DNA of 64,000 bases, from positions 434,001 through 498,000 of the forward strand of contig JANSYR010000002.1 of NCBI GenBank assembly GCA_024742285.1. Reading direction: 5' to 3'. Numbering within the stretch: the stretch's first letter is position 1; each line of letters opens with the position of its first letter. The position numbers were made by a program, and so were the translations under genes. The notes beneath the pieces are model-generated. The model ran no database searches. It saw only the letters and a list, made by a program, of their open reading frames with translations, and had not been told where the DNA came from. Below, piece by piece: positions 1 to 64,000 of this stretch. This stretch comes from a bacterium (lineage in GTDB: Bacteria > Myxococcota_A > UBA9160 > UBA4427).

Positions 1-753
1 CTGGCTCGTGCCGAAGCCGCCCTCGTAGGACGGCCCCACGACGAGCACCGGCCGATCGCCGATGCGGAAGCGCCAGGCGTGGCCATCCTGGTTCTCGTGC
101 GGGTAGGTCTCGAGGTGCTCGTAGTAGCGGTCGGAACCGGCGAACGCCGTCTCGAGCGCCTCCATGTTCGCTTCGCTGTAGTAGTAGTTGAAGCCCCGGA
201 CATCGAGCTCGGTAGAGGGGTCGACCCCCACGTTGTCGTGGTTGCCGCGCACGATCGCCGTCGGGATGCCCAACCAACCGACCGCCGGGTCGGGGTCGAA
301 GCGGGACCACTGGTCGACGAAGCGCTCCCATTCGGGCGGCGTGTATGTCGTCGGGAACGAACACGAGATGCAGTCGGTCCCGCCGCCGCCGGCCGGTGCG
401 GCGTAGCAGCCGGCCGGAGCCGGGGAGCAGATGGGCTGGCTCAGGCAGTAGCCCATGCTGACGGCGGGCTGACCGCTGCAGCTCGGCGGGACGGGAAGGA
501 AGCTGCCGAGGTTGACGATGTCGCCCACGTGCATGACGAGATCGATGTTCTCGGTGTGCTTGTTCGCGATCACCCAGTTGACCATCGCCGAGAAATCGGA
601 GTACTGGTCGGGGTCGCCGTTGATGGCGGTCTGGGTGTCGCCGAAGATCACGACCGTGCGGTAGTCCGCCTGGGCTCGGGCGCTCTCGGGCGCGAGTCCC
701 ATGACGACGAGCGACGCTGCCAGGGCGCACCACGCGATGGCCCTTCGATCCAT
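1..753 (-). CDS. secreted calcineurin-like metallophosphoesterase (3' end outside window)
   Basis: The N-terminus has a cleavable signal peptide (charged start, hydrophobic stretch with ALAASLVVMGL, then ARAQA), so the protein is exported. Metal-binding motifs of the calcineurin-like phosphoesterase fold follow in order: FGDTQ (residues about 38-42), HVGDIV (about 74-79) and RGNHDN (about 160-165). A Cys-rich insertion sits between the second and third motifs. The family hydrolyses phosphomono- or diesters with a dinuclear metal centre; the substrate cannot be read from the sequence. I chose the ATG at 753 because GAGGGA lies 6-7 nt upstream; an in-frame ATG at 759 would sit directly on that site. 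The reading frame runs off position 1, so the C-terminal metal-binding histidines are not visible. It diverges from the SGNH hydrolase gene across about 260 nt that must hold both promoters. Confidence 0.85.
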   Translation of the reverse strand, partial: MDRRAIAWCALAASLVVMGLAPESARAQADYRTVVIFGDTQTAINGDPDQYSDFSAMVNWVIANKHTENIDLVMHVGDIVNLGSFLPVPPSCSGQPAVSMGYCLSQPICSPAPAGCYAAPAGGGGTDCISCSFPTTYTPPEWERFVDQWSRFDPDPAVGWLGIPTAIVRGNHDNVGVDPSTELDVRGFNYYYSEANMEALETAFAGSDRYYEHLETYPHENQDGHAWRFRIGDRPVLVVGPSYEGGFGTSQ

Positions 754-1015
754 GATCATTCCCTCATCCCCCCGAATCCGAGTGCCCCACATGATTCGGT
801 GACCCCAGGATTTCGCCCGTGATCGGCCTCACGAATTTGCATCTTGAGTCGATCCCGACCGGAGGCGCGGGAGATAATCCGCAGGCCGCGCAGCGCGACG
901 ACCGAAGAGAAGACCGGTCTCGGCGGCGGCACGGGCCGAGTGGGGTATTCACGCCACACGGGGTTCTCGGGAGTGATACGTTCCGAGCGCCAATGGGACC
1001 TTGGAGGGGGAGAGA

Positions 1016-2446
1016 TTGAGCGGCGAAGGCGATTCCCGACTCGGCGACGTGGCGCGCTGGCTCTCGCGCGTTCTCGGCGCCGCGCTCGTGTTGTGGGCGA
1101 TCTCGGACGACCCGCTCATCGGTGGAAGGCCGGGCTTCGGTCTGGCCCAGGGCGTCGTCGCCGCCATCGGCGTCTTCGTCGTCGCCTCGAGCTTCGCGTC
1201 CGCCGGATGGAATGCGCGGATCCTCGCGCTGGTGCTCTCGAGTGCGTTCGTGCTGAGCTTCGGCGAGATCGCGGTCCGCGTGCTCTACTCGGCACGCTAC
1301 CAGCGGCCCTATCATCTCGACGAGGCGCTGCTCTACCGGCTCACCCCGGGTGCGGTGCACGACTTCCAGCACGAGGCGACCAACGGCGGCGAGCGGATCC
1401 GGTATCGCGTCAACAGCGATGGGTTCCGTGGGGAGGAGCTGGAAGCCGACCCCCGGCTTCGTGTGGCCGTCTTCGGCGATTCCTTCGTCCAGGGGGCGTT
1501 CTCTGCGCTGGAAGACACCTTCGCCGAGCGGCTGGAGGACGAGCTCTCGGCGCGACTGGGCGACGGTGTGGAAGTCGTGAACGCGGGCGTTGCGGGCTAC
1601 GGCCCGGGTCAGACGCTGCGGAAGATGGAAGGCGACGTGGCCCTGCTCGATCCGGATCTGATCCTGATCGCGATCTTCGCGGGCAACGATTTCGGCGACA
1701 CGATCCGCAACAAGCTCTATCGCCTCGACGACGCGGGGCGTCTGCTCGAGACGGACTTCACGATCGGGCCGGAGCAGCGACGTGGTTTCACGCTTCGCCG
1801 TCGCGAACTGATCCTGAAGCGCGTCGTGCGAGACGCCGTGCGCGCACTCCTTCCCAGGCTCGGAGTGGGAGGAGATGAAACCGATGCGATGGTGGCGATG
1901 ACGCCGCGGGAGCGGATGGATCGCTTCCTGGAAGATCGCGCGCGTGAGTTCGACGAGTACATCGTCCGCGGCGACCACGTGGTGCACGCGCTCGCCGAAG
2001 ACACCTACGACGCGGACGTCAGCCTCACTCCGGACAGCGCCTCCGCCCGCTACAAGGTCCGATTGATGGACGAGGTCCTCGGGCGAATGCAGTCGATCGC
2101 CGCCGAGCGCGGCGTGCCGATCGTCCTGATACCCATCCCCCACCCGATCGACGTCGGAGGCCACCCGACCGGGGAGGTCGATCGCGATCGGTATCCGTAC
2201 TATCGACCCCGCGCCCTGGTCGGGATCCTCGAACGGATCGCCGATCGCCGCGGGATGCCCTTCGTCGAGCTCTTCGAGGGCTATCGGGCGCTCGGTTCGG
2301 AAGAGGTGTACTTCGGCGGCTTCGACGACCACTGGAACGACCGCGGCCAGCGACTGGCGGCGGAGTGGGTCGCCGACTTCCTGATGGAAAGAGAGCTCGT
2401 GTCGGCCGCCCGCGCCGACGCCGACGCCGTCGCGGAGCGGCCCTAG
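1016..2446 (+). CDS. membrane-anchored SGNH/GDSL-type hydrolase
   Basis: A protein of about 476 aa. Two hydrophobic segments lie near the N-terminus (about residues 15-85), followed by an SGNH-hydrolase fold. Block I is FGDSF (nucleophile Ser, about residue 160), the Gly block is NAGVAGYGPGQT, the Asn block is AGNDFGD, and block V near the C-terminus is DDHWNDRG with the catalytic Asp and His. Family members are esterases or O-acyl transferases/deacetylases acting on sugars or lipids, and anchored versions often modify exported polysaccharide. I start at the TTG at 1016 because GGAGGGGG lies just upstream at 1003-1010; an in-frame TTG at 1001 has no ribosome site. The next gene starts 3 nt after the stop, so it leads an operon with a GMC oxidoreductase and an SDR, opposite a flippase and glycosyltransferase. 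An acyl-ester modification role on a glycan is inference. Confidence 0.8.
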   Translation: MSGEGDSRLGDVARWLSRVLGAALVLWAISDDPLIGGRPGFGLAQGVVAAIGVFVVASSFASAGWNARILALVLSSAFVLSFGEIAVRVLYSARYQRPYHLDEALLYRLTPGAVHDFQHEATNGGERIRYRVNSDGFRGEELEADPRLRVAVFGDSFVQGAFSALEDTFAERLEDELSARLGDGVEVVNAGVAGYGPGQTLRKMEGDVALLDPDLILIAIFAGNDFGDTIRNKLYRLDDAGRLLETDFTIGPEQRRGFTLRRRELILKRVVRDAVRALLPRLGVGGDETDAMVAMTPRERMDRFLEDRAREFDEYIVRGDHVVHALAEDTYDADVSLTPDSASARYKVRLMDEVLGRMQSIAAERGVPIVLIPIPHPIDVGGHPTGEVDRDRYPYYRPRALVGILERIADRRGMPFVELFEGYRALGSEEVYFGGFDDHWNDRGQRLAAEWVADFLMERELVSAARADADAVAERP

Positions 2447-2449
2447 TCG

Positions 2450-4153
2450 ATGGCGGGTGGACACGCCGATCCGAGCCAGCTCGATCCCGACGCGATCGAG
2501 TGGGATGCCGTGGTGATCGGAACCGGAGTCGGGGGGGCGACCCTCGGCTACGAGCTGGCGCGTCGCGGCCGGCGCGTCCTCTTCGTCGAGAAGGGGCGCT
2601 ACCTCCAGAAGGATCCGGAAGCGGAGCAGGGCGAGCTCGGTGAGCTCAGCGTCGACCCGGACGAGCGACTGCGTCGTGGCTGGTGGCCCCATCCGATCAG
2701 CGGCCGCACCGATGTGGAGGGCCGAGCGCCGGGCACCGGTTGGGCGCCCGTCCGACACCTCCTCGACGACGGGGAAGCGGACTTCTTCGCGCCCCTGGGC
2801 TGCGGGACGGGGGGATCGTCGGTCCTCTACGGAGCGACGCTCGAGCGCTTCCATCCGCGGGACTTCCGTCCGCGGGAGAATTTTCCGGAGGTAGCGGAGA
2901 CGACGCTGCCCGAGGCGTGGCCGGTGGGATGGAACACGTTCGCGCCGCTCTACGAGGAAGTCGAACGGCTCTACGAGGTGCACGGGACGCCCGATCCGTT
3001 GAGCGACGGCGAGGCGCCGCTTCCGGAGCCGCCGCCGATGAACGAACAGGACCGCTCGATTCACGCGCTCTTCGAGCAGAACGGCCTCCACCCCTATCGC
3101 AGCCACATCGGCTGCGCCTTCAAGCCCGGATGCGACGGCTGCGGGGGACGACTCTGCGTGCGGGCGTGCAAAGGGGATTCCGGGCGGGTTTGTCTGGTTC
3201 CGGCGGTCGAGACGCACGGCGCCACGCTGCTCTCCGGGTGCGAGGTCACGCGGCTCGTCGCGGATCGTACGGCGGTGCGCGAAGTGCACGGACGCTGGCA
3301 GGGGCGCGACGTCCGGCTCCGCGCCAAGGTCGTCGTTCTCGCGGCCGGCGCGCTGATGTCGCCGGTTCTGCTGATGAACTCGAAGAGCGAGGCGTGGCCC
3401 GAAGGCGTCGCGAACGGGTCGGGCTGGGTCGGTCGGAACCTGATGCTCCACGCGGGCGACATGGTCGCGATCCGGCCGAAGGGTCGCGCCGAGGGCGGCG
3501 GCTTCACCAAGACGATCTCGATCAACGACTTCTATTTCGCGGGGGGCCGCAAGCTGGGCAACTTCCAGTCCCTCGGCGTTCGGGTCGACACGGGGGCCGT
3601 CTTCTCCCACGTGCGCACCACCCTCGACAAGGGCCCCGCCTGGCTGCGCCGGATCGTGCCCTCGATCGTCGCGCGACTGATCGCTCGGGTCGGGGCGATC
3701 TTCTTCCGGAACGCGGTCGTGTTCTCCGCGATCCTCGAAGACCTGCCCTACCTCCACAATCGCGTGATGCCCGACGCGAGTCAGCCGAGCGGCATCCGCT
3801 ACGAGTACACCTATCCCGACGAGCTGATGGAGCGGAACACGCTCTTTCGTCGCAGTCTGATCCGGGCCCTCGGTCGTCGTCGGGTCACGGTGTTGAGTCG
3901 GCCGGTGAACCTGAACTTCGGGCACGTCTGCGGGACGTGTCGCTTCGGTGACGATCCTCGCACGAGCGTGCTCGATTCGACGAATCGCGCGCACGAGGTC
4001 GAGAATCTCTACGTGGTCGATGCGTCGTTCTTTCCGTCCAGTGGCGGTGTGAACCCGAGCCTGACGATCGCGGCGAACGCGCTTCGCGTCGCGCGCATCA
4101 TCGACGGGCGGTTGGGCGACGCCGGCGCGAACGCCGGCGCGGAGGAGGTCTGA
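2450..4153 (+). CDS. GMC-family FAD-dependent oxidoreductase
   Basis: 567 aa. The N-terminal FAD Rossmann motif GTGVGG lies in VVIGTGVGGATLGYELARR (about residues 22-40), followed by the ribose-binding acid in FVEKG. The C-terminus carries the GMC signature: GHVCGTCRFGDDP, then VDASFFPSSGGVNPSLTI. The family oxidises alcohols (cholesterol oxidase, choline dehydrogenase and related enzymes). A Cys-rich patch between about residues 222 and 245 (GCAFKPGCDGCGGRLC, then ACKGDSG) recalls the cluster-like cysteines of some GMC dehydrogenases. It follows the SGNH hydrolase by 3 nt and precedes the SDR by 2 nt, so the three are almost certainly co-transcribed. No signal peptide is seen. The substrate is unknown; a lipid or sugar alcohol is plausible from the neighbours. 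Confidence 0.9.
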   Translation: MAGGHADPSQLDPDAIEWDAVVIGTGVGGATLGYELARRGRRVLFVEKGRYLQKDPEAEQGELGELSVDPDERLRRGWWPHPISGRTDVEGRAPGTGWAPVRHLLDDGEADFFAPLGCGTGGSSVLYGATLERFHPRDFRPRENFPEVAETTLPEAWPVGWNTFAPLYEEVERLYEVHGTPDPLSDGEAPLPEPPPMNEQDRSIHALFEQNGLHPYRSHIGCAFKPGCDGCGGRLCVRACKGDSGRVCLVPAVETHGATLLSGCEVTRLVADRTAVREVHGRWQGRDVRLRAKVVVLAAGALMSPVLLMNSKSEAWPEGVANGSGWVGRNLMLHAGDMVAIRPKGRAEGGGFTKTISINDFYFAGGRKLGNFQSLGVRVDTGAVFSHVRTTLDKGPAWLRRIVPSIVARLIARVGAIFFRNAVVFSAILEDLPYLHNRVMPDASQPSGIRYEYTYPDELMERNTLFRRSLIRALGRRRVTVLSRPVNLNFGHVCGTCRFGDDPRTSVLDSTNRAHEVENLYVVDASFFPSSGGVNPSLTIAANALRVARIIDGRLGDAGANAGAEEV

Positions 4154-4155
4154 AC

Positions 4156-4905
4156 ATGCAGTTCGAAGGACGCACGGTGGTCGTGACCGGAGCGGGCAGG
4201 GGCGTCGGTCGCAGTCTGGCCATCGGCTTCAGTCGGGACGGCGCCCGGGTCGTGGGGCTCGGCCGTACGGCCGCCGACCTCGAAGAGACGGCGGGGCAGT
4301 GTGACGGGCGCATGCAGTTCGTGGTCGGCGACGTGGGGAAGCCCGACGTGATCGAAGCGCTCTTCGGCGAGGCGGAGCGAGAGGGGGGACACGTCGACGT
4401 TCTCGTGAACAACGCCGCCGTCTATCCACGCGAGTCGTTTCTCGAGAGCGATCACGCCGATTGGGTCGGGGCCTTCGAGACGAACGTCTTCGGCATGGCC
4501 CTCTGTTGCCGGCGGGCCTTGCCCGGGATGCTCGAGCGAGGCTACGGACGCGTCATCAACATGGGGAGCTTCGCCTGGAAGGGACCGATCCCGGGTGCCT
4601 CGGCGTACTCCACCTCGAAAGCCGCGGTCTCGGTCCTGACGCGATCGATCGCCATCGAGGTCGACCGGGCTCGCTACCCCGACGTGCTCGTGAACGAGCT
4701 GCTGGCGGGCCAGTTCACGACCCGGATGAGCGACGTCGGCGAGCACCCGGATGCGGCCTATCCGCGCGCTCGCGCGGTTGCCGCGCTGCCCGCCGGCGGT
4801 CCGCATGGCGAGATCTTCCTGAAGGACGAGGTCTACTCGGAAGGGTCTGGCGGCCTGCGATCGCGGGTGAAGCGCGTGCTGGGCAGGGCGCTCGGGCGCG
4901 ACTAG
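4156..4905 (+). CDS. short-chain dehydrogenase/reductase (SDR)
   Basis: 249 aa, the usual length for a classical SDR. The cofactor motif TGAGRGVG is at residues about 11-18, NNAA at about 84-87, the catalytic Ser in the GSFAW region (about 137), and the YSTSK catalytic Tyr/Lys pair at about 150-154. Such enzymes interconvert alcohols and ketones with NAD(P)H. It starts 2 nt after the GMC oxidoreductase stop, so it may act on the same substrate at another oxidation step. The gene ends 16 nt from the convergently transcribed flippase. Substrate unknown. Confidence 0.9.
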   Translation: MQFEGRTVVVTGAGRGVGRSLAIGFSRDGARVVGLGRTAADLEETAGQCDGRMQFVVGDVGKPDVIEALFGEAEREGGHVDVLVNNAAVYPRESFLESDHADWVGAFETNVFGMALCCRRALPGMLERGYGRVINMGSFAWKGPIPGASAYSTSKAAVSVLTRSIAIEVDRARYPDVLVNELLAGQFTTRMSDVGEHPDAAYPRARAVAALPAGGPHGEIFLKDEVYSEGSGGLRSRVKRVLGRALGRD

Positions 4906-4921
4906 GAACGGACTGCGGAGG

Positions 4922-6364
4922 TCAGCCCGACCTGAACCGGAACTCCCGCAGGAGCCGGAACGCAGCCCAGAGGCCGTAGGGCGCGAGCACGAGCCCGCCG
5001 ACGACGAGGACGCGAAGCGAATCCGGCAGCGGAAGCCAGTCGCCGCTCGCCTCGATCGCGGCCCAGGTCACGCCCGCCAGCAGCGCGCCGAGGGCGGTGT
5101 AGCCGAGCTCGGGCAGAGGGCTCGCGACGCCGATGCGCGCGAGTCGGATCGCGGGCTGGACGAACGCGGCCATGCTGCCGATGCCCATGCCGATCAGCAG
5201 GCCCCGGAGTCCGTCGATCTCGAACCCGACCAGGCAGCCCACGGTCGTGCCCGCCAGGCCGAACAGATTCGAGAGGGCCCAGCTCCTCCCGTCGCCGAGC
5301 GACAGGAGGCTGATGCAGGCGTGGACCTGCAGGAACGCGAACCAGAATCGGATCAGGGCGAGCTGGGCGATCCACTGCGCGTCCTGGTAGCGCTCGTCGT
5401 AGAGGAAGTCGAAGAAGGCCGGCGCCACGATCAGCGCGCCGAGCCCCATCGTCAACGCGGCCGGGAGCGTGACGCGGCGAAGGGAGCGGTACCGATTGCG
5501 GAGCGTCTCGGGTCCATCTCGATTCGACTCGGCCACCACGGGGGCGACCACCGAGCTGAGCACGGTATAGGCGACGTCGCGCAGGAGGGACGGGATGATG
5601 ATGCCCATGCTGTAGACGCCGAGGACCGCCGCCGGGACGAGTCGGCCGAGCAGGGCGATGTCGATCTGCGCCAGCACGAAGGAGAGTCCGCTCGAGGCGA
5701 AGACCCACTTGCCGAGCGAGAAGATGTCGTCGACCGACTCCTTCTCCCACTGGAAACGATCGATCGGACCCGGGATCCACACGTGACTCAGGATCGTGAT
5801 CACCAGCTGGTTGACGAGGCCGCCGATCACGAGCGCCCAGACGCTGGGCTCGACCCAGGCCATCGCGATCATGACCACGATCGACGTGACGCGACCGAGC
5901 ATCTCGATCGCGACGCGACGCCCCAATTGGAGGCGGCGGGTGAGGACGAGGAACTTGGTCGATTGCACGCCCATCAAGACTGCGGCGAAGGTCGCGACGG
6001 GCATGATCGTGAGCAGCTGGGGCTGGCCGTAGAAGTCCGCGACCAGCGGGGTGACGGCGAGGCCCAGGCCCCAGAGCAGGAAGCCGCGCACGACCTGGAT
6101 CGTGAAGGCCGTGTTCATGAACTCGGGTTGATCGCCGCGCTCGAAGCGCATGATGGCAGCCGGGATCCCGATGTTGGAGAACTGCTCGAGGGCGAAGACG
6201 ATCAGGTACACGATCGCCATCAACCCGAAGGCTTCCGGGAAGAGCATGCGCGCCAGGACCAGGTTGCCGATCAGGCGTAACACCTGCGCGCCGCCTTGCC
6301 CGACCAGGCTGATCAGTGCTCCCTGGCCGGCGCGCGCGCGCAGGCCCGTGGCCTTCTCCGTCAC
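4922..6364 (-). CDS. polysaccharide flippase of the MOP superfamily (Wzx-like)
   Basis: 480 aa and strongly hydrophobic, with about 12-14 predicted membrane segments. The N-terminus (residues about 10-60) has the pattern of the polysaccharide-synthesis/flippase family: a Gly-rich first helix followed by LVLARMLFPEAFGLMA. The family moves lipid-linked oligosaccharide repeat units across the inner membrane for polymerisation outside. The start codon overlaps the end of the glycosyltransferase by 4 nt (6361-6364), so the two form one operon. No Wzy polymerase is seen nearby. The substrate glycan cannot be deduced. Confidence 0.88.
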   Translation of the reverse strand: MTEKATGLRARAGQGALISLVGQGGAQVLRLIGNLVLARMLFPEAFGLMAIVYLIVFALEQFSNIGIPAAIMRFERGDQPEFMNTAFTIQVVRGFLLWGLGLAVTPLVADFYGQPQLLTIMPVATFAAVLMGVQSTKFLVLTRRLQLGRRVAIEMLGRVTSIVVMIAMAWVEPSVWALVIGGLVNQLVITILSHVWIPGPIDRFQWEKESVDDIFSLGKWVFASSGLSFVLAQIDIALLGRLVPAAVLGVYSMGIIIPSLLRDVAYTVLSSVVAPVVAESNRDGPETLRNRYRSLRRVTLPAALTMGLGALIVAPAFFDFLYDERYQDAQWIAQLALIRFWFAFLQVHACISLLSLGDGRSWALSNLFGLAGTTVGCLVGFEIDGLRGLLIGMGIGSMAAFVQPAIRLARIGVASPLPELGYTALGALLAGVTWAAIEASGDWLPLPDSLRVLVVGGLVLAPYGLWAAFRLLREFRFRSG

Positions 6365-7344
6365 GAAAGGCCCTCCGGTCGCGGCGGATGCACGTCCGGG
6401 GCCGCCCCGAGGCGGAGGTTGAAGCGGAGGAAGTCCCGCATGTGGTAGCGGGGCTCGTGGCTCTCGCGGCCCGACAGGGCGAATCGGATCCGGCGAATCA
6501 GGCCACCGAGGATGTAGACCGAGTTGGCGATCCAGAGCGTCGCGCGCCCGTGGTTCTTCAGGAAGTAGCGGCGGCGCGACGCGTACCAGTAGGGCGGCGT
6601 GCGACGGGACAGGTCCTGGAAGCCGGTCGAGACCGATCCGATGTGCGTCACCGAACTCTCGGGCACGTACGCCGTCGGCCAGCCCGCACGGGCGGCGCGG
6701 AGGCAGAAATCCGTTTCCTCGTAGTAGAGGAAATAGCCGTGATCGAGGAGGCCGATCGCGTCGAAGACTTCACGCCGCACGAGCATGCTCGCGCCGGCGA
6801 GCCAATCGACGGGGGCGGTCTCGGTCGGGAGCTCCGGTGAGACGATCTTGTGCGCGAGGAGCTTCGACACGAAACCCACGCCGAGGGTCATCTCGAACTC
6901 GCTCGCGATCGAATGGAAACGGAAGGCGGTCCGGTGGGTGTCGCCCTCGACGCCGTGGATGTAGCTGCCCGCGATCCCGTAGTCGGGATTCTGGTCGAGA
7001 AAGGTGACGAGCCGATCGACCGAGCCGGGATCGGGGAAGGCATCGGAATTCAGCAGGTAGACGTAGTCCGGCGGATCCGGGCGCTCGAGGGCGGGGCCGA
7101 TGGCGAAGTTGTTGCCCCAGGCGAAGCCACCGTTCCACGGCGAGGCGAGCACCTCGACGCGATCGCCCCAGTCCGCCTCCGCGACACCTCGCTCGAGGAT
7201 CTCGAGGGACCCGTCGCCCGAGTCGTTGTCGACGATCGCGACGCGGGCGTCCGGATACGCCCCGAGCTCTCCGAGGAGGGTTTCGACCGCGCGCAGGGTC
7301 ATCTCCGGCGTCTTGTAGTTGACCGTGACCGCGAGCAGCTTCAA
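6361..7344 (-). CDS. family 2 glycosyltransferase
   Basis: 327 aa from the preferred TTG start at 7344, which has GGGGA about 7 nt upstream and begins exactly at the conserved first beta strand (MKLLAVTVNYKT). The frame is open further upstream, but that part does not look like protein and would consume the intergenic region. GT2/GT-A features: VNYKT, the nucleotide-binding VDNDSGDGS (about 40-48), a metal-binding LLNSDAF (about 94-100), and the acceptor-side GLLDHGYFLYYEETDFCLRA typical of rhamnosyl- or related transferases (about 203-222). It transfers an NDP-sugar to a glycan acceptor at the cytoplasmic membrane face. It overlaps the flippase by 4 nt, consistent with building the unit the flippase exports. 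Confidence 0.88.
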   Translation of the reverse strand: MKLLAVTVNYKTPEMTLRAVETLLGELGAYPDARVAIVDNDSGDGSLEILERGVAEADWGDRVEVLASPWNGGFAWGNNFAIGPALERPDPPDYVYLLNSDAFPDPGSVDRLVTFLDQNPDYGIAGSYIHGVEGDTHRTAFRFHSIASEFEMTLGVGFVSKLLAHKIVSPELPTETAPVDWLAGASMLVRREVFDAIGLLDHGYFLYYEETDFCLRAARAGWPTAYVPESSVTHIGSVSTGFQDLSRRTPPYWYASRRRYFLKNHGRATLWIANSVYILGGLIRRIRFALSGRESHEPRYHMRDFLRFNLRLGAAPDVHPPRPEGLS

Positions 7345-7735
7345 CGCGTGTCCCCATGTCCGACGGACTCCGGTCCGGCCGGAGTTCATTGCAGGTCGGT
7401 CGCAGGCATGAACGGAGAGCCACCTCCGAACGCCACGACCCCAGAGAATGGTGTCCACATCGACTCGGAAGGGGGCTAGCGATAGGGCCAATCCCCAGAG
7501 GAACACGAATTCGGGCGGAGTTTCGCCGGCAATCGACACGCAGTCACGCGGGATTGCCCTACCGTTCGCAAAGGACTTCAACCCTTTTTGGGTTTCGGCG
7601 GTCACTCCCCTAGCGGCACCGCTTCGGCCCCGAAGGGTAGTGGCTCAAGGAACGCCTAGAGCCGCTCGATATGCCCTGAATCCATCGAATCCGGGAAGCG
7701 GCCGATTCGAACGTCCTGGCCTGAGGGATCCATCC
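7345..7735. promoter_or_regulatory. divergent intergenic region between glycosyltransferase and NRPS
   Basis: About 390 nt with no convincing gene. It must carry the promoters for the leftward glycosyltransferase-flippase operon and the rightward assembly line. A short perfect inverted repeat with a T5 loop lies at 7580-7594 and another (CTTCGG..CCGAAG) at 7622-7635. Neither is long enough to call an operator or terminator. GAGGGA at 7723-7728 is the probable ribosome site for the NRPS. I could not assign -35/-10 boxes. Confidence 0.4.
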
Positions 7736-10700
7736 ATGTCTGCCACCGCCCCCCAGCTCACCTGCGTGCTCGCCGGCTCCGAGTCGCTGCTGATCCAATG
7801 CGGGGAGATTCTCTCCGAGAGGGGGTGGGGAATTCAACGCGTCGTTTCGCGGGACGCTGCCATCCTCGACTGGGCGCAGGGGGCCGGGCTCGAAGTCTGC
7901 GCGGGCGGCAAGGAGCTCGCCGATCAGCTCGACGGCGTCGAGTTCGACTACTTCTTCAGCATCACGAACCTGTCGATCATTCCGGACGCGGTGATCGACC
8001 GGGCGCGTCGAGGGGCGATCAACTTCCATGATGGTCCGCTGCCTCGCTACGCAGGGATGTACACGCCCGCGTGGGCCATTCTCAACGGCGAGACCGAGTA
8101 CGGGGTCACCTTCCACGAGATGACCGGTGGCGTCGACGAGGGTCGGATCCTCGTCCAGCGCCTCTTTCCCATCTCGGACGACGAGACGTCGCTGAGCCTC
8201 AATACGAGCTGTTATGCCGCCGCCATCGAGGGCTTCGGTGAGCTGGTGGGGCAGCTCGAGACGGATCGGCTCTCGCCCCGGGACCAGGACCTCGATCAGC
8301 GCAGCTACTTCGCGCGCCACACGCGTCCCGCTGCGGCGGGTCTGGTCGACTGGCAGGCGAGCGCGCAGGCGATCTCGGCCTGGGTGCGCGCGATGGATTT
8401 CGGCGCGCGGTACGAGAACCCCTTCGCGGTCGGCAAGCTGACCCACGGCGGGCGTGTCGCGCTCGTGCGCGGCGCCCGTCGGGTGGCTACGGATTCGGAT
8501 GCCCCGGCCGGGACGCTCCTCGAGATCGACGAGAGCGGCTGGGTCGTGCGCTGCGGCGAAGATGCGGTGGCGCTCTCCGGACTCGCCGGTCCGCGAGGGG
8601 CGGAATGGACCGGCACCGAGGCCGCGGCGCAGCTCGGGCTCTCCGTCGGAGACCTCGTGGGTTCGGTCGACGCCGTCGATCGCGAAGCCGTCGGCGCGCG
8701 CAACGAGACCTTCACGCCTGCGGAGCGCTTCTGGGTCCGACGGCTGGCCCAGCTCGATCCGGTCGAAGCCCCCTTCCGCCGCGCCGATGGAGCGGTCGAC
8801 GGAACCTCCGCCGCCGGCCGTCTCGGGCTGGAGACAGCGGGGCTCCTGCCGGACGTTCCCGCCGAGCAGCGCGCCGAATCGATCCTCGCCGGATTCGCCT
8901 TCCATCTCGCTCGTCTCCAGGGGACGGACCGTTTCGACGTGACCTGGAGCGAGGACGCGCTCGTGTCCGGGCTGGCCGGAACCGGAGAAGTGTTCTCGCC
9001 CTTCGTTCCGCTTCGCGTGGAAGTGGACCCCGAGCGAGCCGTGGGCGAAGCCCTGGCCGAGTTCGGGAGCGCCCTCGGGCGGGTGCGCGAGCGCGGGACC
9101 TTCCTGGTCGACGCGATCGCGCGCGACCCTGCGCTGGCCGCCCACCCGCTGCTGTCGACGGGGCAATGGACGTCCGTCGCGGTCGGTCTCCACGCCGATC
9201 CCGCCTCCACGCCGCTTCCGCCGGGCGCCGACCTGGCCCTCTTCGTGGCGCCCGACGCTTCATCGGCGTCGATGGCGTTCGATCCGCAGAGCCTCGCGGC
9301 CGAAGATGCCGAGCGACTGATCGCGCAGCTGCAGCTTCTTCTGGGGGCCCTCCACCAAGCGGATCTTCCCGTTTCGGGACTCCCGCTCCTGGCGCCCGAG
9401 GAACGCGCGAAGGTGCTCGACGGTTGGAACGACACCGTCGTCGATTTCGATCGCGGCGCGACGGTCCGGTCGCTCTTCGAGGACCGGGTCGCGCACCAGC
9501 CCGATGCACCCGCCCTGGTCTTCGAAGGGGAGACCCTCAGCTATCGCGAGCTGGACGAGCGGGCAGGGCGCCTCGCGAATCATCTGTCGCAGCTCGGCAT
9601 CGGTCGCGACGCGCTGGTCGGTCTCCATCTGGCCCGATCGATCGACATGCTCGTCGGTGTCCTCGGCGTCCTGAAGGCGGGCGGCGCCTACGTCCCCCTC
9701 GATCCGGAGTACCCGGAGGATCGCATCGCGTACATGATCGAGGATTCCCGCGCCTCGGTCGTGCTCACCCACGCCGCTGCGTCGCCCGCGCTTCCGGCCT
9801 GCGAGGCGAACGTGGTCCACCTCGACCGCGACGCGGCAACCATCGCCGCGCACCCGGTCGCCCGCCCGGACACGGAGTGCCGCCCCGAAGATCTGGCCTA
9901 CGTGATCTACACGTCGGGCTCGACCGGCAAGCCGAAGGGCGTGATGGTCGAGCACCGCAACGCCGTCAACTTCTTCGTCGGCATGGACGATCGGGTCCCG
10001 CACGATCCGCCGGGCACGTGGCTGGCCGTGACCAGCCTCTCCTTCGACATCTCCGTGCTCGAGCTCCTCTGGACGCTGACTCGCGGATTCGAAGTCGTCG
10101 TCTATGCCGATCGGGAGCGCAAGGGCGGGGCCGCCGGCGTCGATCCCGCCAACTGGCGGCCGATCGATCTCGGGCTCGCGCTCTGGGGCAACGACGTCGG
10201 GAGCGGCTCGAAGAAGTACGAGCTGATGCTCGAGGCCGCGAAGTTCGGCGACGAGCACGGCTTCTGCGCGGTGCATACGCCGGAGCGGCACTTCGGGGAC
10301 TTCGGGGCGCCGTTCCCGAATCCCGCCGTCACCAGCGCTGCGATCGCCGCGGTCACGGAGCGGATCCAGATCCGGGCCAGCAGCTGCGTGCTGCCGCTGC
10401 ATCACCCCGTCCGCGTCGCCGAGGACTGGGCGGTCGTCGACAACATCTCCGACGGCCGCGTGGGGATCTCCTTCGCTTCGGGTTGGCAGCCCAACGACTT
10501 CGTGATCCGACCCGAGGCGTACGCCGACGCCAAGAAGTCGATGTTCGAGAACGCCGAGATCGTCCGACGACTCTGGCGCGGGGAATCCGTCGACTTCGTG
10601 AATCCCCACGGTGATCAGGTCGCGACGAAGACGCTGCCGCGGCCGGTGCAATCCGAGCTGCCGACGTGGATCACGACGGCCGGCAACCCCGAGACCTTCG

Positions 10701-12454
10701 CCCAGGCGGGGGCGGCGGGCGTGAACGTGCTCACGCACCTGCTCGGACAGTCCCTCGACGAGCTGGCCGAGATGGTCAGGGTCTACCGGAAGGCGGCGGC
10801 CGACGCGGGACACGATCCGTCGACGTTGAACGTCACGTGCATGCTCCACACGTTCGTGGGCGAGGACGACGCCGAGGTGCGTCGGATCGTGCGCGAGCCC
10901 ATGAAGAACTACCTGGCGAGTGCGATGGCGCTCGTCGTGGACTTCGCCTGGAGCTTCCCGGCCTTCGAGCGTCCCGGCGGTCCCGACTCCACGCCCGAGG
11001 ACGTCGATCTCAACTCCCTCAGCGACGAGGAGACCGACGCGATTCTCGAGTTCGCCTTCGAGCGCTACTACGAGACGAGTGGGCTCTTCGGGACGCCCGA
11101 AGCCTGTGAGGCCATGCTCCAGCGCTGCAAGGATGCGGACATCGACGAGATCGCCTGTCTGATCGACTACGGCGTCGATACGGACGTCGTGCTGGGCTCG
11201 CTGGACGCGCTCGCCGACGTGCGCGCGCGGGTGAACGAAGCGCCGGTCGTCGAGGCGACGCCCGCCACGCCTTCGGTCGACCACGGCTTCGCCGCACAGG
11301 TCGAGCGGCACGGCGTGACCCATCTCCAGTGCACGCCCTCGCACGCGACCATGCTCCTCACCAACCCGGACACCCGCGCCGCGCTGGGTCGGATTCCGCA
11401 CCTGATGATCGGCGGTGAGGCCTTCCCGGTCTCGCTGGCGGCGGAGCTCGACGGTGTCGCGTGCGGAACCGTGACGAACATGTATGGCCCGACGGAGACG
11501 ACCATCTGGTCGTCGACGGAGCCGGTGAGCGGACGGCCCGATTCGATTTCCATCGGTCGTCCGATCGCGAACACGCGACTCTACGTGCTCGACGGCGGAC
11601 GCGAGCCGCTGCCCGTCGGCGTGGCCGGCGAGCTGTGGATCGGCGGCGAAGGCGTCGTTCGCGGCTACCACGATCGACCGGATCTGACCTCGGATCGATT
11701 CGTCGACGATCCCTTCGAGGATCGCCCGGGCGCGCGCATGTATCGCACCGGCGATCTCGCGCGGTGGATGCCCGACGGGCGGATCGACTTCCTGGGACGC
11801 CTGGACCACCAGGTGAAGATCCGTGGCTACCGGATCGAGCTCGGCGAGATCGAGGCACGCCTGGCGGGTCTCGACGGGGTTCGCGAGGGCGTCGTCATCG
11901 CCCGGGAGGATACGCCGGGGGACGTGCGACTCGTCGGCTACGTCGTCGCCGAGGACGCGGCGCCGGAAGAATCGACCCTCAAGGACCAGCTGCGGGTCTC
12001 GCTGCCGGAGTTCATGGTTCCGTCGAACGTGCTCTTCCTGGACGCCTTCCCGCAGACGCCGAACGGAAAGGTGGACCGGAAGCGTCTGCCCGCCCCGCAC
12101 GAGGTCGCGAAGAAGTCGCAGGCCGAGTACGTGGCGCCGGCCAACGACCTGGAAGGACAGATCGCGGAAGTCTGGCGCGAAGTCCTCTATCTCGAGCAGG
12201 TGGGCACCCACGACAACTTCTTCGATCTGGGTGGGCATTCGCTGCTGGTCGTTCAGGCCCATCGGAAGCTGCGGGAAGTCTGTCCGATGGAGGTCACGCT
12301 GACCGATCTGTATCGATTCCCGACGATCGCGGGGCTCGCCGAGCACGTGTCCAAGGGGGGCGACGGTGGCGAGGCCGTGGCGGCCAGCCAGGCGCGGGCC
12401 GAGAAGCGGAAGCAGGCGCTCGGGCGGAGACGTCGTCGCGGAAGTCGAAGCTGA
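7736..12454 (+). CDS. NRPS: formyltransferase - partial C - A split by luciferase-like monooxygenase - carrier protein
   Basis: About 1572 aa from the ATG at 7736 (GAGGGA 7 nt upstream). Domains: formyltransferase, about 5-280, with the catalytic Asn/His/Asp set in INFHDG and GGVDEG; a condensation-like C-terminal half, about 310-560, without HHxxxDG; adenylation N-part from about 575, with YTSGSTGKPKG (about 724) and FDISVLE (about 770); a luciferase-like flavin monooxygenase, about 805-1170 (starts GLALWGND, includes HTPERHF and FASGWQPNDF); adenylation C-part with MYGPTETT (about 1248), YRTGDLAR and NGKVDRKRL; then a carrier domain with FFDLGGHSLL (about 1495). My hand-aligned specificity residues read D-I-L-Q-M-G-M-I-W, close to published glycine codes. 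Known precedents are F-A-PCP loading modules (LgrA type) and the monooxygenase inside the MtaG/MelG glycine module. Formylation and alpha-hydroxylation of a bound glycine is therefore inference. The PKS follows after 49 nt. Confidence 0.92.
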   Translation: MSATAPQLTCVLAGSESLLIQCGEILSERGWGIQRVVSRDAAILDWAQGAGLEVCAGGKELADQLDGVEFDYFFSITNLSIIPDAVIDRARRGAINFHDGPLPRYAGMYTPAWAILNGETEYGVTFHEMTGGVDEGRILVQRLFPISDDETSLSLNTSCYAAAIEGFGELVGQLETDRLSPRDQDLDQRSYFARHTRPAAAGLVDWQASAQAISAWVRAMDFGARYENPFAVGKLTHGGRVALVRGARRVATDSDAPAGTLLEIDESGWVVRCGEDAVALSGLAGPRGAEWTGTEAAAQLGLSVGDLVGSVDAVDREAVGARNETFTPAERFWVRRLAQLDPVEAPFRRADGAVDGTSAAGRLGLETAGLLPDVPAEQRAESILAGFAFHLARLQGTDRFDVTWSEDALVSGLAGTGEVFSPFVPLRVEVDPERAVGEALAEFGSALGRVRERGTFLVDAIARDPALAAHPLLSTGQWTSVAVGLHADPASTPLPPGADLALFVAPDASSASMAFDPQSLAAEDAERLIAQLQLLLGALHQADLPVSGLPLLAPEERAKVLDGWNDTVVDFDRGATVRSLFEDRVAHQPDAPALVFEGETLSYRELDERAGRLANHLSQLGIGRDALVGLHLARSIDMLVGVLGVLKAGGAYVPLDPEYPEDRIAYMIEDSRASVVLTHAAASPALPACEANVVHLDRDAATIAAHPVARPDTECRPEDLAYVIYTSGSTGKPKGVMVEHRNAVNFFVGMDDRVPHDPPGTWLAVTSLSFDISVLELLWTLTRGFEVVVYADRERKGGAAGVDPANWRPIDLGLALWGNDVGSGSKKYELMLEAAKFGDEHGFCAVHTPERHFGDFGAPFPNPAVTSAAIAAVTERIQIRASSCVLPLHHPVRVAEDWAVVDNISDGRVGISFASGWQPNDFVIRPEAYADAKKSMFENAEIVRRLWRGESVDFVNPHGDQVATKTLPRPVQSELPTWITTAGNPETFAQAGAAGVNVLTHLLGQSLDELAEMVRVYRKAAADAGHDPSTLNVTCMLHTFVGEDDAEVRRIVREPMKNYLASAMALVVDFAWSFPAFERPGGPDSTPEDVDLNSLSDEETDAILEFAFERYYETSGLFGTPEACEAMLQRCKDADIDEIACLIDYGVDTDVVLGSLDALADVRARVNEAPVVEATPATPSVDHGFAAQVERHGVTHLQCTPSHATMLLTNPDTRAALGRIPHLMIGGEAFPVSLAAELDGVACGTVTNMYGPTETTIWSSTEPVSGRPDSISIGRPIANTRLYVLDGGREPLPVGVAGELWIGGEGVVRGYHDRPDLTSDRFVDDPFEDRPGARMYRTGDLARWMPDGRIDFLGRLDHQVKIRGYRIELGEIEARLAGLDGVREGVVIAREDTPGDVRLVGYVVAEDAAPEESTLKDQLRVSLPEFMVPSNVLFLDAFPQTPNGKVDRKRLPAPHEVAKKSQAEYVAPANDLEGQIAEVWREVLYLEQVGTHDNFFDLGGHSLLVVQAHRKLREVCPMEVTLTDLYRFPTIAGLAEHVSKGGDGGEAVAASQARAEKRKQALGRRRRRGSRS

Positions 12455-12503
12455 TCCGACCGGGTGCGGGGCTTCCGAAGCGGAGAGCGAAGAGAGGGTT
12501 TCG

Positions 12504-15500
12504 ATGAGCGAAGAGGGACCGGGCGAGAACGACATCGCGATCGTGGGCATGGCGCTGCGCGTGCCCGGCGCGAACACGCCCGCGGCGTTCTGGGACAATC
12601 TCCGGAACGGCGTCGAGTCGATCGTCGACTACGACGAGGAGACGATCCTGGCCTCCGGAGAATCGCCGGCGGCGCTCCGAAACCCCGCCTATGTGCGTCG
12701 TGGTGGCGCGCTCTCCGACGTGAAGCTCTTCGATCGGGAATTCTTCGGCTTCAGCCCCAAGGAAGCGGCGATTCTCGACCCGCAGCACCGTCACTTCATG
12801 GAGCTCTGCTGGGAAGCGCTCGAGGACGCGGGCCACACGCCCAAGCGCTTCGACGGCCAGATCGGACTCTACGGTGGCTGCGGCATGGGCAGCTACTTCT
12901 ACTTCAACGTCTGCAGCAATCGCGACCTGGTCGACTCCGTCGGCCTCTTCCTGCTGCGGCACACCGGGAACGACAAGGATTTCCTGGCCACGCGCGTCTC
13001 GTACGTGCTCGACCTCAAGGGGCCGAGCGTGAACGTGCAGACGGCCTGCTCGACGTCCCTCGTGGCGACGCACCTCGCGGCCCAGAGCCTGCTGTCGGGA
13101 GAGTGCGATCTGGCGCTTGCCGGCGGCGTGACGATCCAGTTTCCGACCGAGGCCGGCTACATCTTCAAGGATGGTGAGGTCCTGTCGCCGGACGGCCACT
13201 GCCACGCCTTCGACCATCGCGCGGCGGGCACCATCCTCACGAGCGGGGGCGGCGTCGTGGCCCTGCGTCGGCTCGAGGACGCGCTCGAGGACGGGGACGA
13301 CGTCTACGCCGTGATCAAGGGGTCGGCCGTCAACAACGACGGCGGCCAGAAGGTCGGATACCTGGCGCCCAGCGTCGACGGCCAGGCCGCCGCCATGACG
13401 GAGGCCTACACCGTCGGCGAGGTCGATCCGGCGACCATCGGAATGATCGAGTGCCACGGCACGGGCACCTACATGGGGGATCCGATCGAGATCTCGGCCC
13501 TCACGCAGGCCTTCCGGGGTTCGGAGAGCGAGGGCGCGACCGAGAACCAGTTCTGTCGGATCGGCTCCGTCAAGACGAACATCGGGCACCTGGACACCGC
13601 CGCCGGGGTCGTGGGGTTGATCAAGGCCGCCCTGTCGGTGCGGAACCGGCAGATCCCGCCCTCTCTGGGCTACGAGAGCCCGAATCCGGAGATCGGCTTC
13701 GGGAATACACCGTTCCTCGTGAACGAGACCCTGACCGACTGGCATTCGACCGACGGCGCGCCTCGGCGCGCGGCGGTGAATTCGCTGGGCGTCGGCGGCA
13801 CCAATGCGCACGTCGTGATCGAGGAGGCCCCGGCGGCCTCACCGTCGGCGAGCGATTCCGACGGCTCGGTTCTCCTCCAGCTGTCGGCGCGCAGCAACAA
13901 GGCGCTCGATGGCGCCTGTGGAAGGTTGGCCTCCTATCTCGAGGCGAACCCGGACGTGCCGCTGGCCGACGTGGCCTTCAGTCTCCAGCAGACCCGTGAG
14001 GAGCTCGAGCGGCGGCGTGTCCTCGTGGCGCGCGACCGTGCGCAGGCGATCGAGCTGCTCGAGGAGCTCGATCCGCGGCGCGTCTTCACGCATCAGGTCC
14101 CGGAGATGCGACCCTCGATCGTGTTCATGTTCACGGGGGCCGGCAGTCAGTACCCGAACATGGGCCGGGATCTCTACGAGAACGAGCCGGTCTTCCGCGA
14201 GCATGCCGACCGGGGCTTCGATCTCTACGAGGAGCGCACCGGCTTCGATCTCCGCTCGCTCGTCTACCCCGACGCGGCCGACGTCGAGAAGTCCGAGTCG
14301 CTGCTGATGGAGACGCCGCGCCAGCTGCCGGCGATCTTCATCATCGAGTACGCGATCGTGCAGCTCTGGCGCTCGAAGGGCGTCGAGCCGTCCATGCTGA
14401 TCGGACAGAGCCTCGGCGAGAACGTCGCCTCCTGCGTGGCGGGCGTCGTGTCGTACGAAGCCTGTCTCGACTGGATGATCCTTCGCGGGCGCCTGACGGA
14501 CGAAACGCCGGCGGGCGCGATGGTGGCGGTCACCTTGCCCGCCGACGAGATCTCCGCGCATCTCGGAGACGAGTGCGATCTGGCCCTCGTGAACGCCCCC
14601 GGGCTCTGCGTCGCTTCCGGCGCCGAGGCTGCGGTGGAGGCGCTCGAGAAGCGACTCGGGGATGCGGAGATCGACTATCAGCGGGTGCCGGTCGCGCGGG
14701 CCGGACACTCGCGCCTCTTCGAACCGATCCTCGACGAGTTCCGTCGCTTCATCGAGAAGCTCGACCTGCAGCCGCCGAAGATTCCGATCGTCTCCAATCG
14801 GACGGGAAAGATCCTTACGGACGAAGAGGCGACGGATCCGGACTACTGGGTCGGCCACCTCCGGCACACGGTCCTGCTCTCGCAGAGTCTGGACACGATT
14901 CTCGAGACCCCCGGCCGCGTCCTCGTGGAGGTCGGTCCCGGTCAGACGCTCGGCTCCTTCGCGCGTCAGCAGCCGCGCGCGTCGACCGCCAACATCCTCG
15001 CGTCGCTGCGTCACCGCGCCGACACCATCGATGATCGCGACTTCCTGCTGGTGAACCGCGGTCGGTTGTGGGCCTCGGGCCTCGACGTCGAGCTCGAGGC
15101 GCTCTACGAGGGCCAGACGCGCCGAAAGGTCCGGCTGCCGACCTACGCGTGGGACCACCAGAGCTACTTCATCGACCGCGTCGAAGCCGAGAGCGGGTCC
15201 GTCGACGAAGGTCTTCCCGAGCACCTCGACGACATCGCGGACTGGAGCTACGTCCCGACCTGGCAGCCCACCGCCGTCGATCCCCGACGCGCCGAGACCC
15301 CGGAGACCTGGCTGATCTTCATGGATCACGCGGGGATCGGGCGCCGCCTCCGCAAGCGACTCGAGGCCCTCGGCCACGTGGTCGTCTGCGTCTTCGAGGC
15401 CGACAGCTTCCGGAAGCGCTCGGAAAACGAGTACTCCCTCGCTCCGGAGCTCGGGCGCGAAGGGTACGAGGCGCTGGTCAAGGACCTCGCCGCGCACGGT

Positions 15501-18500
15501 CGCGCTCCCTCGCGAATCGTTCACCTGTGGCTGACGACGGACTCCGAACGTTTCCGCCCCGGCTCGAGCTTCTTCCACGAGAACCTCCAGAACGGCTTCT
15601 ACAGCCTCTATTTCCTGGCCCGGGCCCTGGCGGAAGAGAACCTGCCGGGCGCGGTGCACATCAACGTCGTGTCGAACGGTCTCCAACGGGTGCTCGATGG
15701 CGACGGTCCGCTCTACCCGGAGAAGGCGACGGTCCTCGGTCCGGTCAAGGTGATCCCGCGCGAATTCCCCGACGTCACGTGCAAGAGCATCGACGTCAAC
15801 CTGCCCGACGCGGGGCGCGGCGCCTGGCGCGCCCGACTCCTGGGCGGCCGTGGCTCCGACGGGGGGCGGCCGGCGAGTCTCGACGAAGTCGCGGAAGCCC
15901 TCGAAGCCGAGCTGCTCGCGCCGTGCGAGAGCGAACTCGTCGCCCATCGCGGCGGCGAGCGATTCGTACAGCGATTCGAGGCGAGCCCGCTGGCCGAGCG
16001 ACGTGCCGAGGTCGAGAGCGGTCTCCGGGCAGGCGGGACCTACCTGGTGACCGGTGGCCTGGGTGGCCTGGGGGCGACCCTCGCCGATCGTCTGGCGCGC
16101 GAAGTCGAGGGCGTCCGCCTCGTGCTGGTCGGACGAACGCCGCTGCCGCCGACCGAGGAATGGGATGCGATCGTCGCGAGCGCGGCTCCGAACGATCGCA
16201 ACGCGACGAAGATCCGGCGGGTCCGGGCCCTGGAAGCCGCCGGCGCGGAGGTGATGACGTTCGCCGCGGACGTGACCAACCTCGAAGAGATGCGTCGGTG
16301 CGTCGGCGAGGCGAAGGGACGCTTCGGCGGAATCGACGGCATCTTCCATGTCGCGGGCGAGGTCGCGGACGAGCTGATCCAGCTGAAGGTCGATGCGGAC
16401 ATCGAGCGCGTCTTCGGCCCCAAGATCCACGGCACCCAGGTCCTCGACGGGTTGCTCGAGGAGGCCGGCGTCGAGCTCTTCGTGCTGTATTCCTCGACGA
16501 GTGCGATCACCGCGCCGCCGGGACAGGTCGACTACGTCGCGGCGAACGCCTTCCTCGACGCCTTCGCCCAGAGTCGCCGGGACCATCCGACGCGCACGCT
16601 GGCGATCAACTGGGGCATCTGGAACGAGGTCGGTCTCGCGGCGAGTACGTTCGGCTCCAACGACCAGGACGACACCGAATCGCAGGTCGCGCCGGTCGAT
16701 CATCCCTTCTTCGACTCCCGGGTCGTGGACTCCCATGGACATACCGGATTCCTGAAGAGCTACTCCCCCCAGCGCGATTGGATCCTCGACGAGCACCGGA
16801 CCGCGGCCGGCGAAGCGCTCTTTCCGGGCGCGGGCTATCCCGAGCTGGCGCGTGCGGCGCTCGCCGAATACGGCGAGACCGGCCCCTTCGAGATCCAGGA
16901 CCTCTACTTCCTGCGACCGCTCTACGTGCCGGATGGCGAGGTGCGCGACGTGCGCGTGCAGCTCAAGCCGACGGATACGGGCTACCAGCTCAAGGTCCGG
17001 ACGCGAGACCGGATCGAGGGACGCGTGGCCTGGGTCCTCGCCGGAGAGGCGCGCCTGGAGCTCGGGGGCGACCACGCGGGGCACAGCATCGACCTCCCTT
17101 CGATCGACGCGCGCTGTACCGCGAACCGGTCGACCGTGAATCAGCTCGGGCACGCTTCCGGCCAGGAAGAGCACGTGCGCTTCGGGCCGCGCTGGCGGGT
17201 GCTGCGCCAGGTTCTGTACGGCGACGGAGAGGCCCTCGCGCGGATCGAGATTCCGGAGGCCTTCGCGGGGGACCTCGACGAATACCACGTGCACCCGGCC
17301 ATGCTCGACTACGCGACGGGTTACGCGATGGAGCTCATCGACGGGTACGATCCCGCGGATGGGCTCTGGATTCCCGTGTCCTACGGCCGAATCGTGGTGC
17401 ACGCGCCGCTCGAACGTCAGGTGAGCAGCTGGGTCCGGCTTCGGAGCGCGAACGACGAGTTCGCTTCCTTCGACGTGGTCGTCGCGGACGAGTCGGGGCG
17501 GGTGCTCTTCGAGGCCGAAGACTTCACGATCAAGCGCCTCCCGGAGCCGGTCGACCTGGGCGAGGGGATCGATCCCGCGACCAGCGACATCGAGTTCGAG
17601 GCCGCCCGGCGCGCCGACGGGGACGACGACCTCTCGCCGGCGGAGCTCCAGCTGCGGCGAAACTACGAGGCCGGAATCGGCCCGGAGGAAGGGACCGAAG
17701 CGCTGTTGCGTGCGATCGCGGGCCACGCCGATCCGCAGGTCGCGATCTCGTCGATCGACCTCCAGTACCTGCTGCGCCAGGCGGAGCGCGTGACGGCGGA
17801 GTCCTCCGGCGGCGGCGCTCGCTTCGAGCGGCCGGATCTCGAGAGCGAGTACGCCGAGCCGCGGGACGAGATCGAGAAGACGCTCGTCTCGCTCTGGGAA
17901 GAGATGCTCGGCGTCCAGGGGCTGGGCATCCACGACAGCTTCTTCGATCTCGGCGGGCACTCGCTGATCGCGGTCCGATTCTTCTCGAAGATCAAGAAGA
18001 CCTATCGCGTCGACTTCCCGATCTCGGTGCTCTTCGAGGCGCCGACGATCGAGGGTTGTGCCGCGCTCATTCGCGACGCGATGGGCGACGACGGGAGCGT
18101 CACTGCCGCCGCGGACGGGGAGGCGCGCGCGCCGCGAACACGCTTCAAGCACCTGGTGGCGATGGACGCGGGCGAGGGAGCCGGAGGTCCGAATCCGCCG
18201 TTCTTCCTCGTCGCCGGAATGTTCGGCAACGTGCTCAACCTGCGGCACCTGGCGGCCCTCGTCGGGACCGATCGCCCCTTCTACGGCCTGCAGGCGCGTG
18301 GGCTCTACGGTGACGAGCAGCCGCACGAGACCTTCGAGGAGATGGCGAGCGCCTACCTCGAGGAGATCCGCACCGTCCAGCCGGAGGGTCCGTACTACAT
18401 CGGGGGCTTCTCCGGAGGCGGCATCACCGCGTTCGAGATGGCGCACCAGCTCGAGGCCGCCGGCGAGGAGGTCGCGCTCCTCGTGATGCTGGATTCGATC

Positions 18501-18974
18501 CTCCCGGTCCTGCCGCCGCTCACGCCCGTGGACCGAGCGCGCGTCCAGATGATGCGGCTGCGTCGTCAGGGGTTCGGCTATCTGGGCGAGTGGGCCCGGA
18601 ACCAGCTGAAGTGGCGGCGAGAGCGCTGGGAAGCCCGGTTCGGCGAGAGCGAAGAGAACGGCGGGCAGGGCGAGGACGTCTTCCACAACGTCGCAATCGA
18701 GCAGGCCTTCCGTGCCGCCCTGCCGCGGTACCAGATGCGGCAGTACGCGGGCCACGTGCATCTCTTCCGGCCGAAGCTGGATCGGGCGTACGTACTCGGA
18801 CCCGATCGCGTGCTCAACTCGGAGAAGCTCTGGGTCTACCCCGACAACGGATGGACGCCCTGGGTCGGCTCGCTCGAGGTTTCCGAGATGCCCGGAAACC
18901 ACGACAGCATGGTCCTCGAGCCCAACGTGCGGGTCATGGCGTCGCGCCTGCGCGAGCTGATCGAGTCCTGCTGA
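12504..18974 (+). CDS. type I polyketide synthase, KS-AT-KR-DH-ACP-TE
   Basis: About 2156 aa. KS: TACSTS active Cys (about 181), ECHGTGT (about 316) and KTNIGHLD (about 357). AT: GQSLGE nucleophile Ser (about 634) with RAGHS in place of the common HAFH or YASH, so the extender unit is uncertain. A structural KR half (about 915-1160) is followed by catalytic KR with GGLGGLG (about 1183) and LYSSTSAI and YVAANAF. DH has DEHRTAAGEALFPGAGY, with the catalytic His about 1430. ACP has FFDLGGHSLI (about 1812). TE has GFSGGG (about 1968) and a final His in GNHDS. There is no ER or MT. The KR-before-DH order differs from the textbook order. The TE makes it the terminal enzyme, probably accepting the acyl group of the upstream NRPS. 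The start is ATG 12504 behind AGAGAGGG; carrier domains need a PPTase such as that at 26201. Confidence 0.93.
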   Translation: MSEEGPGENDIAIVGMALRVPGANTPAAFWDNLRNGVESIVDYDEETILASGESPAALRNPAYVRRGGALSDVKLFDREFFGFSPKEAAILDPQHRHFMELCWEALEDAGHTPKRFDGQIGLYGGCGMGSYFYFNVCSNRDLVDSVGLFLLRHTGNDKDFLATRVSYVLDLKGPSVNVQTACSTSLVATHLAAQSLLSGECDLALAGGVTIQFPTEAGYIFKDGEVLSPDGHCHAFDHRAAGTILTSGGGVVALRRLEDALEDGDDVYAVIKGSAVNNDGGQKVGYLAPSVDGQAAAMTEAYTVGEVDPATIGMIECHGTGTYMGDPIEISALTQAFRGSESEGATENQFCRIGSVKTNIGHLDTAAGVVGLIKAALSVRNRQIPPSLGYESPNPEIGFGNTPFLVNETLTDWHSTDGAPRRAAVNSLGVGGTNAHVVIEEAPAASPSASDSDGSVLLQLSARSNKALDGACGRLASYLEANPDVPLADVAFSLQQTREELERRRVLVARDRAQAIELLEELDPRRVFTHQVPEMRPSIVFMFTGAGSQYPNMGRDLYENEPVFREHADRGFDLYEERTGFDLRSLVYPDAADVEKSESLLMETPRQLPAIFIIEYAIVQLWRSKGVEPSMLIGQSLGENVASCVAGVVSYEACLDWMILRGRLTDETPAGAMVAVTLPADEISAHLGDECDLALVNAPGLCVASGAEAAVEALEKRLGDAEIDYQRVPVARAGHSRLFEPILDEFRRFIEKLDLQPPKIPIVSNRTGKILTDEEATDPDYWVGHLRHTVLLSQSLDTILETPGRVLVEVGPGQTLGSFARQQPRASTANILASLRHRADTIDDRDFLLVNRGRLWASGLDVELEALYEGQTRRKVRLPTYAWDHQSYFIDRVEAESGSVDEGLPEHLDDIADWSYVPTWQPTAVDPRRAETPETWLIFMDHAGIGRRLRKRLEALGHVVVCVFEADSFRKRSENEYSLAPELGREGYEALVKDLAAHGRAPSRIVHLWLTTDSERFRPGSSFFHENLQNGFYSLYFLARALAEENLPGAVHINVVSNGLQRVLDGDGPLYPEKATVLGPVKVIPREFPDVTCKSIDVNLPDAGRGAWRARLLGGRGSDGGRPASLDEVAEALEAELLAPCESELVAHRGGERFVQRFEASPLAERRAEVESGLRAGGTYLVTGGLGGLGATLADRLAREVEGVRLVLVGRTPLPPTEEWDAIVASAAPNDRNATKIRRVRALEAAGAEVMTFAADVTNLEEMRRCVGEAKGRFGGIDGIFHVAGEVADELIQLKVDADIERVFGPKIHGTQVLDGLLEEAGVELFVLYSSTSAITAPPGQVDYVAANAFLDAFAQSRRDHPTRTLAINWGIWNEVGLAASTFGSNDQDDTESQVAPVDHPFFDSRVVDSHGHTGFLKSYSPQRDWILDEHRTAAGEALFPGAGYPELARAALAEYGETGPFEIQDLYFLRPLYVPDGEVRDVRVQLKPTDTGYQLKVRTRDRIEGRVAWVLAGEARLELGGDHAGHSIDLPSIDARCTANRSTVNQLGHASGQEEHVRFGPRWRVLRQVLYGDGEALARIEIPEAFAGDLDEYHVHPAMLDYATGYAMELIDGYDPADGLWIPVSYGRIVVHAPLERQVSSWVRLRSANDEFASFDVVVADESGRVLFEAEDFTIKRLPEPVDLGEGIDPATSDIEFEAARRADGDDDLSPAELQLRRNYEAGIGPEEGTEALLRAIAGHADPQVAISSIDLQYLLRQAERVTAESSGGGARFERPDLESEYAEPRDEIEKTLVSLWEEMLGVQGLGIHDSFFDLGGHSLIAVRFFSKIKKTYRVDFPISVLFEAPTIEGCAALIRDAMGDDGSVTAAADGEARAPRTRFKHLVAMDAGEGAGGPNPPFFLVAGMFGNVLNLRHLAALVGTDRPFYGLQARGLYGDEQPHETFEEMASAYLEEIRTVQPEGPYYIGGFSGGGITAFEMAHQLEAAGEEVALLVMLDSILPVLPPLTPVDRARVQMMRLRRQGFGYLGEWARNQLKWRRERWEARFGESEENGGQGEDVFHNVAIEQAFRAALPRYQMRQYAGHVHLFRPKLDRAYVLGPDRVLNSEKLWVYPDNGWTPWVGSLEVSEMPGNHDSMVLEPNVRVMASRLRELIESC

Positions 18975-19150
18975 CGCCCCGGGCGGAAGGGCACGGCAGG
19001 CAGTCGCAGATTCCCGGCAATCTCGGACACGAAACGGGTCCGAGCGGGTACTCACCCGGCAGACCGCGGTCCGAGAAGGCACGCGGCGGCCGGTGACGAG
19101 CGCCTCGTTCCGGGGCTGAGGTAAGCTGGCCGACAGGGGGAGAACGCAGT

Positions 19151-20212
19151 ATGGGAGAGATCTCTGACGCCCTGGCGAGGGCTTCCGACGAGGAGCGCCA
19201 ACAGGCGCCTCGTGAGGAATCGCCGCGCCGCGCGCAGAGTCCCCAGCCGTCTCCTGGCTCCGATGCGCGCGATCTGATCGCCGCCCGGGCTCGCGCGGAG
19301 TCGTCCTCGGTGGCCGAGCAGGTACGGCCGCCGGCGCCGCCGCCGGAGCGGCCTGCGGCACCGACCCCGGAGCAGCCGAAGCCGGAGCTGCGGCATCCGA
19401 TTCCGCTCGGAGAGGGGCCGGACCGGATCGCGCGGATCTGCGCCGTCGACCCGCACGGATCGACGGCGGTGCGCTTCCGTCACGTGGCCGTTCGGATGCG
19501 CGGCCGTCTGGACGCCGCCCGAGAACCCTCGGTGCTCGTCACGAGCGCGCTTCCCGGAGAGGGTAAGACGACCGTCGCGCTGAATCTCGCGGTGGCCCTC
19601 GCGTCGATCGCCCCGGGCTGTCGGATCGCGCTCGTCGACCTCGATCTGCGTCGCGGAAGGATCGCCAACATTCTCGGCTACCAGGCCAAGGTCGGGATCG
19701 AGCAGGTGCTCTCGGGCGGGCTCGAGGTCGATCAGGTCGCCGTCCCGACGGACGTGGGGCGCCTCGAGTTCCTTCCGACCACGAGCTACGTCTCCGACGC
19801 CCACCGCCTCCTGGGCGGCTTCATCGGTTCGCTCATGAAGCAGCTCCACAGTCGCTACGACTACGTCGTCTGCGACGGACCGCCGGTTCTCCCGGTTCCC
19901 GACGTGCCGTTGATCATGCCCCACGTGGGCGGCACGCTCGCGATCGCCGCCTCTGGCCGGACGCGACACAAGGCCTTCCGCGAGATGATGGATCTGCTCA
20001 AGGGAGGGACCATGTTCGGCGTCTTCCTGAACGAGAGCCCGTCTCGAGGCGCGGCCGATCACTACGCCTACGGCGCCTACGGTCTGCGTGAGCCGGCGGT
20101 CGAGGAAGTCCCCGAGGAGCTGGCCGAGACGGCCGCAGACGAGTCGGACGGGTTCGACGAGCTCGCGTCCGCGACCGAACGCGCGGCCATCGAGGAGGTT
20201 CGGCGGGCATGA
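19151..20212 (+). CDS. bacterial tyrosine-kinase-type ATPase (CpsD/Wzc C-terminal class)
   Basis: 353 aa. A disordered Pro/Glu-rich N-terminus (1-90) precedes a MinD-like ATPase with Walker A ALPGEGKTT (about 132-140), Walker A' VDLDLRR (about 161) and Walker B YDYVVCDGPP (about 236). A small tyrosine cluster (HYAYGAYG) sits near residue 303, and the tail is acidic. This matches the cytoplasmic autokinase half of a polysaccharide co-polymerase pair. Through phosphorylation cycles it controls chain length and export with its membrane partner, the next gene, which it overlaps by 4 nt. AGGGGGAGA precedes the ATG. It lies 176 nt after the PKS, so it probably has its own promoter. Confidence 0.85.
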   Translation: MGEISDALARASDEERQQAPREESPRRAQSPQPSPGSDARDLIAARARAESSSVAEQVRPPAPPPERPAAPTPEQPKPELRHPIPLGEGPDRIARICAVDPHGSTAVRFRHVAVRMRGRLDAAREPSVLVTSALPGEGKTTVALNLAVALASIAPGCRIALVDLDLRRGRIANILGYQAKVGIEQVLSGGLEVDQVAVPTDVGRLEFLPTTSYVSDAHRLLGGFIGSLMKQLHSRYDYVVCDGPPVLPVPDVPLIMPHVGGTLAIAASGRTRHKAFREMMDLLKGGTMFGVFLNESPSRGAADHYAYGAYGLREPAVEEVPEELAETAADESDGFDELASATERAAIEEVRRA

Positions 20213-21645
20213 CGGGCGATCCCGGAAGCGGAGCCTTCATCGACGACGGCCAGGGCGACGTCATCGCGCTGCCGGGATTCGCGACGGATCCCGCCGGCAT
20301 CCTGCGGCGACGCTGGAAGTGGATGCTCGCGGTGATCGTGCTCGGCCTCGCCGGCTGCGCGGCGTTCGTCTACACCCAGGAGCCGTCGTTCACCTCCCGC
20401 GCCACCGTGATGGTCTCGAGCCAGCGGATCTCGGAGCAGTTCGTCACTTCCACGGTCGAGACCGACCAGCTGGAGAAGGTGAGTGCGATCGTCGGCGAGC
20501 TTCTGTCTCGCAACAAGCTGGCCGCGCTGATCGAGAAGTTCGGGATCTACGAACCCGACGAGGAGAACGGGGAAGAGGAGCTCACCCTCGCCGAGAAGGT
20601 CGCTCTGCTCCGCTCGAAGATCCGCATCGCGCCGGACTACTCGAACGCTCCGGTCATCGGAGCGAACAGCACGTCCACCGTATTCGAAGTCGTGTTCACG
20701 GGGTCGGATCCGCAGACCGCGGCGGCCGTCGCGAACGAGCTCGCCATGGGCTTCACGGACATCCACCTGCGTCTCCGCAGCCGCCAGGCGAGACTCACGA
20801 CCGAGTTCCTGCGGCGCGAGCTCGAGCGCGTGGAAGTCGAGCTCTTGCGCCAGGAGCGAGCGATCACCGAGTTCAAGCAGGCCCACCGCGGCGAGCTCCC
20901 GAGCGAGCTCGCGACGGCCCTCGGACGGCTCGACCGAATGCAGAGCGAACGACAATCGCTCGCGCTGCAGGTCGCCGAGGCCGAGAGTCGACTGGTGAGC
21001 CTGCGCGAGAGCGGGAACGACGTCGCACCGGATTCGCCGGAAGCCCTGCTGCGAACGCTGAAGAACCGGGAGAAGGAGCAGCTGGCGCTCTACACCCCGG
21101 ATCATCCGAATCTCGTGTCGCTTCGGAACCAGATCGCGTCCGTCGAGGCGCAGATCGCGGAGCGGTCCGAGGCCGCGGACGACGAAGTCGAGGACGTTTC
21201 GCTTCCGGCCGCGGCCGCGCGGCTGACGATCACCGAGCTCCGCCGACAGCTGTCGGAGACGATCGCCGAGATCGAGGAGCTCGATCGTCGCGTGGCCCTC
21301 GTCCCGGTGCGCGAGGAAGAGCTCACCGGCATGGAGCAGCGCGCGCAGATCCTGCGCGAGGACCACCAGGAGTTCCTGCGCAAGGTGAATCAGGCGAAGC
21401 TGGCGCAGGCCGTCGAGTCCGCCCAGCAGGGCGAACGCGCGACGATCCTCGACTCGGCCGTGCCGCCGAACGAGCCGGACACCAAGGTCATCCTCTACGT
21501 GATCGTGCTGATCGTCGCGACCTTCGGTGGCTCGGTCGCCATCGCGATCCTTCTCGAGCTCGTCGACTCGGTCATCGTCTCGGCGAGCGAGATCGAGGCG
21601 TCGTATCGGGTGCCGGTGGTCGGCTCGATCTCGCGGCTCGGATAG
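20209..21645 (+). CDS. Wzz/GumC-type polysaccharide co-polymerase
   Basis: 478 aa with the characteristic topology: a short cytoplasmic N-terminus, TM1 (about residues 41-60, WMLAVIVLGLAGCAAFV), a long periplasmic part rich in alpha-helical coiled coil (about 190-300 and 330-415), and TM2 near the C-terminus (about 424-447). Members oligomerise around the export or polymerisation machinery and set chain length. It overlaps the kinase gene upstream and is followed by an exosortase-like gene and EpsI, a combination typical of exosortase-linked exopolysaccharide loci. Confidence 0.88.
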   Translation: MTGDPGSGAFIDDGQGDVIALPGFATDPAGILRRRWKWMLAVIVLGLAGCAAFVYTQEPSFTSRATVMVSSQRISEQFVTSTVETDQLEKVSAIVGELLSRNKLAALIEKFGIYEPDEENGEEELTLAEKVALLRSKIRIAPDYSNAPVIGANSTSTVFEVVFTGSDPQTAAAVANELAMGFTDIHLRLRSRQARLTTEFLRRELERVEVELLRQERAITEFKQAHRGELPSELATALGRLDRMQSERQSLALQVAEAESRLVSLRESGNDVAPDSPEALLRTLKNREKEQLALYTPDHPNLVSLRNQIASVEAQIAERSEAADDEVEDVSLPAAAARLTITELRRQLSETIAEIEELDRRVALVPVREEELTGMEQRAQILREDHQEFLRKVNQAKLAQAVESAQQGERATILDSAVPPNEPDTKVILYVIVLIVATFGGSVAIAILLELVDSVIVSASEIEASYRVPVVGSISRLG

Positions 21646-21680
21646 GCCGCGTTCCGGGCGACCCGATCGTGACGGATGGG

Positions 21681-22535
21681 ATGCAGCGGGAGGTCGGGCC
21701 GGAGACGGCTCTGTGGGATCGCGCGGCAGCGCCCTGGGTCGTGGGTCTCGGTCTGGTCGTGGCCTTCTGGCCCGCGCTGCTCGAGCTGTTCGGGCATCTC
21801 GCGACCCATGCGTGGTCGCGCACCGCGCTCGTCTTCCCCTGGCTTTGCTACGTCGCGATCCGCTGCGAACGTCGGCGGGGCCCCGACCGGCCTCGCACCG
21901 GATCACGCCTCGCGATCTGGTCCGCACTCGGAATCGGTCTGCTGATCGAGCTCGTGGCCGTCGCAGGCGACGTGGTGCGCCTCGGCCGTCTCGGCGGTCT
22001 CGTGGCGCTCTTCGGCGTCTCGTGGGGCGCGGGCTGGATCGGTCTGCGGACGGCGCTGCTCCTCGTCTGGACGATTCCGTTGCCGGCCATGCTGATGCGG
22101 GTCGCGAGCCCGCGCCTCGAGATTTTCTGGGCGGGCATCGCCGCTGCGCTCGTCCCGGACGTCTCGATGGTGCCGATCGACCGCGGCGCGATCCTTCGAT
22201 CGGAGGCCAGCGAGCTGCTGCTGCTGGCGCCGGACGGCGGTCTGGCGCTCGGCTTCGGACTGGCGGGACTCGGCTTCTTCGGCGCCGTCGTGCACGGGGC
22301 GGATCTGAAGCGCGCGGTCGCGAGCGCGATCCTGTGGTCGCTGATCTGGATCCCGCTTCAGCTCTGCATCGTGACGGGGGCGACGATTGCGCTCTCTCTC
22401 GGGGCCGACAGCCGGGTCACCGAGGCGATCCTGACGCAGACGGGGTGGATCGTCGTGGTCGTCGGGGGCGTCGCCCTCTCTCTTCGGGCATGGGCGATGT
22501 CCGGGGACGAACGTGAAAAGGGGGGCGGGAAGTGA
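21681..22535 (+). CDS. exosortase-like integral membrane protein, apparently without the catalytic triad
   Basis: About 284 aa with about 8 hydrophobic segments. Length, hydropathy and position directly before EpsI (4-nt overlap) match the exosortase/EpsH family, whose members cut and transfer PEP-CTERM proteins in the membrane. Where exosortases show an EACSG-like motif with the active Cys, this protein reads SEASELLLLAP (about 176-186), with no Cys there. I also see no Arg or His in the two last membrane segments where the other triad members would be expected. It may be a non-catalytic subunit for polymer export, or a divergent family. Start: ATG 21681 preferred; GTG 21669 is possible, and neither has a strong ribosome site. 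The assignment rests on context as much as sequence. Confidence 0.65.
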   Translation: MQREVGPETALWDRAAAPWVVGLGLVVAFWPALLELFGHLATHAWSRTALVFPWLCYVAIRCERRRGPDRPRTGSRLAIWSALGIGLLIELVAVAGDVVRLGRLGGLVALFGVSWGAGWIGLRTALLLVWTIPLPAMLMRVASPRLEIFWAGIAAALVPDVSMVPIDRGAILRSEASELLLLAPDGGLALGFGLAGLGFFGAVVHGADLKRAVASAILWSLIWIPLQLCIVTGATIALSLGADSRVTEAILTQTGWIVVVVGGVALSLRAWAMSGDEREKGGGK

Positions 22536-23218
22536 ACGCACGACGAGGCGAAGCCATCGCCCTGATCTCGATCCTGTGTCTCACCGCGATCGTCTCGTGG
22601 GCCTTCCTGCTGCGGCCCGTCGCGGAGCACGACCCGACGTCCTTCGATCGGCTCCCCCGGATTCTGAACGACTGGATCTCGATCGACCTTGAGATGGACG
22701 ACGACGTTTCGGAGATCCTCGGCGCCGACCACAACCTCCAGCGCGCCTATCAGCACCCGCTCGGGTATCACGTCTTCGTCTACATCGGCTACTACGACAC
22801 GTCGAGCGGAGGCGCCCCCGAGCACACGCCGGACGTCTGCTACCCGGCTCAGGGATGGCAGATCCTCGATTCGGTCCAGCAACGCGTCGGAGGAGAAGAA
22901 GGACTCGTGATGCGCGAGCTGCTCGTCGAGCGCGGAGGCGAGCAGCGCCTCGTTCACTTCTGGTACCGGACGAAGACGGCTTCGGGCATCACGTCCGTCA
23001 CGGGGCTCCGGTTGTCGCACGTGGTCGGTCGCATGACGGAGAACCGGGGCGATGGAGCGCTGATCCGCGTGAGCACGGCGATCGGCGAGGGTGGCGTGAC
23101 GGCGGCGCGGCTTCGTCTGTTCGGGATCGATCGGGCCGTGGAGGCCTCGGTCGATCAGGTCTGGCCGCAGCCACGCGAGGGCGGGAGCGAGAGCGCGAGA
23201 ACGCTGGGCGCGATCTAG
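22532..23218 (+). CDS. epsI: EpsI-family exosortase-associated protein (DUF3485)
   Basis: 228 aa. One N-terminal membrane segment (about 9-28) is followed by a periplasmic domain with the EpsI hallmark: RAYQHPLG, then VYIGYYDT, then HTPDVCYPAQGW (about 94-105), a conserved Cys/Pro/Gly/Trp block, and later VHFWYRT. The family accompanies exosortases or their EpsH relatives in exopolysaccharide operons; its biochemical role is unknown. It overlaps the preceding gene by 4 nt and ends the + strand operon, 47 nt before a convergent aldo/keto reductase. Confidence 0.85.
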   Translation: MNARRGEAIALISILCLTAIVSWAFLLRPVAEHDPTSFDRLPRILNDWISIDLEMDDDVSEILGADHNLQRAYQHPLGYHVFVYIGYYDTSSGGAPEHTPDVCYPAQGWQILDSVQQRVGGEEGLVMRELLVERGGEQRLVHFWYRTKTASGITSVTGLRLSHVVGRMTENRGDGALIRVSTAIGEGGVTAARLRLFGIDRAVEASVDQVWPQPREGGSESARTLGAI

Positions 23219-23265
23219 GGGCAGCACGAGGCACGCGCCCGGGGCCAGGGGGGTTGCGTCGCGGC

Positions 23266-24576
23266 TCAGACCCGCTTGAGCCGCGTATGGGTGTCCCGCG
23301 TCAGGGAGGCGATGTCGAGGCCGGACGGGCACGCGGTGGCACAAGGGGCGCCGCTGCACGAGAGGCAGCTCGCGCCGTTCCGCTCCAACCGGCCGTACTC
23401 GTCCGCGGCGATGGCCGGCTGCTGGTAGTCGAGCGCGTACATCCGTGTCCGCATCACGTCGGCGATCGCCACGCCGGCTGGGCAGCTCGACAGGCAATCC
23501 CCGCATCCGACCAGGCAGCTCGACCCTGCATTCCGATGGAGGTAGCGGGAGAGCAGGGCGAGGTCCTCCCGGTCGGGGGACTCGGCGCCGGAGGCCTCGA
23601 CGTATTCGTCGATCATCTCGCGACTGGTCATCGACACGACCAGGCCGTGGACGGACGGCTCCGAGAGGACCCACCGGAAAGCGGCCTGGGAGAACGTCCG
23701 CCCGGGCCGCTCGAAATCGCGCATGTCGTTCAGTCGCGCGCCCTTGAGCGTCTTCATGACCATGACGCCCACCCCCTCCCGGTGCGCTCGCTGGAGCACT
23801 TCCGGGAGGCGATTCTGACTCGTCACGATGTCGAGGCTGGGCAGCCACTCGCTGAGGTAGCGCTTGGCCTCGTCCTTGAAGCTGGGCTGCTGGGCGAAGT
23901 TGTAGGCGACGAGGAAGACGTCGACGAGCTTCTCGTCGAGCACGTAGTCCATGCACTCCGTGAGCCGCTGGGCGTGTCCCGACATGCCGACGGCCCGGAT
24001 CTTGCCCTGCTCCCTGGCACGGGTCACGAACGACTGCCATTCCTCGCTGGCCACGCGCGCGACGTCGTTCACCGCGTGATTCATGTAGATGTCGATGTAG
24101 TCGGTCTCGAGGCGGCGGAGGCTCTCCTCGAGCACCCGCATCTGCTGCGCGGCCGAGTGCGACGTCTCCGCGACGAACTTGCTGGTCAGGGTGACGCGGT
24201 CGCGGCGGCCGCGGAGGGCGCGCCCCAGGACGTGTTCCGCTCGACCGTTCGTGTAGCTCTCGGCGGTGTCGAAATGGGTGATGCCGCGATCGAGGGCGTG
24301 GTGGATCAGACGTTCGTCGGATTCGAGGCTGAACGTGCCGAAGCTGATGTCCGGGACCTCGATTCCGGTGCGACCGAGGACCACCCGACGACGGATGCCG
24401 GCGGTCTCGGGCGGGTCGAGGGCCGTCATGCTCGCGGCCGCGGGGCCGGCGGCGGTCAGGGTCGTGCCGAGCGCACCGCTGGCCCGAAGGAAATCGCGAC
24501 GCGTCCAGTCGGAGGACCCGGCCTCGTTCGGCGTGCCTTCGTCGATCGGTCTGGCGTCAGGGCGGCGGCGTCTCAA
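23266..24576 (-). CDS. Tat-exported aldo/keto reductase with C-terminal iron-sulfur domain
   Basis: 436 aa from TTG 24576, chosen because GAGGAGG lies 5 nt upstream. The N-terminus contains the twin-arginine motif TRRDFL (about 23-28) and a hydrophobic stretch. The AKR barrel follows: FDTAESY with catalytic Asp/Tyr (about 97-103), then TSKFV with Lys and an MNHAVND loop. After about residue 345 comes a Cys-rich domain with C-x3-C-x2-C-x3-CP and C-x2-C-x4-C-x3-CP spacing, consistent with one or two [4Fe-4S] clusters. This architecture is known in the AKR superfamily, but its substrates are largely unknown. It converges on the epsI gene. A hairpin at 24660-24690 separates it from the next upstream - strand gene. 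Confidence 0.85.
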   Translation of the reverse strand: MRRRRPDARPIDEGTPNEAGSSDWTRRDFLRASGALGTTLTAAGPAAASMTALDPPETAGIRRRVVLGRTGIEVPDISFGTFSLESDERLIHHALDRGITHFDTAESYTNGRAEHVLGRALRGRRDRVTLTSKFVAETSHSAAQQMRVLEESLRRLETDYIDIYMNHAVNDVARVASEEWQSFVTRAREQGKIRAVGMSGHAQRLTECMDYVLDEKLVDVFLVAYNFAQQPSFKDEAKRYLSEWLPSLDIVTSQNRLPEVLQRAHREGVGVMVMKTLKGARLNDMRDFERPGRTFSQAAFRWVLSEPSVHGLVVSMTSREMIDEYVEASGAESPDREDLALLSRYLHRNAGSSCLVGCGDCLSSCPAGVAIADVMRTRMYALDYQQPAIAADEYGRLERNGASCLSCSGAPCATACPSGLDIASLTRDTHTRLKRV

Positions 24577-24659
24577 ACGAACCTCCTCGAACGGGAAGTG
24601 TAGGCGGTCGGAGGGCGGAGCGGAACGATCGCGGGGCCCGACTGCGTTCGCCGACGCAA

Positions 24660-24690
24660 GAAGCCCCGCACCGGGACGGTGCGGGGCTTC
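24660..24690 (-). terminator. 13-bp stem, 5-nt loop hairpin after the secreted protein gene
   Basis: Perfect inverted repeat: left arm 24660-24672 (GAAGCCCCGCACC), loop 24673-24677, right arm 24678-24690. It lies about 40 nt beyond the stop of the - strand gene ending at 24731 and 84 nt before the aldo/keto reductase start. It can serve as a transcription terminator for the former. There is no clear U-tract on either strand, so intrinsic termination may be weak. Confidence 0.6.
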
Positions 24691-24730
24691 GAGTCGTGCC
24701 GCTTTCGTGGCCCGGAGTTCCTGTTTTCGA

Positions 24731-25840
24731 CTACGGGTCGAAGCGCTCGATCTGGAGGAGGAGCGGCGGAAGGGGCGCTTCCGCGGGGCTCCCACCTCCG
24801 GAGCTGACGCCCTGGAAGATCTCGAGATCATCCCAGTACTTCGAGCCCGGACCGCCGGCCCAGACGCCGATCGTACCCTGCCGCGGTCGATTCGCGCTGG
24901 CGTCGACGCATTCGATCTGCGGCGCGCTCGGCTCGGACTCGCCGAATCGCCAGACCTTCGCGCGGATCCGGTTGTGGCTGACCTCGTCGACGACGTCGAT
25001 CTCGAAGCGGAGCCAGTCACCGGCTGCGGGGACCACGCCGGAGTCGGCCGAGGTACACGCCACGCCGGGGCGACCGACGAACCGGAAGGACTCGCCCGCC
25101 GCGCGCCCGATCCGATAGTAGGCATCGCTCGACGGATACTGGCTGTAGGTGGTGATCCCGATCTCGGCGTCGGGATGGTCGATCGCCATCCGTCCCCGGA
25201 CCTCGAAGTTCGAGCGGATGTTCCCCGCGGCGACCGCATGCGAGTGGATGTCGGAGGCGGTCGACGAGGTGGTGAGCATCCGGTTCCCGCTGTTCCAGAC
25301 GAGACGGAAGAGCGCGTCGTCGACATCGAGACTGAAGTCGGCGTCGGTATCGACCCAGCCGGGGACGACGGTGCCGGAGGAGTCGGTGTCCCAGTCGAAT
25401 CGCGCGGCTGCGCCGGCGGTCGGCGGAATCTCGGTGCCGCTTCCGGGCTCGACGGTCGGATCCTCGGGAGCCGGCGGGTCCGGCGGCAGCGGCGGAGGAG
25501 GCGTGCCATCGCCCAGTCGAACCTGGGCGTTCGACCAGTCCGAGACGCTTCCGCCCGGCCCGTACGCCCGCATCGAGATCGAGACGTCGCCATCGCCGAC
25601 TTCCACGCCGGCCGCGAAGACGCCCTGGCCGTCCGGGGTGGGGAGACCGAGGGAGGTGACCTGCGCCGCGCCGCCCGCGAGAGGCTGCACGCGAACATCG
25701 AAGGCCGTGGCATCCGTACGCGGGTGGGTCCAGTGCAGGCTCTCGAGGCGCGCTTCCGCGACCGAGGCGACCAACAGGAACGCGACCGCCAGGCCGCTGG
25801 CGTTCCCAGCGCGAACGATGTCTCGAGACCGAAGGAACAT
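24731..25840 (-). CDS. secreted protein with N-terminal fibronectin-like and C-terminal jelly-roll-like region
   Basis: 369 aa from ATG 25840 (AGAGGA 7 nt upstream). Signal peptide at about 1-32 (GLAVAFLLVASVAEA). Residues about 35-120 look like a fibronectin/Ig-like beta sandwich (LHWTHP, ISMRAYGPGG, SDWSNAQV). A Pro-rich linker follows (PPPPLPPDPPAPEDP). The C-terminal half has beta-rich patterns (WDTD, FEVRGRMAI, WLRFEIDVVDE, GTIGVWAGG) resembling concanavalin/LamG-type domains that bind carbohydrate; no catalytic motif is evident. The first domain resembles the small secreted protein at 33551. Function unknown; an exported surface or matrix-binding protein is plausible. Confidence 0.75.
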   Translation of the reverse strand: MFLRSRDIVRAGNASGLAVAFLLVASVAEARLESLHWTHPRTDATAFDVRVQPLAGGAAQVTSLGLPTPDGQGVFAAGVEVGDGDVSISMRAYGPGGSVSDWSNAQVRLGDGTPPPPLPPDPPAPEDPTVEPGSGTEIPPTAGAAARFDWDTDSSGTVVPGWVDTDADFSLDVDDALFRLVWNSGNRMLTTSSTASDIHSHAVAAGNIRSNFEVRGRMAIDHPDAEIGITTYSQYPSSDAYYRIGRAAGESFRFVGRPGVACTSADSGVVPAAGDWLRFEIDVVDEVSHNRIRAKVWRFGESEPSAPQIECVDASANRPRQGTIGVWAGGPGSKYWDDLEIFQGVSSGGGSPAEAPLPPLLLQIERFDP

Positions 25841-26200
25841 GCTGAGATCCTCTTCGTGCAGCCGGCTCAGGGGCGATTCGGAAGCCCTCCGGGCATCGCG
25901 CGTCCGGCTTGAACAGGTATCGGAGGTGACCCGTACGCGGTCCGTGACTCGGGTCACAGGTGGCCGTCGAACCTCAGGTTTTCGGTTTTTGGGGTGACCC
26001 GGTCGGTCCCTTGCGCCTCGCGGGATCGAATCGAGTGTCGGCGCGCACGCGGGCCGGACGGACACCTCCCGAACCGCGTCGGGCGGCGCGAGCGTAGCAG
26101 CCGGCCCTGTGCGCGACCGGTCGAGGGGCGGCCGCCCCACGAAACCCTGCGCACGGGCTGCCGCCACGCAGAGCGAGGGGCTCGGCTAGGCTCGGCCTCG
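25841..26200. promoter_or_regulatory. divergent intergenic region with GTGAC-containing repeats
   Basis: About 360 nt between the leftward secreted protein and the rightward PPTase, with no gene that I can support. GTGAC-tcgg-GTCAC (25944-25957) is a perfect inverted repeat, and GGTGACCCG occurs nearby at about 25926 and 25994. This cluster looks like binding sites for a dimeric regulator, but no specific regulator can be named. The stretch also contains a T-rich tract around 25978-25990. Confidence 0.4.
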
Positions 26201-26884
26201 GTGGAACACCTGCTGAACGATCTCCTGCCCGCGACCGTGCGTGTTGCCGTCGCGCCCGTCGGCGACCACGAGGACGCGCTCCTCCCGGACGAGCGCGCGA
26301 TCGTCGCGAGCGCCGTCGCCAAGCGCCGCCGGGAGTTCTCGACCGGTCGCGTCCTCGCACGGAGGCTCCTCGCAGAGTTCGATCACCCGGAATTCGCGTT
26401 GCTGCGCGGCGAGGATCGCGTCCCGCAGTGGCCGGAGGGGCTGGTCGGCTCGATTTCGCATGCCGACGCGCTCTGCGCGGCCGCGGTCGGACAGGCCAGC
26501 GAGTTCGCGGGGATCGGCGTGGATCTCGAGCCGGACGAGGCCGTCGACCGCGAGATCGAGCGCGTCGTCTGTCGCGACGGGGAGCGTGCGTGGGTGCGGG
26601 CCGGCGGCGACGGAGCGGTGGGGCGTCGGGTGCGGGTCGTGTTCAGCGTGAAGGAAGCGGTCTACAAGGCGTTCTATCCGCGCACCCGTGAGTTCTGGGG
26701 CTTCCAGGACGTCCTCGTCGAGATCGATCTGGACGCGGGGCGCTACCGGGCGACGCTCCCGGAATCGGCAGGCGTGCGGCAGGTGAGCGGCAGGGTCGCG
26801 CTTCGGGAGGGCTGGATCCTCTCTACGCTCGCGGTGCGCGCGAACGAGGTCGGGGCGCCGGGGGACGCGGCGTCCGTCCGCTGA
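26201..26884 (+). CDS. 4'-phosphopantetheinyl transferase (Sfp/EntD superfamily)
   Basis: 227 aa from the GTG at 26201. Motifs in order: ARRLLAEF (about 56-63), GSISHAD with the conserved Ser/His (about 83-89), IGVDLEPDE with the metal-binding Asp/Glu (about 106-114) and FSVKEAVYKAFYP (about 148-160), the signature of the EntD-like class. It moves the phosphopantetheine arm of CoA onto carrier-protein serines. The only carrier domains seen in this window are those of the NRPS (about 12.2 kb) and PKS (about 17.9 kb), making this their likely activating enzyme; that link is inference. Confidence 0.9.
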   Translation: MEHLLNDLLPATVRVAVAPVGDHEDALLPDERAIVASAVAKRRREFSTGRVLARRLLAEFDHPEFALLRGEDRVPQWPEGLVGSISHADALCAAAVGQASEFAGIGVDLEPDEAVDREIERVVCRDGERAWVRAGGDGAVGRRVRVVFSVKEAVYKAFYPRTREFWGFQDVLVEIDLDAGRYRATLPESAGVRQVSGRVALREGWILSTLAVRANEVGAPGDAASVR

Positions 26885-27069
26885 GCGTCTGATCCCTTCG
26901 GGGACCGGGCTTGCCTGGCCGATTCCGCCGGAGCGCGATCGCGCCGAGGGCCTCCCCGGGCCCCGAGGGCGACCGCGCTGGCCGGGGGAAGACTGCTAGA
27001 TTCGGCGCCGTCCGGGCCGGCCCGATGCATTTCGCATGGAGCCGCGCGAGCCCGGAGAGCGGGGCTTCG

Positions 27070-28110
27070 ATGAGTCGGCAAGTCGCAGTGATCACGGGCA
27101 TTACCGGCCAGGACGGGTCCTATCTCGCGGAGCTCCTCCTCGAGAAGGGCTACGAGGTGCACGGGATCGCGCGGCGCACCTCGCTGTTCAACCGGTCGCG
27201 AATCGAGCAGACCCGTGACGCGGCGCTCGCCAAGGGGCAGACCTACGCGCTCCACTACGGCGATCTCGGGGACTCGAGCAGCCTGAACCGCATCCTCGCG
27301 GAGACGCGGCCGACGGAGGTCTACAACCTCGCGGCCCAGTCCCACGTGGCGGTCTCCTTCGAGCAGCCCGAGTACACCGCGGACGTGGACGGGACGGGCG
27401 TGCTCCGCCTCCTCGAGGGCATCCGGATCAATGGCCTCGACGCCCGCTTCTACCAGGCCTCCACCAGCGAGCTCTACGGCAAGGTCGTCGAGACGCCGCA
27501 GAGCGAGACGACGCCCTTCCATCCGCGCTCGCCCTACGCGGTCGCCAAGCTCTACGGCTACTGGATCGTCCGGAACTACCGCGAGTCCTACGGGATGCAC
27601 GCGAGCAACGGCATCCTCTTCAATCACGAGTCCGAGCGGCGCGGCGAGAACTTCGTCACCCGCAAGATCACCCTCGGCCTCGCCCGCGTGAAGCTCGGGC
27701 GCCAGGCGCGGCTCTCGCTCGGCAACCTCGACGCGAAGCGCGACTGGGGGCACGCGCGGGACTACGTGGAAGCGATGTGGCGCATGCTCCAGCAGGACGA
27801 GCCGGACGACTATGTCGTCGCGACCGGCGAGACCCATTCCGTGCGGGCGTTCGTGGTCGCGGCGGCCGCGGCGGCCGACCTCGAGATCGAGTGGGAAGGC
27901 GAGGGCACCGACGAGGTCGGGCGTGACCGCGCGACGGGCGAGATCGTCGTCGACGTCGATCCCCGCTTCTACCGCCCCGCCGAGGTCGACCTCCTGCTGG
28001 GCGACCCGACGAAGGCGAAGGAGAAGCTCGGCTGGACGCCGCGCATCAGCTTCGAGGCCCTCGCCGAGACGATGATGCACGCGGACCTGGAGCTCGCGGC
28101 GAAGGGCTAG
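27070..28110 (+). CDS. gmd: GDP-mannose 4,6-dehydratase
   Basis: 346 aa, the normal length. NAD(P)-binding [13 protein letters not shown] at residues about 9-21, then the long conserved block [15 protein letters not shown] (about 34-48) and [10 protein letters not shown] (about 62-71). Catalytic residues are in STSELYGKV (Thr/Ser and Glu, about 130-138) and [12 protein letters not shown] (Tyr/Lys, about 154-165). [16 protein letters not shown] is also family-diagnostic. It converts GDP-D-mannose to GDP-4-keto-6-deoxy-D-mannose, the precursor of GDP-fucose, GDP-rhamnose, perosamine and colitose. ATG 27070 follows GAGAGCGG. No fucose synthase or reductase lies beside it; the RfbH/ColD-type enzyme at 53202 could use the product. 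Confidence 0.95.
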
Positions 28111-28161
28111 CGCTCGCCCGGGCGGCGCGACGCGGACGGTGCCTCCCGGTACCTTCTCGGC

Positions 28162-29928
28162 ATGCGCTGCGTGGACTTTCCCCGTGGCCGCGGGGGACGA
28201 TCTCGCGGCCTGACCCTCTGGCTGCTCGTCCTGATCGCGCTCGCCTGGGGCTGCGACTCGGGCGGCGGCGGGGCCGCCGCGCCCGCGCCTCTGCGGAGCG
28301 TCGACCTGGCGACGATTCCGCCGGGTGCGGCGGGTGTGCTTCGCGTGCACGGGTCGGAGGGCGTGGGCTCCGCGGGCGTCCCCGTGACCGGCGGCCACGA
28401 CGTCGATGGCGATGGGAACGCCGACGTCGCGATGGCCGCCTTCCAGGCGGATCCGAATGGACGGACGAACGCCGGCGAGGTCTTCCTCCACCTGGGCGAC
28501 GGGACGATCGGCGGGATCGTCGACACCGCCGTGGCGAGCGCCCGGATCCTCCGGATCCAGGGCGCCGCCGAAGCCGAGACGACGGGCTCGGAGATCTGGA
28601 TGGACGACGTCACCGGCGACGGGGCGGCCGAGCTGATCATCGCGCGCCAGAACTTCACGCCGGACCCCGGACGGATCGGCGCCGGGGCGGTCACGCTCCT
28701 GATCGGCGGCCCTGGGGTCGCGACCCAGGCCGCGAGCCTCGCGCCGATCGACCTGGCCGTCGCCCCGCCCGCCGGGATCACGCTCACGACCCTGGTCGGG
28801 GGCGAGGCCCTCGGGCGATTCGGGATCTGGATCCGGACCGGGGACGTGACCGGCGACGGCATCGCCGATCTGCTCGTCGGCGCGGACCAGGAGGATTCGG
28901 GCGGCGAGCCCGACAGCGGGGCGGTCTACCTGATCCGCGGGGGTCCCCATCTCGCCGTCGGCGGGACCGTCGACCTGGTGGACCTCGCGACCGCGCTCCC
29001 TGGCCATCTCGCCCAGATCCGCGCGCCGACCGGCGCCGCCGGGTTCCACGTCGGGGCGACCTGCGCGCTGGCGGACCTCGACGGAAACGGAAGGGCCGAG
29101 GTGATCGCGGCGGCGACGATCGAGCGGGCGGGCGCGAGCTTCCCGGCGCTCGGTGCGCCGGCCGGCTCCGCCGTCGCCTCCGGCGGGGTCCGCGATGGCG
29201 CGATCTACATCGCCTGGGACGACAACTTCGCGGGCGCCTGGCCCGCCGGCTTCAGCTTCGCCTTCGACACGGCGCCGGACGACACGAGCGAGGTGCGCGG
29301 CGGCGTTCGCAACATCGCCTTCGGCGAGGAGATCCTGGGCGGACTCGACTTCGACGCGGACGGGAACGCGGACCTCTTCCTGGGCGACATCGTCGGGGAC
29401 GCGACGGGCGGATTCCGCCTCCGCTCGGGCAGCGGTCACCTCCTCTACGATGCGGCCTCGCTCCGCGGGGCGCCGGCCTTCGACCTCGACAACCCGCCGC
29501 CGGGTCTGGTCATGACCACGTTCATCGGCCCGGAGCGCTTCGACATCGCCTCGGACACGGGGCTCCAGGGCGACTTCGACGACGACGGCTTCCCGGACCT
29601 CGCCTTCTCCTCACCCCACGGTTCGCCCTACGGGCGAAGCGAGGCGGGCAAGATCCACGTGATCCACGGGCAGGTCGGCCCCTGGCCGGCGGTGATCGAT
29701 CTGCGCTGGGGCCGTCAGCCGGATCCCATGGACGTGCGGATCAGCGAGGTCCACGGCGTGAAGGCGGTCGACGTGCTCTGCTACAGCGCCGATGCCGCCG
29801 ACTACGACGGCGACGGCGTCGACGATCTGATCGTCAACGAGATGCTCGGCGACGGCCTGCTGCCGGCGGACGCGAATACCGGGAACGTCCTGGTGTTGAG
29901 CGGGACGTTGATCCGCGACCTTCCCTAG
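28162..29928 (+). CDS. FG-GAP / integrin-like beta-propeller lipoprotein
   Basis: 588 aa. The N-terminus ends in a lipobox-like LAWGC (Cys about 34), so it is probably lipid-anchored. Seven Ca-binding FG-GAP-type motifs follow, of the form DxDGDGxxD: DVDGDGNAD, DVTGDGAAE, DVTGDGIAD, DLDGNGRAE, DFDADGNAD, DFDDDGFPD and DYDGDGVDD. Each is followed by a hydrophobic strand and often a Gly. The seven repeats fit an integrin-alpha-like beta propeller. Bacterial relatives act in adhesion or surface assembly; the ligand is unknown. It is monocistronic between gmd and a convergent decarboxylase. Confidence 0.87.
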   Translation: MRCVDFPRGRGGRSRGLTLWLLVLIALAWGCDSGGGGAAAPAPLRSVDLATIPPGAAGVLRVHGSEGVGSAGVPVTGGHDVDGDGNADVAMAAFQADPNGRTNAGEVFLHLGDGTIGGIVDTAVASARILRIQGAAEAETTGSEIWMDDVTGDGAAELIIARQNFTPDPGRIGAGAVTLLIGGPGVATQAASLAPIDLAVAPPAGITLTTLVGGEALGRFGIWIRTGDVTGDGIADLLVGADQEDSGGEPDSGAVYLIRGGPHLAVGGTVDLVDLATALPGHLAQIRAPTGAAGFHVGATCALADLDGNGRAEVIAAATIERAGASFPALGAPAGSAVASGGVRDGAIYIAWDDNFAGAWPAGFSFAFDTAPDDTSEVRGGVRNIAFGEEILGGLDFDADGNADLFLGDIVGDATGGFRLRSGSGHLLYDAASLRGAPAFDLDNPPPGLVMTTFIGPERFDIASDTGLQGDFDDDGFPDLAFSSPHGSPYGRSEAGKIHVIHGQVGPWPAVIDLRWGRQPDPMDVRISEVHGVKAVDVLCYSADAADYDGDGVDDLIVNEMLGDGLLPADANTGNVLVLSGTLIRDLP

Positions 29929-29938
29929 GCGGGACGCG

Positions 29939-31210
29939 CTAGGCGTATCGCACGGGCGGGTTCGGCCCGGCGTCGGCGCCGCCGCGCGCCTCGGCCACCG
30001 CTTCACCCAGATCCCGCAGGTACTCGTCCGCGACCTCTTCGTGCGAGGGCGAGAGCATCATGTGGATCCCGTTCGGGTTCGCGACGACGCCGCTGAACCA
30101 GCCGCGGTCGTGGAGCGACTTCCAGACGGCGAAGATGTTCAGGTCGTCGCCTTCCGCGGGACCGAAGGCGATCAGCGCGAGGCGAGGATCTCCGTAGACG
30201 CGAAGGCCGAGCGGGGCGAGTCCGGCGAGGATCCGGTCACGGGCGGAGATGATCCGCCGGGTCCGCTCGCGGTAGCCTTCGACGCCGAGATAGTGCATGA
30301 CCGCCCAGGCCGACGCGATCGCGCCTCCCGGTCGTGTCCCCGCCACGGTCGGCGTCGTCATCGCGCCCGCCGGCCAGTCCGAGTTCGAGAAGGTCTGGTG
30401 GACGTGCTGCTCGGCGGAGCGGTGGAGGACCGTCGACGCGCCCTTGGCGGCGTAGCCGTACTTGTGGAGATCGGCGGAGATCGTGCGGACGCCCTCGACC
30501 CGGAAGTCCCATTCGGGGAGCAGGACGCCCTCGCGCTCGGCAAAGGGGTTCAGGTAGCCGCCGACGCAGGCGTCGACGTGGAGCCAGACGTTCCGCTCGA
30601 GGGCCAGGTCACTCAGCGCCGGGATCGGATCGACCAGCCCGTACGGGAAGCAGGGCGCCGAGCCCATGATCATGAGCGTCCGGTCGTCCATCGCCTCGGC
30701 CATCGCCGCCGGGTCCGCCAGGAATTCATTGTCGACGTCCACCCGTCGGATCTCGAGGCCGAGATAGTGAGCGGCCTTGTCGAAGGCGAGATGGGCCGTC
30801 CGGGGCAGCACGAGGTTCGCGCCGATCACGTCGACGCCGCGGGAAGCGGCTTCGTCGCGGCAGGTCTTGACCGCGAGGATGATGCTCTCGGTTCCGCCGC
30901 TCGTGATGTTGCCCGTGCCTTCGACCGGGCCGTTCAGCAGGTCGATCGCCATCGCGATGACCTCGGTCTCCATCCGCTTCAGGCTCGGGAAGGCCGCCGG
31001 CCCGAGCGCATTCTCGGATTGGTAGAGGGCGTAGGCTTCCTTGGCGACCTCGAGTACGTCCTCGCCCGGGTGGAAGACGTAGACGGCGCTCTTCTTGCTC
31101 CGCCAGTCGATGTCTTCGGAGCCGAGGCCGATCAGGCGCTCGCGCAGGGCGGGCCAGGCCTCGCCCTTCTCGGGGAGGCGGACGCCCGCGTCTTCCTCCG
31201 CGCCGCTCAG
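29939..31210 (-). CDS. PLP-dependent decarboxylase / sphingosine-phosphate lyase-like
   Basis: About 423 aa. Fold-type I PLP enzyme of the group II decarboxylase/SPL class: TSGGTESI (about 125-132, phosphate-binding), HVDACVGG (Asp for pyridine N, about 217-224) and SADLHKYGYAAKGAS with the Schiff-base Lys (about 251-265). The N-terminal LPEKG and YVFHPGEDVLE blocks match SPL-like proteins from their first residues, so the start must be near 31210. The only start codon there is CTG at 31210, whose CTGA overlaps the upstream stop (31207-31209) as a 4-nt coupled junction. It could cleave a phosphorylated amino alcohol or decarboxylate an amino acid. Co-transcribed with the MDR reductase. Confidence 0.85.
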   Translation of the reverse strand: MSGAEEDAGVRLPEKGEAWPALRERLIGLGSEDIDWRSKKSAVYVFHPGEDVLEVAKEAYALYQSENALGPAAFPSLKRMETEVIAMAIDLLNGPVEGTGNITSGGTESIILAVKTCRDEAASRGVDVIGANLVLPRTAHLAFDKAAHYLGLEIRRVDVDNEFLADPAAMAEAMDDRTLMIMGSAPCFPYGLVDPIPALSDLALERNVWLHVDACVGGYLNPFAEREGVLLPEWDFRVEGVRTISADLHKYGYAAKGASTVLHRSAEQHVHQTFSNSDWPAGAMTTPTVAGTRPGGAIASAWAVMHYLGVEGYRERTRRIISARDRILAGLAPLGLRVYGDPRLALIAFGPAEGDDLNIFAVWKSLHDRGWFSGVVANPNGIHMMLSPSHEEVADEYLRDLGEAVAEARGGADAGPNPPVRYA

Positions 31211-32373
31211 GGGATCAGCCCCTGGACCGCCGCCGGCATGTCCTCGGCGACGCGCACGATCGGGATGCCCGTCTGGATCGCCTGATCCATCTCGACGACC
31301 GCCCGCGGCAGGTCTTCGAAGGCGTAGATCTCGTCGTGGATGGTCGGCTTGAAGACCGAGCCGTAGAGCGACGTGGCGGCGTCGATGCCGGTGGGCGTCT
31401 CGTAGTGCGTGTGGTCGAGCGTGATCTGCTTGGCCGAGGCGCCCGCCGAGTTGTAGGTGCAGTCGCGGCTCAGCTGCCAGCCGGCCGAGACGTTCACGCC
31501 CAGGCGGGAGGCGGCGGTGATGCCGGCGTCGAAGCACGGGCCGCGCATCAGGTCGCACACGATGTGCATGCCGACGCCGTCGGTCAGGCTCTTCACTTCC
31601 TTGCCGAAGGCCTTGATGTCCGCGCGATCGGCGAAGCGGTTGTACTGCTTCTGGTCGATGCCGATGATCCCGAACTTCGCGAGGGCCGCGCGGCGCTCCG
31701 GGGAGCCCGAGCAGAAATACGCCTTGTGGCCGCGGTGGGCCGCGAGCATCAGGAAGAGCTCGGAGACGCCGCCGCCGAAGCCCAGGACGTTGAAGGTCGC
31801 GAGCTGTTCGTCGGGCAGCTTCACGCGCAGGATCCCCTCGGCGCGGCGCCACATGTGGTAGGCGGTCGGGGCGCGCAGGGGCAGGGCGGCGATCTCCCAG
31901 AGGTTCAGGCCGCAGTCGAGCGGGGCGTGGACCAGCTGCCAATCGCCGACGACGCACTCCTCGGCGTACCAGCCGATCGAGTCGGGCTGGTCGTAGGCCC
32001 AGATGCGGAGCGGGTAGCCGTAGGCGTCGGGGTCGCCGTTGCAGTGGGTGATGACGATGTCGCCGGGCTTGAACTTCGTGACGTTCGCGCCGACCTCGGT
32101 CACCTCGCCGAGGGCCGAATTGCCGGGGTAGATCTTGCCGCCGCGCAGGTCGGCGATGTTGACCGTGTCGGCGGTCGCCGCGTGGGTCAGGTTGTGCTCG
32201 GCGGAGACGGCGAGGGTGCGGAACTTGACGTCGCCCGGGCCGACGTTCGCGAGCTCGAGGGTGTCGAGGGCGATCACCTTCGTGATGTCCATCCTGGACA
32301 GGTCGTCGTTCACTCGGGCGCGCTCGGCGGCGATCGCGTCGGCGGTGATGGCATAGGCGCGGCAGGAAGACAT
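31207..32373 (-). CDS. medium-chain (MDR) reductase, crotonyl-CoA reductase-like
   Basis: 388 aa. N-terminal GroES-like catalytic domain (about 35-170) with PGNSALGEVTEVG and FKPGDIVITHCNGD, then an NAD(P)-binding Rossmann part with NVLGFGGGVSELFLMLA (about 215-231). The region around PDSIGWYAEECVV and the length resemble the crotonyl-CoA carboxylase/reductase branch more than ordinary Zn-alcohol dehydrogenases, and I see no full Zn-ligand Cys set. ATG 32373 has AGGAA 6 nt upstream. The stop overlaps the decarboxylase start, so both act in one process; the substrate is unknown. Confidence 0.8.
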   Translation of the reverse strand: MSSCRAYAITADAIAAERARVNDDLSRMDITKVIALDTLELANVGPGDVKFRTLAVSAEHNLTHAATADTVNIADLRGGKIYPGNSALGEVTEVGANVTKFKPGDIVITHCNGDPDAYGYPLRIWAYDQPDSIGWYAEECVVGDWQLVHAPLDCGLNLWEIAALPLRAPTAYHMWRRAEGILRVKLPDEQLATFNVLGFGGGVSELFLMLAAHRGHKAYFCSGSPERRAALAKFGIIGIDQKQYNRFADRADIKAFGKEVKSLTDGVGMHIVCDLMRGPCFDAGITAASRLGVNVSAGWQLSRDCTYNSAGASAKQITLDHTHYETPTGIDAATSLYGSVFKPTIHDEIYAFEDLPRAVVEMDQAIQTGIPIVRVAEDMPAAVQGLIP

Positions 32374-32702
32374 TGGGGTTCCTCGTCGGATCTCGGACAG
32401 GGGTTCGTGGTGGGATCGTGGCCGGGCGGCGCGCGAGCGGGCCTGAGGGATCATCAGCGCGCGAAGGCCCCTCGGCCGGCGCGCGAGGATAGCGGGAGGC
32501 GGAGCGGGGCGCTGCGCCTCGGCGGCCGGCAGCAGTGACGCAAGTTCAGCCGTCGTTTTACCCATGTTGGGTGGTTGGTGTCCGCGCGCGGCCGGCAGGG
32601 CGCGCGAGAGCGTGCTCAATCGGGTTTCGCCCGGCCGGGTCCGGTCCCTGCCTTGCAACGCCTCCGTCTCGGGAACGGGCCATCGGTCGCACCGGAGGCG
32701 GC
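32374..32702. promoter_or_regulatory. divergent intergenic region, no gene seen
   Basis: About 330 nt separate the leftward MDR reductase and the rightward secreted-protein operon. Reading frames cross it but have no codon pattern, signal peptide or ribosome site supporting a start before 32703. Promoters for both sides are expected here; none could be assigned. Confidence 0.35.
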
Positions 32703-33554
32703 GTGAGGCGGAGAGGACGAAAGATCGGACGGGCGGCGGCGCTTCGCCGTTCGGCCTGCCTGCGCGAAGAGGAGATCGCGGTCGTTCGACGCGCGCGCCG
32801 GATCGCCTGCGGCTTCGTGATCGGCCTGCTCGCGATCGCGTTCGCGGCGAGCGACGCGACCGCGACGCCGCTCGACCTGAGCGATCTCCGCGCCCGCTGG
32901 ATCGAGGTGCGCTTCGAGATCTCCCCTGCCGACGAGCCGGGCAGCCTCGACCGCCTGTGGAGCGCGCCGCGTCGCGCGCGTCTCGAGCCGATCTCCGGGA
33001 CGCGGAGCGTCTCGATCCGCGTCCCGGCGCCCGAGCTGGAGGCACAGCTCCGCTCGACGGGCACCGACGCGGTCGCGGGCAGCTTCACCGACTTCGTGTG
33101 GACCCTCGACCCCGTGACCGGCCACGTCCACAGTGCCGGATTCGCGGGGCGGGTCCACGAGCATCTCCGGTTGGGGCCGATCCGGACGAAGGCCGCGATC
33201 GACATCCGCGTCGACATGAACACCGAGGCCCACGCGGGCTTCGTCCCGAGCGCAGGCCTCTTCGGGGTCCGCACGCATCGCTTCTGCCGTCCCCAGGCTC
33301 GGGCCGGCTCCGGGTGCGTGGCCGTTCGTCCCGCGCGCTTCGATCCGGTCCGGGGCTACGTGAACGCGGTCGGTCGGGTCCACGCGGCCCACCCCCTGGC
33401 CGAGATCACGGCTTTCTCCCCGCTGGGCGAGGTCGAGTTCCGGGAGCGCGCGGAAGGCGGAACCGATTCGGCCCGCTCCGGCCCTTCTCTCCGGGAAGCG
33501 GTATGCTCTTCGGCGTTCGACCGCTCGTGTCCGGTCGACGGGGGGGACACATGA
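32703..33554 (+). CDS. secreted protein of unknown function
   Basis: About 283 aa from GTG 32703, chosen for GGAGG 5 nt upstream. A positively charged N-terminus precedes a hydrophobic core (CGFVIGLLAIAFAASDATA), i.e. a Sec signal. The mature part (from about 56) is beta-rich, with no motif that I recognise: an N-terminal part with WIEVRFEI and a middle with TGHVHSAGFAGRVHEHLRLG. Three or four Cys occur in the C-terminal third. The last codons overlap the next secreted-protein gene by 4 nt, so the two are translationally coupled. Confidence 0.6.
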   Translation: MRRRGRKIGRAAALRRSACLREEEIAVVRRARRIACGFVIGLLAIAFAASDATATPLDLSDLRARWIEVRFEISPADEPGSLDRLWSAPRRARLEPISGTRSVSIRVPAPELEAQLRSTGTDAVAGSFTDFVWTLDPVTGHVHSAGFAGRVHEHLRLGPIRTKAAIDIRVDMNTEAHAGFVPSAGLFGVRTHRFCRPQARAGSGCVAVRPARFDPVRGYVNAVGRVHAAHPLAEITAFSPLGEVEFRERAEGGTDSARSGPSLREAVCSSAFDRSCPVDGGDT

Positions 33555-33940
33555 ACACGATGATCCGCGGTGGACTGGGCGTACTCCTGGCCACCGCCCT
33601 GATCTCGCTGCTGACGACTCTATCGCTCGCGACGCCGGCGTTCGCGCAGTCGCAGCTCCACCAGATCACCTGGGCGCATGCCGAGCCCGAGACCGTCAGC
33701 CACTTCGTCATCCTGGTTTCGGAGACCGAGGGCCAGGTCGAAGGCGCGCGGGAAGAGAACGTCGGGAAGCCCCAGGGCGATGCGGTCGGCCGATACACGC
33801 TCTTCTCGGCGATGATCGCCTTCGAGCCGACGGAATTCCTGGCGGTCAGCGCCGTCGGGTTCGACGGCCGGCGTAGCGAGCCCTCCGACTGGGGCGCGAT
33901 GCCGCCCACGCGGCCGGGCCAGCCGCTGCTGGTGGACTGA
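33551..33940 (+). CDS. small secreted fibronectin-like protein
   Basis: 129 aa. A clear signal peptide (hydrophobic core LGVLLATALISLLTTLSLA, cut near AFAQS) is followed by a single beta-sandwich domain of about 95 residues: ITWAHAEPETVSHFVILVS, FLAVSAVGFDG and SEPSDWG. The order of blocks parallels residues 35-120 of the larger secreted protein at 24731-25840, suggesting a shared domain family. It overlaps the preceding gene by 4 nt. Function unknown. Confidence 0.7.
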   Translation: MNTMIRGGLGVLLATALISLLTTLSLATPAFAQSQLHQITWAHAEPETVSHFVILVSETEGQVEGAREENVGKPQGDAVGRYTLFSAMIAFEPTEFLAVSAVGFDGRRSEPSDWGAMPPTRPGQPLLVD

Positions 33941-33980
33941 GTCCGGGCCGCTGCCCGGCTCGTCGGACTCCCGAGCGTAG

Positions 33981-34751
33981 ATGATGGGATCGCCTCCTCG
34001 AGCGCGCCCGTGCCGTCCCGCGACACCCCTCGTCGCGCGGCGCGCGCTCGTTCTGGTTCTGGCCGCTGCCCTCGTCCTGGCGTTGGCCACCGGCTGCGCC
34101 GGTGGCGTGAATGGCAACCCCGGCGTGATCCATCACGTCGCTCGGGGCGAGAATCTCTACCGGATCGGGCTGCGCTACGGCGTACCCGCCAAGGAGATCG
34201 CGCGGGTCAACGGCATCCGCGACGTGACCGAGCTCCGTGTCGGACAACGGCTCTTCATTCCGAAGGGGGGCGGCAAGCGGACGCCCAACGTCTCGGCGAA
34301 GAAGCGCGATCGCGAGCCGCGACTCTCGGGCAACACGGCGGAGGCGCGTCGTCGCGCCGAGAAGAGCCGCAAGGAGAAGCGGGGTCTCGAGCTCGCCTGG
34401 CCGGTCAAGGGGAAGCTCAGCTCCAAGTTCGGACGTCGCTGGGGACGCAACCACGAGGGCATCGACATCTCGGCCCCGACCGGCACGCCGATCGTCGCCG
34501 CCGAGGCCGGCCGCGTGACCTTCGCGGGACGAAAGGGCGCCTACGGCAAGGTGGTCATCGTGAAGCACGCGGGTCGCTACCGCACGCTCTACGCCCACGC
34601 GAGCAAGCTCGTCGTGCGCAGCGGTCAGTTCGTCGAGCGCGGCCAGAAGATCGCCGAGGTCGGCTCGACCGGACGCTCGACGGCGCCGCACCTCCACTTC
34701 GAGGTCGTGCGCGCGGGGAACAAGCAGAACCCGCTCGGCTACCTGCCGTAG
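33981..34751 (+). CDS. LysM + M23 peptidase lipoprotein (NlpD/EnvC class)
   Basis: 256 aa. N-terminal signal with lipobox LATGC (Cys about 39). LysM domain at about 50-94 (HHVARGENLYRIGLRYGV, then LRVGQRLFIP). A Lys/Arg-rich linker at about 97-136. M23 domain at about 140-256 with NHEGIDISAPTG (metal His and Asp), HASKL and HLHFEV (catalytic and metal His). All four zinc-site residues appear present, so it may be an active peptidoglycan endopeptidase and not only an amidase activator of the NlpD type. It acts in the periplasm during cell-wall turnover or division. Confidence 0.9.
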   Translation: MMGSPPRARPCRPATPLVARRALVLVLAAALVLALATGCAGGVNGNPGVIHHVARGENLYRIGLRYGVPAKEIARVNGIRDVTELRVGQRLFIPKGGGKRTPNVSAKKRDREPRLSGNTAEARRRAEKSRKEKRGLELAWPVKGKLSSKFGRRWGRNHEGIDISAPTGTPIVAAEAGRVTFAGRKGAYGKVVIVKHAGRYRTLYAHASKLVVRSGQFVERGQKIAEVGSTGRSTAPHLHFEVVRAGNKQNPLGYLP

Positions 34752-34791
34752 CTCCGGGCGGTCGGCGCTGGCCTCGCGCGCCGGGGCCCGC

Positions 34792-36879
34792 CTAGCGATC
34801 GGCTTCGAGCTTCTCCCGGAAGGCCTGCGCGGGGATCGCGCCGGAGAAGTGGAAGCCCTGCATCTCGTGGCAGCCCTGCGCAGCGAGGAACTCGGCCTGG
34901 TCGGCGTGGCTCACGCCTTCGGCGATGGGGTGCAGGTGGAGGTCCTGCGCCATGCGGATCACGTTGGCGAGCAGCTGACTGCCTTCGCCGTCCGGCGCGA
35001 TCGTGTCGACGAGGCGACGGTCGAGCTTCAGCACGTCGATCGGCTGGCTCATCAGGACGGCGAGGGCCGAGTAGCCCTTGCCGAAGTCGTCGAGGACGAT
35101 TCGGACGCCCATGCGGCGCAGCTCTTCGAGGCTCGAGGCCGTCGTGTCGTCGTCCCGGAGCAGGAGACTCTCGGTGATCTCGAGGTCGAGGAGCTGCGGC
35201 GGAAGGCCGGCGTGCTTCAGGGCGTCGACGACGGCCGTGAAGACGTCGTCCTGCTCGAACTGGAGCGGCGAGACGTTGACGGAGAGGCGGATGGGCTCGT
35301 CGCAGCTCGCGAGCCACATCGCGCCTTCCTGGCAGGCTCGCATGAGCGTCCATCGACCGAGGCTCGTGATGAAGCCCGTGTCCTCGGCGATGCGCAGGAC
35401 CTCGTCCGGCGAGACCCGGCCGAGCGTCGGCGAGGACCAGCGGAGGAGGGCCTCCGCGCCCACGATCCGGTCCGTTCGGTAGTCGACCCGCGGCTGATAA
35501 TGGAGCTCGATCTCTTCGCGGTCGAGGGCGGCGCGGAGCTCGTTCTCGAGGGAGAGGCGTCGGATCGCGCCGTCTTCCATCGACTGGGTGAAGAAACGAA
35601 AGCCGCCGCCGTTGCCCTTGGCCGCGTAGAGCGCGGCATCGGCCCGCTTGCGGAGATCGTCGGGGGTCTGACCGTCGCCCGGATAGACCGCGATGCCCGC
35701 GGAGGCAGAGGGGGTGAGGGTCTGGCCCAGCAGATCCACGGGCTGCTGCATCGCCGATAACATTCGTGCGGCGACGCGCTCCGCATCGGCGGGGCCGTGG
35801 ATGCCCGAGAGCAGGACGGTGAACTCGTCGCCGCCGAGTCGGGAGACCAGGCCTTCCTGGTTTGCGCTGCCGTCGTGATCGAGACAGACCACGTCATGGG
35901 CGCGGACGGAGTCCGAGAGCCGCGCGGAGACCACGCGAAGGAGCTGGTCGCCCGCATCGTGTCCGAGGGTGTCGTTGATCAGCTTGAAGCGGTCGAGATC
36001 GATGTAGAGGAGGGCCAGCTGCTCGCGTTCGCGCTTGGCTCGGGCGAGCGCGTTGGCCAGGCAATCGTCGAAGTGGCGGCGGTTGCCGAGTCCCGTCAGC
36101 TCGTCGATGCGACTCCGCGCCTCGGCCTCGGCGAGCCGCTGCATGTGGTCGGTCGTGTCCTCGCACACGCCGAAGACGCGCGAAGAACTTCCTTCATGGA
36201 TCGCTCCGAAAGCCCTGCCACGCGTACGGAAATGCCGCTGCTTTCCGTTCACGTCGGTCAGCCGGATCTGGACGCAGAAGGGGGTGCTCGACCGGGCCGC
36301 CTCGAAGAGCGTGCCGGCGAAGAGCGCGCGGTCGTCGGTGTGGATGCAGTCGAGGAGCGGCGTCGGCGCCATCGTGTCGCCGTCGTCGTCGTAGCCGATC
36401 AGGCGCTGGAGCTGGGGCGACGGACAGAAGGTGCCGGTGTCCGGTCGGAAGTCGAAGTAGACGAGGTCCATCGTCGACTCGAGCTGCTGGAGCGTCGTGG
36501 CCTGGCTCTTGAGCTCCTCGAACCGCTGCCAGCGCGCGAGCACGGCGCGGACGTGGTCGGCGACCCGTGCGAAGTCGATCGACGCCGGGAGGAGCTCGAA
36601 GACGTGATGGTCGACGCAGGGATGCGCGTTCTCGCTCTGCGGGGTGTGCAGCACGATGGCGGGCGCACCGGGAAACGTCTCGACGATCTGCTCGCAGGTG
36701 GCCGCGAACTCGAGGCCGCCTGCACCGGGCAGGAGGAGCACGACCATCGGGTCGAGTCGCGAGCGCGCGAGGTCGTACACGTGGAGTCCGCCGGCTTCCA
36801 GGTGGCGGACGATCTCCGCGACGCGCTCGTCGTCGGTCGCACTCCAGATCGCGACGTCGATTTGCCGCTCTTCGGGCAT
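34792..36879 (-). CDS. GGDEF-EAL cyclic-di-GMP regulator with receiver-like and PAS domains
   Basis: 695 aa from ATG 36879 (GGAG 5 nt upstream; GTG 36891 is the alternative). Order: receiver-like domain (about 1-130, with VVLLLPG), PAS domain (about 145-260, ending in VFGVCEDTTDH), GGDEF (motif RLGGDEF, about 342-348) and EAL (AEALLRW, about 474-480; DDFGKGYSAL, about 605-614). Both catalytic signatures look intact, so it could make or break c-di-GMP depending on the signal. No membrane segment. It is transcribed alone; its target is unknown, but exopolysaccharide export is commonly controlled this way. Confidence 0.9.
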   Translation of the reverse strand: MPEERQIDVAIWSATDDERVAEIVRHLEAGGLHVYDLARSRLDPMVVLLLPGAGGLEFAATCEQIVETFPGAPAIVLHTPQSENAHPCVDHHVFELLPASIDFARVADHVRAVLARWQRFEELKSQATTLQQLESTMDLVYFDFRPDTGTFCPSPQLQRLIGYDDDGDTMAPTPLLDCIHTDDRALFAGTLFEAARSSTPFCVQIRLTDVNGKQRHFRTRGRAFGAIHEGSSSRVFGVCEDTTDHMQRLAEAEARSRIDELTGLGNRRHFDDCLANALARAKREREQLALLYIDLDRFKLINDTLGHDAGDQLLRVVSARLSDSVRAHDVVCLDHDGSANQEGLVSRLGGDEFTVLLSGIHGPADAERVAARMLSAMQQPVDLLGQTLTPSASAGIAVYPGDGQTPDDLRKRADAALYAAKGNGGGFRFFTQSMEDGAIRRLSLENELRAALDREEIELHYQPRVDYRTDRIVGAEALLRWSSPTLGRVSPDEVLRIAEDTGFITSLGRWTLMRACQEGAMWLASCDEPIRLSVNVSPLQFEQDDVFTAVVDALKHAGLPPQLLDLEITESLLLRDDDTTASSLEELRRMGVRIVLDDFGKGYSALAVLMSQPIDVLKLDRRLVDTIAPDGEGSQLLANVIRMAQDLHLHPIAEGVSHADQAEFLAAQGCHEMQGFHFSGAIPAQAFREKLEADR

Positions 36880-37131
36880 TCCCTCTCCCACGCATCCCGC
36901 GCACGCGCCCGGAGGGCTCGCGTCCGTACAGGACGGAAAGTCGCACCCGTCGCTCGACGGGCGGCGTTCCTGCGTGGGCTTATCGGATCATCCAGGCGGC
37001 TAGCTGTATATCCGCGAGGAAGATCGGGAGAAGAATCTAGACTGGCCGGGACGGATCGCTCCTGAACGGTGGCGCGACGCTTCCATTCAGAAACGCAGTT
37101 GCCGAAGTCCTGCGCGTGGGATGCCGATCGG

Positions 37132-38364
37132 TCAAGACGGCGCGCGCCAGGCGAGCGGCTTGTAGAGCACGCGTCCGTCGCCCTCGACCGCCCAGCCGAC
37201 GATCGGGTTCAGGTGGTAGAGCGCGGCGCCGGGCCCGCGGGCATCGAGGAGCTGCCGAACCGTCGGCTGGACGTACCCGGTCTCGTCGATCGCGCGACTC
37301 GAGAGCTCCATCGGCGCGCCGTCGAACCGGAAGGGCAGGGTGAATCGCGTGTGTGCCTTCGGAAGCACCGGCCCCGCGAGCCTCGCCGCCTGCCACCGCT
37401 TGCCGCCGTCGAGGGAGACCTCCACGCGCGTGATCCGGCCGCGGCCGCTCCAGGCGATCCCGCGCAGCTCGTGCCAGCCGCGCTCGAGCACCGCCGGGTA
37501 GGTGGGCGTCGTGATGACCGACCGCGCGTCCATCGTGAAGCTGAACTGGCGGACCCGTCCGTTCCCGATCGGCTCGGTGTACTTCGACGTCTCCTCGCGG
37601 GTCATGAAGGGCCGGTCCGACACTTCGATGCGTCGGAGCCACTTGACGCTCGAGTTCCCCTCCCATCCCGGGTTGAAGAGCCGGATCGGGAATCCCTGGG
37701 CCGGCCGGAGCGGCTCGCCGTTCTGCGCGTAGGCCACGATCGAGTCGTCCTGAGCCTTCTCGATCGGGATCGAGCGGGTCATCACGGCCGCGTCCGACCC
37801 CTCGGCCAGGAGCCACTTCGCTCCGGGCTTCACGCCGGCCTCCCGAAGCAGCGTTACCAGCGCCACGCCGGTCCACTCGCTCTGACTCGTGAGGCCGCAG
37901 AGGAACTGCGGCGTCGTCTCTTCGCCCGCGTCGACGCGAAGGTTGCCCGAGCACTCGAGAAACGCGATCCGCGAGACGGCCGGGAAGCGGAGGAGATCGG
38001 CGGTGGAGAATTTGAGGGGCCGCTCGACCATCCCGTGGATCAGGAGCTCGTGGTGTGCGGGGTCGATCGCGGGGATGCCGGCGTGATGGCGTTCGAAGTG
38101 GAGGTCCGAGGGCGTGATCGTGCCGTGGAGATCCTGGAGTGGCGTTCCGGAGATCGAACCGAACGCCGAGAGGCGCTCGAGCCTGGCGTGAGGAGAACGT
38201 CCGCCGAGGGAAGAGGGCGGTCGGCCCGGGATCTTCGTCGGGTCCGCGGTCGGCGAATCGTCGGCGCCCGCGCGACCGGTCAGCGCGAGGCCTCCTGCGC
38301 CCGCCAGCGCCGCCAGCACGCGCCGTCGCGTCGGATCCTTCGGCGTCCGCGGTTCGTCGCTCAT
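37132..38364 (-). CDS. soxC: SoxC-like sulfite dehydrogenase, molybdopterin subunit
   Basis: 410 aa from ATG 38364. Tat signal with RRRVLAALAGAGGLALTG. The Mo-cofactor domain shows FLECSGNLR with the Mo-ligand Cys (about residue 142), QSEWTGV, and GYPIR-like GFPIRLFNPGWEGNSSVKWL; the C-terminal dimer domain has VEVSLDGGKRW. These are hallmarks of the sulfite oxidase family, closest in layout to SoxC. In Sox systems, SoxC pairs with the cytochrome SoxD to oxidise sulfur bound to SoxY. Here it overlaps the cytochrome gene by 4 nt, but no soxXYZAB genes are in the window, so it may act as a stand-alone sulfite or sulfane dehydrogenase. Confidence 0.88.
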   Translation of the reverse strand: MSDEPRTPKDPTRRRVLAALAGAGGLALTGRAGADDSPTADPTKIPGRPPSSLGGRSPHARLERLSAFGSISGTPLQDLHGTITPSDLHFERHHAGIPAIDPAHHELLIHGMVERPLKFSTADLLRFPAVSRIAFLECSGNLRVDAGEETTPQFLCGLTSQSEWTGVALVTLLREAGVKPGAKWLLAEGSDAAVMTRSIPIEKAQDDSIVAYAQNGEPLRPAQGFPIRLFNPGWEGNSSVKWLRRIEVSDRPFMTREETSKYTEPIGNGRVRQFSFTMDARSVITTPTYPAVLERGWHELRGIAWSGRGRITRVEVSLDGGKRWQAARLAGPVLPKAHTRFTLPFRFDGAPMELSSRAIDETGYVQPTVRQLLDARGPGAALYHLNPIVGWAVEGDGRVLYKPLAWRAPS

Positions 38365-38951
38365 CGGATCTCCTTCCCGCCGCGCCGGTCGTCCGGCACG
38401 AAGCGATCCCGTGCCGGCATCTCGATCTTCGGGAGCGCGTCGCGATCGAGCCGCGCCTCCGCGGGCCACAGATCGTTCAGATGGAGGAGGTAGGCGGTCA
38501 GCGCGTAGACCTCGTCGTCGGAGAGCGAGCCCGGCCGCTCGAGGGGCATCGCGCGTCGCGTGTAGTCGAAGACCGTCGTCGCATACGGCCAGTAGCTCCC
38601 GATCGAGCGCGGCGCGCGCGGGTCCTCGCCGAAGGGGAAGGCGTCGCCCTCGACCCGGCCCGTGAGGCGATCGAAGGGCGTGCCGCGTCCGTCCTCGCCG
38701 TGGCAGTGGCGACACTTCGCTTCGTAGAGCGCGCGGCCTTCGTCGGCGGTGCCGCCTCCGTCGGGCAGGCCCGTGCCGTCGGGGCGGACGTCGATGTCGA
38801 GGCGGGCGATGTCGGCGTGGGTCGCGGGGCGGCCGAGGTCGAAGCGAGTGGGTTGGGCAGGGGTCGCGGGGTCGTTCGCGTGGAGTCCGCTGCAGGCGAG
38901 CAGCAGGACGACGAGCGTCGAGGCGGTCAGGGGCGACACGATCCGAATCAC
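38361..38951 (-). CDS. soxD: SoxD-like c-type cytochrome
   Basis: 196 aa. N-terminal signal (LTASTLVVLLLACSGL, possibly a lipobox), one haem-binding CRHCH (about residues 83-87) and a distal Met in MPLERPG (about 135). It is the electron acceptor for the SoxC-like dehydrogenase encoded just downstream with a 4-nt overlap. At this length it corresponds to one haem domain; SoxD proteins often carry two, so this is a short version. Its start lies about 86 nt from the tRNA-Arg gene. Confidence 0.85.
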   Translation of the reverse strand: MIRIVSPLTASTLVVLLLACSGLHANDPATPAQPTRFDLGRPATHADIARLDIDVRPDGTGLPDGGGTADEGRALYEAKCRHCHGEDGRGTPFDRLTGRVEGDAFPFGEDPRAPRSIGSYWPYATTVFDYTRRAMPLERPGSLSDDEVYALTAYLLHLNDLWPAEARLDRDALPKIEMPARDRFVPDDRRGGKEIR

Positions 38952-39037
38952 GGTTCGACGCTAGCGCAGCGGCGTTTCCGCCTGATGCGGCGGGCTCTCT
39001 GCTAGCCTCGGGCTTCGGCGTTCGATCGACGCCGCGC

Positions 39038-39114
39038 GCCCCCGTAGCTCAGATGGATAGAGCGTCGGTTTCCTAAACCGTGCGTCGCAGGTTCGAGTCC
39101 TGCCGGGGGCGCCA
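39038..39114 (+). tRNA. tRNA-Arg (anticodon CCU)
   Basis: 77 nt including an encoded CCA (39112-39114). Cloverleaf: acceptor GCCCCCG/CGGGGGC, D arm GCTC..GAGC, anticodon loop TTCCTAA with anticodon CCT at positions 34-36 (reads AGG), and T arm GCAGG-TTCGAGT-CCTGC. The lowest pair of the anticodon stem (27-43) is a T-T mismatch. Its 3' 45 nt plus one further base form the integration core repeated at 48177 and, degenerate, at 51265. The gene stays complete because the integrated element restores the 3' end. Confidence 0.95.
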
Positions 39115-39115
39115 G
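39070..39115 (+). repeat. attachment core, copy 1 (attL, inside tRNA-Arg)
   Basis: 46 bp running from the tRNA anticodon loop to one base past CCA. It is identical over all 46 positions to 48177-48222. The bases just before differ by one position (ggT versus ggA), which marks the crossover limit. Confidence 0.93.
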
Positions 39116-39145
39116 GAAATCCAACACCTTAGGAGGAGCTTCTCG

Positions 39146-39907
39146 ATGTCCCAGCTGCCCGAGTTGGCGGATAGTCTGCGAAAGCTCGCGGAATCGGGAA
39201 CAGACTATCGGCTCTCGCGAATGTTCCTCAATCTCATCTACGAGCGTGCTGTCGAGCTCGGGCTCGATCCGGCCGACTTCGAGATGGAGACCTACGTCCT
39301 TCACGGCGGCGGGGGGACAGAGATGCCGACCTTCCGACACCGGTGCACTCGGATGCGTCACGGGCCGACGGAAGGGTATTTCTCCTTCGGGCGCGGAATC
39401 GACGAGGAGGGGTGCTGGACCTACCCCTGTGAATGGTCGCCATCCCATCGTGAGCGGACCAACTTCGGTTCGCCGCCCGATCGCGAGACGCAGGTGCATT
39501 TCGCGACGGAGGATTGGCTTACCGCGATCAAGGTGGAGAAGGAGTCTCCGAATCTCTGGGAAGGGGTTCAGCTAGCGATCGAGGCCTCCGCAGGTTCCGA
39601 AGGTCCGAACGAGCTTCTTGGGGTGGACGCGCGAATTGCATTCGCCAAGGACCTTGATGCGATTCAAAGCGACTTCGAGGAACGGTTCGCCGAGTCTCAG
39701 AGTGCGATCGACGATCTCCGAAAGGAGATCGACTTCCTGAAGGGGTCGACCCAAAGGCTGGGCTGGATCGATCTGAAACGATCCGCTGTCGCATCAGCGG
39801 TAACTCTCGGGATGCAACACGGCCCGGCCTTCGCCAGCGAACTGCTGCAGCGCATCCTTGCGGCGATCGAGCGCGTTCCAGAGCTGCCCGCTGGGATCGT
39901 GCTCTGA
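39146..39907 (+). CDS. element cargo protein of unknown function with coiled coil
   Basis: 253 aa from ATG 39146, preceded by AGGAGGAG about 8 nt upstream. No known domain recognised. The N-terminal half contains several Cys/Trp/His (CTRMRHGP, CWTYPCEWSPSH). Residues about 165-205 are a charged alpha-helical/coiled-coil segment (DLDAIQSDFEERF, then AIDDLRKEIDFL). The C-terminus is helical. No signal peptide or membrane segment. It sits directly inside attL, a position where satellites and islands usually carry accessory or defence cargo, and only 31 nt after the att core. Confidence 0.6.
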   Translation: MSQLPELADSLRKLAESGTDYRLSRMFLNLIYERAVELGLDPADFEMETYVLHGGGGTEMPTFRHRCTRMRHGPTEGYFSFGRGIDEEGCWTYPCEWSPSHRERTNFGSPPDRETQVHFATEDWLTAIKVEKESPNLWEGVQLAIEASAGSEGPNELLGVDARIAFAKDLDAIQSDFEERFAESQSAIDDLRKEIDFLKGSTQRLGWIDLKRSAVASAVTLGMQHGPAFASELLQRILAAIERVPELPAGIVL

Positions 39908-40061
39908 TCTTGCGGTCACGAAAGACGGCTTCGACCTGTCTGCGGCGCTAGCCGGTTTTCGCTCGACGACGTAGCCATGGCGGCCACACAGGCTCTCGGC
40001 TCGCCACGTCGGCCGGTCGCGCCGATCGCAGCGGCGTCGGAGATCGGCTGGGGAGGAGCAT

Positions 40062-40778
40062 ATGGGGAAGCAGAAGAGGCACGTCGGCCGATGCGTCTAC
40101 TGCGGCCACAGCGGAATGGTCACGCGAGACCATGTCCCGCCGAGAGGACTCTTCCCATCCGCGCTGCGTGGGGATCTTCCGATCGTGGATTCCTGCCGGG
40201 CCTGCAATCAGAGCTACGCACACGACATCGAATACGTGCGTGACTGCCTAGCTCTCGATGAGGACGTCGGCTCGACACCCTACGGCGTGGCTCTGTTCGA
40301 GGTCGCCCGCCGCAACGCTCGCCGCGGGTTCGGGCCGGCTCGAGGGCTGATCCGGGATGCGGAGCGCGTTGAGGTGCTCTCCCCGGAAGGCGTCGTCCTC
40401 GGCGAGCGGTTTCAGGTCGGTATCGACCGAGGCCGAATCCTGCACGTTGTCCGCCGCACCGTTCAGGGGCTTTGGGCGCACCATATCGGGCAGGTGCTGC
40501 CCCCGGAGCTGACTGTGAACTGCTGGATGGCTGGTGAGGTCGCCGACGTGGTTCTTGGCGAAGAGGAGCCTTGGATGTCGCTCCGCGAAGAGATCACGAG
40601 CGCGCCGCTCATGAGCCTTGCTAAGGGGGCCTTTGGCTACAGATTCGTGGTTGTTCCCGACCACAGTGAGGCATCGATCTGGTTCCTGCACTTCTACAGC
40701 GCGAAGACGTTCATCGGGATCACGCTCAACGAAGAAGTCGCGGAGGCGCGACGGCGGGAGCAGCGCGAGACTAGCTAG
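40062..40778 (+). CDS. HNH-type endonuclease-like protein (element cargo)
   Basis: 238 aa; ATG 40062 follows GGGGAGGAG by 4-5 nt. The N-terminus has a Zn-ribbon HNH arrangement: CVYCGHSG (about 12-19), RDHVPPRGLFP (about 23-33) and DSCRACNQSY (about 46-55), giving two CxxC pairs with a His/Asp-His centre. The rest (about 60-238) is an unknown alpha/beta domain. HNH proteins of this layout occur in restriction and other defence islands. It converges with the integrase, ends overlapping by 8 nt. A nuclease role is inferred from the motif only. Confidence 0.7.
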   Translation: MGKQKRHVGRCVYCGHSGMVTRDHVPPRGLFPSALRGDLPIVDSCRACNQSYAHDIEYVRDCLALDEDVGSTPYGVALFEVARRNARRGFGPARGLIRDAERVEVLSPEGVVLGERFQVGIDRGRILHVVRRTVQGLWAHHIGQVLPPELTVNCWMAGEVADVVLGEEEPWMSLREEITSAPLMSLAKGAFGYRFVVVPDHSEASIWFLHFYSAKTFIGITLNEEVAEARRREQRETS

Positions 40779-41937
40779 TGAGAGCAGCTTCCAGCGCCGC
40801 TGAAGCTTCTTCCTGCTGGCCGGGAAGCACGTGGGCGTACCGGTCGAGGGTAAAGGCGACTGTTGAGTGCCCGAGTCGCTCTGAGACGATCTTCGGGTTG
40901 ACGCCCGATTCCAGCAGCAGCGTCGCGCACGTGTGGCGGCAGTCGTACCAGCGGAATCGCTTCTTCAGGTCCTCGGGAAGCTCGGCGGCCTTCAGAATCG
41001 GTTTCAGGACCCGACGCGAGAGGTTCGAGTTCCGGATCGGCTCGCCGAGCTCGCCCGCGAACACGAAGCCGTGGTCGTTGTAGGCCCGCTTCAGCTTCAG
41101 GCGCCACGCGAGCTGCGCCCGGCGCCAGCCGCGCAGATCTGCGGCGATCGAAGCGGGTAGGGGGATCCTGCGGCGGCTGAGCCGCGTCTTCGGCTCGCCA
41201 AGCTTCCATATCTTCCCACGCTTCCCGGTCCGCTTGTCGGGCTTCCCGTCGATCCAGGCCAGCGACCGCTCAACGCAGACGACGCCGGCTTCGAGGTCGC
41301 AGTCGTCCCAGCGAAGCCCCTGGACCTCGCCGGGACGCATGCCGGTCGCCATGGAAAAGACGAACACGAAGCCGCGGGGGACCGACTTGGCGGCCTCGCG
41401 GAATGCTCGCGCCTGCGCTGCTGAGAGGGCCAGCATCTCGGTTCGAGACTCCCGGGGCGCCTGGACCCCGTCGACCGGACTCGTCGCGATGTATCCCCAC
41501 CTGACCGCCTGTCGGAGGGCCGCTCGCAGGACGGCGTGAGTGCGCCGGGCACCGTGCGCGCTCGGAAGTCCCTTCAGAAGCTGTTGGACGTCGATCGGCG
41601 TGACCTGGTTGAGCGGGCGCGCGCCGAGCGTCGCGCGAACCGGCTCGAGGAAACGCTGGTAGTCCTGGAGGGTCCGGGGCCTAACCCTGTCCTCGACCGC
41701 GTCCGAGATCCATCGATCGAGGTACTCGCTGAGCGGCAGCCGCGACGGCGTATGCAGCTCGCCAAGGTCGCGCTGCGTCAGCAGCTGCCGGAGAGCCTTC
41801 TCGGCGACCGCCTTCGTCCCATGAACTGTCTTCGACTCGTAGATCCGCTTTCCGGTGTCAGGATGGGTTCCGAGGTAGATCGTCACGAGCCACTTCTGGT
41901 CGCCGCGGCGCCGGATCTGACCGGAACGACGGCTCAA
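40771..41937 (-). CDS. int: tyrosine recombinase (integrase)
   Basis: 388 aa from TTG 41937, which overlaps the upstream stop (TTGA). N-terminal arm-binding beta region (QKWLVTIYLGTHPDTGKR), SAM-like core-binding domain (about 60-150) and catalytic domain with Arg in TGMRPGEVQG (about 198), HTCATLL (His/Arg box, about 328) and LGHSTVAFTLDRYAHV with the nucleophile Tyr (about 360). It should catalyse integration at the tRNA-Arg att core. It lies 1.7 kb from attL with cargo genes between. Co-transcribed with 41934-42755 and 42768-42962. Confidence 0.93.
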   Translation of the reverse strand: MSRRSGQIRRRGDQKWLVTIYLGTHPDTGKRIYESKTVHGTKAVAEKALRQLLTQRDLGELHTPSRLPLSEYLDRWISDAVEDRVRPRTLQDYQRFLEPVRATLGARPLNQVTPIDVQQLLKGLPSAHGARRTHAVLRAALRQAVRWGYIATSPVDGVQAPRESRTEMLALSAAQARAFREAAKSVPRGFVFVFSMATGMRPGEVQGLRWDDCDLEAGVVCVERSLAWIDGKPDKRTGKRGKIWKLGEPKTRLSRRRIPLPASIAADLRGWRRAQLAWRLKLKRAYNDHGFVFAGELGEPIRNSNLSRRVLKPILKAAELPEDLKKRFRWYDCRHTCATLLLESGVNPKIVSERLGHSTVAFTLDRYAHVLPGQQEEASAALEAALTS

Positions 41938-42755
41938 GCGGAAACCTCGCCCCGCGCGTCCGCCATCGCCTCGAGTGACTCCACGGCCGCGAACTGAAAG
42001 TCTCGGATGACGTCTTCGGAGACCATCTCGAAGTCGCCTCGCGCGACGTGTTCGCACAGAATCCACATCACGCGAGCGTGGTCGCGATGGCGCTCCTCCG
42101 TGGAGGTGCTGTAGCGGATGCGGACTCGCTGCCCATGGCACGCATCGAACGCAGCGGCCTGGAGCGCCTCGACGTCGTCGAGCAGGTAGTCGGCCTCGTC
42201 GTGATTGATGTCTGCCGCCCGGACGCGCACAGCGAGGGCCAGCCGTGACGTCGCAAACGAGATGAGATCGGCAGCAGTCGCCGCGCCGGGTTCCTCGTGG
42301 TCAGACGGCACTCCGAAATGGAGCTCGAGCTCGTGAAGACTGTCGTCTGCACAGCGATGATCCGCCGTCATGTCGTCGACGAGCATCCAGTCGAGCTCGT
42401 CGATGATCTCGGAGGCGATTCTGCAGTCCGGACGGTTCTCGAGGCTCGCGAGACCGTGTGCGCGGTTTGCGATCTGCGCCCGGAGTAGTGCGACAGACTG
42501 CGGGTCCCCGGCCACGATGAACTCGACCGTGCCGCCGTCGGCGGTGATTCCCGCAGCCGAGCGAAGTGCGTCGGCGTCGGCCAGGAGGGCGCGGACCTGG
42601 TCGCACAGCCAGTCATCCTCCGCGAGGAACGCGCGAGCGAGCGCCATGCGTCTTCGAGCTCGGGCCTCGAGCCACTCAACCGGCGACGACCGGTCGATCG
42701 TGTCGCGTTCTTCCACGCCGAGCTCGAGCTTGATCACATGGCAGTCCGTTCGCAT
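41934..42755 (-). CDS. element protein of unknown function
   Basis: 273 aa; ATG 42755 preceded by AGGAAGGGG. Predicted mostly helical and acidic, with no recognised domain, signal or membrane segment. It overlaps the integrase start by 4 nt and begins 12 nt after the small regulator-like gene, so it belongs to the integrase operon. Trp-rich (EWLEARARR, DDWLCDQV, ELDWMLVDD), perhaps for protein contacts. Confidence 0.55.
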   Translation of the reverse strand: MRTDCHVIKLELGVEERDTIDRSSPVEWLEARARRRMALARAFLAEDDWLCDQVRALLADADALRSAAGITADGGTVEFIVAGDPQSVALLRAQIANRAHGLASLENRPDCRIASEIIDELDWMLVDDMTADHRCADDSLHELELHFGVPSDHEEPGAATAADLISFATSRLALAVRVRAADINHDEADYLLDDVEALQAAAFDACHGQRVRIRYSTSTEERHRDHARVMWILCEHVARGDFEMVSEDVIRDFQFAAVESLEAMADARGEVSA

Positions 42756-42767
42756 GGATTCCCCTTC

Positions 42768-42962
42768 CTAGCGCCGCATCCTCCGCAGGTGCCGTCGCAA
42801 CAGGTCCGCGACGTAGGCCGCGGGAGCCGTGTCGCCCGCGAGATCTGCGAGCTCTCTCGCCTCTGATTCCGTCAGCGAGATCATGATGCGCCGGTCGCGG
42901 CGCTGGTCAGAGGGGATGGGCTTGCGGCCCGCCCCCGGTCGTTTTCCACCCTTGGGAGACAA
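42768..42962 (-). CDS. small DNA-binding-like protein (ribbon-helix-helix type)
   Basis: 64 aa from TTG 42962; AGGAG lies 6 nt upstream, which decides the start. A basic N-terminus (KGGKRPGAGRKP, an AT-hook-like GAGRKP motif) is followed by IMISLTESEARELADLAGD and a helix, matching the beta strand-helix-helix size of RHH proteins. It is the first gene of the integrase operon, and an inverted repeat (42973-42999) lies immediately upstream, so autoregulation is likely. Confidence in DNA binding is moderate. Confidence 0.6.
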   Translation of the reverse strand: MSPKGGKRPGAGRKPIPSDQRRDRRIMISLTESEARELADLAGDTAPAAYVADLLRRHLRRMRR

Positions 42963-42972
42963 TACGAACTCC

Positions 42973-42999
42973 TATGAATTCCTGCAACTTTCATTCATA
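42973..42999. promoter_or_regulatory. inverted repeat, likely operator of integrase operon
   Basis: TATGAAT (42973-42979) and ATTCATA (42993-42999) form a perfect 7-bp inverted repeat with 13 nt between centres of the arms' inner ends. It is AT-rich in GC-rich surroundings and lies 10 nt upstream of the start of the RHH-like gene, overlapping the place for its promoter and ribosome site. Arm size and location fit an operator for a small dimeric repressor. Confidence 0.55.
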
Positions 43000-43145
43000 A
43001 AGGACGAGCGCGTGTTGCTTTGGCGCGGGCCTCGCTTTGGTGTCGTGCTCCTCGCGCCACCGGCGGCAACTTCGCGGAGCCGGCGCGCGGCGCGGCGGTA
43101 GACTGCGACGCGAGCCGACTCGAACGTCCGAGCCTCGAGCAGAGG

Positions 43146-44474
43146 CTACGGAGCGATACCGTCGATCACCACCATGTGGCTGGGCCGAGCGATGATCATG
43201 TCTGCGCGGAGGTAGGCGCGGATCAGGACGCTCAGCGTCGAGAATCCCAGCCCCGACGCGGCGTCGGTTGCCTCGCGCGAGATCTCGATCGTGAGGCGGG
43301 TGCGCATCCCGACGAGGACCTCGTTGAAGACACCCACGTACGCCTCTGACGCGGCCGTCTCCGTGCCGTGCGTCAGATCGATCGGCACCTGGCCCGACGA
43401 GAAGCGCCGCATCTGCTGCCAGCTCTCCGGGCCAGCATTCGATAGGTAGCGTCCATTCCCATCCTTCTGGCGATCGATCTGCCCCCACGTTCGCGGAGCG
43501 TAGATTGCCGAGATCTGCCCTCGGCCGTTCGCCGATCGGACCATCTCTGCGGCTTGGCTGAAGTCGTCGAGATCGATCGCTGCGCCGTTCGTGCCGAGGT
43601 CGAGGATCTGGACCCCGGTCGTTCCCCGGATCCCCAGCATCTCGGCGCCCGAGCCCGAGCCGCGAAGGAGTCCGAGGTCTAGCGCGAGCCCGAGAGACTC
43701 GGACAGCGAACGCTGCACGACGTCGCCAGCGTTCGGCGAGTCCTCGATCAGCTCGACACTCATCGGCGTCATAGCCACGAGCGTCTTGGCCGTCAGTGTC
43801 TTCGGCCCGAACGCGACGTCCGAGGCGGTGATCGGTGCGTTCTCCGCGTGCCACTCGGACGTCGCGTCCGCCGTGACAGCGGCGAGCTTGAGCGTCGACG
43901 ATTCCATCGGAAGGGTTCGCGCTCCGGCTCGAAGGACCTGGCTCTCGTTTCGCGAGAGATCGATCACGGCATTGGACAGGGGCTCCGGCACGAGGTGACC
44001 GCCAGCTGCGTCGACGCTGACCGTCATGGCGCGCTCCTCGGCCTCGGCGCCATGCCAGTTCCCCGTGACGAGACCTCGCAGATAGCGACCGAAATCGAGA
44101 TCCGACGGCCGGATACCGTCCGGCAGGTTCGGTTCGCAAACGTCCGAGAGCCGCTCCGACGGCGCCAGGCTCCGGACTTGGTTGCCGTTCATGTCGCGGT
44201 ACACGACGCCGCCACGGTCCTCGAGCTCGTTTGACCGAGGGGTTCGGTCGAGCGCGCCGAGGAGGCTATCTCGAGTGGCTGACTCGAGGCGCTCGATCGT
44301 CGTCATCATCCCCTCGGCGGCCTGTGTCACGTGTTCGTAGCGCTGCTCTTCGTCGGCTGAGAGCTTTCGCTGTTCACTCTCCGCTCGGTCGAGGATCTCG
44401 CGAGCGGACTCGATCAGCTCCATTCGTTCCGCCCTGAGGCGCTTGGCTTCCTGTGCGATCTGAACCATGGACAT
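43146..44474 (-). CDS. HK97-family phage major capsid protein
   Basis: 442 aa from ATG 44474. The N-terminal about 100 residues are charged coiled coil (LRAERMELIESAREILDRAE), the delta/scaffold domain of HK97-type capsid precursors. The rest shows family blocks: GGHLVPEPLSN (about 170-180), TLPMESSTLKLAAVT, WHAENAPIT, TAKTLVAMTPMSVELIEDS, LLRGSGSGAEMLGI and a C-terminal YLRADMIIARPSHMVVIDG. It would form the icosahedral shell. No protease, portal or terminase gene accompanies it. The gene is monocistronic-looking, with 235 nt upstream that carry an 18-bp direct repeat and 183 nt downstream. Confidence 0.92.
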   Translation of the reverse strand: MSMVQIAQEAKRLRAERMELIESAREILDRAESEQRKLSADEEQRYEHVTQAAEGMMTTIERLESATRDSLLGALDRTPRSNELEDRGGVVYRDMNGNQVRSLAPSERLSDVCEPNLPDGIRPSDLDFGRYLRGLVTGNWHGAEAEERAMTVSVDAAGGHLVPEPLSNAVIDLSRNESQVLRAGARTLPMESSTLKLAAVTADATSEWHAENAPITASDVAFGPKTLTAKTLVAMTPMSVELIEDSPNAGDVVQRSLSESLGLALDLGLLRGSGSGAEMLGIRGTTGVQILDLGTNGAAIDLDDFSQAAEMVRSANGRGQISAIYAPRTWGQIDRQKDGNGRYLSNAGPESWQQMRRFSSGQVPIDLTHGTETAASEAYVGVFNEVLVGMRTRLTIEISREATDAASGLGFSTLSVLIRAYLRADMIIARPSHMVVIDGIAP

Positions 44475-44571
44475 GGTTTGCCCTTTCGAGCAACGCCGGG
44501 CGCGACACGGAGCTACAGAGCACCGCAATCCATCGCCAAGCGTCGCTTGCGTTGAGGATTCGATCTCCGGA

Positions 44572-44666
44572 GTTCCGCGCTGGGGATACTCGTTCGAGCG
44601 AAGTCGTTTTCTATCTGTTGGGGTTCGATCGGCGACGGAGTCGTCGGCGTTCCGCGCTGGGGATAC
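44572..44666. repeat. two 18-bp direct repeats upstream of the capsid gene
   Basis: GTTCCGCGCTGGGGATAC occurs exactly at 44572-44589 and 44649-44666, 77 nt apart, in the 235-nt space between the capsid gene and 44710. Shorter similarity continues on both sides. They may be binding sites for an element regulator, or a replication or packaging signal; only two copies are present. Confidence 0.6.
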
Positions 44667-44709
44667 GCGTCTCGATCGTGATTCCAACGTACTGCAGGAT
44701 CGCGGGGAA

Positions 44710-45027
44710 TCAACTTGCGAACCTCTCGATTCCGACCGCGGCGATTTCAAGCTGCAGCAGCTTGCAGAGATAGATCGCCCAGACGTTCCCGGGCGTTTCG
44801 ATGAGCGAAGCCTCCGCACGCTCGACTGCGAAATAGATCGCCTTCATGTCTCGCTCGGAAGCGCCCTCGAGGTCGAGTTCAAAGCTCGTGATCGACCGGT
44901 CCCGACGCTCGAGCACGTCGACGAGCGCTGAGCAGAGATCTCCGTCGGACGGGTAGTCGGTCAGCGAGCTGATGAGGGCCGAGATGCCGGCTCGTTCTAC
45001 TCGCGCGAGATCGACGTCAATTCGCAT
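44710..45027 (-). CDS. small element protein, unknown function
   Basis: 105 aa; ATG 45027 lies within the end of the upstream gene (11-nt overlap). Predicted alpha-helical and acidic, with no recognised motif. Part of the run of overlapping genes from 47102 to 44710, so probably co-expressed with the ATPase and HNH-like protein. Confidence 0.5.
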   Translation of the reverse strand: MRIDVDLARVERAGISALISSLTDYPSDGDLCSALVDVLERRDRSITSFELDLEGASERDMKAIYFAVERAEASLIETPGNVWAIYLCKLLQLEIAAVGIERFAS

Positions 45028-45388
45028 AGCCGAGCTCCCCGCGCTCGACGTGCTCGAAGATCGCCCAGTGGGTGTGGATCTCGAGCAGGTGCACGAAGAG
45101 CAGCGCGAACTGCGCCGTTCCGTACCTCCCTCGGATCTCCTGGCGCGCGAGCTGCAGCACTTCGAGCGTCGCCCGCAAGGCGTCGGTTTCGACGACGTCG
45201 AGCGAAAGATCCACCCCGAACGGGTCCACGAGACCGTCTGTAGGGCCGCTCTCGAGACCGCCCATCACGCGGAGCTGCCTTTCGAGCTCGCGAACCGGCA
45301 GAGTTGACGGAGTCAGCCGCGCCAGTGTCTCCAGGAGCAGCGCCGTCGGTGCGCGCTCCAGTTTTCGCATCGAGAAGATGATCGTCAT
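45017..45388 (-). CDS. small element protein, unknown function
   Basis: 123 aa; overlaps the HNH-like gene by 4 nt upstream and the next small gene by 11 nt downstream. Mostly helical, Leu-rich, acidic; no recognised motif. Similar in size and predicted fold to its neighbour at 44710-45027, but I see no convincing sequence similarity between them. The tight overlaps show it belongs to the phage-like transcription unit. Confidence 0.5.
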   Translation of the reverse strand: MTIIFSMRKLERAPTALLLETLARLTPSTLPVRELERQLRVMGGLESGPTDGLVDPFGVDLSLDVVETDALRATLEVLQLARQEIRGRYGTAQFALLFVHLLEIHTHWAIFEHVERGELGYAN

Positions 45389-45978
45389 CGCGTGTTTCTC
45401 CCGTGTGTCGCTTCGACTTTTGAACCCGTCCCCATCTCTCCGTCCCCACCCCCCGCGGTATCGGTCCCCTCAGGCTGTAGAGATTTGACCGCCCCTCCCG
45501 GTGGCGGCGGATGTCCGATCAGCGCGCGCGTCGATTCGCGGGGGACCGAAGTCGGAGACACGCACTCGCCGCGAGGCGAGGCGCGGGCCGCGCGGCATGG
45601 AGCGCACAGCGGCGTGAGGCTCGCGATCACCTCGCTCAGATCGACCGCATCGCCGCCAGCGAACTCGACGTGCGTCGCTGGCTTCTGGCGGCACTCTCGA
45701 CACATGGGGTCGAAGGCGAGGAGGGCGCGCCTGGCGGTGCGCCAGTGAGTACCGGATCTGATGGGGCCGGCGGGGGGGCGGTTCGACGCCGGTCGTATGG
45801 GGGGAGGGGGAGGGTCCGGCTGGCATGTGCGGTGGCCCGCTACCGCCCCCTGGCACGGTTGTCCCTCATCCAACATTTCCAGGGGGTTACGGTATAAGCG
45901 TGTGGCACGGTTGGACTGGTTGGGAGGGCCGGCGAGAGGCGAGCGTGCCAACCGTGCCAGCTGGGCCACGCGCGTCAT
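45385..45978 (-). CDS. degenerate HNH-endonuclease-like protein
   Basis: 197 aa from ATG 45978, which overlaps the ATPase stop by 4 nt and has AAGGGGG just upstream; an in-frame ATG at 46005 has no such site. The middle reads LLAFDPMCRECRQKPATHV and later LTPLCAPCRAAR, the two CxxC pairs of phage HNH proteins. The catalytic His-Asp-His stretch expected after ATHV is not recognisable (EFAGGDAVDL), so it may be inactive or only structural. The flanks (Pro-rich N-terminus, Gly-rich C-terminus) look disordered. Phage HNH proteins usually support DNA packaging near terminase genes, which are absent here. Confidence 0.6.
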   Translation of the reverse strand: MTRVAQLARLARSPLAGPPNQSNRATRLYRNPLEMLDEGQPCQGAVAGHRTCQPDPPPPPIRPASNRPPAGPIRSGTHWRTARRALLAFDPMCRECRQKPATHVEFAGGDAVDLSEVIASLTPLCAPCRAARASPRGECVSPTSVPRESTRALIGHPPPPGGAVKSLQPEGTDTAGGGDGEMGTGSKVEATHGRNTR

Positions 45979-47102
45979 GACGCCCCCTTCCGTTGGTACT
46001 GCCATCGCCCGTCGCTGCGCTTCTTGCTCTCGACGCCAGCCGCGTCCTTCGCGCGCTTCACCGTTCGCATCGAATGCCCCGCGGCTTCGGCGGCTGCCTC
46101 GACGTCAGCTGACAACACCGGGCCTTCCGCGACTAGATGGCGCAACCACTCCGTTGCGCTCTCGCGCGCGGGCGCCGGCACCGGCCGATTGACGCTGCCG
46201 ATGATCTCGTCCGCGTCCCATGAGACGCGCCCGAGCCAATCGACTCGTGAGGTATCACCCGCCGGCCCCTCGACAGATGCGATTCGGTAGCCGAGCGACT
46301 GGGTCTGCATGGGCGGCGCGAGATTCGACTTCGTGACTGCGAGGACTCGGCGATCGCCATCGTCGGGGTCGGTGCCGGCGACGAGGCCAGAGCGCGCAGT
46401 CCCGATGATCGCGATCGAATCCGTCCCGCGATAGAGCGCCCGGCCGTTCTTCACGTCCTTGTTGAGGTGCCGCACGAGAACGACCGCGCAGCCCGTGTCG
46501 GAGGCCGCTCGCTTGATCCGGCTCATAGCCTGCGCCGTCGACTGTGTGTTCTTGGTCCTGGTCGAGGTGCCGGCGAACGTCGCGAACGGGTCGACGATCA
46601 ACAGCTGCGCGCGCAGGTAGGCGATCGTCGCGATGAGCTCGTCCGTCGCGTCCACGACTGAGGGCAGTCCATCGTCCATGTCGATGACGTGAACGCGCTC
46701 GAGGTCTGCGCCGGCCGCTTCGACTCGCGGGCGAATCGTGTCGTCGGGGTCATCCTCTGCGGTCATGATGATGACGTCGCCCTGCGAGCCCTGGGAGCCG
46801 TCAGGCATCGAAGCACCGCTCGACACTCGGGCGGCGAGGTCTGCAAGGATGGTCGACTTTCCGACCCCAGGGTCGCCGTCGAACGTCGTGATCTTCCCGA
46901 GCGGGATGCGGCCTGGCCAAAGCCACTGGACGGCCCTCGGCGTCACGTCGGCGAGGCGCGTGGTCGAGAGCGGCGGCGCGACGAGCACTGCTGGTGACGC
47001 CGAAGGCGTCGTTCCGCAGAGGTCGTGGATCGCCCCGACCCGATCGTCGAGCGAGTCGCTCAGCGCGAGCGTTTCGAGAGGTGATCGGGTCGCCGACTCC
47101 AC
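45975..47102 (-). CDS. RepA/RecA-like AAA ATPase with C-terminal winged-helix
   Basis: 375 aa from GTG 47102 (ribosome site weak). Residues about 45-260 form a RecA-like ATPase of the AAA_25/RepA type: GDPGVGKST Walker A (about 76-84), MTAEDDPDDTIRPR, LLIVDPFATF Walker B (about 145-154) and VVLVRHLNKD (about 187-196). The C-terminal about 70 residues look like a helix-turn-helix. Such proteins act as replicative helicases or loaders in plasmids and satellites, so it probably drives replication of the excised element. It lies 12 nt downstream of the AlpA-type gene. Confidence 0.85.
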   Translation of the reverse strand: MESATRSPLETLALSDSLDDRVGAIHDLCGTTPSASPAVLVAPPLSTTRLADVTPRAVQWLWPGRIPLGKITTFDGDPGVGKSTILADLAARVSSGASMPDGSQGSQGDVIIMTAEDDPDDTIRPRVEAAGADLERVHVIDMDDGLPSVVDATDELIATIAYLRAQLLIVDPFATFAGTSTRTKNTQSTAQAMSRIKRAASDTGCAVVLVRHLNKDVKNGRALYRGTDSIAIIGTARSGLVAGTDPDDGDRRVLAVTKSNLAPPMQTQSLGYRIASVEGPAGDTSRVDWLGRVSWDADEIIGSVNRPVPAPARESATEWLRHLVAEGPVLSADVEAAAEAAGHSMRTVKRAKDAAGVESKKRSDGRWQYQRKGAS

Positions 47103-47114
47103 GCGCGACCGATC

Positions 47115-47324
47115 TCAGCCAACCGTCGATCGAGACTGGCTGTGCGTCGGATCGGCCGTCGGGCCACCCTCTCGAATCCACTTCTCGAGCTCGGACTCGG
47201 AGAAGCGAACGGTTCGCCCGAAGCGCACCGACGGGATCTGCCCGAGGCGTGCGAGCTCATAGACGCGCCAGGTGCTCGATCCGAGTAGCTCGGCGACCTC
47301 GTTGGCCCTGAGTAGCTTTTCCAT
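47115..47324 (-). CDS. AlpA/excisionase-type MerR-like regulator
   Basis: 69 aa from ATG 47324; AGGAGG lies about 10 nt upstream. The sequence LLRANEVAELLGSSTWRVYELARLGQIPSVRFGRTVRFSESELEKWI (given here only as blocks: VAELLG helix, WRVYELARLG recognition helix, PSVRFGR wing, LEKWI) matches the AlpA/excisionase domain. Such proteins activate integrase or excision and early genes of satellites and prophages. It leads the transcription unit with the ATPase. Confidence 0.9.
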   Translation of the reverse strand: MEKLLRANEVAELLGSSTWRVYELARLGQIPSVRFGRTVRFSESELEKWIREGGPTADPTHSQSRSTVG

Positions 47325-47444
47325 CGCTGGTGTCCTCCTCGCTAGCTGCGACGAGGGCACTATGCGTGAGAGCGACGGCGATCACCCGGGCAGACAACGT
47401 GCGGGGATACATGCCTGCCCGAACGAGCGCAGGCGACGCAGACC

Positions 47445-48071
47445 CTAGGTACCGGAGGTCCGCGCGGGAAGGCTGAAGAAGCCGGGCTCCCCCGCCTTAG
47501 GTCGGTGCACCTTGAGGTAGGCGATGCAGGCGTCGGTGCTTGCGAACCCGAACTCCCGTGTCGTCGATTCGATCGCTTCACGCGGCGTCAAGCGTCGGCG
47601 CCGGCGGTCGGTCAGCCGCTGGAGCTCACCCATCTGACTCAGGTAGAACTCGATTACTGCGCAGGAGTCCTTCGGTGGACGGCCACCCGCGACATCGCCC
47701 CTGGCGACTCCGGCGATTCGCGCCGCCTCCGCGGTCGTTGGTGCCTGGCGCGCACGGCGGAAGGCCTCATCCCGCCGCTCCACGGCCTCGCCGCGCGGCA
47801 ACCAATGTGCCGCGAGGGCGAGTGCTTCTGCAAGCGCCTCGAGGTCTCGATGCTCGACGGTCAGCGCGCGCAGCTCGTCCGCAGCCGCGTCGGGATCTTC
47901 GAAGGTGAGGTCGTTGAGGAGCTCGTCGACGCGCGTTCGCAGCCTCTCGATCTGCTCGGTTCGGGCCTCTTCGGAGCCCGGTCTCGAGCTGGGCGGGTCC
48001 AGCGAGAGCGGTGCCGAGCGCCGGTCGGCATCGCCTGAGTCAGTCTGCGAGTCGTCTGCGAACTCCGCCAT
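47445..48071 (-). CDS. element protein of unknown function
   Basis: 208 aa from ATG 48071. A disordered, acidic N-terminus (1-40) is followed by a helical region (about 38-125) and a basic segment (DRRRRRLTPREAIE, about 150-163), then a small C-terminal domain. The layout (helical part plus basic patch) would suit a nucleic-acid-binding or regulatory protein, but no family is recognised. It is the rightmost gene of the element, about 105 nt inside attR, and 120 nt upstream of the AlpA gene. Confidence 0.5.
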   Translation of the reverse strand: MAEFADDSQTDSGDADRRSAPLSLDPPSSRPGSEEARTEQIERLRTRVDELLNDLTFEDPDAAADELRALTVEHRDLEALAEALALAAHWLPRGEAVERRDEAFRRARQAPTTAEAARIAGVARGDVAGGRPPKDSCAVIEFYLSQMGELQRLTDRRRRRLTPREAIESTTREFGFASTDACIAYLKVHRPKAGEPGFFSLPARTSGT

Positions 48072-48176
48072 CCGGACCCAACGATACCCAAACTGGCCCA
48101 GTCGGCGGATCAGGAAATCCGAACAAGTTCAACGGCTACCCATCGCGCCCAATCTGCGCTCATGGCTTGGACCGGA

Positions 48177-48222
48177 TTCCTAAACCGTGCGTCGCAGGTT
48201 CGAGTCCTGCCGGGGGCGCCAG
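48177..48222 (+). repeat. attachment core, copy 2 (attR of the capsid-bearing element)
   Basis: 46 of 46 identical to 39070-39115. It reproduces the 3' part of tRNA-Arg but lacks the 5' half, so it is not a tRNA gene. It also forms the left boundary of the adjacent TIR-FtsK segment. Confidence 0.93.
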
Positions 48223-48339
48223 CCCGAGTTGATCCGCGATCACCTCGGGCTGCACGTTTGCCGCGGAGGCAGACGTGCGGGTTGGGTGCACGAGCGGATC
48301 CTCGGGCGCCCAGGCAACGACGGGTCTGCTTGGCAGCGA

Positions 48340-50430
48340 TCAACGCTCGGGGCTGTGAATCGTCACAAGCCGCCCCCGCGAGCCCCGCGTCGGCCCGACG
48401 AGGCCATTAGCTTCCATCTCGCGTAAGATCCTCGAAGCTCTGTTGTTGCCGATTCCGAGCTCGCGTTGAAGTGCTCCGTTGGTAATCGTCTCCCGGCGTG
48501 AAGCGAACTCGACGGCGCGGACGTAGTCTTCGTCAGTGTGTTCCTCGTCCGGGCCGAGCGCGACCTCTAGCGTCGGGCGGACTCTCAAGAGATCGACCAG
48601 CGACCGCGCTTGCGCCGAGGTGACGAGCGGCGTGAGTACGCGTTGGAGAGATGCCGCACCCGGCTTCCGAAGCAAGAGGTCGCCGAACGGGAGTAGTTCC
48701 TCTGCGCCGTTCTGGTCCAGGACTGTTCTGGAGTCTTTTCTCGACGCCACGTGAAAACACGCTCTGGCTGGAAAGCTCGAACGGATTGCGTCGGTCAGAA
48801 CTGTCGTGCGTGTCGACTGAGTGAAAAGAAGTAGATGGATGCCGACCTCTCTCCCCATCTGTGCGATCTGCGGCAACAGCTCCTCCGCAGTGCGCTTGGA
48901 CTTCGCGACGATCGGAGTCAGCTCAGAGATCACTACGACCAAGAACGGCATCGGGTCGCCCTTTACGCTGTGAGCGGCCGCACCACGAGATGCTCGGCTG
49001 GATCTGAGTGCGCGGTTGAACTCGCCCAGCCCTCCGACGCCAGCGTCCCTCAGCCTGGACTGCCGTTCTTCTATCTCGGAGACAACCCACCCCAGGGCAC
49101 CGAGAGCCTCCTCTGGATGTCGAACGACGTCTCCAACAACGTGGGGCGCCTCTTGATAGACGCCGAGGTCCAATCCGAGCGGGTCGAGAAGGACGAGCCC
49201 AAGCTCGTCAGGCGCACATCGGCAAAGCAATGTGCAGAGGACTGCGTGGAGGAGGGTCGATTTGCCCGTGCCCGTCGCCCCGGCAACCAAGAGGCCGGGC
49301 AGCTCGGCGAGGTCAAGGCTCTGAGTGACTCCAATGGTGTCCTGTCCAATCGCAATGCTGAGCTTGGATTCCACGTTTGCGAACGACTTCGATTCCAGGA
49401 TTTCTCGGAGATGAATATCTTCGCGCTCGTCGTTCGGAAGGCGGATGCCCACAACTGCCTTGCCTGGTAGTGGCGCGAGGATTTCGATGGCCGGCGCTCG
49501 AAGAGCGAGAGCAAGATCGCTTCGGTAAGTTGCGACCTTGTTGACCTTGACGCCTGCGGCGGGCTCATACTCATACATGGTGAAGACCGAGCTCGGGTGG
49601 ACTCGGACGACACGGCCGGCGATAGCGAAGTCCGCAAGCTTCTTTTCGATGATCTTGGAGTTCATCAGGAGCGAGTCTCGGTCGTAGGATCGTTCCGGAT
49701 GCGGGTCGGCGAAGATGGAAAGTGAGTCATTCACGCCCGGTGCAAGTGCGATGTCTGCCGCTCCGGAGTCTCGGTTACTACGTAGTCGCTCAGCTTCTCT
49801 GCCCAGCCAGGCATCGCGAGCCGCGGCGAAGGCGCTTTGGGCGCGGAGCAGTAGGGGTTTGCGAACTGGCGATTGGGTCGAGTCCGCACGTTTGGCGCTG
49901 GATGTCTCGAGGTTCCATGGCGACGGCGGGACGTCGCTTGCCTGTGAGGTGTGTGCAGGCCCCATTGACCCGAGTTCCTCGAGCCGGCGGAGCAGTTGGT
50001 CCGCGTCCGTCCCGAAGCTCACGTGCCTCAGCTCGGCGCATTGGATCGACGACATCGGCCAGAGCGAACTGGGCAGGTCGGAGCGCCTCGGCATCTGGGT
50101 ACCTCCCACGAGAACGGGAAGGACTGTGATGTTCGACTCCAAGCCGCGCTCGATCTCGATGCGGACGTAGTCGGTGGCGTCGTCAATGCGCCGGTGGGGA
50201 GAGTCGCGAGACCGACCTTCCCAGCGTGGCCCGATAACGACGAGCATCAGTTCAGATTGAGCGACCGCCTGTTCGACGACGTCAAGAAAGTCGACGCCTG
50301 GGGGGATCGTCGCGTCCACATCCATGAAGACTCGCTCGGCGTCTCCTAGATAGTCGACCAGTCGATCGTAGAGACGGCCGGCGTGCCCGGCGTCCTCGCG
50401 GCGATAGCTGATGAATATCTTGGAGATCAT
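48340..50430 (-). CDS. TIR domain - FtsK-type DNA translocase fusion (putative defence protein)
   Basis: 696 aa, ATG 50430. Residues 1-150 are a bacterial TIR domain: KIFISYRRED (4-13), VFMDVDATIPPG (34-45), LMLVVIGPRW (61-70), a candidate catalytic Glu in DYVRIEIERGL (Glu92 or Glu94) and VLPVLVGG (103-110). A variable linker (150-240) leads to an FtsK alpha/beta region (about 255-335). The FtsK/SpoIIIE motor follows (about 345-600): GATGTGKS Walker A (384-391), LLDPLGLDLGVYQEAPHVV, LLFTQST (535-541) and KDSRTVLDQNGAEELL (565-580). The Walker B reads FLVVVISEL, with Ser502 where FtsK has Asp. Residues about 633-690 form a winged helix like FtsK gamma. TIR domains commonly cleave NAD or signal; the motor may sense foreign DNA. 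No partner gene is seen. Confidence 0.88.
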   Translation of the reverse strand: MISKIFISYRREDAGHAGRLYDRLVDYLGDAERVFMDVDATIPPGVDFLDVVEQAVAQSELMLVVIGPRWEGRSRDSPHRRIDDATDYVRIEIERGLESNITVLPVLVGGTQMPRRSDLPSSLWPMSSIQCAELRHVSFGTDADQLLRRLEELGSMGPAHTSQASDVPPSPWNLETSSAKRADSTQSPVRKPLLLRAQSAFAAARDAWLGREAERLRSNRDSGAADIALAPGVNDSLSIFADPHPERSYDRDSLLMNSKIIEKKLADFAIAGRVVRVHPSSVFTMYEYEPAAGVKVNKVATYRSDLALALRAPAIEILAPLPGKAVVGIRLPNDEREDIHLREILESKSFANVESKLSIAIGQDTIGVTQSLDLAELPGLLVAGATGTGKSTLLHAVLCTLLCRCAPDELGLVLLDPLGLDLGVYQEAPHVVGDVVRHPEEALGALGWVVSEIEERQSRLRDAGVGGLGEFNRALRSSRASRGAAAHSVKGDPMPFLVVVISELTPIVAKSKRTAEELLPQIAQMGREVGIHLLLFTQSTRTTVLTDAIRSSFPARACFHVASRKDSRTVLDQNGAEELLPFGDLLLRKPGAASLQRVLTPLVTSAQARSLVDLLRVRPTLEVALGPDEEHTDEDYVRAVEFASRRETITNGALQRELGIGNNRASRILREMEANGLVGPTRGSRGRLVTIHSPER

Positions 50431-50900
50431 CGCACTCGGTATCAGGTTGTCGTGCAGGGCGGGGGCACCGAAGAGGCCGTAGCGAAACTAGCGCTACTAC
50501 CCAACCGCGACGAGTCCACTGGATTTGGACTGATCGGTCGAATCTTGCCGATGCGCTTGGGTAAGCAGGTCGAGTCGGGGGGGGAATAGATTCGCGAGTC
50601 GCCAAGACCACGCTTCCGATCATCGCTTTCGGATGGGGTCAGCAATTGAGTCCGGCGCGAATGGAGTGCCGAAGGTGGTGGGGAGGTGGTCGTCTTGGAT
50701 CATTCCGCCCAACGTTCCAAACGACGAGCGTCGGGGGACGAGCGACCTGCCGACCACGATCATGATTCGAAGGTCTTTCGGGCGGTATGCGAAGGCCGTG
50801 TTCGAGCCGATCGTGAACTCGTGCGGGCCGGCGGTCGGACGCCAGGTCGGCTTCGGATGTCTCTCCGATCCCCAAGGAGGAATCGAAGAGCATCTGGAGA
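50431..50900. other. gene-free stretch upstream of TIR-FtsK
   Basis: 470 nt with short frames but no convincing gene. It should contain the promoter for the leftward TIR-FtsK gene. A leftward frame at 50639-50893 and one at 50620-50925 show no recognisable family or good ribosome site, so I treat the stretch as decayed island DNA. Confidence 0.4.
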
Positions 50901-51032
50901 AGCCAAGGCTACGCACGCCCGACACAGGCGCTGGAACTCGACGAGGTCGACCGTCCGAAGTCGTTCGCGGGACAGGTGCTGATCCGCGTTCGGGCGATGA
51001 TGATCAATGCGAACGACATCGACGGCTGTTGA
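50901..51032 (+). pseudogene. N-terminal fragment of a quinone oxidoreductase-like (MDR) gene
   Basis: One frame reads ALELDEVDRPKSFAGQVLIR and then VRAMMINANDIDG before a stop at 51030-51032. This matches the first about 45 residues of GroES-like quinone oxidoreductases (family pattern: lelxevxxPxxgxgeVLIrVxAaxiNxxDxxxG). No start codon or catalytic remainder is present, so it is a remnant, probably of a chromosomal or island gene cut by earlier insertions. Confidence 0.6.
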
Positions 51033-51264
51033 GGATGCCGAGCATCTTGGTGTGCCCAGAAGCGGTGGGGAAATCATGGATTCGAGACCTACGGTGTCCT
51101 CCGCTGTGAGTCGGAGCGATCGCGGGTACGCGGGATCGCGGGAAGCAATCGTTGGGATCGTTCGGGTGCCTATTCAAGGCCCACTGCGACCAGGCCCTGC
51201 CCCACATGGCATGGTCAGTGCGCCAAGCAGCGCCCGAGGACTCCCCACACTCCGATCCCTTGGC

Positions 51265-51310
51265 TTCCTAGGTGGTGCATCGGAGGTTCGAGTCGTGTCG
51301 GGGGCGCTGG
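51265..51310 (+). repeat. degenerate attachment core, copy 3
   Basis: Aligns without gaps to the 46-bp core with 36 identical positions; the T-arm segment (AGGTTCGAGTC) and the acceptor CGGGGGCG are kept. The mismatches cluster at the anticodon-side stem and a few single bases. It looks like an old, mutated tRNA-Arg 3' end left by an earlier integration. Confidence 0.75.
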
Positions 51311-51443
51311 AAAGGCGAATGGAATCAGGTGTCAGCGATGTCTCACCCAAAACACTGCGGACGAACAGCGAGTCCGGCCACATGGGGGGTCGATCAGCCG
51401 GCCGGGTCTTCGTCGCTGCGCCTCGCAACGACCACGCACGCCG

Positions 51444-51762
51444 TCAGGTCCCCATCACGTTGACCGCCGTCCGGCTCATGTCGGGCACGCCGTCGACGTC
51501 CAGGATCATCATGATCGCGAGGCCGGCGAAGCGGCCGAGCAGGGTGCGGACGAAGATCCCGAGGAAGAGGCCGATCACCACGCGGACCCAGGGCGGGGAC
51601 TCGATCAGCGAGTCGAGGCTGCCGCTCAGGCGGCGCAGCGGCGCCGGGGGGAGGTGATAGCGGCATCCAGTCCTCCGTGCCAGGGTGCGACGAGGCGTCA
51701 GCGAGGGGAGCGACGGCAGTCACGGGATCGTCCTCGGTGAAGCGCGTCTCCACCGCGATCAC
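51444..51762 (-). pseudogene. small membrane protein gene, possibly frameshifted
   Basis: The last about 65 codons read as one clear membrane protein: SLDSLIESPPWVRVVIGLFL, GIFVRTLLGRFAGLAIMMIL, ending DVDGVPDMSRTAVNVMGT. That frame has no ATG/GTG start upstream before a stop. A different frame, starting at GTG 51762, is open across the beginning. The two frames meet near a run of six G (about 51648-51655), so a single-base slip would join them into about 105 aa. Either the gene is truncated or the frame change is a mutation or sequencing error. Family not recognised. It is the first backbone gene to the right of the islands and diverges from the photolyase-like gene. Confidence 0.4.
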
Positions 51763-51781
51763 GAGCGGCTAGGGTTCTCGA

Positions 51782-53077
51782 ATGCCGCGGACCGCCGAGT
51801 CAGTGAACGTCGATTCCGGACCGCTCGAAGCGCCCACACGCGCGCCCGACGCGATCGCCGAGTGGGTCGATCGGCACCTGCACGGGCTGATGGGCGACGA
51901 CGCGGCGGCGTCGCCTCGTTTTCGGGGCGGCCAGGCAGCCGCGGACGAAGCCCTCGAGCGATTCGACGTCGGGGGCTACGCCTCGAAGCGCAACGTCGTC
52001 GAGCCGGCGCAGGCGCGCGGTGCGTCCGGTCTCTCGCCGTGGATCCGGCACGGATACCTCCCGCTGACGCGAGTGTGGGGCGCCGTCGAAGGCGGGCCGC
52101 CGCGCGATGTGGCGAAGTTCCGGAGCGAGCTGCTCTGGCAGGAGTACGCGCGCCACCTCTACGCGAGGATCGGTCGCGCGAGTGGGCGTTCGCTGCGTTT
52201 CGCCGCGGTCGAGCGCGGGGCGGGACGGATGGGGGCGCGGGCGTCGGCCGGGATGGCGTGCATCGAACGCCTGCGCGACGAGCTCCACCGCGACGGCTGG
52301 ATCCCGAACGCTTCGCGGATGTGGGTCGCGTCCCATTGGAGCGTGCGCGGGCAGGGCGGGTGGCGCGACGGCGAGGATCGCTTCTTCCAGCATCTGCTCG
52401 ACGGCTCCCGGGCGGCGAACCGACTCGGCTGGCAATGGACGGCCGGGGCGCAGACGGGGCGCCTCTACACGTTCGAGCGCGGTCAGGTCGAGCGGCAGGC
52501 ACCGGATTGGTGCCGCGATTGTCCGCGGAACGGCGACTGTCCGATCGAAGGGGCGCCGAATGTCGAGGCTCCGGTCCATGCGGCGATGCCGGCCCCGGGG
52601 CTGGGTCGCGTGCGCGACGCGAGGAGCGGAGCCGGGCCGTCGGCGGTCGTCGATCGAGGCGAGCCCGAGGCCGTCTGGCTGACGGCCGAGTCGCTCGGGC
52701 ACGCGGATCCGGCGCTCGCGGCCCATCCGGAGCTCCCGGTCGTCTTCGTCTTCGATCGCGGGCGTCTCGCGAGATGGCGGCTCTCGCGAAAGCGCCTCGT
52801 CTTTCTCGTGGAGGGGCTCGCCGAGCTGGCGGAGCATCGTTCCGTCGCGCTCCACGTCGGGGATCCCGCGCGGGTCCTGGCGGGGCGCCCGCTGGCCGCC
52901 ACCCATGCGCCCGTACCCGGCTGGCGATTCCTGGCGACGCGACTCGAGATCGCGCAGGAATACCCGTGGCCGTGGCTGGTGGCCCCGCACGCCGGCTCCA
53001 TCGGGTCGTTCAGCGCCTGGAGGAAGAAGATCACACCGCCGAGGTCGAGTGGTCCGCAGCAGGACCTCGGGCTCTAG
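51782..53077 (+). CDS. circularly permuted photolyase/cryptochrome-like FAD protein
   Basis: 431 aa. The C-terminal FAD-binding half of ordinary photolyases comes first here: FRGGQAAADEALERF (47-61), ASGLSPWIRHGYL (81-93), RSELLWQEYARHLY (114-127), DGWIPNASRMWVASHW (171-186), WRDGEDRFFQHLLDG (194-208) and NRLGWQWTAG (213-222). After a Cys-bearing linker (Cys244, 247, 253) comes a segment resembling the photolyase N-terminal alpha/beta domain: AVWLTAESLGHADPALAA (297-314), LPVVFVFDRGRL (318-329), SRKRLVFLVEGLAEL (335-349) and LHVGDPARVL (357-366). This is the reverse of the canonical order. It may repair UV damage or sense blue light; residues for DNA-lesion binding cannot be judged by eye. 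Confidence 0.82.
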   Translation: MPRTAESVNVDSGPLEAPTRAPDAIAEWVDRHLHGLMGDDAAASPRFRGGQAAADEALERFDVGGYASKRNVVEPAQARGASGLSPWIRHGYLPLTRVWGAVEGGPPRDVAKFRSELLWQEYARHLYARIGRASGRSLRFAAVERGAGRMGARASAGMACIERLRDELHRDGWIPNASRMWVASHWSVRGQGGWRDGEDRFFQHLLDGSRAANRLGWQWTAGAQTGRLYTFERGQVERQAPDWCRDCPRNGDCPIEGAPNVEAPVHAAMPAPGLGRVRDARSGAGPSAVVDRGEPEAVWLTAESLGHADPALAAHPELPVVFVFDRGRLARWRLSRKRLVFLVEGLAELAEHRSVALHVGDPARVLAGRPLAATHAPVPGWRFLATRLEIAQEYPWPWLVAPHAGSIGSFSAWRKKITPPRSSGPQQDLGL

Positions 53078-53201
53078 CGAGCCCCGGATCGCGCGCGAGT
53101 CGGGGGCCGGGGGTGCCGTGGCCAGGCCCATTCGTCATGCTTGGTCGACCCGCTCCTCGTTCAGGGCGCCGCCTCCGGCCAGGCGCCTCGGAGAATCGAC
53201 C

Positions 53202-54401
53202 GTGCGAACGATCTCGCCCCCTGGCAGCTACCACGACGAACGTGAAATCGAGGCGGTGACCGACCTGCTCCGATCGAGCCACCTGCAGATCGGAGAGAAC
53301 GTCGAGGCCTTCGAGGCCGCGGTCGCGTCGTTGATGGCGAAGAAGCACGGCGTGATGGTGAACTCGGGCACGTCGGCGCTCTACCTGGCCCTCGACCTCC
53401 TCGATCTCGAGCCCGGCGACGAGATCATCACGTCCGTCCTGACCTTCTCGGCGGACATCGCCCCCATGGTCCGCGCGGGCGTCATCCCCGTCTTCGTCGA
53501 CGTCGACGAGACGGGCTACCAGATCGACGTGACGAAGATCGAGGAGCGGGTCGGGCCGAGGACGAAGGCGATCCTGACGCCGAACCTGATCGGCAACTGC
53601 CCCGACTGGGACGTGATCCGGGACATCGCGGATCGCCACGGTCTCAAGGTCGTCGAAGATACCTGTGACGTCCTGGGCGACACGCGGCTTCGCGGCACGC
53701 CGACGGGGACCCGCGCCGATCTCGGCGTGACGAGCTTCGCCGTGACGCACTCGATCACGGCGGCGGGCGGAGGAGGGCTGGTCGGCCTCGACGATCCGGA
53801 CCTCCTCGATCGCTGTCTCGTGAAGCGACGCTGGGGGCGCCGGTCGGAGCGGTATCTCTTCGGAAGCAAGCGCGGCCAGAGCGATCGGTTCAGTGCGACC
53901 GTCGACGGGCTCGCCTACGACAACATCTTCGTCTTCGAGGAGCCGCTCGTGTGGAACTTCGAGCCGACCGAGCTGGCGGCGGCCTTCGGGCGCGTCCAGC
54001 TCGAGAAGCTCGACGCGTTCAATCGGCGTCGTCGGGCCAACTTCGAGCGCTATGACGAGTGGTTCCTGGAACACGAGGACCGCTTCATCCGCCCCACGAC
54101 GACGCCTGGCGTCGAGACCACGTGGATGCTCTACCCCTACATGGTCCGCCCCGATTCGAAGCTGTCACGCGGCGAGACGCAGGAGCTCCTCGAGAAGCAG
54201 GGCGTCCCCACTCGGGTCGTCTGGAGCGGAAACATCACCCGCCAGCCCGGCTTCTCGGAGATCGAACGCCGCGACCCCGAGGACGGCTACCCGAACGCGG
54301 ATCGGGTGATGGAGTACGCGCTCATGCTGCCCACGCACCAGGGGCTGACCGACGACGACATCGACTACGTCCTCGACGTGCTCGAACAGACCCTCGGCTA
54401 G
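53202..54401 (+). CDS. RfbH/ColD-type sugar 3-dehydratase of the DegT fold
   Basis: 399 aa from GTG 53202 (GGAG 8 nt upstream). The aspartate-aminotransferase fold is of the DegT/DnrJ/EryC1/StrS family: VNSGTSALYLALDLL (about 57-71), PVFVDVDETGYQIDV, IEDT-like VVEDTCDVLG, and TSFAVTHSITAAGGGGLV (about 178-195). In aminotransferases the last block carries the PLP-binding Lys; here a His stands in that place, as in ColD and RfbH/E1, which use PMP to remove the 3-OH of a 4-keto-6-deoxy sugar nucleotide. The SGNITRQPGFSE block near the C-terminus is also shared with RfbH. The product would be a 3,6-dideoxy sugar precursor. Gmd at 27070 supplies a ColD-type substrate, but the genes are 25 kb apart. 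Confidence 0.82.
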   Translation: MRTISPPGSYHDEREIEAVTDLLRSSHLQIGENVEAFEAAVASLMAKKHGVMVNSGTSALYLALDLLDLEPGDEIITSVLTFSADIAPMVRAGVIPVFVDVDETGYQIDVTKIEERVGPRTKAILTPNLIGNCPDWDVIRDIADRHGLKVVEDTCDVLGDTRLRGTPTGTRADLGVTSFAVTHSITAAGGGGLVGLDDPDLLDRCLVKRRWGRRSERYLFGSKRGQSDRFSATVDGLAYDNIFVFEEPLVWNFEPTELAAAFGRVQLEKLDAFNRRRRANFERYDEWFLEHEDRFIRPTTTPGVETTWMLYPYMVRPDSKLSRGETQELLEKQGVPTRVVWSGNITRQPGFSEIERRDPEDGYPNADRVMEYALMLPTHQGLTDDDIDYVLDVLEQTLG

Positions 54402-54438
54402 CGACGCGATCCCGCCGAGCGACGAAGGAGGCTTCCTG

Positions 54439-55041
54439 ATGCGAATCCGTCCTCTCGACATGAGCGAGTGGAGTCCGAAGATCCTGGCGAAGCTCGCGAG
54501 CATCGGCCGCGTCCATGTCGACGACGCCGAACGAGCGACCCCGGATCCCGACGGCGCCGAGCGGAAATCGCCCCCCGGCATGCTGAACACCGTGGTCCAC
54601 CACCCGGACCTGGTCGAGCCCTTCCTCGACTTCGCCAACGTCATCGCGTTCAAGGGGAGTCTCCCGCGCCGGGAGTCGGAGCTGCTCGCGCTCCGCGTCG
54701 CGTGGAACTGCCGGAGCGAGTTCGAGTGGGGGCACCACGTCGACTACGCGCGCGATGCGGGGCTCTCCGACGGGGAGATCGCGCGGATTCCTGCCGGGCC
54801 GAACGCGGAGGGCTGGTCCGACATCCAGCGGGCCCTGCTCGAGGCGGCCGACGAGCTCCACACGACCCAGAACGTGTCGGACGAGGTGTGGGCGAAGCTC
54901 GCGGGCGTCTACTCCGAGAAGCAGCTCGTCGAGGTGCTCTTCGTGGTGGGGGAGTACACGATGCTTTCGATGGTCGTGAACGCGTCGGGGGTGGCGCTCG
55001 AGCCGGGCTTCGATCCGTTGCCCGACGATTCGCTCGCCTAG
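54439..55041 (+). CDS. carboxymuconolactone decarboxylase (CMD/AhpD-like) family protein
   Basis: 200 aa. A central CMD domain at about 65-135 with RRESELLALRVAWNCRSEFE and WGHHVDYARDAGLSDGEIAR. The redox CxxC of AhpD-type members is absent; only the helix-associated EWGHH block remains, as in many catalytically uncharacterised CMD proteins. It might act on a lactone or peroxide, or be structural. It begins 37 nt after the dehydratase stop and ends 4 nt into the convergent lipoprotein gene. Confidence 0.82.
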   Translation: MRIRPLDMSEWSPKILAKLASIGRVHVDDAERATPDPDGAERKSPPGMLNTVVHHPDLVEPFLDFANVIAFKGSLPRRESELLALRVAWNCRSEFEWGHHVDYARDAGLSDGEIARIPAGPNAEGWSDIQRALLEAADELHTTQNVSDEVWAKLAGVYSEKQLVEVLFVVGEYTMLSMVVNASGVALEPGFDPLPDDSLA

Positions 55042-56705
55042 GGCGTTCCGGTTTCGCGCTGATCGTCGATCACGAGCACGATGTTCGCGATCAGCCCCGT
55101 GTCGTCGCACAGGCCGGTCACCGACGCTTCATCGCCCACCACGACGCCATCGGTCACGGCGGTCTCGCTGCCTTCCTCGGTGATCGTCACCGACAGCGCG
55201 CGCGTGTTCTCGTCCGTCGTCACCGCGAGCGGTCGCCCGGATCGACACGGATTCACATCGAGGTCGAGCTCGAAGCCGTCGTCCAGGACCTTGACCACCT
55301 CGCCGGTCACGAGCAGCTCGCCGGCGCGCTCGACGTCGACGAGGACGAGTGCCCCGCGGATGAAGTCGGGATCGTCCAGCACGAGCACCCCGTCGACGGT
55401 CAGCGGGTCGCCCTCGAAGACGTCCTCGAGTGCGAGCGGCGCGCCGGTCGTCGTGAGGATCCGCGTGCCGTTGCCACCAGGCGGTGCGCTCTGGAGCGCG
55501 ACGTCGATCGGGTCGAGAGCGCTGACCGCCTGATCGGGATCCAGCAGGATCGGGAGGACGTCGACCGTCGGCGGTGCGTCGACCACGCCCGAGAGGCGGA
55601 GGGCCTCGCCGAGCTGCACGACGAAGGCGTCGACGGTCAGGAGGCCCTGGCGATCGATGACGGGGCGGCCGGCGTCGTCGATGAGAACGGCCGCTGCGGG
55701 AATCTCTTCGGGTTCGACGTCGCAGCTCGTGGGGCGTGGCTGGAGACCGGGCGGCCGGCCGAGGAACCAGATCCGGCATGCGCCGCGCGGCGGGCGCTGG
55801 CCGGGCGGGACGCGGACCACGGGAACGGCCGGCAGCGTGTCGTCGACGAGTCCCACGAGCGTGACGGACTCGCCGACCCAGAATTCGTCGAAGAGATCGT
55901 CGAGGGCGCGCGGGCGGCCTTCGCTCTCGACGTTGTCGAAGAAGGCGCTGTCTTCGTCGAGGCGGGCCGTAACGCAGCCGCGCTGGGCGGGCAGCTCGAC
56001 GGTCTCGGCGACGGAGACGGCATCGCAGACGAGGATCTCGTTCTCCTCGGCGTCGACCTCCGCAACGGTGCCCTCGACACGGACGACCTTCTCTTCGAAC
56101 GCGGCACTCACGAGATCCGCGTGGATGACCGGGCGGAAGAGGAATCGTTCCGAGCCGGGCGGCGCTTCGACGATGTGGATCGAGCGGCCTGCGTCGATGT
56201 CGAGCTGGAGGTAGGCGAGCTCGCCGTCTTCGATCTCGATGCAGCCGCCTGGAACGACCTCGATCCGCCCACTGTTCCCGGGGCGCTCGGCGTCGACCCG
56301 TTCGCCGTTGGTGAAGACCAGCTCGATCCGGGCGACCTCGAGGCGGAGGCGGCAGTAGCGGCCGGCGGGAACCGTCCGGTGGAGGCCGAGGGGGAGCGAG
56401 TGCGTGCGAAGCTCCAGCAGGTCGATCGGCTGACCGTCTCCCTCGTAGAGCACTTCGCGGGCGCCGTCTTCGCCGCGAAGCTCCATTCGGACGACCGTCA
56501 GGTTGATCTCGGAGAAGAGGCTCGGGTCGGCCGGCGCATCCGTCAGGAGGATCGCGACGGCGCCTTCGCCGCCGACGGCCGCCGCAGTCGAGGTCGAGGA
56601 GGAGCCGCCGCCGCCGTCGGCGCAGCCGAGCGAGAGGGCGAGGAGGGCAACGGCGAGGAACGTCGCCCCTCGCGGCAGAAGGCGTTCGAAGGCGGGCAGC
56701 AGCAT
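55038..56705 (-). CDS. DUF4382/DUF5666-type secreted lipoprotein
   Basis: 555 aa. N-terminal signal with lipobox ALSLGC (Cys about 28) and a Gly/Ser/Thr spacer. Residues about 48-190 resemble DUF4382 (AILLTDAPADPSLFSEINLT, then VVRMEL and LLEL); the remainder carries several OB-like beta repeats of the DUF5666 pattern (VEGTVAEVDAEENEILV about 205-221; VTGEVVKVLDDGFELDL about 470-486). The function of both families is unknown, and they are often found in surface lipoproteins. It is rich in Asp/Glu and Val, beta-rich and monocistronic. Confidence 0.78.
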   Translation of the reverse strand: MLLPAFERLLPRGATFLAVALLALSLGCADGGGGSSSTSTAAAVGGEGAVAILLTDAPADPSLFSEINLTVVRMELRGEDGAREVLYEGDGQPIDLLELRTHSLPLGLHRTVPAGRYCRLRLEVARIELVFTNGERVDAERPGNSGRIEVVPGGCIEIEDGELAYLQLDIDAGRSIHIVEAPPGSERFLFRPVIHADLVSAAFEEKVVRVEGTVAEVDAEENEILVCDAVSVAETVELPAQRGCVTARLDEDSAFFDNVESEGRPRALDDLFDEFWVGESVTLVGLVDDTLPAVPVVRVPPGQRPPRGACRIWFLGRPPGLQPRPTSCDVEPEEIPAAAVLIDDAGRPVIDRQGLLTVDAFVVQLGEALRLSGVVDAPPTVDVLPILLDPDQAVSALDPIDVALQSAPPGGNGTRILTTTGAPLALEDVFEGDPLTVDGVLVLDDPDFIRGALVLVDVERAGELLVTGEVVKVLDDGFELDLDVNPCRSGRPLAVTTDENTRALSVTITEEGSETAVTDGVVVGDEASVTGLCDDTGLIANIVLVIDDQRETGTP

Positions 56706-57050
56706 GGGGGGACCTCGTGATCATTCAGCGGGAGCAGCGCGTGCTCTTCCATTATAGGAAAGAATGCCGGCCGGCAGGGATCAGGCACGCGTGGAGCCCC
56801 GTCGACGCGGGGCGGCGGGATTCGGCGAGCGAGGGGAACGATGCGACCCGGCTCGGCGAGAGCGTGCGCCGGCAGGGCCCGTCGCGATTCTTGATGTGGA
56901 ACTGGCGGTCTAGACGAGCTCGATTGTACGCAGCCGTCAATGGCATAGCTTGTGCCAATAGATGATCGGCCGCCGGTCGGCCCCGCGCGCTCGACCGACC
57001 GTCGTACGTCGAAGTGGCGCTTGCGGTTCCACCCACCCGGAGAAGAAGAC
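56706..57050. promoter_or_regulatory. divergent intergenic region
   Basis: About 345 nt between the lipoprotein (-) and LLM oxidoreductase (+). No gene is supported. TGGCA-N7-TGCCA (about 56940-56956) is a small inverted repeat of operator-like form, located about 95 nt before the ATG of the LLM gene. GGAGAAGAAG at 57039-57048 is that gene's ribosome site. Confidence 0.4.
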
Positions 57051-57917
57051 ATGAAGATCGGACTCATTCCCGCGAACATCGGGGCCCCGAACGGCGAGAT
57101 GATGATCGGGTTGGCCAAGCTGGCCGAGCAGGTCGGCTTCGAGTCGATCTGGACCTTCGAGCACGTGATCATCCCGGTCGACTACGCGTCGAAGTACCCC
57201 TACAGCGCGGACGGCAAGATGGGCGTCGACCCCGACGCGAACTTCGTCGACCCGCTGATCGCGCTCACGGCGATCGCCGCGCAGACGACGACCATTCGGC
57301 TGGGGACCGGCGTGAACATCCTCTCCCAGGCGAATCCGCTCTACGTGGCGAAGCAGGCGGCCAGTCTCGACTTCGTATCGGGTGGTCGCTTCGAGCTCGG
57401 GGTCGGGATCGGCTGGCTCCGCGAGGAGTTCGAGGCCTGCGGGACGCCGTTCGAGCGACGCGGTGCGCGCTTCGACGACTACGTGCAGGCGATGCGGAAG
57501 GTCTGGACCGGCGACGTCGTCGAACACGAGAGCGAGTTCCTCCACTGGACGGGATTCAAGAGCAACCCGACGCCGGTCCAGGATCCCTTCCCGGTCGTGA
57601 TCGGCGGGACCAAGGGCAAGGCATTCGAGCGCGTGGCCCGCTTCGGCAACGGCTGGTTCGCGCCGACCGGGAGTCCCAAGCAGCTCGCGCCGCTCATGGG
57701 GCAGCTCGAGGAGGCCTGCGCGAAGGAGGGACGGACCGCCTCCGAGATCGAGGTCACCTCGATGTGGTTCCCGAACCCCGAGGATCTGAGCGACGTCGAG
57801 CAGTTCGCCGAGTTGGGCGTCGGGCGCCTCGTCGTGCCGGTTCCGGCGATCGTGAAGGGCAACCCGATCGAGAGCATCCAGGCCTTCGGCGAGAACGTGC
57901 TGGCGAAGCTCAAGTGA
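57051..57917 (+). CDS. LLM-class, F420-dependent-type oxidoreductase
   Basis: 288 aa, ATG 57051 behind GGAGAAGAAG. Luciferase-like TIM barrel with family blocks KIGLIPANIG, WTFEHVIIPVDYASKYPY (about 39-56), TIRLGTGVNIL (about 80-90), FELGVGIGWLREEFEACG (about 114-131) and PVVIGG (about 180-185). It matches the subgroup often annotated as F420-dependent (TIGR03619-like), known from actinobacteria and deltaproteobacteria. It oxidises or reduces an unknown small molecule with a deazaflavin or FMN. Its stop overlaps the start of a haloalkane dehalogenase (GTGA), suggesting a joint catabolic step. Confidence 0.87.
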   Translation: MKIGLIPANIGAPNGEMMIGLAKLAEQVGFESIWTFEHVIIPVDYASKYPYSADGKMGVDPDANFVDPLIALTAIAAQTTTIRLGTGVNILSQANPLYVAKQAASLDFVSGGRFELGVGIGWLREEFEACGTPFERRGARFDDYVQAMRKVWTGDVVEHESEFLHWTGFKSNPTPVQDPFPVVIGGTKGKAFERVARFGNGWFAPTGSPKQLAPLMGQLEEACAKEGRTASEIEVTSMWFPNPEDLSDVEQFAELGVGRLVVPVPAIVKGNPIESIQAFGENVLAKLK

Positions 57918-58864
57918 AGGCCCTTCGAACGCCCGACGAACGCTTCGCGAACCTCCCGGGCTACCCCTTCGAGCCGCACTACGTCGAGGTCGACGACACC
58001 GAGGGCGGCACGCTCCGGATGCACTACCTCGACGAGGGGCCCGCGGACGGACCGCCGGTGATGCTCCTCCACGGCGAGCCCACCTGGTCGTACCTCTATC
58101 GGAAGATGATCCCCGGACTCGTCGCGGCGGGTCATCGGGTGCTCGTTCCCGATCAGATCGGCTTCGGACGGAGCGACAAGCCGACCGAGAAGACGGACTA
58201 CACCGTCGCGCGCCACGTCGGCTGGCTCCGGGCGCTCATCTCCGCGCTCGACCTTCGGGACTGCACCTTCTTCGGGCAGGACTGGGGCAGCCTGATCGGC
58301 TTCACGGCGGTGCTTCACGAGTCGTCGCGTTTTCGCGCGATCGTCGCGGCGAACGCCGGGTTGCCGGATGCGCCTCGATTCGAACGGATGATGGCCGCTT
58401 CGGCGAACTCGCCCGATCCGACCGCCTTCGCCCGTTGGCAGGGCTGGATCGCGGAGCGAACGGAAATGGCGGTCGGTCGATCCCTGCGCGAAGGACTCGT
58501 CGGGATCCCGTCCGGCGCGATGGCTCGGATGTCGGACGCCGAGGTCGCCGCCTACGACGCGCCCTTCCCGGACGCGCGCTACCAGGCGGGCGTGCTCGTC
58601 TTTCCCGCCCTCGCGAATCTCACGCCGGAAGCGATGGCGCTCTTCGAGTCGGCCTGGAATGTGCTCGATCGCTGGGAGAAGCCGTTCGTGACGGCCTATG
58701 GCAAGGCGGATCCGGTCCTCGGCCATTTCGACGCGGTCTTCCAGGAACACGTTCCCGGCGCTCAGGGGCGTCCCCACCGGGTCTTCTCGGAGGGGACGCA
58801 CTTCATCCAGGAGGACGAGCCGGACGCGCTCGTCGAGACGATCCTATACGCGGCGAAGGCCTGA
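57914..58864 (+). CDS. haloalkane dehalogenase (alpha/beta hydrolase)
   Basis: 316 aa from GTG 57914. It shares long blocks with DhlA-like enzymes: HGEPTWSYLYRKMIP (about 54-68), PDQIGFGRSDKP (about 77-88), FGQDWGSLIGF with the nucleophile Asp and halide-stabilising Trp (about 120-130), YGKADPVLG with the probable acid (about 260-268) and GTHFIQEDEP with the catalytic His (about 294-303). The HGEPTW motif points to the DhlA (HLD-I) subfamily. It hydrolyses carbon-halogen bonds; related epoxide hydrolases are the main alternative. It is translationally coupled to the LLM oxidoreductase. Confidence 0.87.
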   Translation: MKALRTPDERFANLPGYPFEPHYVEVDDTEGGTLRMHYLDEGPADGPPVMLLHGEPTWSYLYRKMIPGLVAAGHRVLVPDQIGFGRSDKPTEKTDYTVARHVGWLRALISALDLRDCTFFGQDWGSLIGFTAVLHESSRFRAIVAANAGLPDAPRFERMMAASANSPDPTAFARWQGWIAERTEMAVGRSLREGLVGIPSGAMARMSDAEVAAYDAPFPDARYQAGVLVFPALANLTPEAMALFESAWNVLDRWEKPFVTAYGKADPVLGHFDAVFQEHVPGAQGRPHRVFSEGTHFIQEDEPDALVETILYAAKA

Positions 58865-58915
58865 ACCCCGCGAAGCGACCGAGCGGCTCCGCTGCTGCGA
58901 GACGAGGGGAGCGGC

Positions 58916-60133
58916 TCAGTCTTCGTCGAGCCGGCGAGCGACGACGGTGTCTCGCCCTCGCTGCTTGGCCTCGTAGAGTGCCGCGTCCGCGCGCTCCACC
59001 AGCGTTTCGGGAGAGCAACGGTTCGCAGGCGCCGCGACGGCGCCGACGCTGACCGTGACGTGGGTGTCCACTCGGGAATCGGGGTGCGGGATCCGGAGGC
59101 TTGCAACCGCGTCTCGACAACGCTCCGCCAGTCCTTCGAGCGATTCCGGATCGACGTCGTACCAGACGACCAGGAACTCCTCGCCTCCGTAGCGCGCAAC
59201 GAGATCGACGGGGCGCTGCGCGCAATGCTCGAGGGCGCCGGCGACGTCACGAAGGCACGCGTCACCGGCCACGTGTCCCAGGGCGTCGTTGAAGCGCTTG
59301 AACTCGTCGACGTCGATCATCGCGACGGCGATCGAGAGCTCTCCGCGCGTCGCCAGTCGGTGGACGCGCGCGAGATGTTCGTCGAGATGTCGACGGTTGC
59401 GTAGGCCGGTGAGCGGATCGCGTTGGGCCTGCTCGCTCAGACGCAGCTGGCTCAGGAAGCTCGTTCGCATCGAACGTTCGATCTCCCTCGCCGCGGCGAA
59501 CCCGAGCAGATTGGCTCCGACGAGCGAGATCAGCCCGCGGACCACCTTCGGAGCGGCTTCTCCGAGGACGAGCTCGCTTGCGCCGAGGGAAAGCGCCAGT
59601 AGCGCGCCGATGGCGGTGCTGTACTGGATCCGCAGGCCGCTCAGGACGTAGACGCCGAAGCTCAGGAGGACCGCTCGGTGGATCGTCCAGCCGTGACCGA
59701 GGAGCTGGAGATGGATCACGATTCCGGCGATCGTCAGTCCCGTGATCGCGCAGCCGATGAAGGCGACCGGCAGGTGCCACTTCAGTCTTCGCTCATCGGA
59801 GGCGATCCAGGCCAACAGCAAGAGCGCGGGGACCACGACGCCGATCCGAACCGGGGCTGACCAGGCGAGGACCTCGGCCGGCATCGATCGAATGTCACCC
59901 AGGGTCGCCATGCCGAAGACGGCCGCCGCCACCGCCATGCCGAGGCGCGTACGCGGCGCGGCCTGCTTGAGCATGTAGCCGCGGAATGCCTGGGCGTGCT
60001 CCGGCGGAATCCGGTCGTAGTCTTGGGATGCGTGGGTCAAGCGGAGTCGGTCGATTGGATGGGGCCACGGCGATACGTGGAGGGGCCCAGGCGTGTCGTC
60101 CCGTCGATCGAGAGAACCCCTGACTGCCAGCAT
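58916..60133 (-). CDS. membrane diguanylate cyclase (GGDEF)
   Basis: About 405 aa if started at ATG 60133; TTG 60040 is another option and no ribosome site favours either. An N-terminal region with about five or six membrane segments (about residues 70-215) is followed by a cytoplasmic GGDEF domain: RDPLTGLRNRRHLDEHL, IDVDEFKRFNDALGH and YGGEEF (active-site motif, GGEEF variant). It makes c-di-GMP. No EAL domain. It converges on the dehalogenase and lies near pdxH in the same direction, with about 100 nt between. Confidence 0.83.
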   Translation of the reverse strand: MLAVRGSLDRRDDTPGPLHVSPWPHPIDRLRLTHASQDYDRIPPEHAQAFRGYMLKQAAPRTRLGMAVAAAVFGMATLGDIRSMPAEVLAWSAPVRIGVVVPALLLLAWIASDERRLKWHLPVAFIGCAITGLTIAGIVIHLQLLGHGWTIHRAVLLSFGVYVLSGLRIQYSTAIGALLALSLGASELVLGEAAPKVVRGLISLVGANLLGFAAAREIERSMRTSFLSQLRLSEQAQRDPLTGLRNRRHLDEHLARVHRLATRGELSIAVAMIDVDEFKRFNDALGHVAGDACLRDVAGALEHCAQRPVDLVARYGGEEFLVVWYDVDPESLEGLAERCRDAVASLRIPHPDSRVDTHVTVSVGAVAAPANRCSPETLVERADAALYEAKQRGRDTVVARRLDED

Positions 60134-60234
60134 CGACCGCGATCCGAGACGAGTTGAAGCGGATCCGCCAGGAATTGGTTCACCCGGGCACAAATACGGA
60201 GTCCCCCCTATGGGGTCGTGGGGGAATGGGCTGA

Positions 60235-60828
60235 TCACGGCTGGAGCAGTGTTTCGCTCCAGGCCCCTTCGACGCGGGCGACGACGGTTCGGGTATGGAC
60301 CCGGTCTCGGCTGCCCTGCCAGTGCTCGACCCGGTCCGGTTCGAGCCGGAAGCCGATCCAGTCGGACGGGCAGGGGATCGGGTCCGGTAGACGGGCTTCC
60401 GCCGCATCCCTCGCTGCGCGGAGGGACTCCGGAGAGTCGAGCGGCTGCGACTGGGCCGAGACCTGGATCATGATCTGGCCCGCCCGAGGGCGTGCCGCGA
60501 AGTCCGCCGCGACCTCTTCGTCGCTCAGCCGAACGACGGTGCCGTCGACCCGGGCCTGCTCCTCGATCGGCTCCCAGTAGAAGCAGACGCTCGCGCGAGG
60601 ATTACCGGCCAGGTTCTGCGCCTTCTCGCTTCGCGCGTCGGTGAAGAAACGCAGGCCCTCGTCGTCGATCGACTTGAGGAGCACGTGGCGAACCGACGGC
60701 GAGCCCGTTCCGTCGACCGTCGCCAGACTCATCGCGTTCATGTTCCGGCGCCCCGTGGCGCTCGCTCGCTCGATCGCGTCACGAATGCGCTCGATCGCCT
60801 CGGAATACGTCCTGGACACCGCGCTCAT
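60235..60828 (-). CDS. pdxH: pyridoxamine 5'-phosphate oxidase
   Basis: 197 aa, standard length. FMN-binding blocks MSLATVDGTGSPSVRHVLLK (about 32-51), FFTDARSEKAQNL (about 61-73), FYWEPIEEQARVDG (about 83-96) and the C-terminal RLEPDRVEHWQG (about 161-172) are diagnostic. It forms pyridoxal phosphate from pyridoxine or pyridoxamine phosphate. ATG 60828. It diverges from the acyl-CoA dehydrogenase pair. Confidence 0.92.
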   Translation of the reverse strand: MSAVSRTYSEAIERIRDAIERASATGRRNMNAMSLATVDGTGSPSVRHVLLKSIDDEGLRFFTDARSEKAQNLAGNPRASVCFYWEPIEEQARVDGTVVRLSDEEVAADFAARPRAGQIMIQVSAQSQPLDSPESLRAARDAAEARLPDPIPCPSDWIGFRLEPDRVEHWQGSRDRVHTRTVVARVEGAWSETLLQP

Positions 60829-60973
60829 GGGGCTTCTCCATGCCTGGTTCGGGCCCCAAGTGGTCGGTCATCCATCGAAGACGGTCAATGGGCGGCGGAC
60901 CCGGGTTCTCGCGCGGTCGTCGCTCTCCTGTCGTAGTCTCGCGCGGGACCGAGTCGAAGCGGAGGAGTCCATC

Positions 60974-62179
<1,206 letters not shown>

Positions 62180-62193
62180 GCGAGGGGGACGAG

Positions 62194-63363
62194 ATGGCCG
62201 AGAAGAACGCGGCACCCAAGGATTTCGGGTTCGGAGAGGACGAAGCGATGCTGCGCGACCTCGCGCGCAAGTTCCTCGACGAGCAGCTGCCCGTGGAGAC
62301 CCTACGTCGACTCGTCGCAGAGGCGCCCGAGCCGATCTATGACGAAGGCGAGCGAGCGCGCTGGGACGAGGCGCTCTGGAAGGAGATCGTCGAGCTCGGT
62401 TGGACCGGGCTCGCCGTCGGCGAAGAAGAGGGCGGCGCGGGGATCTCGCTCGTGGGGATCGCGGGCGTCGTCGAAGAGGTCGGACGGCACGCGCTCCCGT
62501 CGCCGCTGATCCCGACCCTCTCCGCGAGTCTCGTACTCCGCGAAGCAGGCGGGCCCGTCGCCAGGACGATCCTCGAAAGGATCGCGCAGGGCGCGACGGC
62601 GTCCCTCGCGATCACCGGCGAGCGGGGGAGCTGGGATCCGGATGCCCCTGCGCTCGAAGCGCGAGAGGACGGCGATACGATCGTACTCGACGGGATGGCC
62701 TGCTTCGTCCAGGACGCGTTCAAGGCCGACGTCCTGATCGCCTCGGCTCGGCTCGGGGGCGACGTGGTCCTGTGCGCCGTCGAGGCGGGCGCGGCGGGAC
62801 TCACGATCGACGCGGACCACATCCACGATCTCACGCGTGACCAGGCGACGCTCCGCTTCGACGGTGTGCGCGTGGGCGGCGACGCGGTCGTGTCGAGGGA
62901 AGCGCTCGGTGCGCTTCGCAAGGCCTGGCCCGGACTGCTCGTCCTCGTGACGGCGGATCTCTGCGGGACGAGCGAGTGGCAGCTCCAGACGACGGTCGAG
63001 TACGCGCGGCAGCGGACCCAGTTCGATCGGCAGATCGGGTTCTTCCAGGCCGTGAAGCATCCGTTGGTCGATGCGATGGTCGAGATCGATCGCGCGAAGT
63101 CGCTCCTCTACCACGCGGCGTGCGAGATCGATCGCGGCTCCGAGGAGGCGGAGACCGCCGCGCGGATGGCGAAGAGCGCGGCCTCGGACGCCGGCGCCTT
63201 CATCTCGGATCGATCGGTCCAGCTCCACGGCGGCATCGGCTTCACCTGGGAGTGCGACGTCCACATCTATTTCAAGCGCAGCCTGCACAACCAGGTCCTG
63301 TTCGGCGACGGGGTGCACCAGCGCAAGAAGCTGGCGGAGACGCTGATCGGCCCGATCGGCTGA
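62194..63363 (+). CDS. acyl-CoA dehydrogenase (second subunit-like)
   Basis: 389 aa. ACAD fold with GLAVGEEEGGAGIS (about 71-84) and the C-terminal blocks RQRTQFDRQIGFFQAVKH (about 272-289) and LHGGIGFTWECDVHIYFKR (about 346-364). The middle domain is reduced compared with its neighbour: the flavin-binding block (QGFTEPxAGSD type) is not clearly present. That is typical of the non-canonical partner in heteromeric ACAD pairs. Co-transcribed with the ACAD upstream and a GST-like gene downstream. Confidence 0.88.
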   Translation: MAEKNAAPKDFGFGEDEAMLRDLARKFLDEQLPVETLRRLVAEAPEPIYDEGERARWDEALWKEIVELGWTGLAVGEEEGGAGISLVGIAGVVEEVGRHALPSPLIPTLSASLVLREAGGPVARTILERIAQGATASLAITGERGSWDPDAPALEAREDGDTIVLDGMACFVQDAFKADVLIASARLGGDVVLCAVEAGAAGLTIDADHIHDLTRDQATLRFDGVRVGGDAVVSREALGALRKAWPGLLVLVTADLCGTSEWQLQTTVEYARQRTQFDRQIGFFQAVKHPLVDAMVEIDRAKSLLYHAACEIDRGSEEAETAARMAKSAASDAGAFISDRSVQLHGGIGFTWECDVHIYFKRSLHNQVLFGDGVHQRKKLAETLIGPIG

Positions 63364-63396
63364 CCACGCCCAACCCTCGCCGCGAGAGGAAGAGTC

Positions 63397-64000
63397 ATGC
63401 CCGTCGACTACGTCGACTTCGAAGAAGCCCGCCAAGCCTCCGGTCTCCGCATGATCGTGGTGTCCGCGGTCCCGAGTCCCTGGGGCGAGGCGGCGAAGGG
63501 GATCCTGCACGTGAAGGGGATCCCGTGGAAGGCCGTCCGCCTGGATCAGGCGAGCGATGCGATGGCCGAATGGTCGGGAGAACGAAGCGGTCCGGTCGCC
63601 TTTCTCGACGACGAGGCCCCGCGATCCGGTTGGCTCGAGATCCTGCTCCTCGCGGAGCGATTGGCACCCGCGCCGTCGCTCGTCCCGACCGATCCCGTGG
63701 CACGCGCGGAGATGCTCGGCCTCTGTCAGGAGCTCTGCGGGGAGCAGGGGCTCGGCTGGGTCCGTCGGCTCCAGGGCATCCACGAAGGCATGACCGGTGG
63801 TGGGGGATTCCCGGCCCCGGTCGCGAAATACCTAGCGGGCAAGTACGGCTACCGCGCCGACGAGGCGTCGTCGTACTCGGCGCGCGCGGCCGAGCTGCTC
63901 GAGCTCTTCGCGCGCCGTCTGAAGGCTGAGCGCGACGCGGGGCGCCGTTACTACCTCGGGGATCGGCTGACCGCCCTCGATGTCTACAGCGCGACCTTCA
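63397..64000 (+). CDS. glutathione S-transferase-like protein (3' end outside window)
   Basis: 201 residues visible. ATG 63397 is preceded by GAGAGGAAGAG. The N-terminal thioredoxin-like half has SAVPSPWGEAAKGILHVKG (about 23-41) and IPWKAVRLDQ; the C-terminal helical half has YYLGDRLTALDVYSATF, the ALD-containing N-cap box of GST C-domains. Catalytic residue not obvious (Ser23 or Ser27 possible). It lies 33 nt after the second ACAD and may act in the same degradation pathway. Confidence 0.83.
   Translation, partial: MPVDYVDFEEARQASGLRMIVVSAVPSPWGEAAKGILHVKGIPWKAVRLDQASDAMAEWSGERSGPVAFLDDEAPRSGWLEILLLAERLAPAPSLVPTDPVARAEMLGLCQELCGEQGLGWVRRLQGIHEGMTGGGGFPAPVAKYLAGKYGYRADEASSYSARAAELLELFARRLKAERDAGRRYYLGDRLTALDVYSATF

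Follow-up and report, generated by a model that had tools for sequence, protein, structure and literature searches.

A predicted formylglycine-loading NRPS module with an embedded luciferase-like monooxygenase belongs to a conserved NRPS-PKS cassette found among exopolysaccharide genes

Introduction

Flavin monooxygenases embedded in a glycine adenylation (A) domain are a feature of the myxothiazol, melithiazol, and solanimycin assembly lines. They are found in MtaG and MelG, the module genes of myxothiazol and melithiazol, respectively, and in SolF of solanimycin. According to the section of PMC10204066 dealing with these modules, SolF gives alpha-hydroxyglycine, the hydroxyl of which is kept in solanimycin B, while the myxothiazol and melithiazol systems cleave. 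In palmerolide, an alpha-hydroxylation has been assigned to a luciferase-like monooxygenase (LLM), as stated in the part of PMC8739492 on this enzyme. Loading of formyl-glycine is also known, and the corresponding passage of PMC4504003 describes it for conglobatin and oxazolomycin.

Here, we analyzed an NRPS gene within a 64-kb window (the whole stretch of DNA under analysis, from whose first letter all positions are counted). As in MtaG, MelG, and SolF, a flavin monooxygenase sits inside a predicted glycine A domain. However, those modules extend a chain via a condensation (C) domain, whereas the window gene has formyl loading instead, has lost half of its C domain, and is followed by a PKS. 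A first-pass annotation, made from the sequence, had suggested that the resulting chemistry could be new. For the oxidation this does not hold, since the sections of the sources available on myxothiazol, melithiazol, and solanimycin provide precedents for A-embedded glycine alpha-hydroxylation; the unusual part is its pairing with formyl loading. The finding that goes beyond the single gene is a conserved exopolysaccharide-linked cassette.

Results

Architecture of the NRPS gene

The gene is covered by a frame open from 7448 to 12454 on the + strand. The ATG at 7736, already chosen as the start by the first-pass annotation, is the likely one, being preceded by GAGGG and coinciding with the point where homology with the relatives starts. 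Pfam recognized, in order, Formyl_trans_N (3.8e-17), Formyl_trans_C (4.9e-6), AMP-binding in two stretches (1.4e-90) with Bac_luciferase (4.8e-48) between them, AMP-binding_C, and PP-binding, and NCBIfam likewise found the A domain (TIGR01733) in two stretches. The gene and its parts (F, formyltransferase; C*, truncated C domain; PCP, peptidyl carrier protein) are as follows.

7736..12454, + strand: NRPS with the order F-C*-A(LLM)A-PCP, the gene singled out by the first-pass annotation (ORF, Pfam, NCBIfam)
7736..8662, + strand: formyltransferase domain, catalytic N/H/D kept (Pfam, AlphaFold2, match to ArnA 2bln, residue alignment)
8720..9451, + strand: C-terminal lobe of a condensation domain, HHxxxDG lobe missing (hhalign)
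9476..10114, + strand: adenylation domain, first part, to A4 (Pfam AMP-binding, motifs)
10184..11224, + strand: luciferase-like FMN monooxygenase TIGR04020, between A4 and A5 (NCBIfam, 476.9 bits; PuwE 6ket)
11279..12070, + strand: adenylation domain, second part, A5-A10 (Pfam, NCBIfam, motifs)
12158..12349, + strand: peptidyl carrier protein, DLGGHS (Pfam, alignment of relatives)

AlphaFold2 models of both halves of the protein had the expected folds, and the comparison with related clusters that had been proposed as a check retrieved the same architecture from relatives of several phyla. Chance or artefact could be ruled out, as the architecture recurs in these relatives and co-varies, and so could a frameshifted fusion of separate genes, the frame being open in the window and in the whole ORFs of the relatives (~1400-1680 aa). 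The gene can be read as that of a real enzyme, probably glycine-loading, formyl-capping, and oxidizing.

Residues were compared in an alignment of 83 rows, comprising the 80 of 81 loci (see below) with an ORF of >1400 aa plus L029, L030, and L034. The Asn, His, and Asp of the formyltransferase, reported as kept from the window sequence, are indeed present there and in 79 of the 83 rows; the four exceptions are L062, with N for D, and L029, L030, and L068, which have no F domain. The AlphaFold2 model of this domain (pLDDT 92.8) matched ArnA 2bln with a Z score of 28.3 at 2.6 A over 291 residues. Thus, the N-terminal formyltransferase fold and the catalytic N, H, and D that characterize formylating loading modules of the LgrA/CongA type are both found here.

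The presumed C-domain remnant also proved to be real. When 80 remnant sequences were compared with three full C domains by hhalign, they matched with 99.1% probability at template residues 190-457 of 480, an identification that rests on hhalign and not on fold because a further structural search gave formyltransferase-type matches only. Since the match starts at 190 and HHxxxDG lies at ~133-137 in the three full C domains, the lobe with this motif is missing. Where MtaG and SolF have an upstream chain-joining C domain, there is only a C-terminal lobe, which probably just holds F and A in place.

A split adenylation domain with a glycine-like code

Motifs A3, A4, A5, and A10 are all present in the A domain, and the LLM is inserted between A4 (FDISVLE) and A5 (NMYGPTE). 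Pfam, NCBIfam, the motifs, and AlphaFold2 agree that the A parts are intact on both sides of a complete LLM, as had been claimed. The model of the A-LLM-A part (mean pLDDT 84.1, pTM 0.53) matched the A domains 8www (TMt 0.84) and 1amu_A (TMt 0.79). Alignment reproduced exactly the specificity code previously aligned by hand, DILQMGMIW, and added K517 as tenth residue. In the part of a 2025 survey devoted to them (PMC12283262), four Gly A domains that contain a monooxygenase (MOX) have DILQLGMIWK in common, from which the window code differs by a single residue, in keeping with the proposed closeness to glycine codes. Among the 83 rows, DILQMGMIWK was the code of 49 (window included), DILQLGMIWK of 21, and DILQFGMIWK of 6, and 81 fit the pattern DILQ[MLFC]GM[IV]WK; in one of the remaining two the final residue falls in a gap, and the other loses register from position 322 onwards. 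From these codes we predict, with very high confidence, that the split A domain activates glycine.

The embedded monooxygenase scored 476.9 bits against TIGR04020 (MupA/Atu3671), for which the curated cut-off is 244.45, and covered positions 6-341 of the 341 in the model; no literature on Atu3671 was found among open-licence PMC papers. Its closest solved structure is the monooxygenase domain of PuwE (6ket), with a sequence E value of 1.4e-100 and alignment nearly end to end (TMt 0.90 and 44% identity for the A-LLM-A model). The signature residues TPERHF and THLLGQ were each found in 83/83 rows, and PERHF is shared with PuwE. The presence of the LLM in all retrieved relatives is no test of its conservation, because it was the LLM that retrieved them. 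No flavin reductase was identified beside the NRPS gene by scans of the window.

The partner PKS and the surrounding genes

The PKS that had been noted downstream of the loading module follows it directly, with an ATG at 12504. The usual second motif of DH domains has Q or H at a position that is G here. Across 65 PKS homologues, this motif is DxxxG, with its D and the H of the domain kept, and the DH may be altered for this reason. The listed variants of the same homologues keep the KS Cys and His, the AT Ser, and the ACP Ser nearly throughout, and the TE Ser and His in most. The AT specificity stretch, RAGH in the window, is mostly IAAH in the variants listed for the relatives and gives no confident extender prediction. 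The PKS and the other genes of the locus are listed below.

2450..4153, + strand: GMC-family oxidoreductase (family in 4/81 loci; near the cassette in Paracoccus marcusii)
4156..4905, + strand: short-chain dehydrogenase (adjoins the GMC gene in Paracoccus marcusii too)
4922..6364, - strand: Wzx/MOP-type polysaccharide flippase (the single PF13440 match at E <= 1e-10 in the genome of the window)
6361..7605, - strand: divergent GT2 glycosyltransferase, cassette member (neighbour family c2)
12504..18974, + strand: type I PKS, KS-AT-KR-DH-ACP-TE, one extension module with its own thioesterase (Pfam; ATG 12504; active sites in homologues)
19151..20212, + strand: XrtA-type polysaccharide tyrosine autokinase homologue (NCBIfam, below family cut-off)
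20209..21645, + strand: XrtA-type polysaccharide chain-length determinant homologue (NCBIfam, below family cut-off)
21642..22535, + strand: divergent exosortase-like membrane protein (weak, below cut-off: PF09721 E 0.0092)
22532..23218, + strand: EpsI, exosortase-associated protein (over the TIGR02914 cut-off)
25994..26884, + strand: 4'-phosphopantetheinyl transferase (PPTase), which probably arms the carrier domains (neighbour family c3)
26911..28110, + strand: GDP-mannose 4,6-dehydratase, nucleotide-sugar supply (over family cut-off)

The genes beside the cassette include those for a flippase, a glycosyltransferase, and chain-length determination, the hallmarks of an exopolysaccharide locus. 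With the tyrosine-kinase, EpsI, and GDP-mannose dehydratase genes also placed around the NRPS-PKS, the locus reads as one for exopolysaccharide. An EpsI homologue was found in 2 of the 80 named loci (the best 80 of 531 relatives). A GDSL hydrolase gene lies ahead of the GMC oxidoreductase in the window.

Conservation of the NRPS-PKS-GT2-PPTase cassette

A search for the LLM in 60 genomes, including that of the window, found 20 that carry one over the TIGR04020 cut-off. Of 20 stretches compared, F was present in 15, a full C domain took its place in L029 and L030, L031 and L035 were cut at the contig end before that part, and L046 belonged to another, multi-module context. A wider scan, with one genome per species, provided the best 80 of 531 relatives (L049-L128, the named loci). 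Among these best 80, F was found in 78 (L057 is cut off and L068 has a C domain) and a homologous KS-AT-KR-DH-ACP-TE PKS in 71, while flanks of <=10 kb contained GT2 in 49 and PPTase in 47; PKS and GT2 occurred together in 48, and all three partners in 39. Clustering of the neighbours in 81 loci (the window plus the best 80 of 531) gave PKS in 68, GT2 (c2) in 45, and PPTase (c3) in 42, and the families that came next were GT4, chain-length, flippase, GT2, and WcaJ-type sugar transferase. GT2 directly adjoins the NRPS or the PKS in 42 of its 45 loci, and most Rhodobacteraceae loci have the order PKS-GT2-NRPS-PPTase. Evolutionary distances within the partner families were correlated with those of the NRPS (PKS, r = 0.927, n = 64; GT2, 0.742, n = 45; PPTase, 0.647, n = 42), values reached by 0 of 999 permutations.

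These results revise the reading of the gene as a one-off natural-product loading module in favor of a conserved cassette with GT2 and usually PPTase, located inside exopolysaccharide loci. A one-off natural product cluster was accordingly dropped as the default reading, given the recurring cassette, the conserved neighbours, and the proximity of flippases.

In L029, L030, and L068 a full C domain replaces F, with motifs HHLLMDG, PHIVLDG, and HHILLDG, respectively, and A, LLM, and PCP are kept. The nesting of these versions among the F versions suggests that an N-acyl glycine is the substrate of the LLM, irrespective of the acyl group. F-C*-A modules without LLM, checked at two loci on rhizobial plasmids (L133 and L134), open multi-module NRPSs outside the cassette.

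In the tree of 83 rows, the window adjoins L049 (Deltaproteobacteria bacterium UBA4427, 70% identity) in a mainly Myxococcota clade, and rows of Planctomycetota, Gemmatimonadota, Chloroflexota, Rhodothermota, Omnitrophota, and Pseudomonadota are interleaved. Carriers of the cassette belong to Myxococcota, Planctomycetota, Gemmatimonadota, Chloroflexota, and Alpha-, Beta-, and Gammaproteobacteria, with Leisingera, Phaeobacter, Ruegeria, Paracoccus, Aminobacter, and Hydrogenophaga among the cultured ones. On annotated plasmids of Ruegeria sp. SCSIO 43209, Paracoccus marcusii, Aminobacter sp. MSH1, Shinella zoogloeoides, and Parasedimentitalea marina, it lies amid genes for glycosyltransferases, flippase, sugar transferase, and export.

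Association with exopolysaccharide genes

Proximity to polysaccharide genes was counted in 35 genomes, namely, the genomes of 33 loci picked from the 80 named ones because their contigs are long, together with the genome of the window and G001; one of an initial 36 (G012) was dropped, as L060 lies in the same genome (G063). Of the 35, 27 had a PF13440 flippase no more than 40 kb from the LLM and 17 had one within 20 kb (0.93 and 0.47 expected under random placement), and a PF02397 sugar transferase was present at these distances in 21 and 16 (1.69 and 0.85 expected), although P values from random placement are too small because the 35 genomes are partly related and gene clusters clump. There was no flippase within 40 kb in 8 of the 35 genomes; contig ends may explain some of these cases, but not all, and in G086 the closest flippase of that contig lies at a distance of 1.8 Mb.

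Condensation domains served as a control. At E <= 1e-25, matches occurred in 10 of the 35 genomes, and no other condensation domain was found in the remaining 25, so the cassette is often the sole NRPS-like gene with a recognizable C or C-like part in its genome. Five of 12 condensation-domain loci from outside the family lay within 10 kb of a flippase. The association is therefore not peculiar to the LLM-NRPS family, and an NRPS near polysaccharide genes is a wider pattern in these bacteria. In open-licence PMC papers we found no description of the cassette as a polysaccharide-associated system, which is not proof of its absence from the literature.

Discussion

Proposed function and alternatives

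We lean towards a two-protein NRPS-PKS, with the NRPS as its loading half, that would serve exopolysaccharide biosynthesis as a dedicated supply line for an N-formyl-(hydroxy)glycyl-polyketide unit. Some role of the cassette in polysaccharide is reasonably likely. Its location inside polysaccharide-coat clusters of several phyla indicates that the product is probably a small building block of the coat rather than an ordinary antibiotic-like compound.

In the proposed sequence of steps, the split A domain would load glycine on the PCP and the F domain would formylate the bound glycine from formyl-THF, a step predicted with high confidence. The LLM, with reduced FMN, would then hydroxylate the alpha carbon of the N-acyl-glycyl thioester, for which our confidence is good, and the hydroxyl is somewhat more probably kept than cleaved. 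The product would pass to the KS for one extension, probably with malonyl, followed by reduction by the KR, perhaps dehydration by the DH, and release or transfer through the TE. The resulting short acyl unit, derived from N-formyl-(hydroxy)glycyl and perhaps modified further, could be put on the polysaccharide or its lipid-linked repeat unit, with the GT2 of the cassette perhaps adding the sugar that carries or accepts this unit. A TE may do no more than hydrolyze, and this counts against attachment to the polysaccharide. A bolder version, which we regard as somewhat unlikely, would make the cassette a new and widespread class of cell-surface assembly line, with an N-formyl-alpha-hydroxyglycyl starter, one PKS extension, and transfer by the TE (or with GT2) to a repeat unit of the exopolysaccharide; the coat would then bear reactive acyl groups of the hemiaminal type, potentially capable of crosslinking or metal binding.

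Free products are the usual output of NRPS-PKS hybrids that end in a TE, and the cassette might make an ordinary diffusible small molecule (a signal or a compound of siderophore or antibiotic type, which GT2 may glycosylate) and simply be carried along with exopolysaccharide genes. Besides the terminal TE, the spread of the cassette across phyla, like that of mobile biosynthetic clusters, and its residence on plasmids in several Alphaproteobacteria agree with such a product. However, just one short extension is encoded; genes for glycosyltransferase, flippase, chain-length, and sugar transferase are prominent among the annotated conserved neighbours; and, unlike typical producers, 25 of the 35 genomes have no other condensation domain at E <= 1e-25, all of which makes a diffusible product rather improbable. 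No receptor or resistance genes were found among the annotated conserved neighbour families (families c13, c16-c18, c20, and c22-c26 fall outside the annotation); a siderophore is still conceivable, even with no receptor among these neighbours.

As in myxothiazol, the product of the LLM might be an unstable carbinolamide that falls apart, the formamide leaving and a glyoxylyl thioester staying on the carrier, so that glyoxylate would be the starter and formylation only the trigger. The domain is of the same kind, and so is the glycine code. Nevertheless, cleavage is not automatic, as shown by the alpha-hydroxyglycine that solanimycin keeps (in the section of PMC10204066 on it), and the three relatives in which a full C domain replaces F would have to discard a larger acyl group. 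We consider this outcome fairly unlikely.

Finally, the LLM could instead N-hydroxylate glycine, oxidize the chain after extension, or be catalytically inactive, and the loading unit would then be plain formyl-glycine, as in oxazolomycin and conglobatin. Formyl-Gly loading ahead of a PKS has a precedent in CongA of conglobatin (in the loading section of PMC4504003), and the window scans identified no flavin reductase beside the gene. Against this stand TPERHF and THLLGQ, kept in every one of the 83 rows, with PERHF shared with PuwE, and the LLM-less F-C*-A modules of L133 and L134, which sit in multi-module NRPSs and not in the cassette. Such a role appears quite improbable.

The usual view of NRPS-PKS lines is that their products are diffusible metabolites. 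A conserved pair with GT2 and PPTase in exopolysaccharide loci suggests that such lines may also supply building blocks for the surface, and genome-mining tools would misfile such surface-serving assembly lines. Because cultured genera carry the cassette, a role of this kind could be examined directly by deleting genes and analyzing the glycan. Whether the smallest possible N-acyl amino acid can be a substrate of an A-embedded monooxygenase is a further point on which the module would be informative.

Comparison with known systems

The loading module of rhizopodin uses glycine. Linear gramicidin starts with Val, and to our knowledge its loading module LgrA has no C lobe between the F and A domains. 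LgrA (F-A-PCP) formylates a carrier-bound starter, as the window NRPS is predicted to do, and gave the best sequence match of the A domain to a solved structure; unlike the window NRPS, it has no LLM. PuwE is part of a cyanobacterial hybrid line, and its monooxygenase domain, the nearest to the LLM in solved structure, comes from another context.

In oxazolomycin (OzmO) and conglobatin (CongA), an F domain and a Gly A domain start a PKS line, as in the window, and rhizopodin shares the F domain of its loading module. The portions of the literature available on these three systems describe no monooxygenase in the loading A domain, and their products are large oxazole polyketides, in contrast to the one-extension unit that the window would make within a polysaccharide locus.

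Two published loci may resemble the cassette. In Bosea sp. NBC_00550, the relevant part of PMC10508160 describes glycosyltransferases and polysaccharide genes near a small NRPS-T1PKS core and draws no functional conclusion there. For Phaeobacter inhibens T5, the part of PMC4062626 at hand lists the PKS Inhi_1972 and the NRPS Inhi_1974 and reports no product for them; the spacing of the locus tags fits the PKS-GT2-NRPS arrangement of Phaeobacter sp. 11ANDIMAR09 (L111) and Leisingera.

Genes neighboring the cassette

Three further genes of the window (window coordinates) lie outside the NRPS-PKS cassette:

21642-22535, exosortase-like membrane protein, flanked by the chain-length gene and EpsI
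28162-29925, protein with FG-GAP repeats, encoded downstream of the GDP-mannose dehydratase
34792-36891, minus strand, GGDEF-EAL protein near the exopolysaccharide locus

The first matches PF09721 weakly (E value of 0.0092), and its product is perhaps a degenerate exosortase or a new exosortase type. Through the nearby GGDEF-EAL protein, the locus could be under c-di-GMP control.

Dehydratase motif of the PKS

In the window PKS (12504-18974), the second motif of the dehydratase domain reads HPAMLDYATG, with the Asp retained and Gly where Gln or His is usual; this Asp-plus-Gly form is also found in the commonest variants among 65 PKS homologues.

Other NRPSs and variants of the loading module

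At a cutoff of E ≤ 1e-25, 25 of the 35 cassette-bearing genomes, including that of the window, had no condensation domain besides the cassette. A polysaccharide flippase was located <10 kb from other condensation-domain NRPSs (genome:contig:position G068:C54:206835, G070:C7:233977, G075:C1:488385, G076:C2:463781-471212, and G081:C2:799991; also L130 1-281), as if exopolysaccharide loci were served by several kinds of small NRPS.

Within the cassette NRPS itself, a complete condensation domain with an HHxxxDG or PHxxxDG motif replaces the formyltransferase and condensation-domain remnant (C lobe) at three related loci (L029, L030, and L068), the remainder of these proteins being the same as in other members. 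On rhizobial plasmids, multimodule NRPSs begin with formyltransferase-C lobe-adenylation loading modules without the luciferase-like monooxygenase (L133, L134, and matches H36-H85), its absence having been checked at two loci:

L133 8001-11453, loading module without the monooxygenase
L134 8001-11498, loading module without the monooxygenase

The monooxygenase domain (TIGR04020) is also borne by a multimodule PKS-NRPS (L046, G052:C12:117000-136999), in a context that differs from that of the cassette.

Follow-up and report, generated by a model that had tools for sequence, protein, structure and literature searches.

A 64,000-nucleotide stretch of a Myxococcota_A genome (hereafter the window; GenBank assembly GCA_024742285.1, contig JANSYR010000002.1, positions 434,001 to 498,000) carries a compact integrated element whose only recognised phage structural gene encodes an HK97-type major capsid protein. 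We interpret it as a helper-dependent phage satellite of PICI-like design that would use its own capsid protein to form small heads while a helper phage gives portal, motor and tail, and we assign this reading a probability of roughly 0.6. Comparable elements whose shells belong to one lineage are present in at least seven bacterial phyla, which suggests a widespread parasite that provides a small shell and relies on a helper virus for everything else.

The element (39070-48222) is bounded by perfect 46-bp direct repeats at 39070-39115 and 48177-48222, and the repeat restores the 3′ end of tRNA-Arg(CCT). It measures 9,107 bp from repeat start to repeat start, or 9,153 bp with both repeats. These are exactly the borders, and the size of about 9.1 kb, that a first-pass annotation had proposed for this DNA, and the integrase, AlpA regulator and RepA-like ATPase that it had named were all recovered with Pfam and PHROG profiles. 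The features are as follows:

39038-39114, plus strand: tRNA-Arg, anticodon CCT, the integration target (ARAGORN, Rfam)
39070-39115: attL, repeat copy 1, the 3′ part of the tRNA (exact 46-bp repeat)
39146-39907, plus strand: 253-aa protein, probable cargo (ORF; no Pfam or PADLOC match)
40062-40778, plus strand: 238-aa HNH-type protein, probable cargo (sub-threshold PF14279 match, E=0.0027)
40771-41937, minus strand: tyrosine integrase, 388 aa from the predicted start (PF00589, 2.6e-21; phrog_1, 6e-70)
41934-42755, minus strand: 273-aa protein, no family assigned (ORF with coding score)
42768-42962, minus strand: 64-aa candidate ribbon-helix-helix (Arc-like) regulator (phrog_3431, E=0.036, weak)
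43146-44474, minus strand: HK97-type major capsid protein, 442 aa, with an N-terminal delta-like helical domain (PF05065, 1.3e-31; AlphaFold2; Foldseek)
44710-45027, minus strand: 105-aa protein, no family assigned (ORF with coding score)
45017-45388, minus strand: 123-aa protein, no family assigned (ORF with coding score; no TerS likeness found)
45385-46005, minus strand: ORF with a degenerate HNH-like C-x2-C region, a doubtful gene (phrog_2323, 1.4e-4; passed over by the gene model)
45975-47102, minus strand: RepA-like AAA_25 ATPase, replication module (PF13481, 9e-32)
47115-47324, minus strand: AlpA-family excisionase/activator (PF05930, 7.9e-5; HTH_17, 1.4e-11; phrog_66, 7.7e-12)
47445-48071, minus strand: 208-aa protein, no family found (ORF with coding score)
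48177-48222: attR, repeat copy 2 (exact 46-bp repeat)

The two plus-strand probable cargo genes adjoin attL, and the remaining element genes lie on the minus strand. The 238-aa cargo protein has a weak likeness to the HNH domains of Septu PtuB/PDC-M01B (PADLOC PDC-M01B, 2e-4). Separately, the 123-aa and 273-aa proteins share a weakly similar stretch of 59 residues (E=0.007 in a small set). Directly beyond attR, on the minus strand (48340-50430), a 696-aa protein with a TIR-like region at its N-terminus and an FtsK/SpoIIIE-like ATPase region, both recognised by eye, is a possible defence gene.

The first-pass annotation had also held that portal, protease, terminase and tail genes were missing, and both six-frame and profile searches agreed. 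A Pfam scan of 54 six-frame ORFs of the element detected none of the four, returning only the families already named together with weak helix-turn-helix and integrase sub-domain matches, and a PHROG scan of its plausible genes was likewise negative for all of them. Whole-genome six-frame searches for the PF04860 portal and for large terminases (PF03354, PF20441, phrog_2) gave no match within the element. Comparison of the window copy with the P27- and Nu1-type TerS of related elements by hhalign, a weak test since the profiles held two or three sequences, was negative, and no packaging site was recognised in the window copy. With no portal, protease or terminase hidden among its proteins and the same design recurring in relatives, the notion of a satellite whose phage component is the capsid only was supported.

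The capsid ORF is intact (442 aa; PF05065, 1.3e-31; phrog_10, 1e-39). An AlphaFold2 model (mean pLDDT 77) has an N-terminal helical domain resembling a delta or scaffold domain, and Foldseek matched this model to the shells of HK97, D3, RcGTA and encapsulins, with E-values down to 4e-14. The model predicts a full-length protein with an HK97 gp5-like fold, in keeping with the complete capsid protein and scaffold domain originally claimed. The region aligned with HK97 residues 104-140 (the N-arm) is present, seemingly at full length. When the capsid genes of sibling elements are compared by codon position, identity peaks at position 2 and is least at position 3, indicating coding constraint.

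Relatives were found both near and far. A PF05065 capsid is present in nine of 79 genomes of the window's order, and in seven of these nine (G000, the window's own genome, together with G034, G040, G046, G068, G069 and G078) no PF04860 portal was found anywhere; G040 has an ordinary-looking prophage with another kind of portal (by eye). Complete Myxococcota elements L010, L011 and L013 measure 9351, 8993 and 9207 bp and are flanked by att repeats of 63, 56 and 41 bp, respectively. Element L042 (G069; 9122 bp) carries an added large terminase, and L015 (G078) is truncated where its contig stops. As a single-protein query the window capsid found nothing in IMG/VR or GTDB contigs. A GTDB contig scan with the window capsid paired with that of L010 returned seven loci: L010 again and six capsid-only or near-capsid-only elements, from Acidobacteriota, Actinomycetota, Synergistota, Spirochaetota, Planctomycetota and Pseudomonadota. 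Att repeats lie at a tRNA or tmRNA gene in five of these elements, and none were found for the Amycolatopsis element. The Amycolatopsis capsid, used as a query, had no match in IMG/VR; the order of Amycolatopsis yielded two further elements, L171 and L172.

A common plan of integrase, AlpA/excisionase, helicase/primase and capsid, lacking a portal or tail tube, is present in L010, L011, L013, L058, L060-L064, L171 and L172. The first-pass annotation had called for a search for elements of the same gene order, and a recurrent design across phyla was indeed found. In the genomes searched, none of the relatives' elements contains a portal; the genomes of Amycolatopsis anabasis (L060; an HK97-type portal) and of the Hyphomonadaceae relative have one elsewhere. 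Several relatives carry additional phage genes: TerS in L010, L011, L013 and L061; a maturation protease, separate or fused, in L058, L011, L013 and L171; a tape-measure gene in L062 and L064; and a large terminase in just the one relative noted above. These extra genes form a pattern in which parts for recognition, shell and maturation are retained without a portal, and with a large terminase in a single case. The description of the element as having a single phage gene class therefore holds for the window copy but often not for its siblings, in which TerS, a protease or a tape-measure protein is frequently present as well. Divergence among the rows of a nine-row capsid alignment (A3) was too great to permit a pattern scan.

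In the capsid tree, ten capsid-only elements and the IMG/VR contigs L065 and L066 formed one clade (support 100/98). None of the sampled phage and prophage capsids, which were drawn from the best matches to 50,697 phage records and from prophages belonging to the phylum, fell inside it; tree and clade were built outward from the window's own relatives, used as the query, with long rows and L163 left out of the final tree. The ten clade elements span seven phyla, and nine of them have recognisable att repeats, at sizes of 7.6-11.0 kb. The clade is not exclusively capsid-only, since L066 has portal-like and protease-like genes beside its capsid gene (by eye). The capsids of L011, L013 and L015 fall within a different, VP882-like group, indicating that capsid-only elements arose, or recruited a capsid, more than once. 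As a separate observation, clade member L065, on a 32-kb contig, adjoins an oppositely oriented block like prophage late genes (lysozyme-like, by eye) and could be a helper-adjacent satellite.

Element size is clustered. In a measured set made up of capsid-bearing elements only, with the repeat search limited to 5-16 kb spacing (to 17 kb for the L171/L172 search), the att-to-att sizes (n=12) were 9107, 9351, 8993, 9207, 9122, 9496, 9040, 9250, 9199, 10996, 10085 and 7628 bp, two repeat choices being possible for L061 (9040 or 9150) and for L042 (9122 or 8949). Nine of the 12 lie within 8,993-9,496 bp around a median of 9,203 bp, with outliers at 7,628, 10,085 and 10,996. Volume scaling from HK97 (39.7 kb, T=7) gives 11.1 kb for a T=3 shell and 17.2 kb for T=4, from which we infer that an element of about 9 kb would best suit T=3.

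We propose that when a helper phage becomes active, AlpA and the integrase would excise the element and the RepA-like ATPase would drive its replication, roles that are taken from the gene families. The satellite's own shell subunit would then form small heads holding about one 9.1-kb unit, and the helper portal, large terminase and tail would finish the particle in which the element may be transferred. By analogy with Gram-negative PICIs (PMC6092414), we count the element's own replication gene and AlpA in favour of a satellite. The TerS carried by four relatives (L010, L011, L013, L061) is expected if the helper motor is steered to satellite DNA, and the protease of another set (L058, L171, L011, L013) argues for a shell that matures independently of the helper. 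Because the window capsid keeps the N-arm region and siblings bring a protease, we lean modestly towards a shell built mainly of satellite protein over one in which only pentamers are replaced, as by the SaPIbov5 protein Ccm. Weighing against the satellite interpretation are the helper that was not found, the lack of a recognised TerS or packaging site in the window copy, the presence of L066 in the capsid clade and a size that is not absolute.

The first-pass annotation had proposed looking for helper prophages in the same genome. There the PF04860 portal is absent, and one clear prophage is present (G000:C2:129300-165700; L178, L179), podovirus-like, complete-looking and about 340 kb from the element. 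Its genes include an integrase, TerL, portal-like and scaffold-like proteins, a phrog_3437 capsid and T7-type tail tubular proteins. The capsid family is unrelated to that of the element, and in a search for a shared packaging signal, words in common with the element were no more numerous than for a control region. There is thus no sign that this prophage is the helper, and the search brought no other to light.

The alternative that survives best, though we judge it unlikely, is that the satellite protein replaces some capsomers (the pentamers) in heads otherwise made of helper protein and so redirects assembly to small isometric heads. SaPIbov5 Ccm provides an exact precedent, and one showing that head size can be set by a lone capsid homologue: it is an HK97-fold protein with only 23% identity to that of its helper, takes up the pentamer positions in T=4 procapsids, and no other SaPI protein is required (PMC8569155, PMC6893505). 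Like SaPIbov5, the window copy has no protease and no recognised TerS. However, Ccm has no long extended N-arm, cannot build shells alone and works only with the helper capsid protein (PMC8569155), whereas the window protein keeps both its delta-like domain and the HK97 104-140 region. Moreover, several siblings carry their own maturation protease, the median size of 9.2 kb is below the content of a T=4 shell, and the capsid clade extends across seven phyla far from the sampled phage capsids, making co-assembly with particular helper proteins unlikely.

We consider it quite improbable that the capsid protein poisons helper assembly, or that the shell serves the cell in an encapsulin-like manner, with the element not packaged in it. 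The Foldseek matches to encapsulins and the weak resemblance of the cargo HNH gene to defence HNH proteins would fit such a role, and EcCICFT073 has a capsid homologue yet packs in full-size heads (PMC6092414). Against it, the TerS, protease and tape-measure genes beside sibling capsids point to packaging, and sizes cluster. A delta-like N-terminus is characteristic of phages and is not known from encapsulins, which we also count against a cellular shell. That the element is a degraded ordinary prophage keeping one structural gene by chance is barely credible: the extra phage genes do differ among relatives (TerL in L042, tape measure in L062 and L064, portal and protease in L066), but the att repeats are perfect and the ORFs intact, no remnant structural module, decayed ORFs or larger ancestral span was found, there are at least two independent capsid sources, and the relatives show not decay but a recurrent design, with one truncated gene set shared by distant phyla although the att sites differ, and with similar sizes.

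Returning to the satellite interpretation, the element has the integrase, replication module (AAA_25 ATPase) and regulator (AlpA) of a PICI and no structural or lytic genes beyond the capsid-morphogenesis homologue that the definition allows; at 9,107 bp it lies outside the 12-15 kb range. That larger size is the published norm for Gram-negative PICIs; compared by description, two of them from Gammaproteobacteria have int and a single capsid homologue in common with the window element, namely EcCICFT073, which also shares alpA, and PmCI172, which yields small heads (PMC6092414, PMC6893505). SaPIbov5 (PMC8569155) likewise combines an integrase, a replication module and one HK97-fold capsid homologue with a delta domain, encodes neither portal nor terminase nor tail, and so shows the same pairing of fold and domain within a satellite; the window element differs in its N-arm-length capsid region, its 9.1 kb, its phylum and its AlpA regulator. 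According to PMC10690885 (citing Alqurainy 2023), cf-PICIs are also small integrative islands with their own PF05065 capsid, but they carry portal, protease, connectors, TerS, TerL and HNH, where the window element has its HK97-type capsid and a doubtful HNH only. Judged by its genes, the element falls outside the cf-PICI definition and is PICI-like. The Vibrio PISP satellite-plasmid TG93 (PMC13230959) has a capsid gene with few other structural genes, and protease and TerS as in some siblings; it differs in its PF03864-type capsid, its episomal state, its 11.1 kb, its restriction to Vibrio and its lack of an integrase. PICMIs (PMC10803314) have a similarly minimal gene content and no capsid remodelling gene. 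Charybdis elements and the Mulch/Flayer satellites were weighed as comparisons and set aside.

The claim that other satellites usually lack a capsid gene overlooked SaPIbov5 Ccm, PmCI172, EcCICFT073 and the Vibrio PISP (PMC8569155, PMC6092414, PMC13230959); lone capsid homologues being known in satellites, the idea is not new in kind. What is new here is a separate cross-phylum capsid lineage, a size that recurs around 9.2 kb, and indications of a shell that may be complete, not pentamer-only. More tentatively, and short of thinking it probable, we suggest a widespread shell-only class of satellites, with a capsid lineage now mainly of satellites in at least seven phyla alongside parallel capsid recruitment, that would build complete and very small heads, about T=3 by volume scaling, from their own protein around helper portals and motors. 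Known satellites either rework the heads of a helper or supply almost the full set of head genes. An element that brought only the shell, recurring in several phyla at a size near 9.2 kb, would imply that a foreign shell can join helper portals and motors, and what sets head size and portal compatibility would become testable. The findings also suggest that satellite surveys demanding several phage hallmark genes would miss the whole class.

Several relatives have features worth recording in their own right. Two actinobacterial islands, L177:5418-14967 (27-bp repeats) and L174:4859-14930 (21-bp), have a capsid outside the main clade; neither genome has a portal, and L177 has AICE-like replication/transfer genes (by eye). 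In L063 (9719-11041) the delta-like N-terminal domain and the core of the capsid lie in two ORFs, because of a frameshift or because the scaffold has a gene to itself. The cargo of L010 includes a metallo-beta-lactamase-fold protein (12574-13692) like the Lamassu LmuA/RT-associated MBL models (PADLOC 8e-20). Finally, the tape-measure genes at L062:6734-9070 and L064:9513-11873 lie in capsid-bearing satellites with no other recognised tail gene, and these satellites might set tail length too.

What the first reader, a model, noticed from the sequence alone, without database searches (positions are those of the whole stretch)
48340..50430. TIR domain fused to an FtsK/SpoIIIE-type DNA translocase
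One intact 696-aa gene joins an N-terminal bacterial TIR domain (KIFISYRRED, VFMDVDATIPPG) to a complete FtsK-like module (Walker A 384-391, KDSRTVLDQNGAEELL) ending in a gamma-like winged helix. TIR effectors are known with STING, Argonaute (SPARTA), SAVED and NLR-type sensors, and HerA/FtsK-fold ATPases pair with SIR2 and other effectors. I know of no characterised system in which TIR and an FtsK motor are one protein. Its place in a tRNA-linked island supports anti-phage or anti-plasmid defence: the motor could engage invading DNA and trigger NAD loss. Function is inference.
Basis: partly seen in the sequence, partly recalled or inferred. Interest (0 to 1): 0.93.

Follow-up and report, generated by a model that had tools for sequence, protein, structure and literature searches.

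The report
TIR domain on a captured FtsK
One gene in this bacterium joins a likely NAD-destroying immune domain (TIR) to a copy of the cell's own chromosome-pumping protein FtsK whose motor has lost some key residues, which suggests a DNA-triggered cell-suicide switch, though only one example was found and its function is untested.

Summary
The fusion is real: 48340-50430 (-), 696 aa, no stops. Pfam finds TIR_2 (5-145), FtsK_alpha (242-333), FtsK_SpoIIIE (341-539) and FtsK_gamma (631-691). The TIR keeps the conserved glutamate, E92 (not E94). The motor is closest to housekeeping FtsK of the same genus (48-49%, against 30-36% in plasmids and phages). FtsK homology starts exactly at the alpha domain, so TIR plus a linker replaces the membrane anchor: a captured cellular FtsK. 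Walker A, the catalytic Glu, the TQ sensor and the Arg finger remain, but the Walker-B Asp is Ser502, the DNA-gripping Arg and its switch Asp are lost, and one KOPS-reading residue is changed. The gene sits alone between the second and third copies of a tRNA-Arg(CCT) 3' end, outside the neighbouring integrase/capsid element, with no defence genes beside it. I found no second TIR-FtsK in about 380 genomes of the phylum, 72,556 plasmids or 50,697 phages; wider scans were weak. Best reading: an ATP/DNA-assembled FtsK ring that clusters TIR NADases for abortive infection. Published parallels are HerA-FtsK capture systems and Sir2/DUF4297-HerA. Function is inference from one example; an orphan chimera remains possible.

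The parts
48340..50430 (-). TIR-FtsK fusion gene, 696 aa
   Evidence: one open frame; four Pfam domains
49996..50418 (-). TIR_2 domain, residues 5-145
   Evidence: Pfam 1.9e-10; 35-45% identity to TIRs of the same phylum; a weak single-sequence model still matches TIR-STING and SARM1 best
50155..50157 (-). E92, putative NADase catalytic glutamate (DYVRIE)
   Evidence: invariant in 10 aligned TIR_2 sequences
49723..49995 (-). linker, residues 146-236, with no family match; stands in place of FtsK's membrane anchor and linker
   Evidence: FtsK homology starts at residue 236-237 in same-genus comparisons
49432..49707 (-). FtsK alpha domain, residues 242-333; best conserved part
   Evidence: Pfam 3.5e-21; 66% identity to host FtsK over residues 242-340
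48814..49410 (-). FtsK/SpoIIIE motor (beta) domain, residues 341-539
   Evidence: Pfam 6.8e-37
49255..49281 (-). Walker A GATGTGKST, residues 384-392
48922..48939 (-). degenerate Walker B VVVISE (498-503); the Asp present in at least 90% of 30 housekeeping FtsKs is Ser502, Glu503 kept
48358..48540 (-). FtsK gamma winged helix, residues 631-691; N663 and R667 kept, E1303 equivalent is R670
   Evidence: Pfam 1e-13; the only confidently modelled part, block-mean pLDDT 69-84 for residues 631-680
39038..39114 (+). tRNA-Arg(CCT), integration site
   Evidence: ARAGORN
48173..48222 (+). second copy of the tRNA 3' end (98%)
51261..51310 (+). third, decayed copy of the tRNA 3' end (76%)
   Evidence: 38/50 matches against 27-28 for the next best place in the window

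Best explanation
A cytosolic, stand-alone chimeric effector. A lineage-own FtsK alpha-beta-gamma core was captured, and its membrane anchor was replaced by a TIR domain plus a linker. Shown by sequence: the domains, the conserved TIR glutamate E92, the near relationship of the motor to the class's housekeeping FtsK, and the partial loss of motor residues. Inferred: the gamma winged helix and the alpha/beta ring load onto DNA with altered specificity; ATP binding drives ring assembly rather than fast translocation; six clustered TIRs become an active NADase; and NAD loss stops phage or mobile-element propagation by abortive infection.
For: Four Pfam domains in one frame. E92 invariant among 10 TIR_2 sequences, while bacterial TIR NADase activity is reported to rest on one conserved Glu, and a TIR activity is enhanced by oligomerisation (PMC10937652). 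Motor 48-49% identical to same-genus FtsK, 30-36% to the plasmid and phage hits listed; placed inside the class's FtsKs in a tree rooted on Streptomyces, exact place open (92/85). Ring-building parts are best kept: alpha domain 66% identical to host FtsK against 41-46% elsewhere; Walker A K390, Arg-finger R527, E503 and TQ 537-538 kept (numbering from PMC9410874, PMC7321959). Translocation parts are lost: Walker-B Asp to S502 (E. coli D1121N is an ATPase mutant, PMC2680272), loop-II R632 to S539 and its partner D599 to P506. KOPS residue E1303 to R670 (PMC2533119). Precedents: HerA-FtsK domains repeatedly captured into defence, some from cellular FtsK with its alpha domain (PMC10853773); DUF4297-HerA rings activate their effector by assembly (PMC11291478).
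Against: A single example; no ortholog to show conservation. No defence genes next to it. Reshaped residues could also mean decay. Nothing shows that the TIR cleaves NAD or that the protein binds DNA. Several basic residues near the lost ones could compensate (R541, R550, R564).
Confidence: 0.4

Rival explanations
1. It is a working translocase-sensor: the motor runs on invading DNA and movement or stalling triggers the TIR.
For: Walker A, catalytic Glu503, Arg finger, TQ sensor, the second loop-I Arg (R568) and two of the three KOPS-reading residues of gamma are kept; nearby basic residues could replace lost ones.
Against: Walker-B Asp to Ser, loop-II R632 and D599 both lost, and 109 of 284 near-invariant housekeeping columns changed.
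Confidence: 0.15
2. A one-off chimera left by duplication and recombination at a tRNA hotspot, with little or no present function.
For: No second example found; absent from 8 same-genus genomes; stands alone in its segment, with no other recognisable intact gene; active-site changes.
Against: An intact 2.1-kb frame; codon position 2 identity to host ftsK is far above position 3 (0.69 against 0.39), so most divergence was under protein constraint; GC3 equal in both halves, so the fusion is probably not fresh; conserved TIR residues all kept.
Confidence: 0.25
3. A non-defensive DNA-segregation or element-maintenance factor in which the TIR serves protein-protein contact or signalling, possibly acting on the cell's own FtsK.
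For: Motor close to the host's own FtsK, so mixed rings or competition for KOPS and XerCD are conceivable; near a mobile element.
Against: Lacks the membrane anchor needed for septal work; keeps the catalytic Glu, which a pure adaptor would not need; changed KOPS residue.
Confidence: 0.2

Closest known systems
Housekeeping FtsK (alpha-beta-gamma DNA translocase)
   Same: All three C-terminal domains in order; 48-49% identity to same-genus FtsK
   Different: TIR plus linker instead of the membrane anchor; Walker-B Asp, loop-II Arg and KOPS Glu changed
HerA-FtsK capture systems, including DndH/SspH (PMC10853773)
   Same: A cellular FtsK with its alpha domain captured into a new context; PADLOC SspH models hit the motor
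   Different: Those use nucleases, Orc/CDC6 or DndFGH partners; the TIR there is fused to Orc/CDC6, not to FtsK; no such partner genes here
SIR2-HerA and DUF4297-HerA defence complexes (PMC11291478)
   Same: A ring ATPase of the HerA-FtsK superfamily coupled to an effector; SIR2 is likewise an NAD enzyme
   Different: Two separate genes; HerA not FtsK; SIR2 or nuclease instead of TIR
TIR NADase immune effectors (SPARTA, TIR-STING, SpbK, Thoeris ThsB)
   Same: TIR fold and conserved Glu; activation by assembly is common (own knowledge; PMC9402430 for TIR-STING filaments)
   Different: Sensor is Ago, STING or others, not an FtsK ring in any described system known to me; no partner gene here

Membership tests
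FtsK/SpoIIIE DNA translocase | alpha, beta (RecA-like) and gamma domains | tested here: met
   Pfam
FtsK/SpoIIIE DNA translocase | Walker A, catalytic Glu, Arg finger | tested here: met
   K390, E503, R527
FtsK/SpoIIIE DNA translocase | Walker-B Asp and loop-II DNA-grip Arg | tested here: not met
   S502 and S539 where at least 90% of 30 class FtsKs have D and R
FtsK/SpoIIIE DNA translocase | N-terminal membrane anchor of housekeeping FtsK | tested here: not met
   replaced by TIR plus linker; no membrane-domain match in Pfam
TIR NADase | TIR fold | tested here: met
   TIR_2 1.9e-10; low-confidence model nonetheless matches TIR structures best
TIR NADase | conserved catalytic Glu | tested here: met
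   E92 invariant
TIR NADase | NAD cleavage | not testable with these tools
   needs an enzyme assay
HerA-FtsK capture defence system | captured HerA/FtsK domain | tested here: met
   motor nearest to own-lineage FtsK
HerA-FtsK capture defence system | linked defence partner genes (DndFG, Orc/CDC6, REase) | tested here: not met
   none recognised among the neighbours scanned at 39-55 kb
SIR2-HerA type system | NAD effector plus HerA-FtsK ring ATPase | tested here: inconclusive
   analogous TIR plus FtsK in one protein, but different families of both parts
Thoeris | ThsA effector next to the TIR gene | tested here: not met
   TIR weakly hits ThsB/ThcB models; no ThsA-like neighbour

The most novel reading that the evidence does not exclude
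A one-protein immune switch in which a captured cellular FtsK ring, freed from translocation, senses DNA by ATP-dependent assembly and activates six fused TIR NADases.
Probability: 0.3. Interest if true: 0.8.

Novelty: new variant of a known kind. Interest (0 to 1): 0.52.

Why it matters
It would join two known defence themes, NAD-consuming TIR effectors and ring ATPases of the HerA-FtsK superfamily, in a single polypeptide. The captured part would come from the cell's own chromosome pump, showing directly how a housekeeping motor is turned into an immune sensor. The retained and lost residues give a clear test of whether assembly, not translocation, is what such ATPases contribute to defence.

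Tried and rejected
IMG/VR scans with the protein, a TIR alignment and an FtsK alignment returned no relative at all, not even ordinary TIR or FtsK, so they are weak negatives. The genome-contig scan uses short exact peptides and returned only one Streptomyces FtsK: also a weak negative. Single-sequence AlphaFold of the full protein was uninformative apart from the gamma domain (mean pLDDT 36); that of the TIR was poor (51), so the Foldseek match is only supportive. Diagnostic residues could not place the capture at genus or family level (5 against 5 and 4 against 4), and the tree leaves the exact place open on a very long branch. An empty site was not shown: flanks are not syntenic in the closest relative. 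A misassembly or out-of-frame artefact was considered and rejected.

Full report
OBSERVATION. The gene at 48340-50430 (-) is one intact frame of 696 aa. Pfam assigns TIR_2 to residues 5-145 (1.9e-10), FtsK_alpha to 242-333 (3.5e-21), FtsK_SpoIIIE to 341-539 (6.8e-37) and FtsK_gamma to 631-691 (1e-13), all above the curated cut-offs. NCBIfam's best hit is DNA translocase FtsK (5.2e-73), and PDB FtsK chains match at 1e-76.

THE TIR. Aligned with nine TIR_2 domains from the same phylum (35-45% identity), the TIR keeps the family's invariant residues. Bacterial TIR NADase activity is reported to depend on one conserved Glu, and TIR activity on NAD-capped RNA to be enhanced by oligomerisation (PMC10937652). 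The relatives' TIRs sit on other partners (for example transmembrane segments, ankyrin-like repeats, a dynamin-like GTPase, a formylglycine-enzyme-like domain: my reading of the translations). None of the loci with a TIR hit contains an FtsK match. This TIR is the only one of its kind matched in its genome.

THE FTSK PART. Its best matches in 91 genomes of the class are housekeeping FtsKs, 48-49% identical in the genus and 42-49% further out. The plasmid and phage matches listed are 30-36% identical. In a tree rooted on a Streptomyces FtsK the motor falls among the class's FtsKs (92/85), with its exact place open because of a very long branch; diagnostic residues do not resolve it further. Homology to host FtsK begins at residue 236-237, the start of the alpha domain, so TIR plus linker stands where the membrane anchor was. 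This is capture of a cellular FtsK. The gene's GC3 (0.72 TIR half, 0.69 motor half) is below that of the neighbouring element (0.77-0.82) and of the two chromosomal neighbours measured in frame (0.86-0.92), and near-equal in both halves, so the fusion is probably not fresh.

MOTOR RESIDUES. Compared with 30 class FtsKs, 175 of 284 near-invariant columns are kept and 109 changed. Kept: Walker A K390, the catalytic Glu (E503, Glu596 in Pseudomonas), the phosphosensor Thr-Gln (537-538), the Arg finger (R527, R620) and loop-I R568 (R661). Lost: the Walker-B Asp (S502), loop-II R632 (S539) and its switch partner D599 (P506). Roles of these residues are from PMC9410874 and PMC7321959; an E. coli D1121N allele is used as the Walker-B ATPase mutant (PMC2680272). 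In gamma, of the KOPS-reading N1296/R1300/E1303 (PMC2533119), N663 and R667 are kept and E1303 is R670. Identity to host FtsK is 66% in alpha, 44-46% in beta and 41% in gamma. The pattern keeps ring building and nucleotide binding and loses parts of translocation and KOPS reading. That reading is inference; nearby basic residues (R541, R550, R564) might compensate. Codon positions 1/2/3 agree with host ftsK at 0.58/0.69/0.39, so most of the divergence happened under protein constraint.

SETTING. tRNA-Arg(CCT) at 39038-39114 has a 98% copy of its 3' end at 48173-48222 and a decayed 76% copy at 51261-51310; the latter scores 38/50 where the next best place in the window scores 28. The first interval holds a 9-kb phage-satellite-like element: tyrosine integrase, HTH/AlpA-type excisionase, AAA_25 replication ATPase, HNH proteins and an HK97-type capsid protein. 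The TIR-FtsK gene lies alone in the second interval. The same tRNA carries extra 3'-end copies in two sister species, so it is a reused hotspot, but their cargo looks metabolic rather than defensive (my reading). Neighbouring genes give only weak hits to PADLOC models (HNH-type and a P-loop). The 3-kb segment is absent from eight same-genus genomes apart from ftsK and tRNA-end similarity.

SEARCH FOR A FAMILY. No TIR-FtsK fusion was found among 72,556 plasmid and 50,697 phage records (no place covering 80% of the query), in 91 genomes of the class with the full protein, or among TIR hits of 379 genomes of the phylum (the further class searches returned no new hits). Scans of IMG/VR and of the 85,000-species collection rest on short exact peptides and are weak negatives. 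Literature searches found no TIR-FtsK or TIR-HerA term.

COMPARISON. The nearest published frame is 'HerA-FtsK capture': defence-linked neighbourhoods have repeatedly taken HerA/FtsK domains, some from cellular FtsK with its alpha domain; there a TIR is fused to Orc/CDC6, not to FtsK (PMC10853773). Coupling of an effector to a HerA ring with activation by assembly is shown for DUF4297-HerA (PMC11291478), and SIR2-HerA is the NAD analogue. This protein works like these if the inference holds, but it is a member of none by the tests run here.

VERDICT. A real and unusual fusion. The identity of its parts is about 95% certain; the assembly-switch NADase model about 40%. The interest is capped by the single example, the absent defence neighbourhood and the lack of any functional test.

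Noticed in passing
39115-48222: Phage-satellite-like element between two tRNA-Arg 3' copies: integrase (40771-42141 -), HTH_17/AlpA excisionase (47115-47360 -), AAA_25 ATPase (45975-47102 -), HNH proteins and an HK97 major capsid protein (43146-44819 -); no terminase or portal was seen among the proteins scanned.
   Followed up: partly
L068 (G001:C77) 2989 and 6185; L069 (G002:C289) 191 and 1463: tRNA-Arg(CCT) is a repeatedly used integration hotspot across the genus, with tandem 3'-end copies bounding short cargo segments that look metabolic.
   Followed up: partly
50880-51030 (+): Apparent remnant of a zinc-type alcohol dehydrogenase or quinone reductase N-terminus upstream of the TIR-FtsK gene; identified by eye only.
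   Followed up: no
51782-53077 (+): Protein with a DNA-photolyase FAD-binding domain (PF03441, 4.9e-11) just beyond the third tRNA copy.
   Followed up: no
L049 (G304): A TIR domain on a long frame (866 aa) that reads like a dynamin-like GTPase, in the same phylum; another unusual TIR partner.
   Followed up: no
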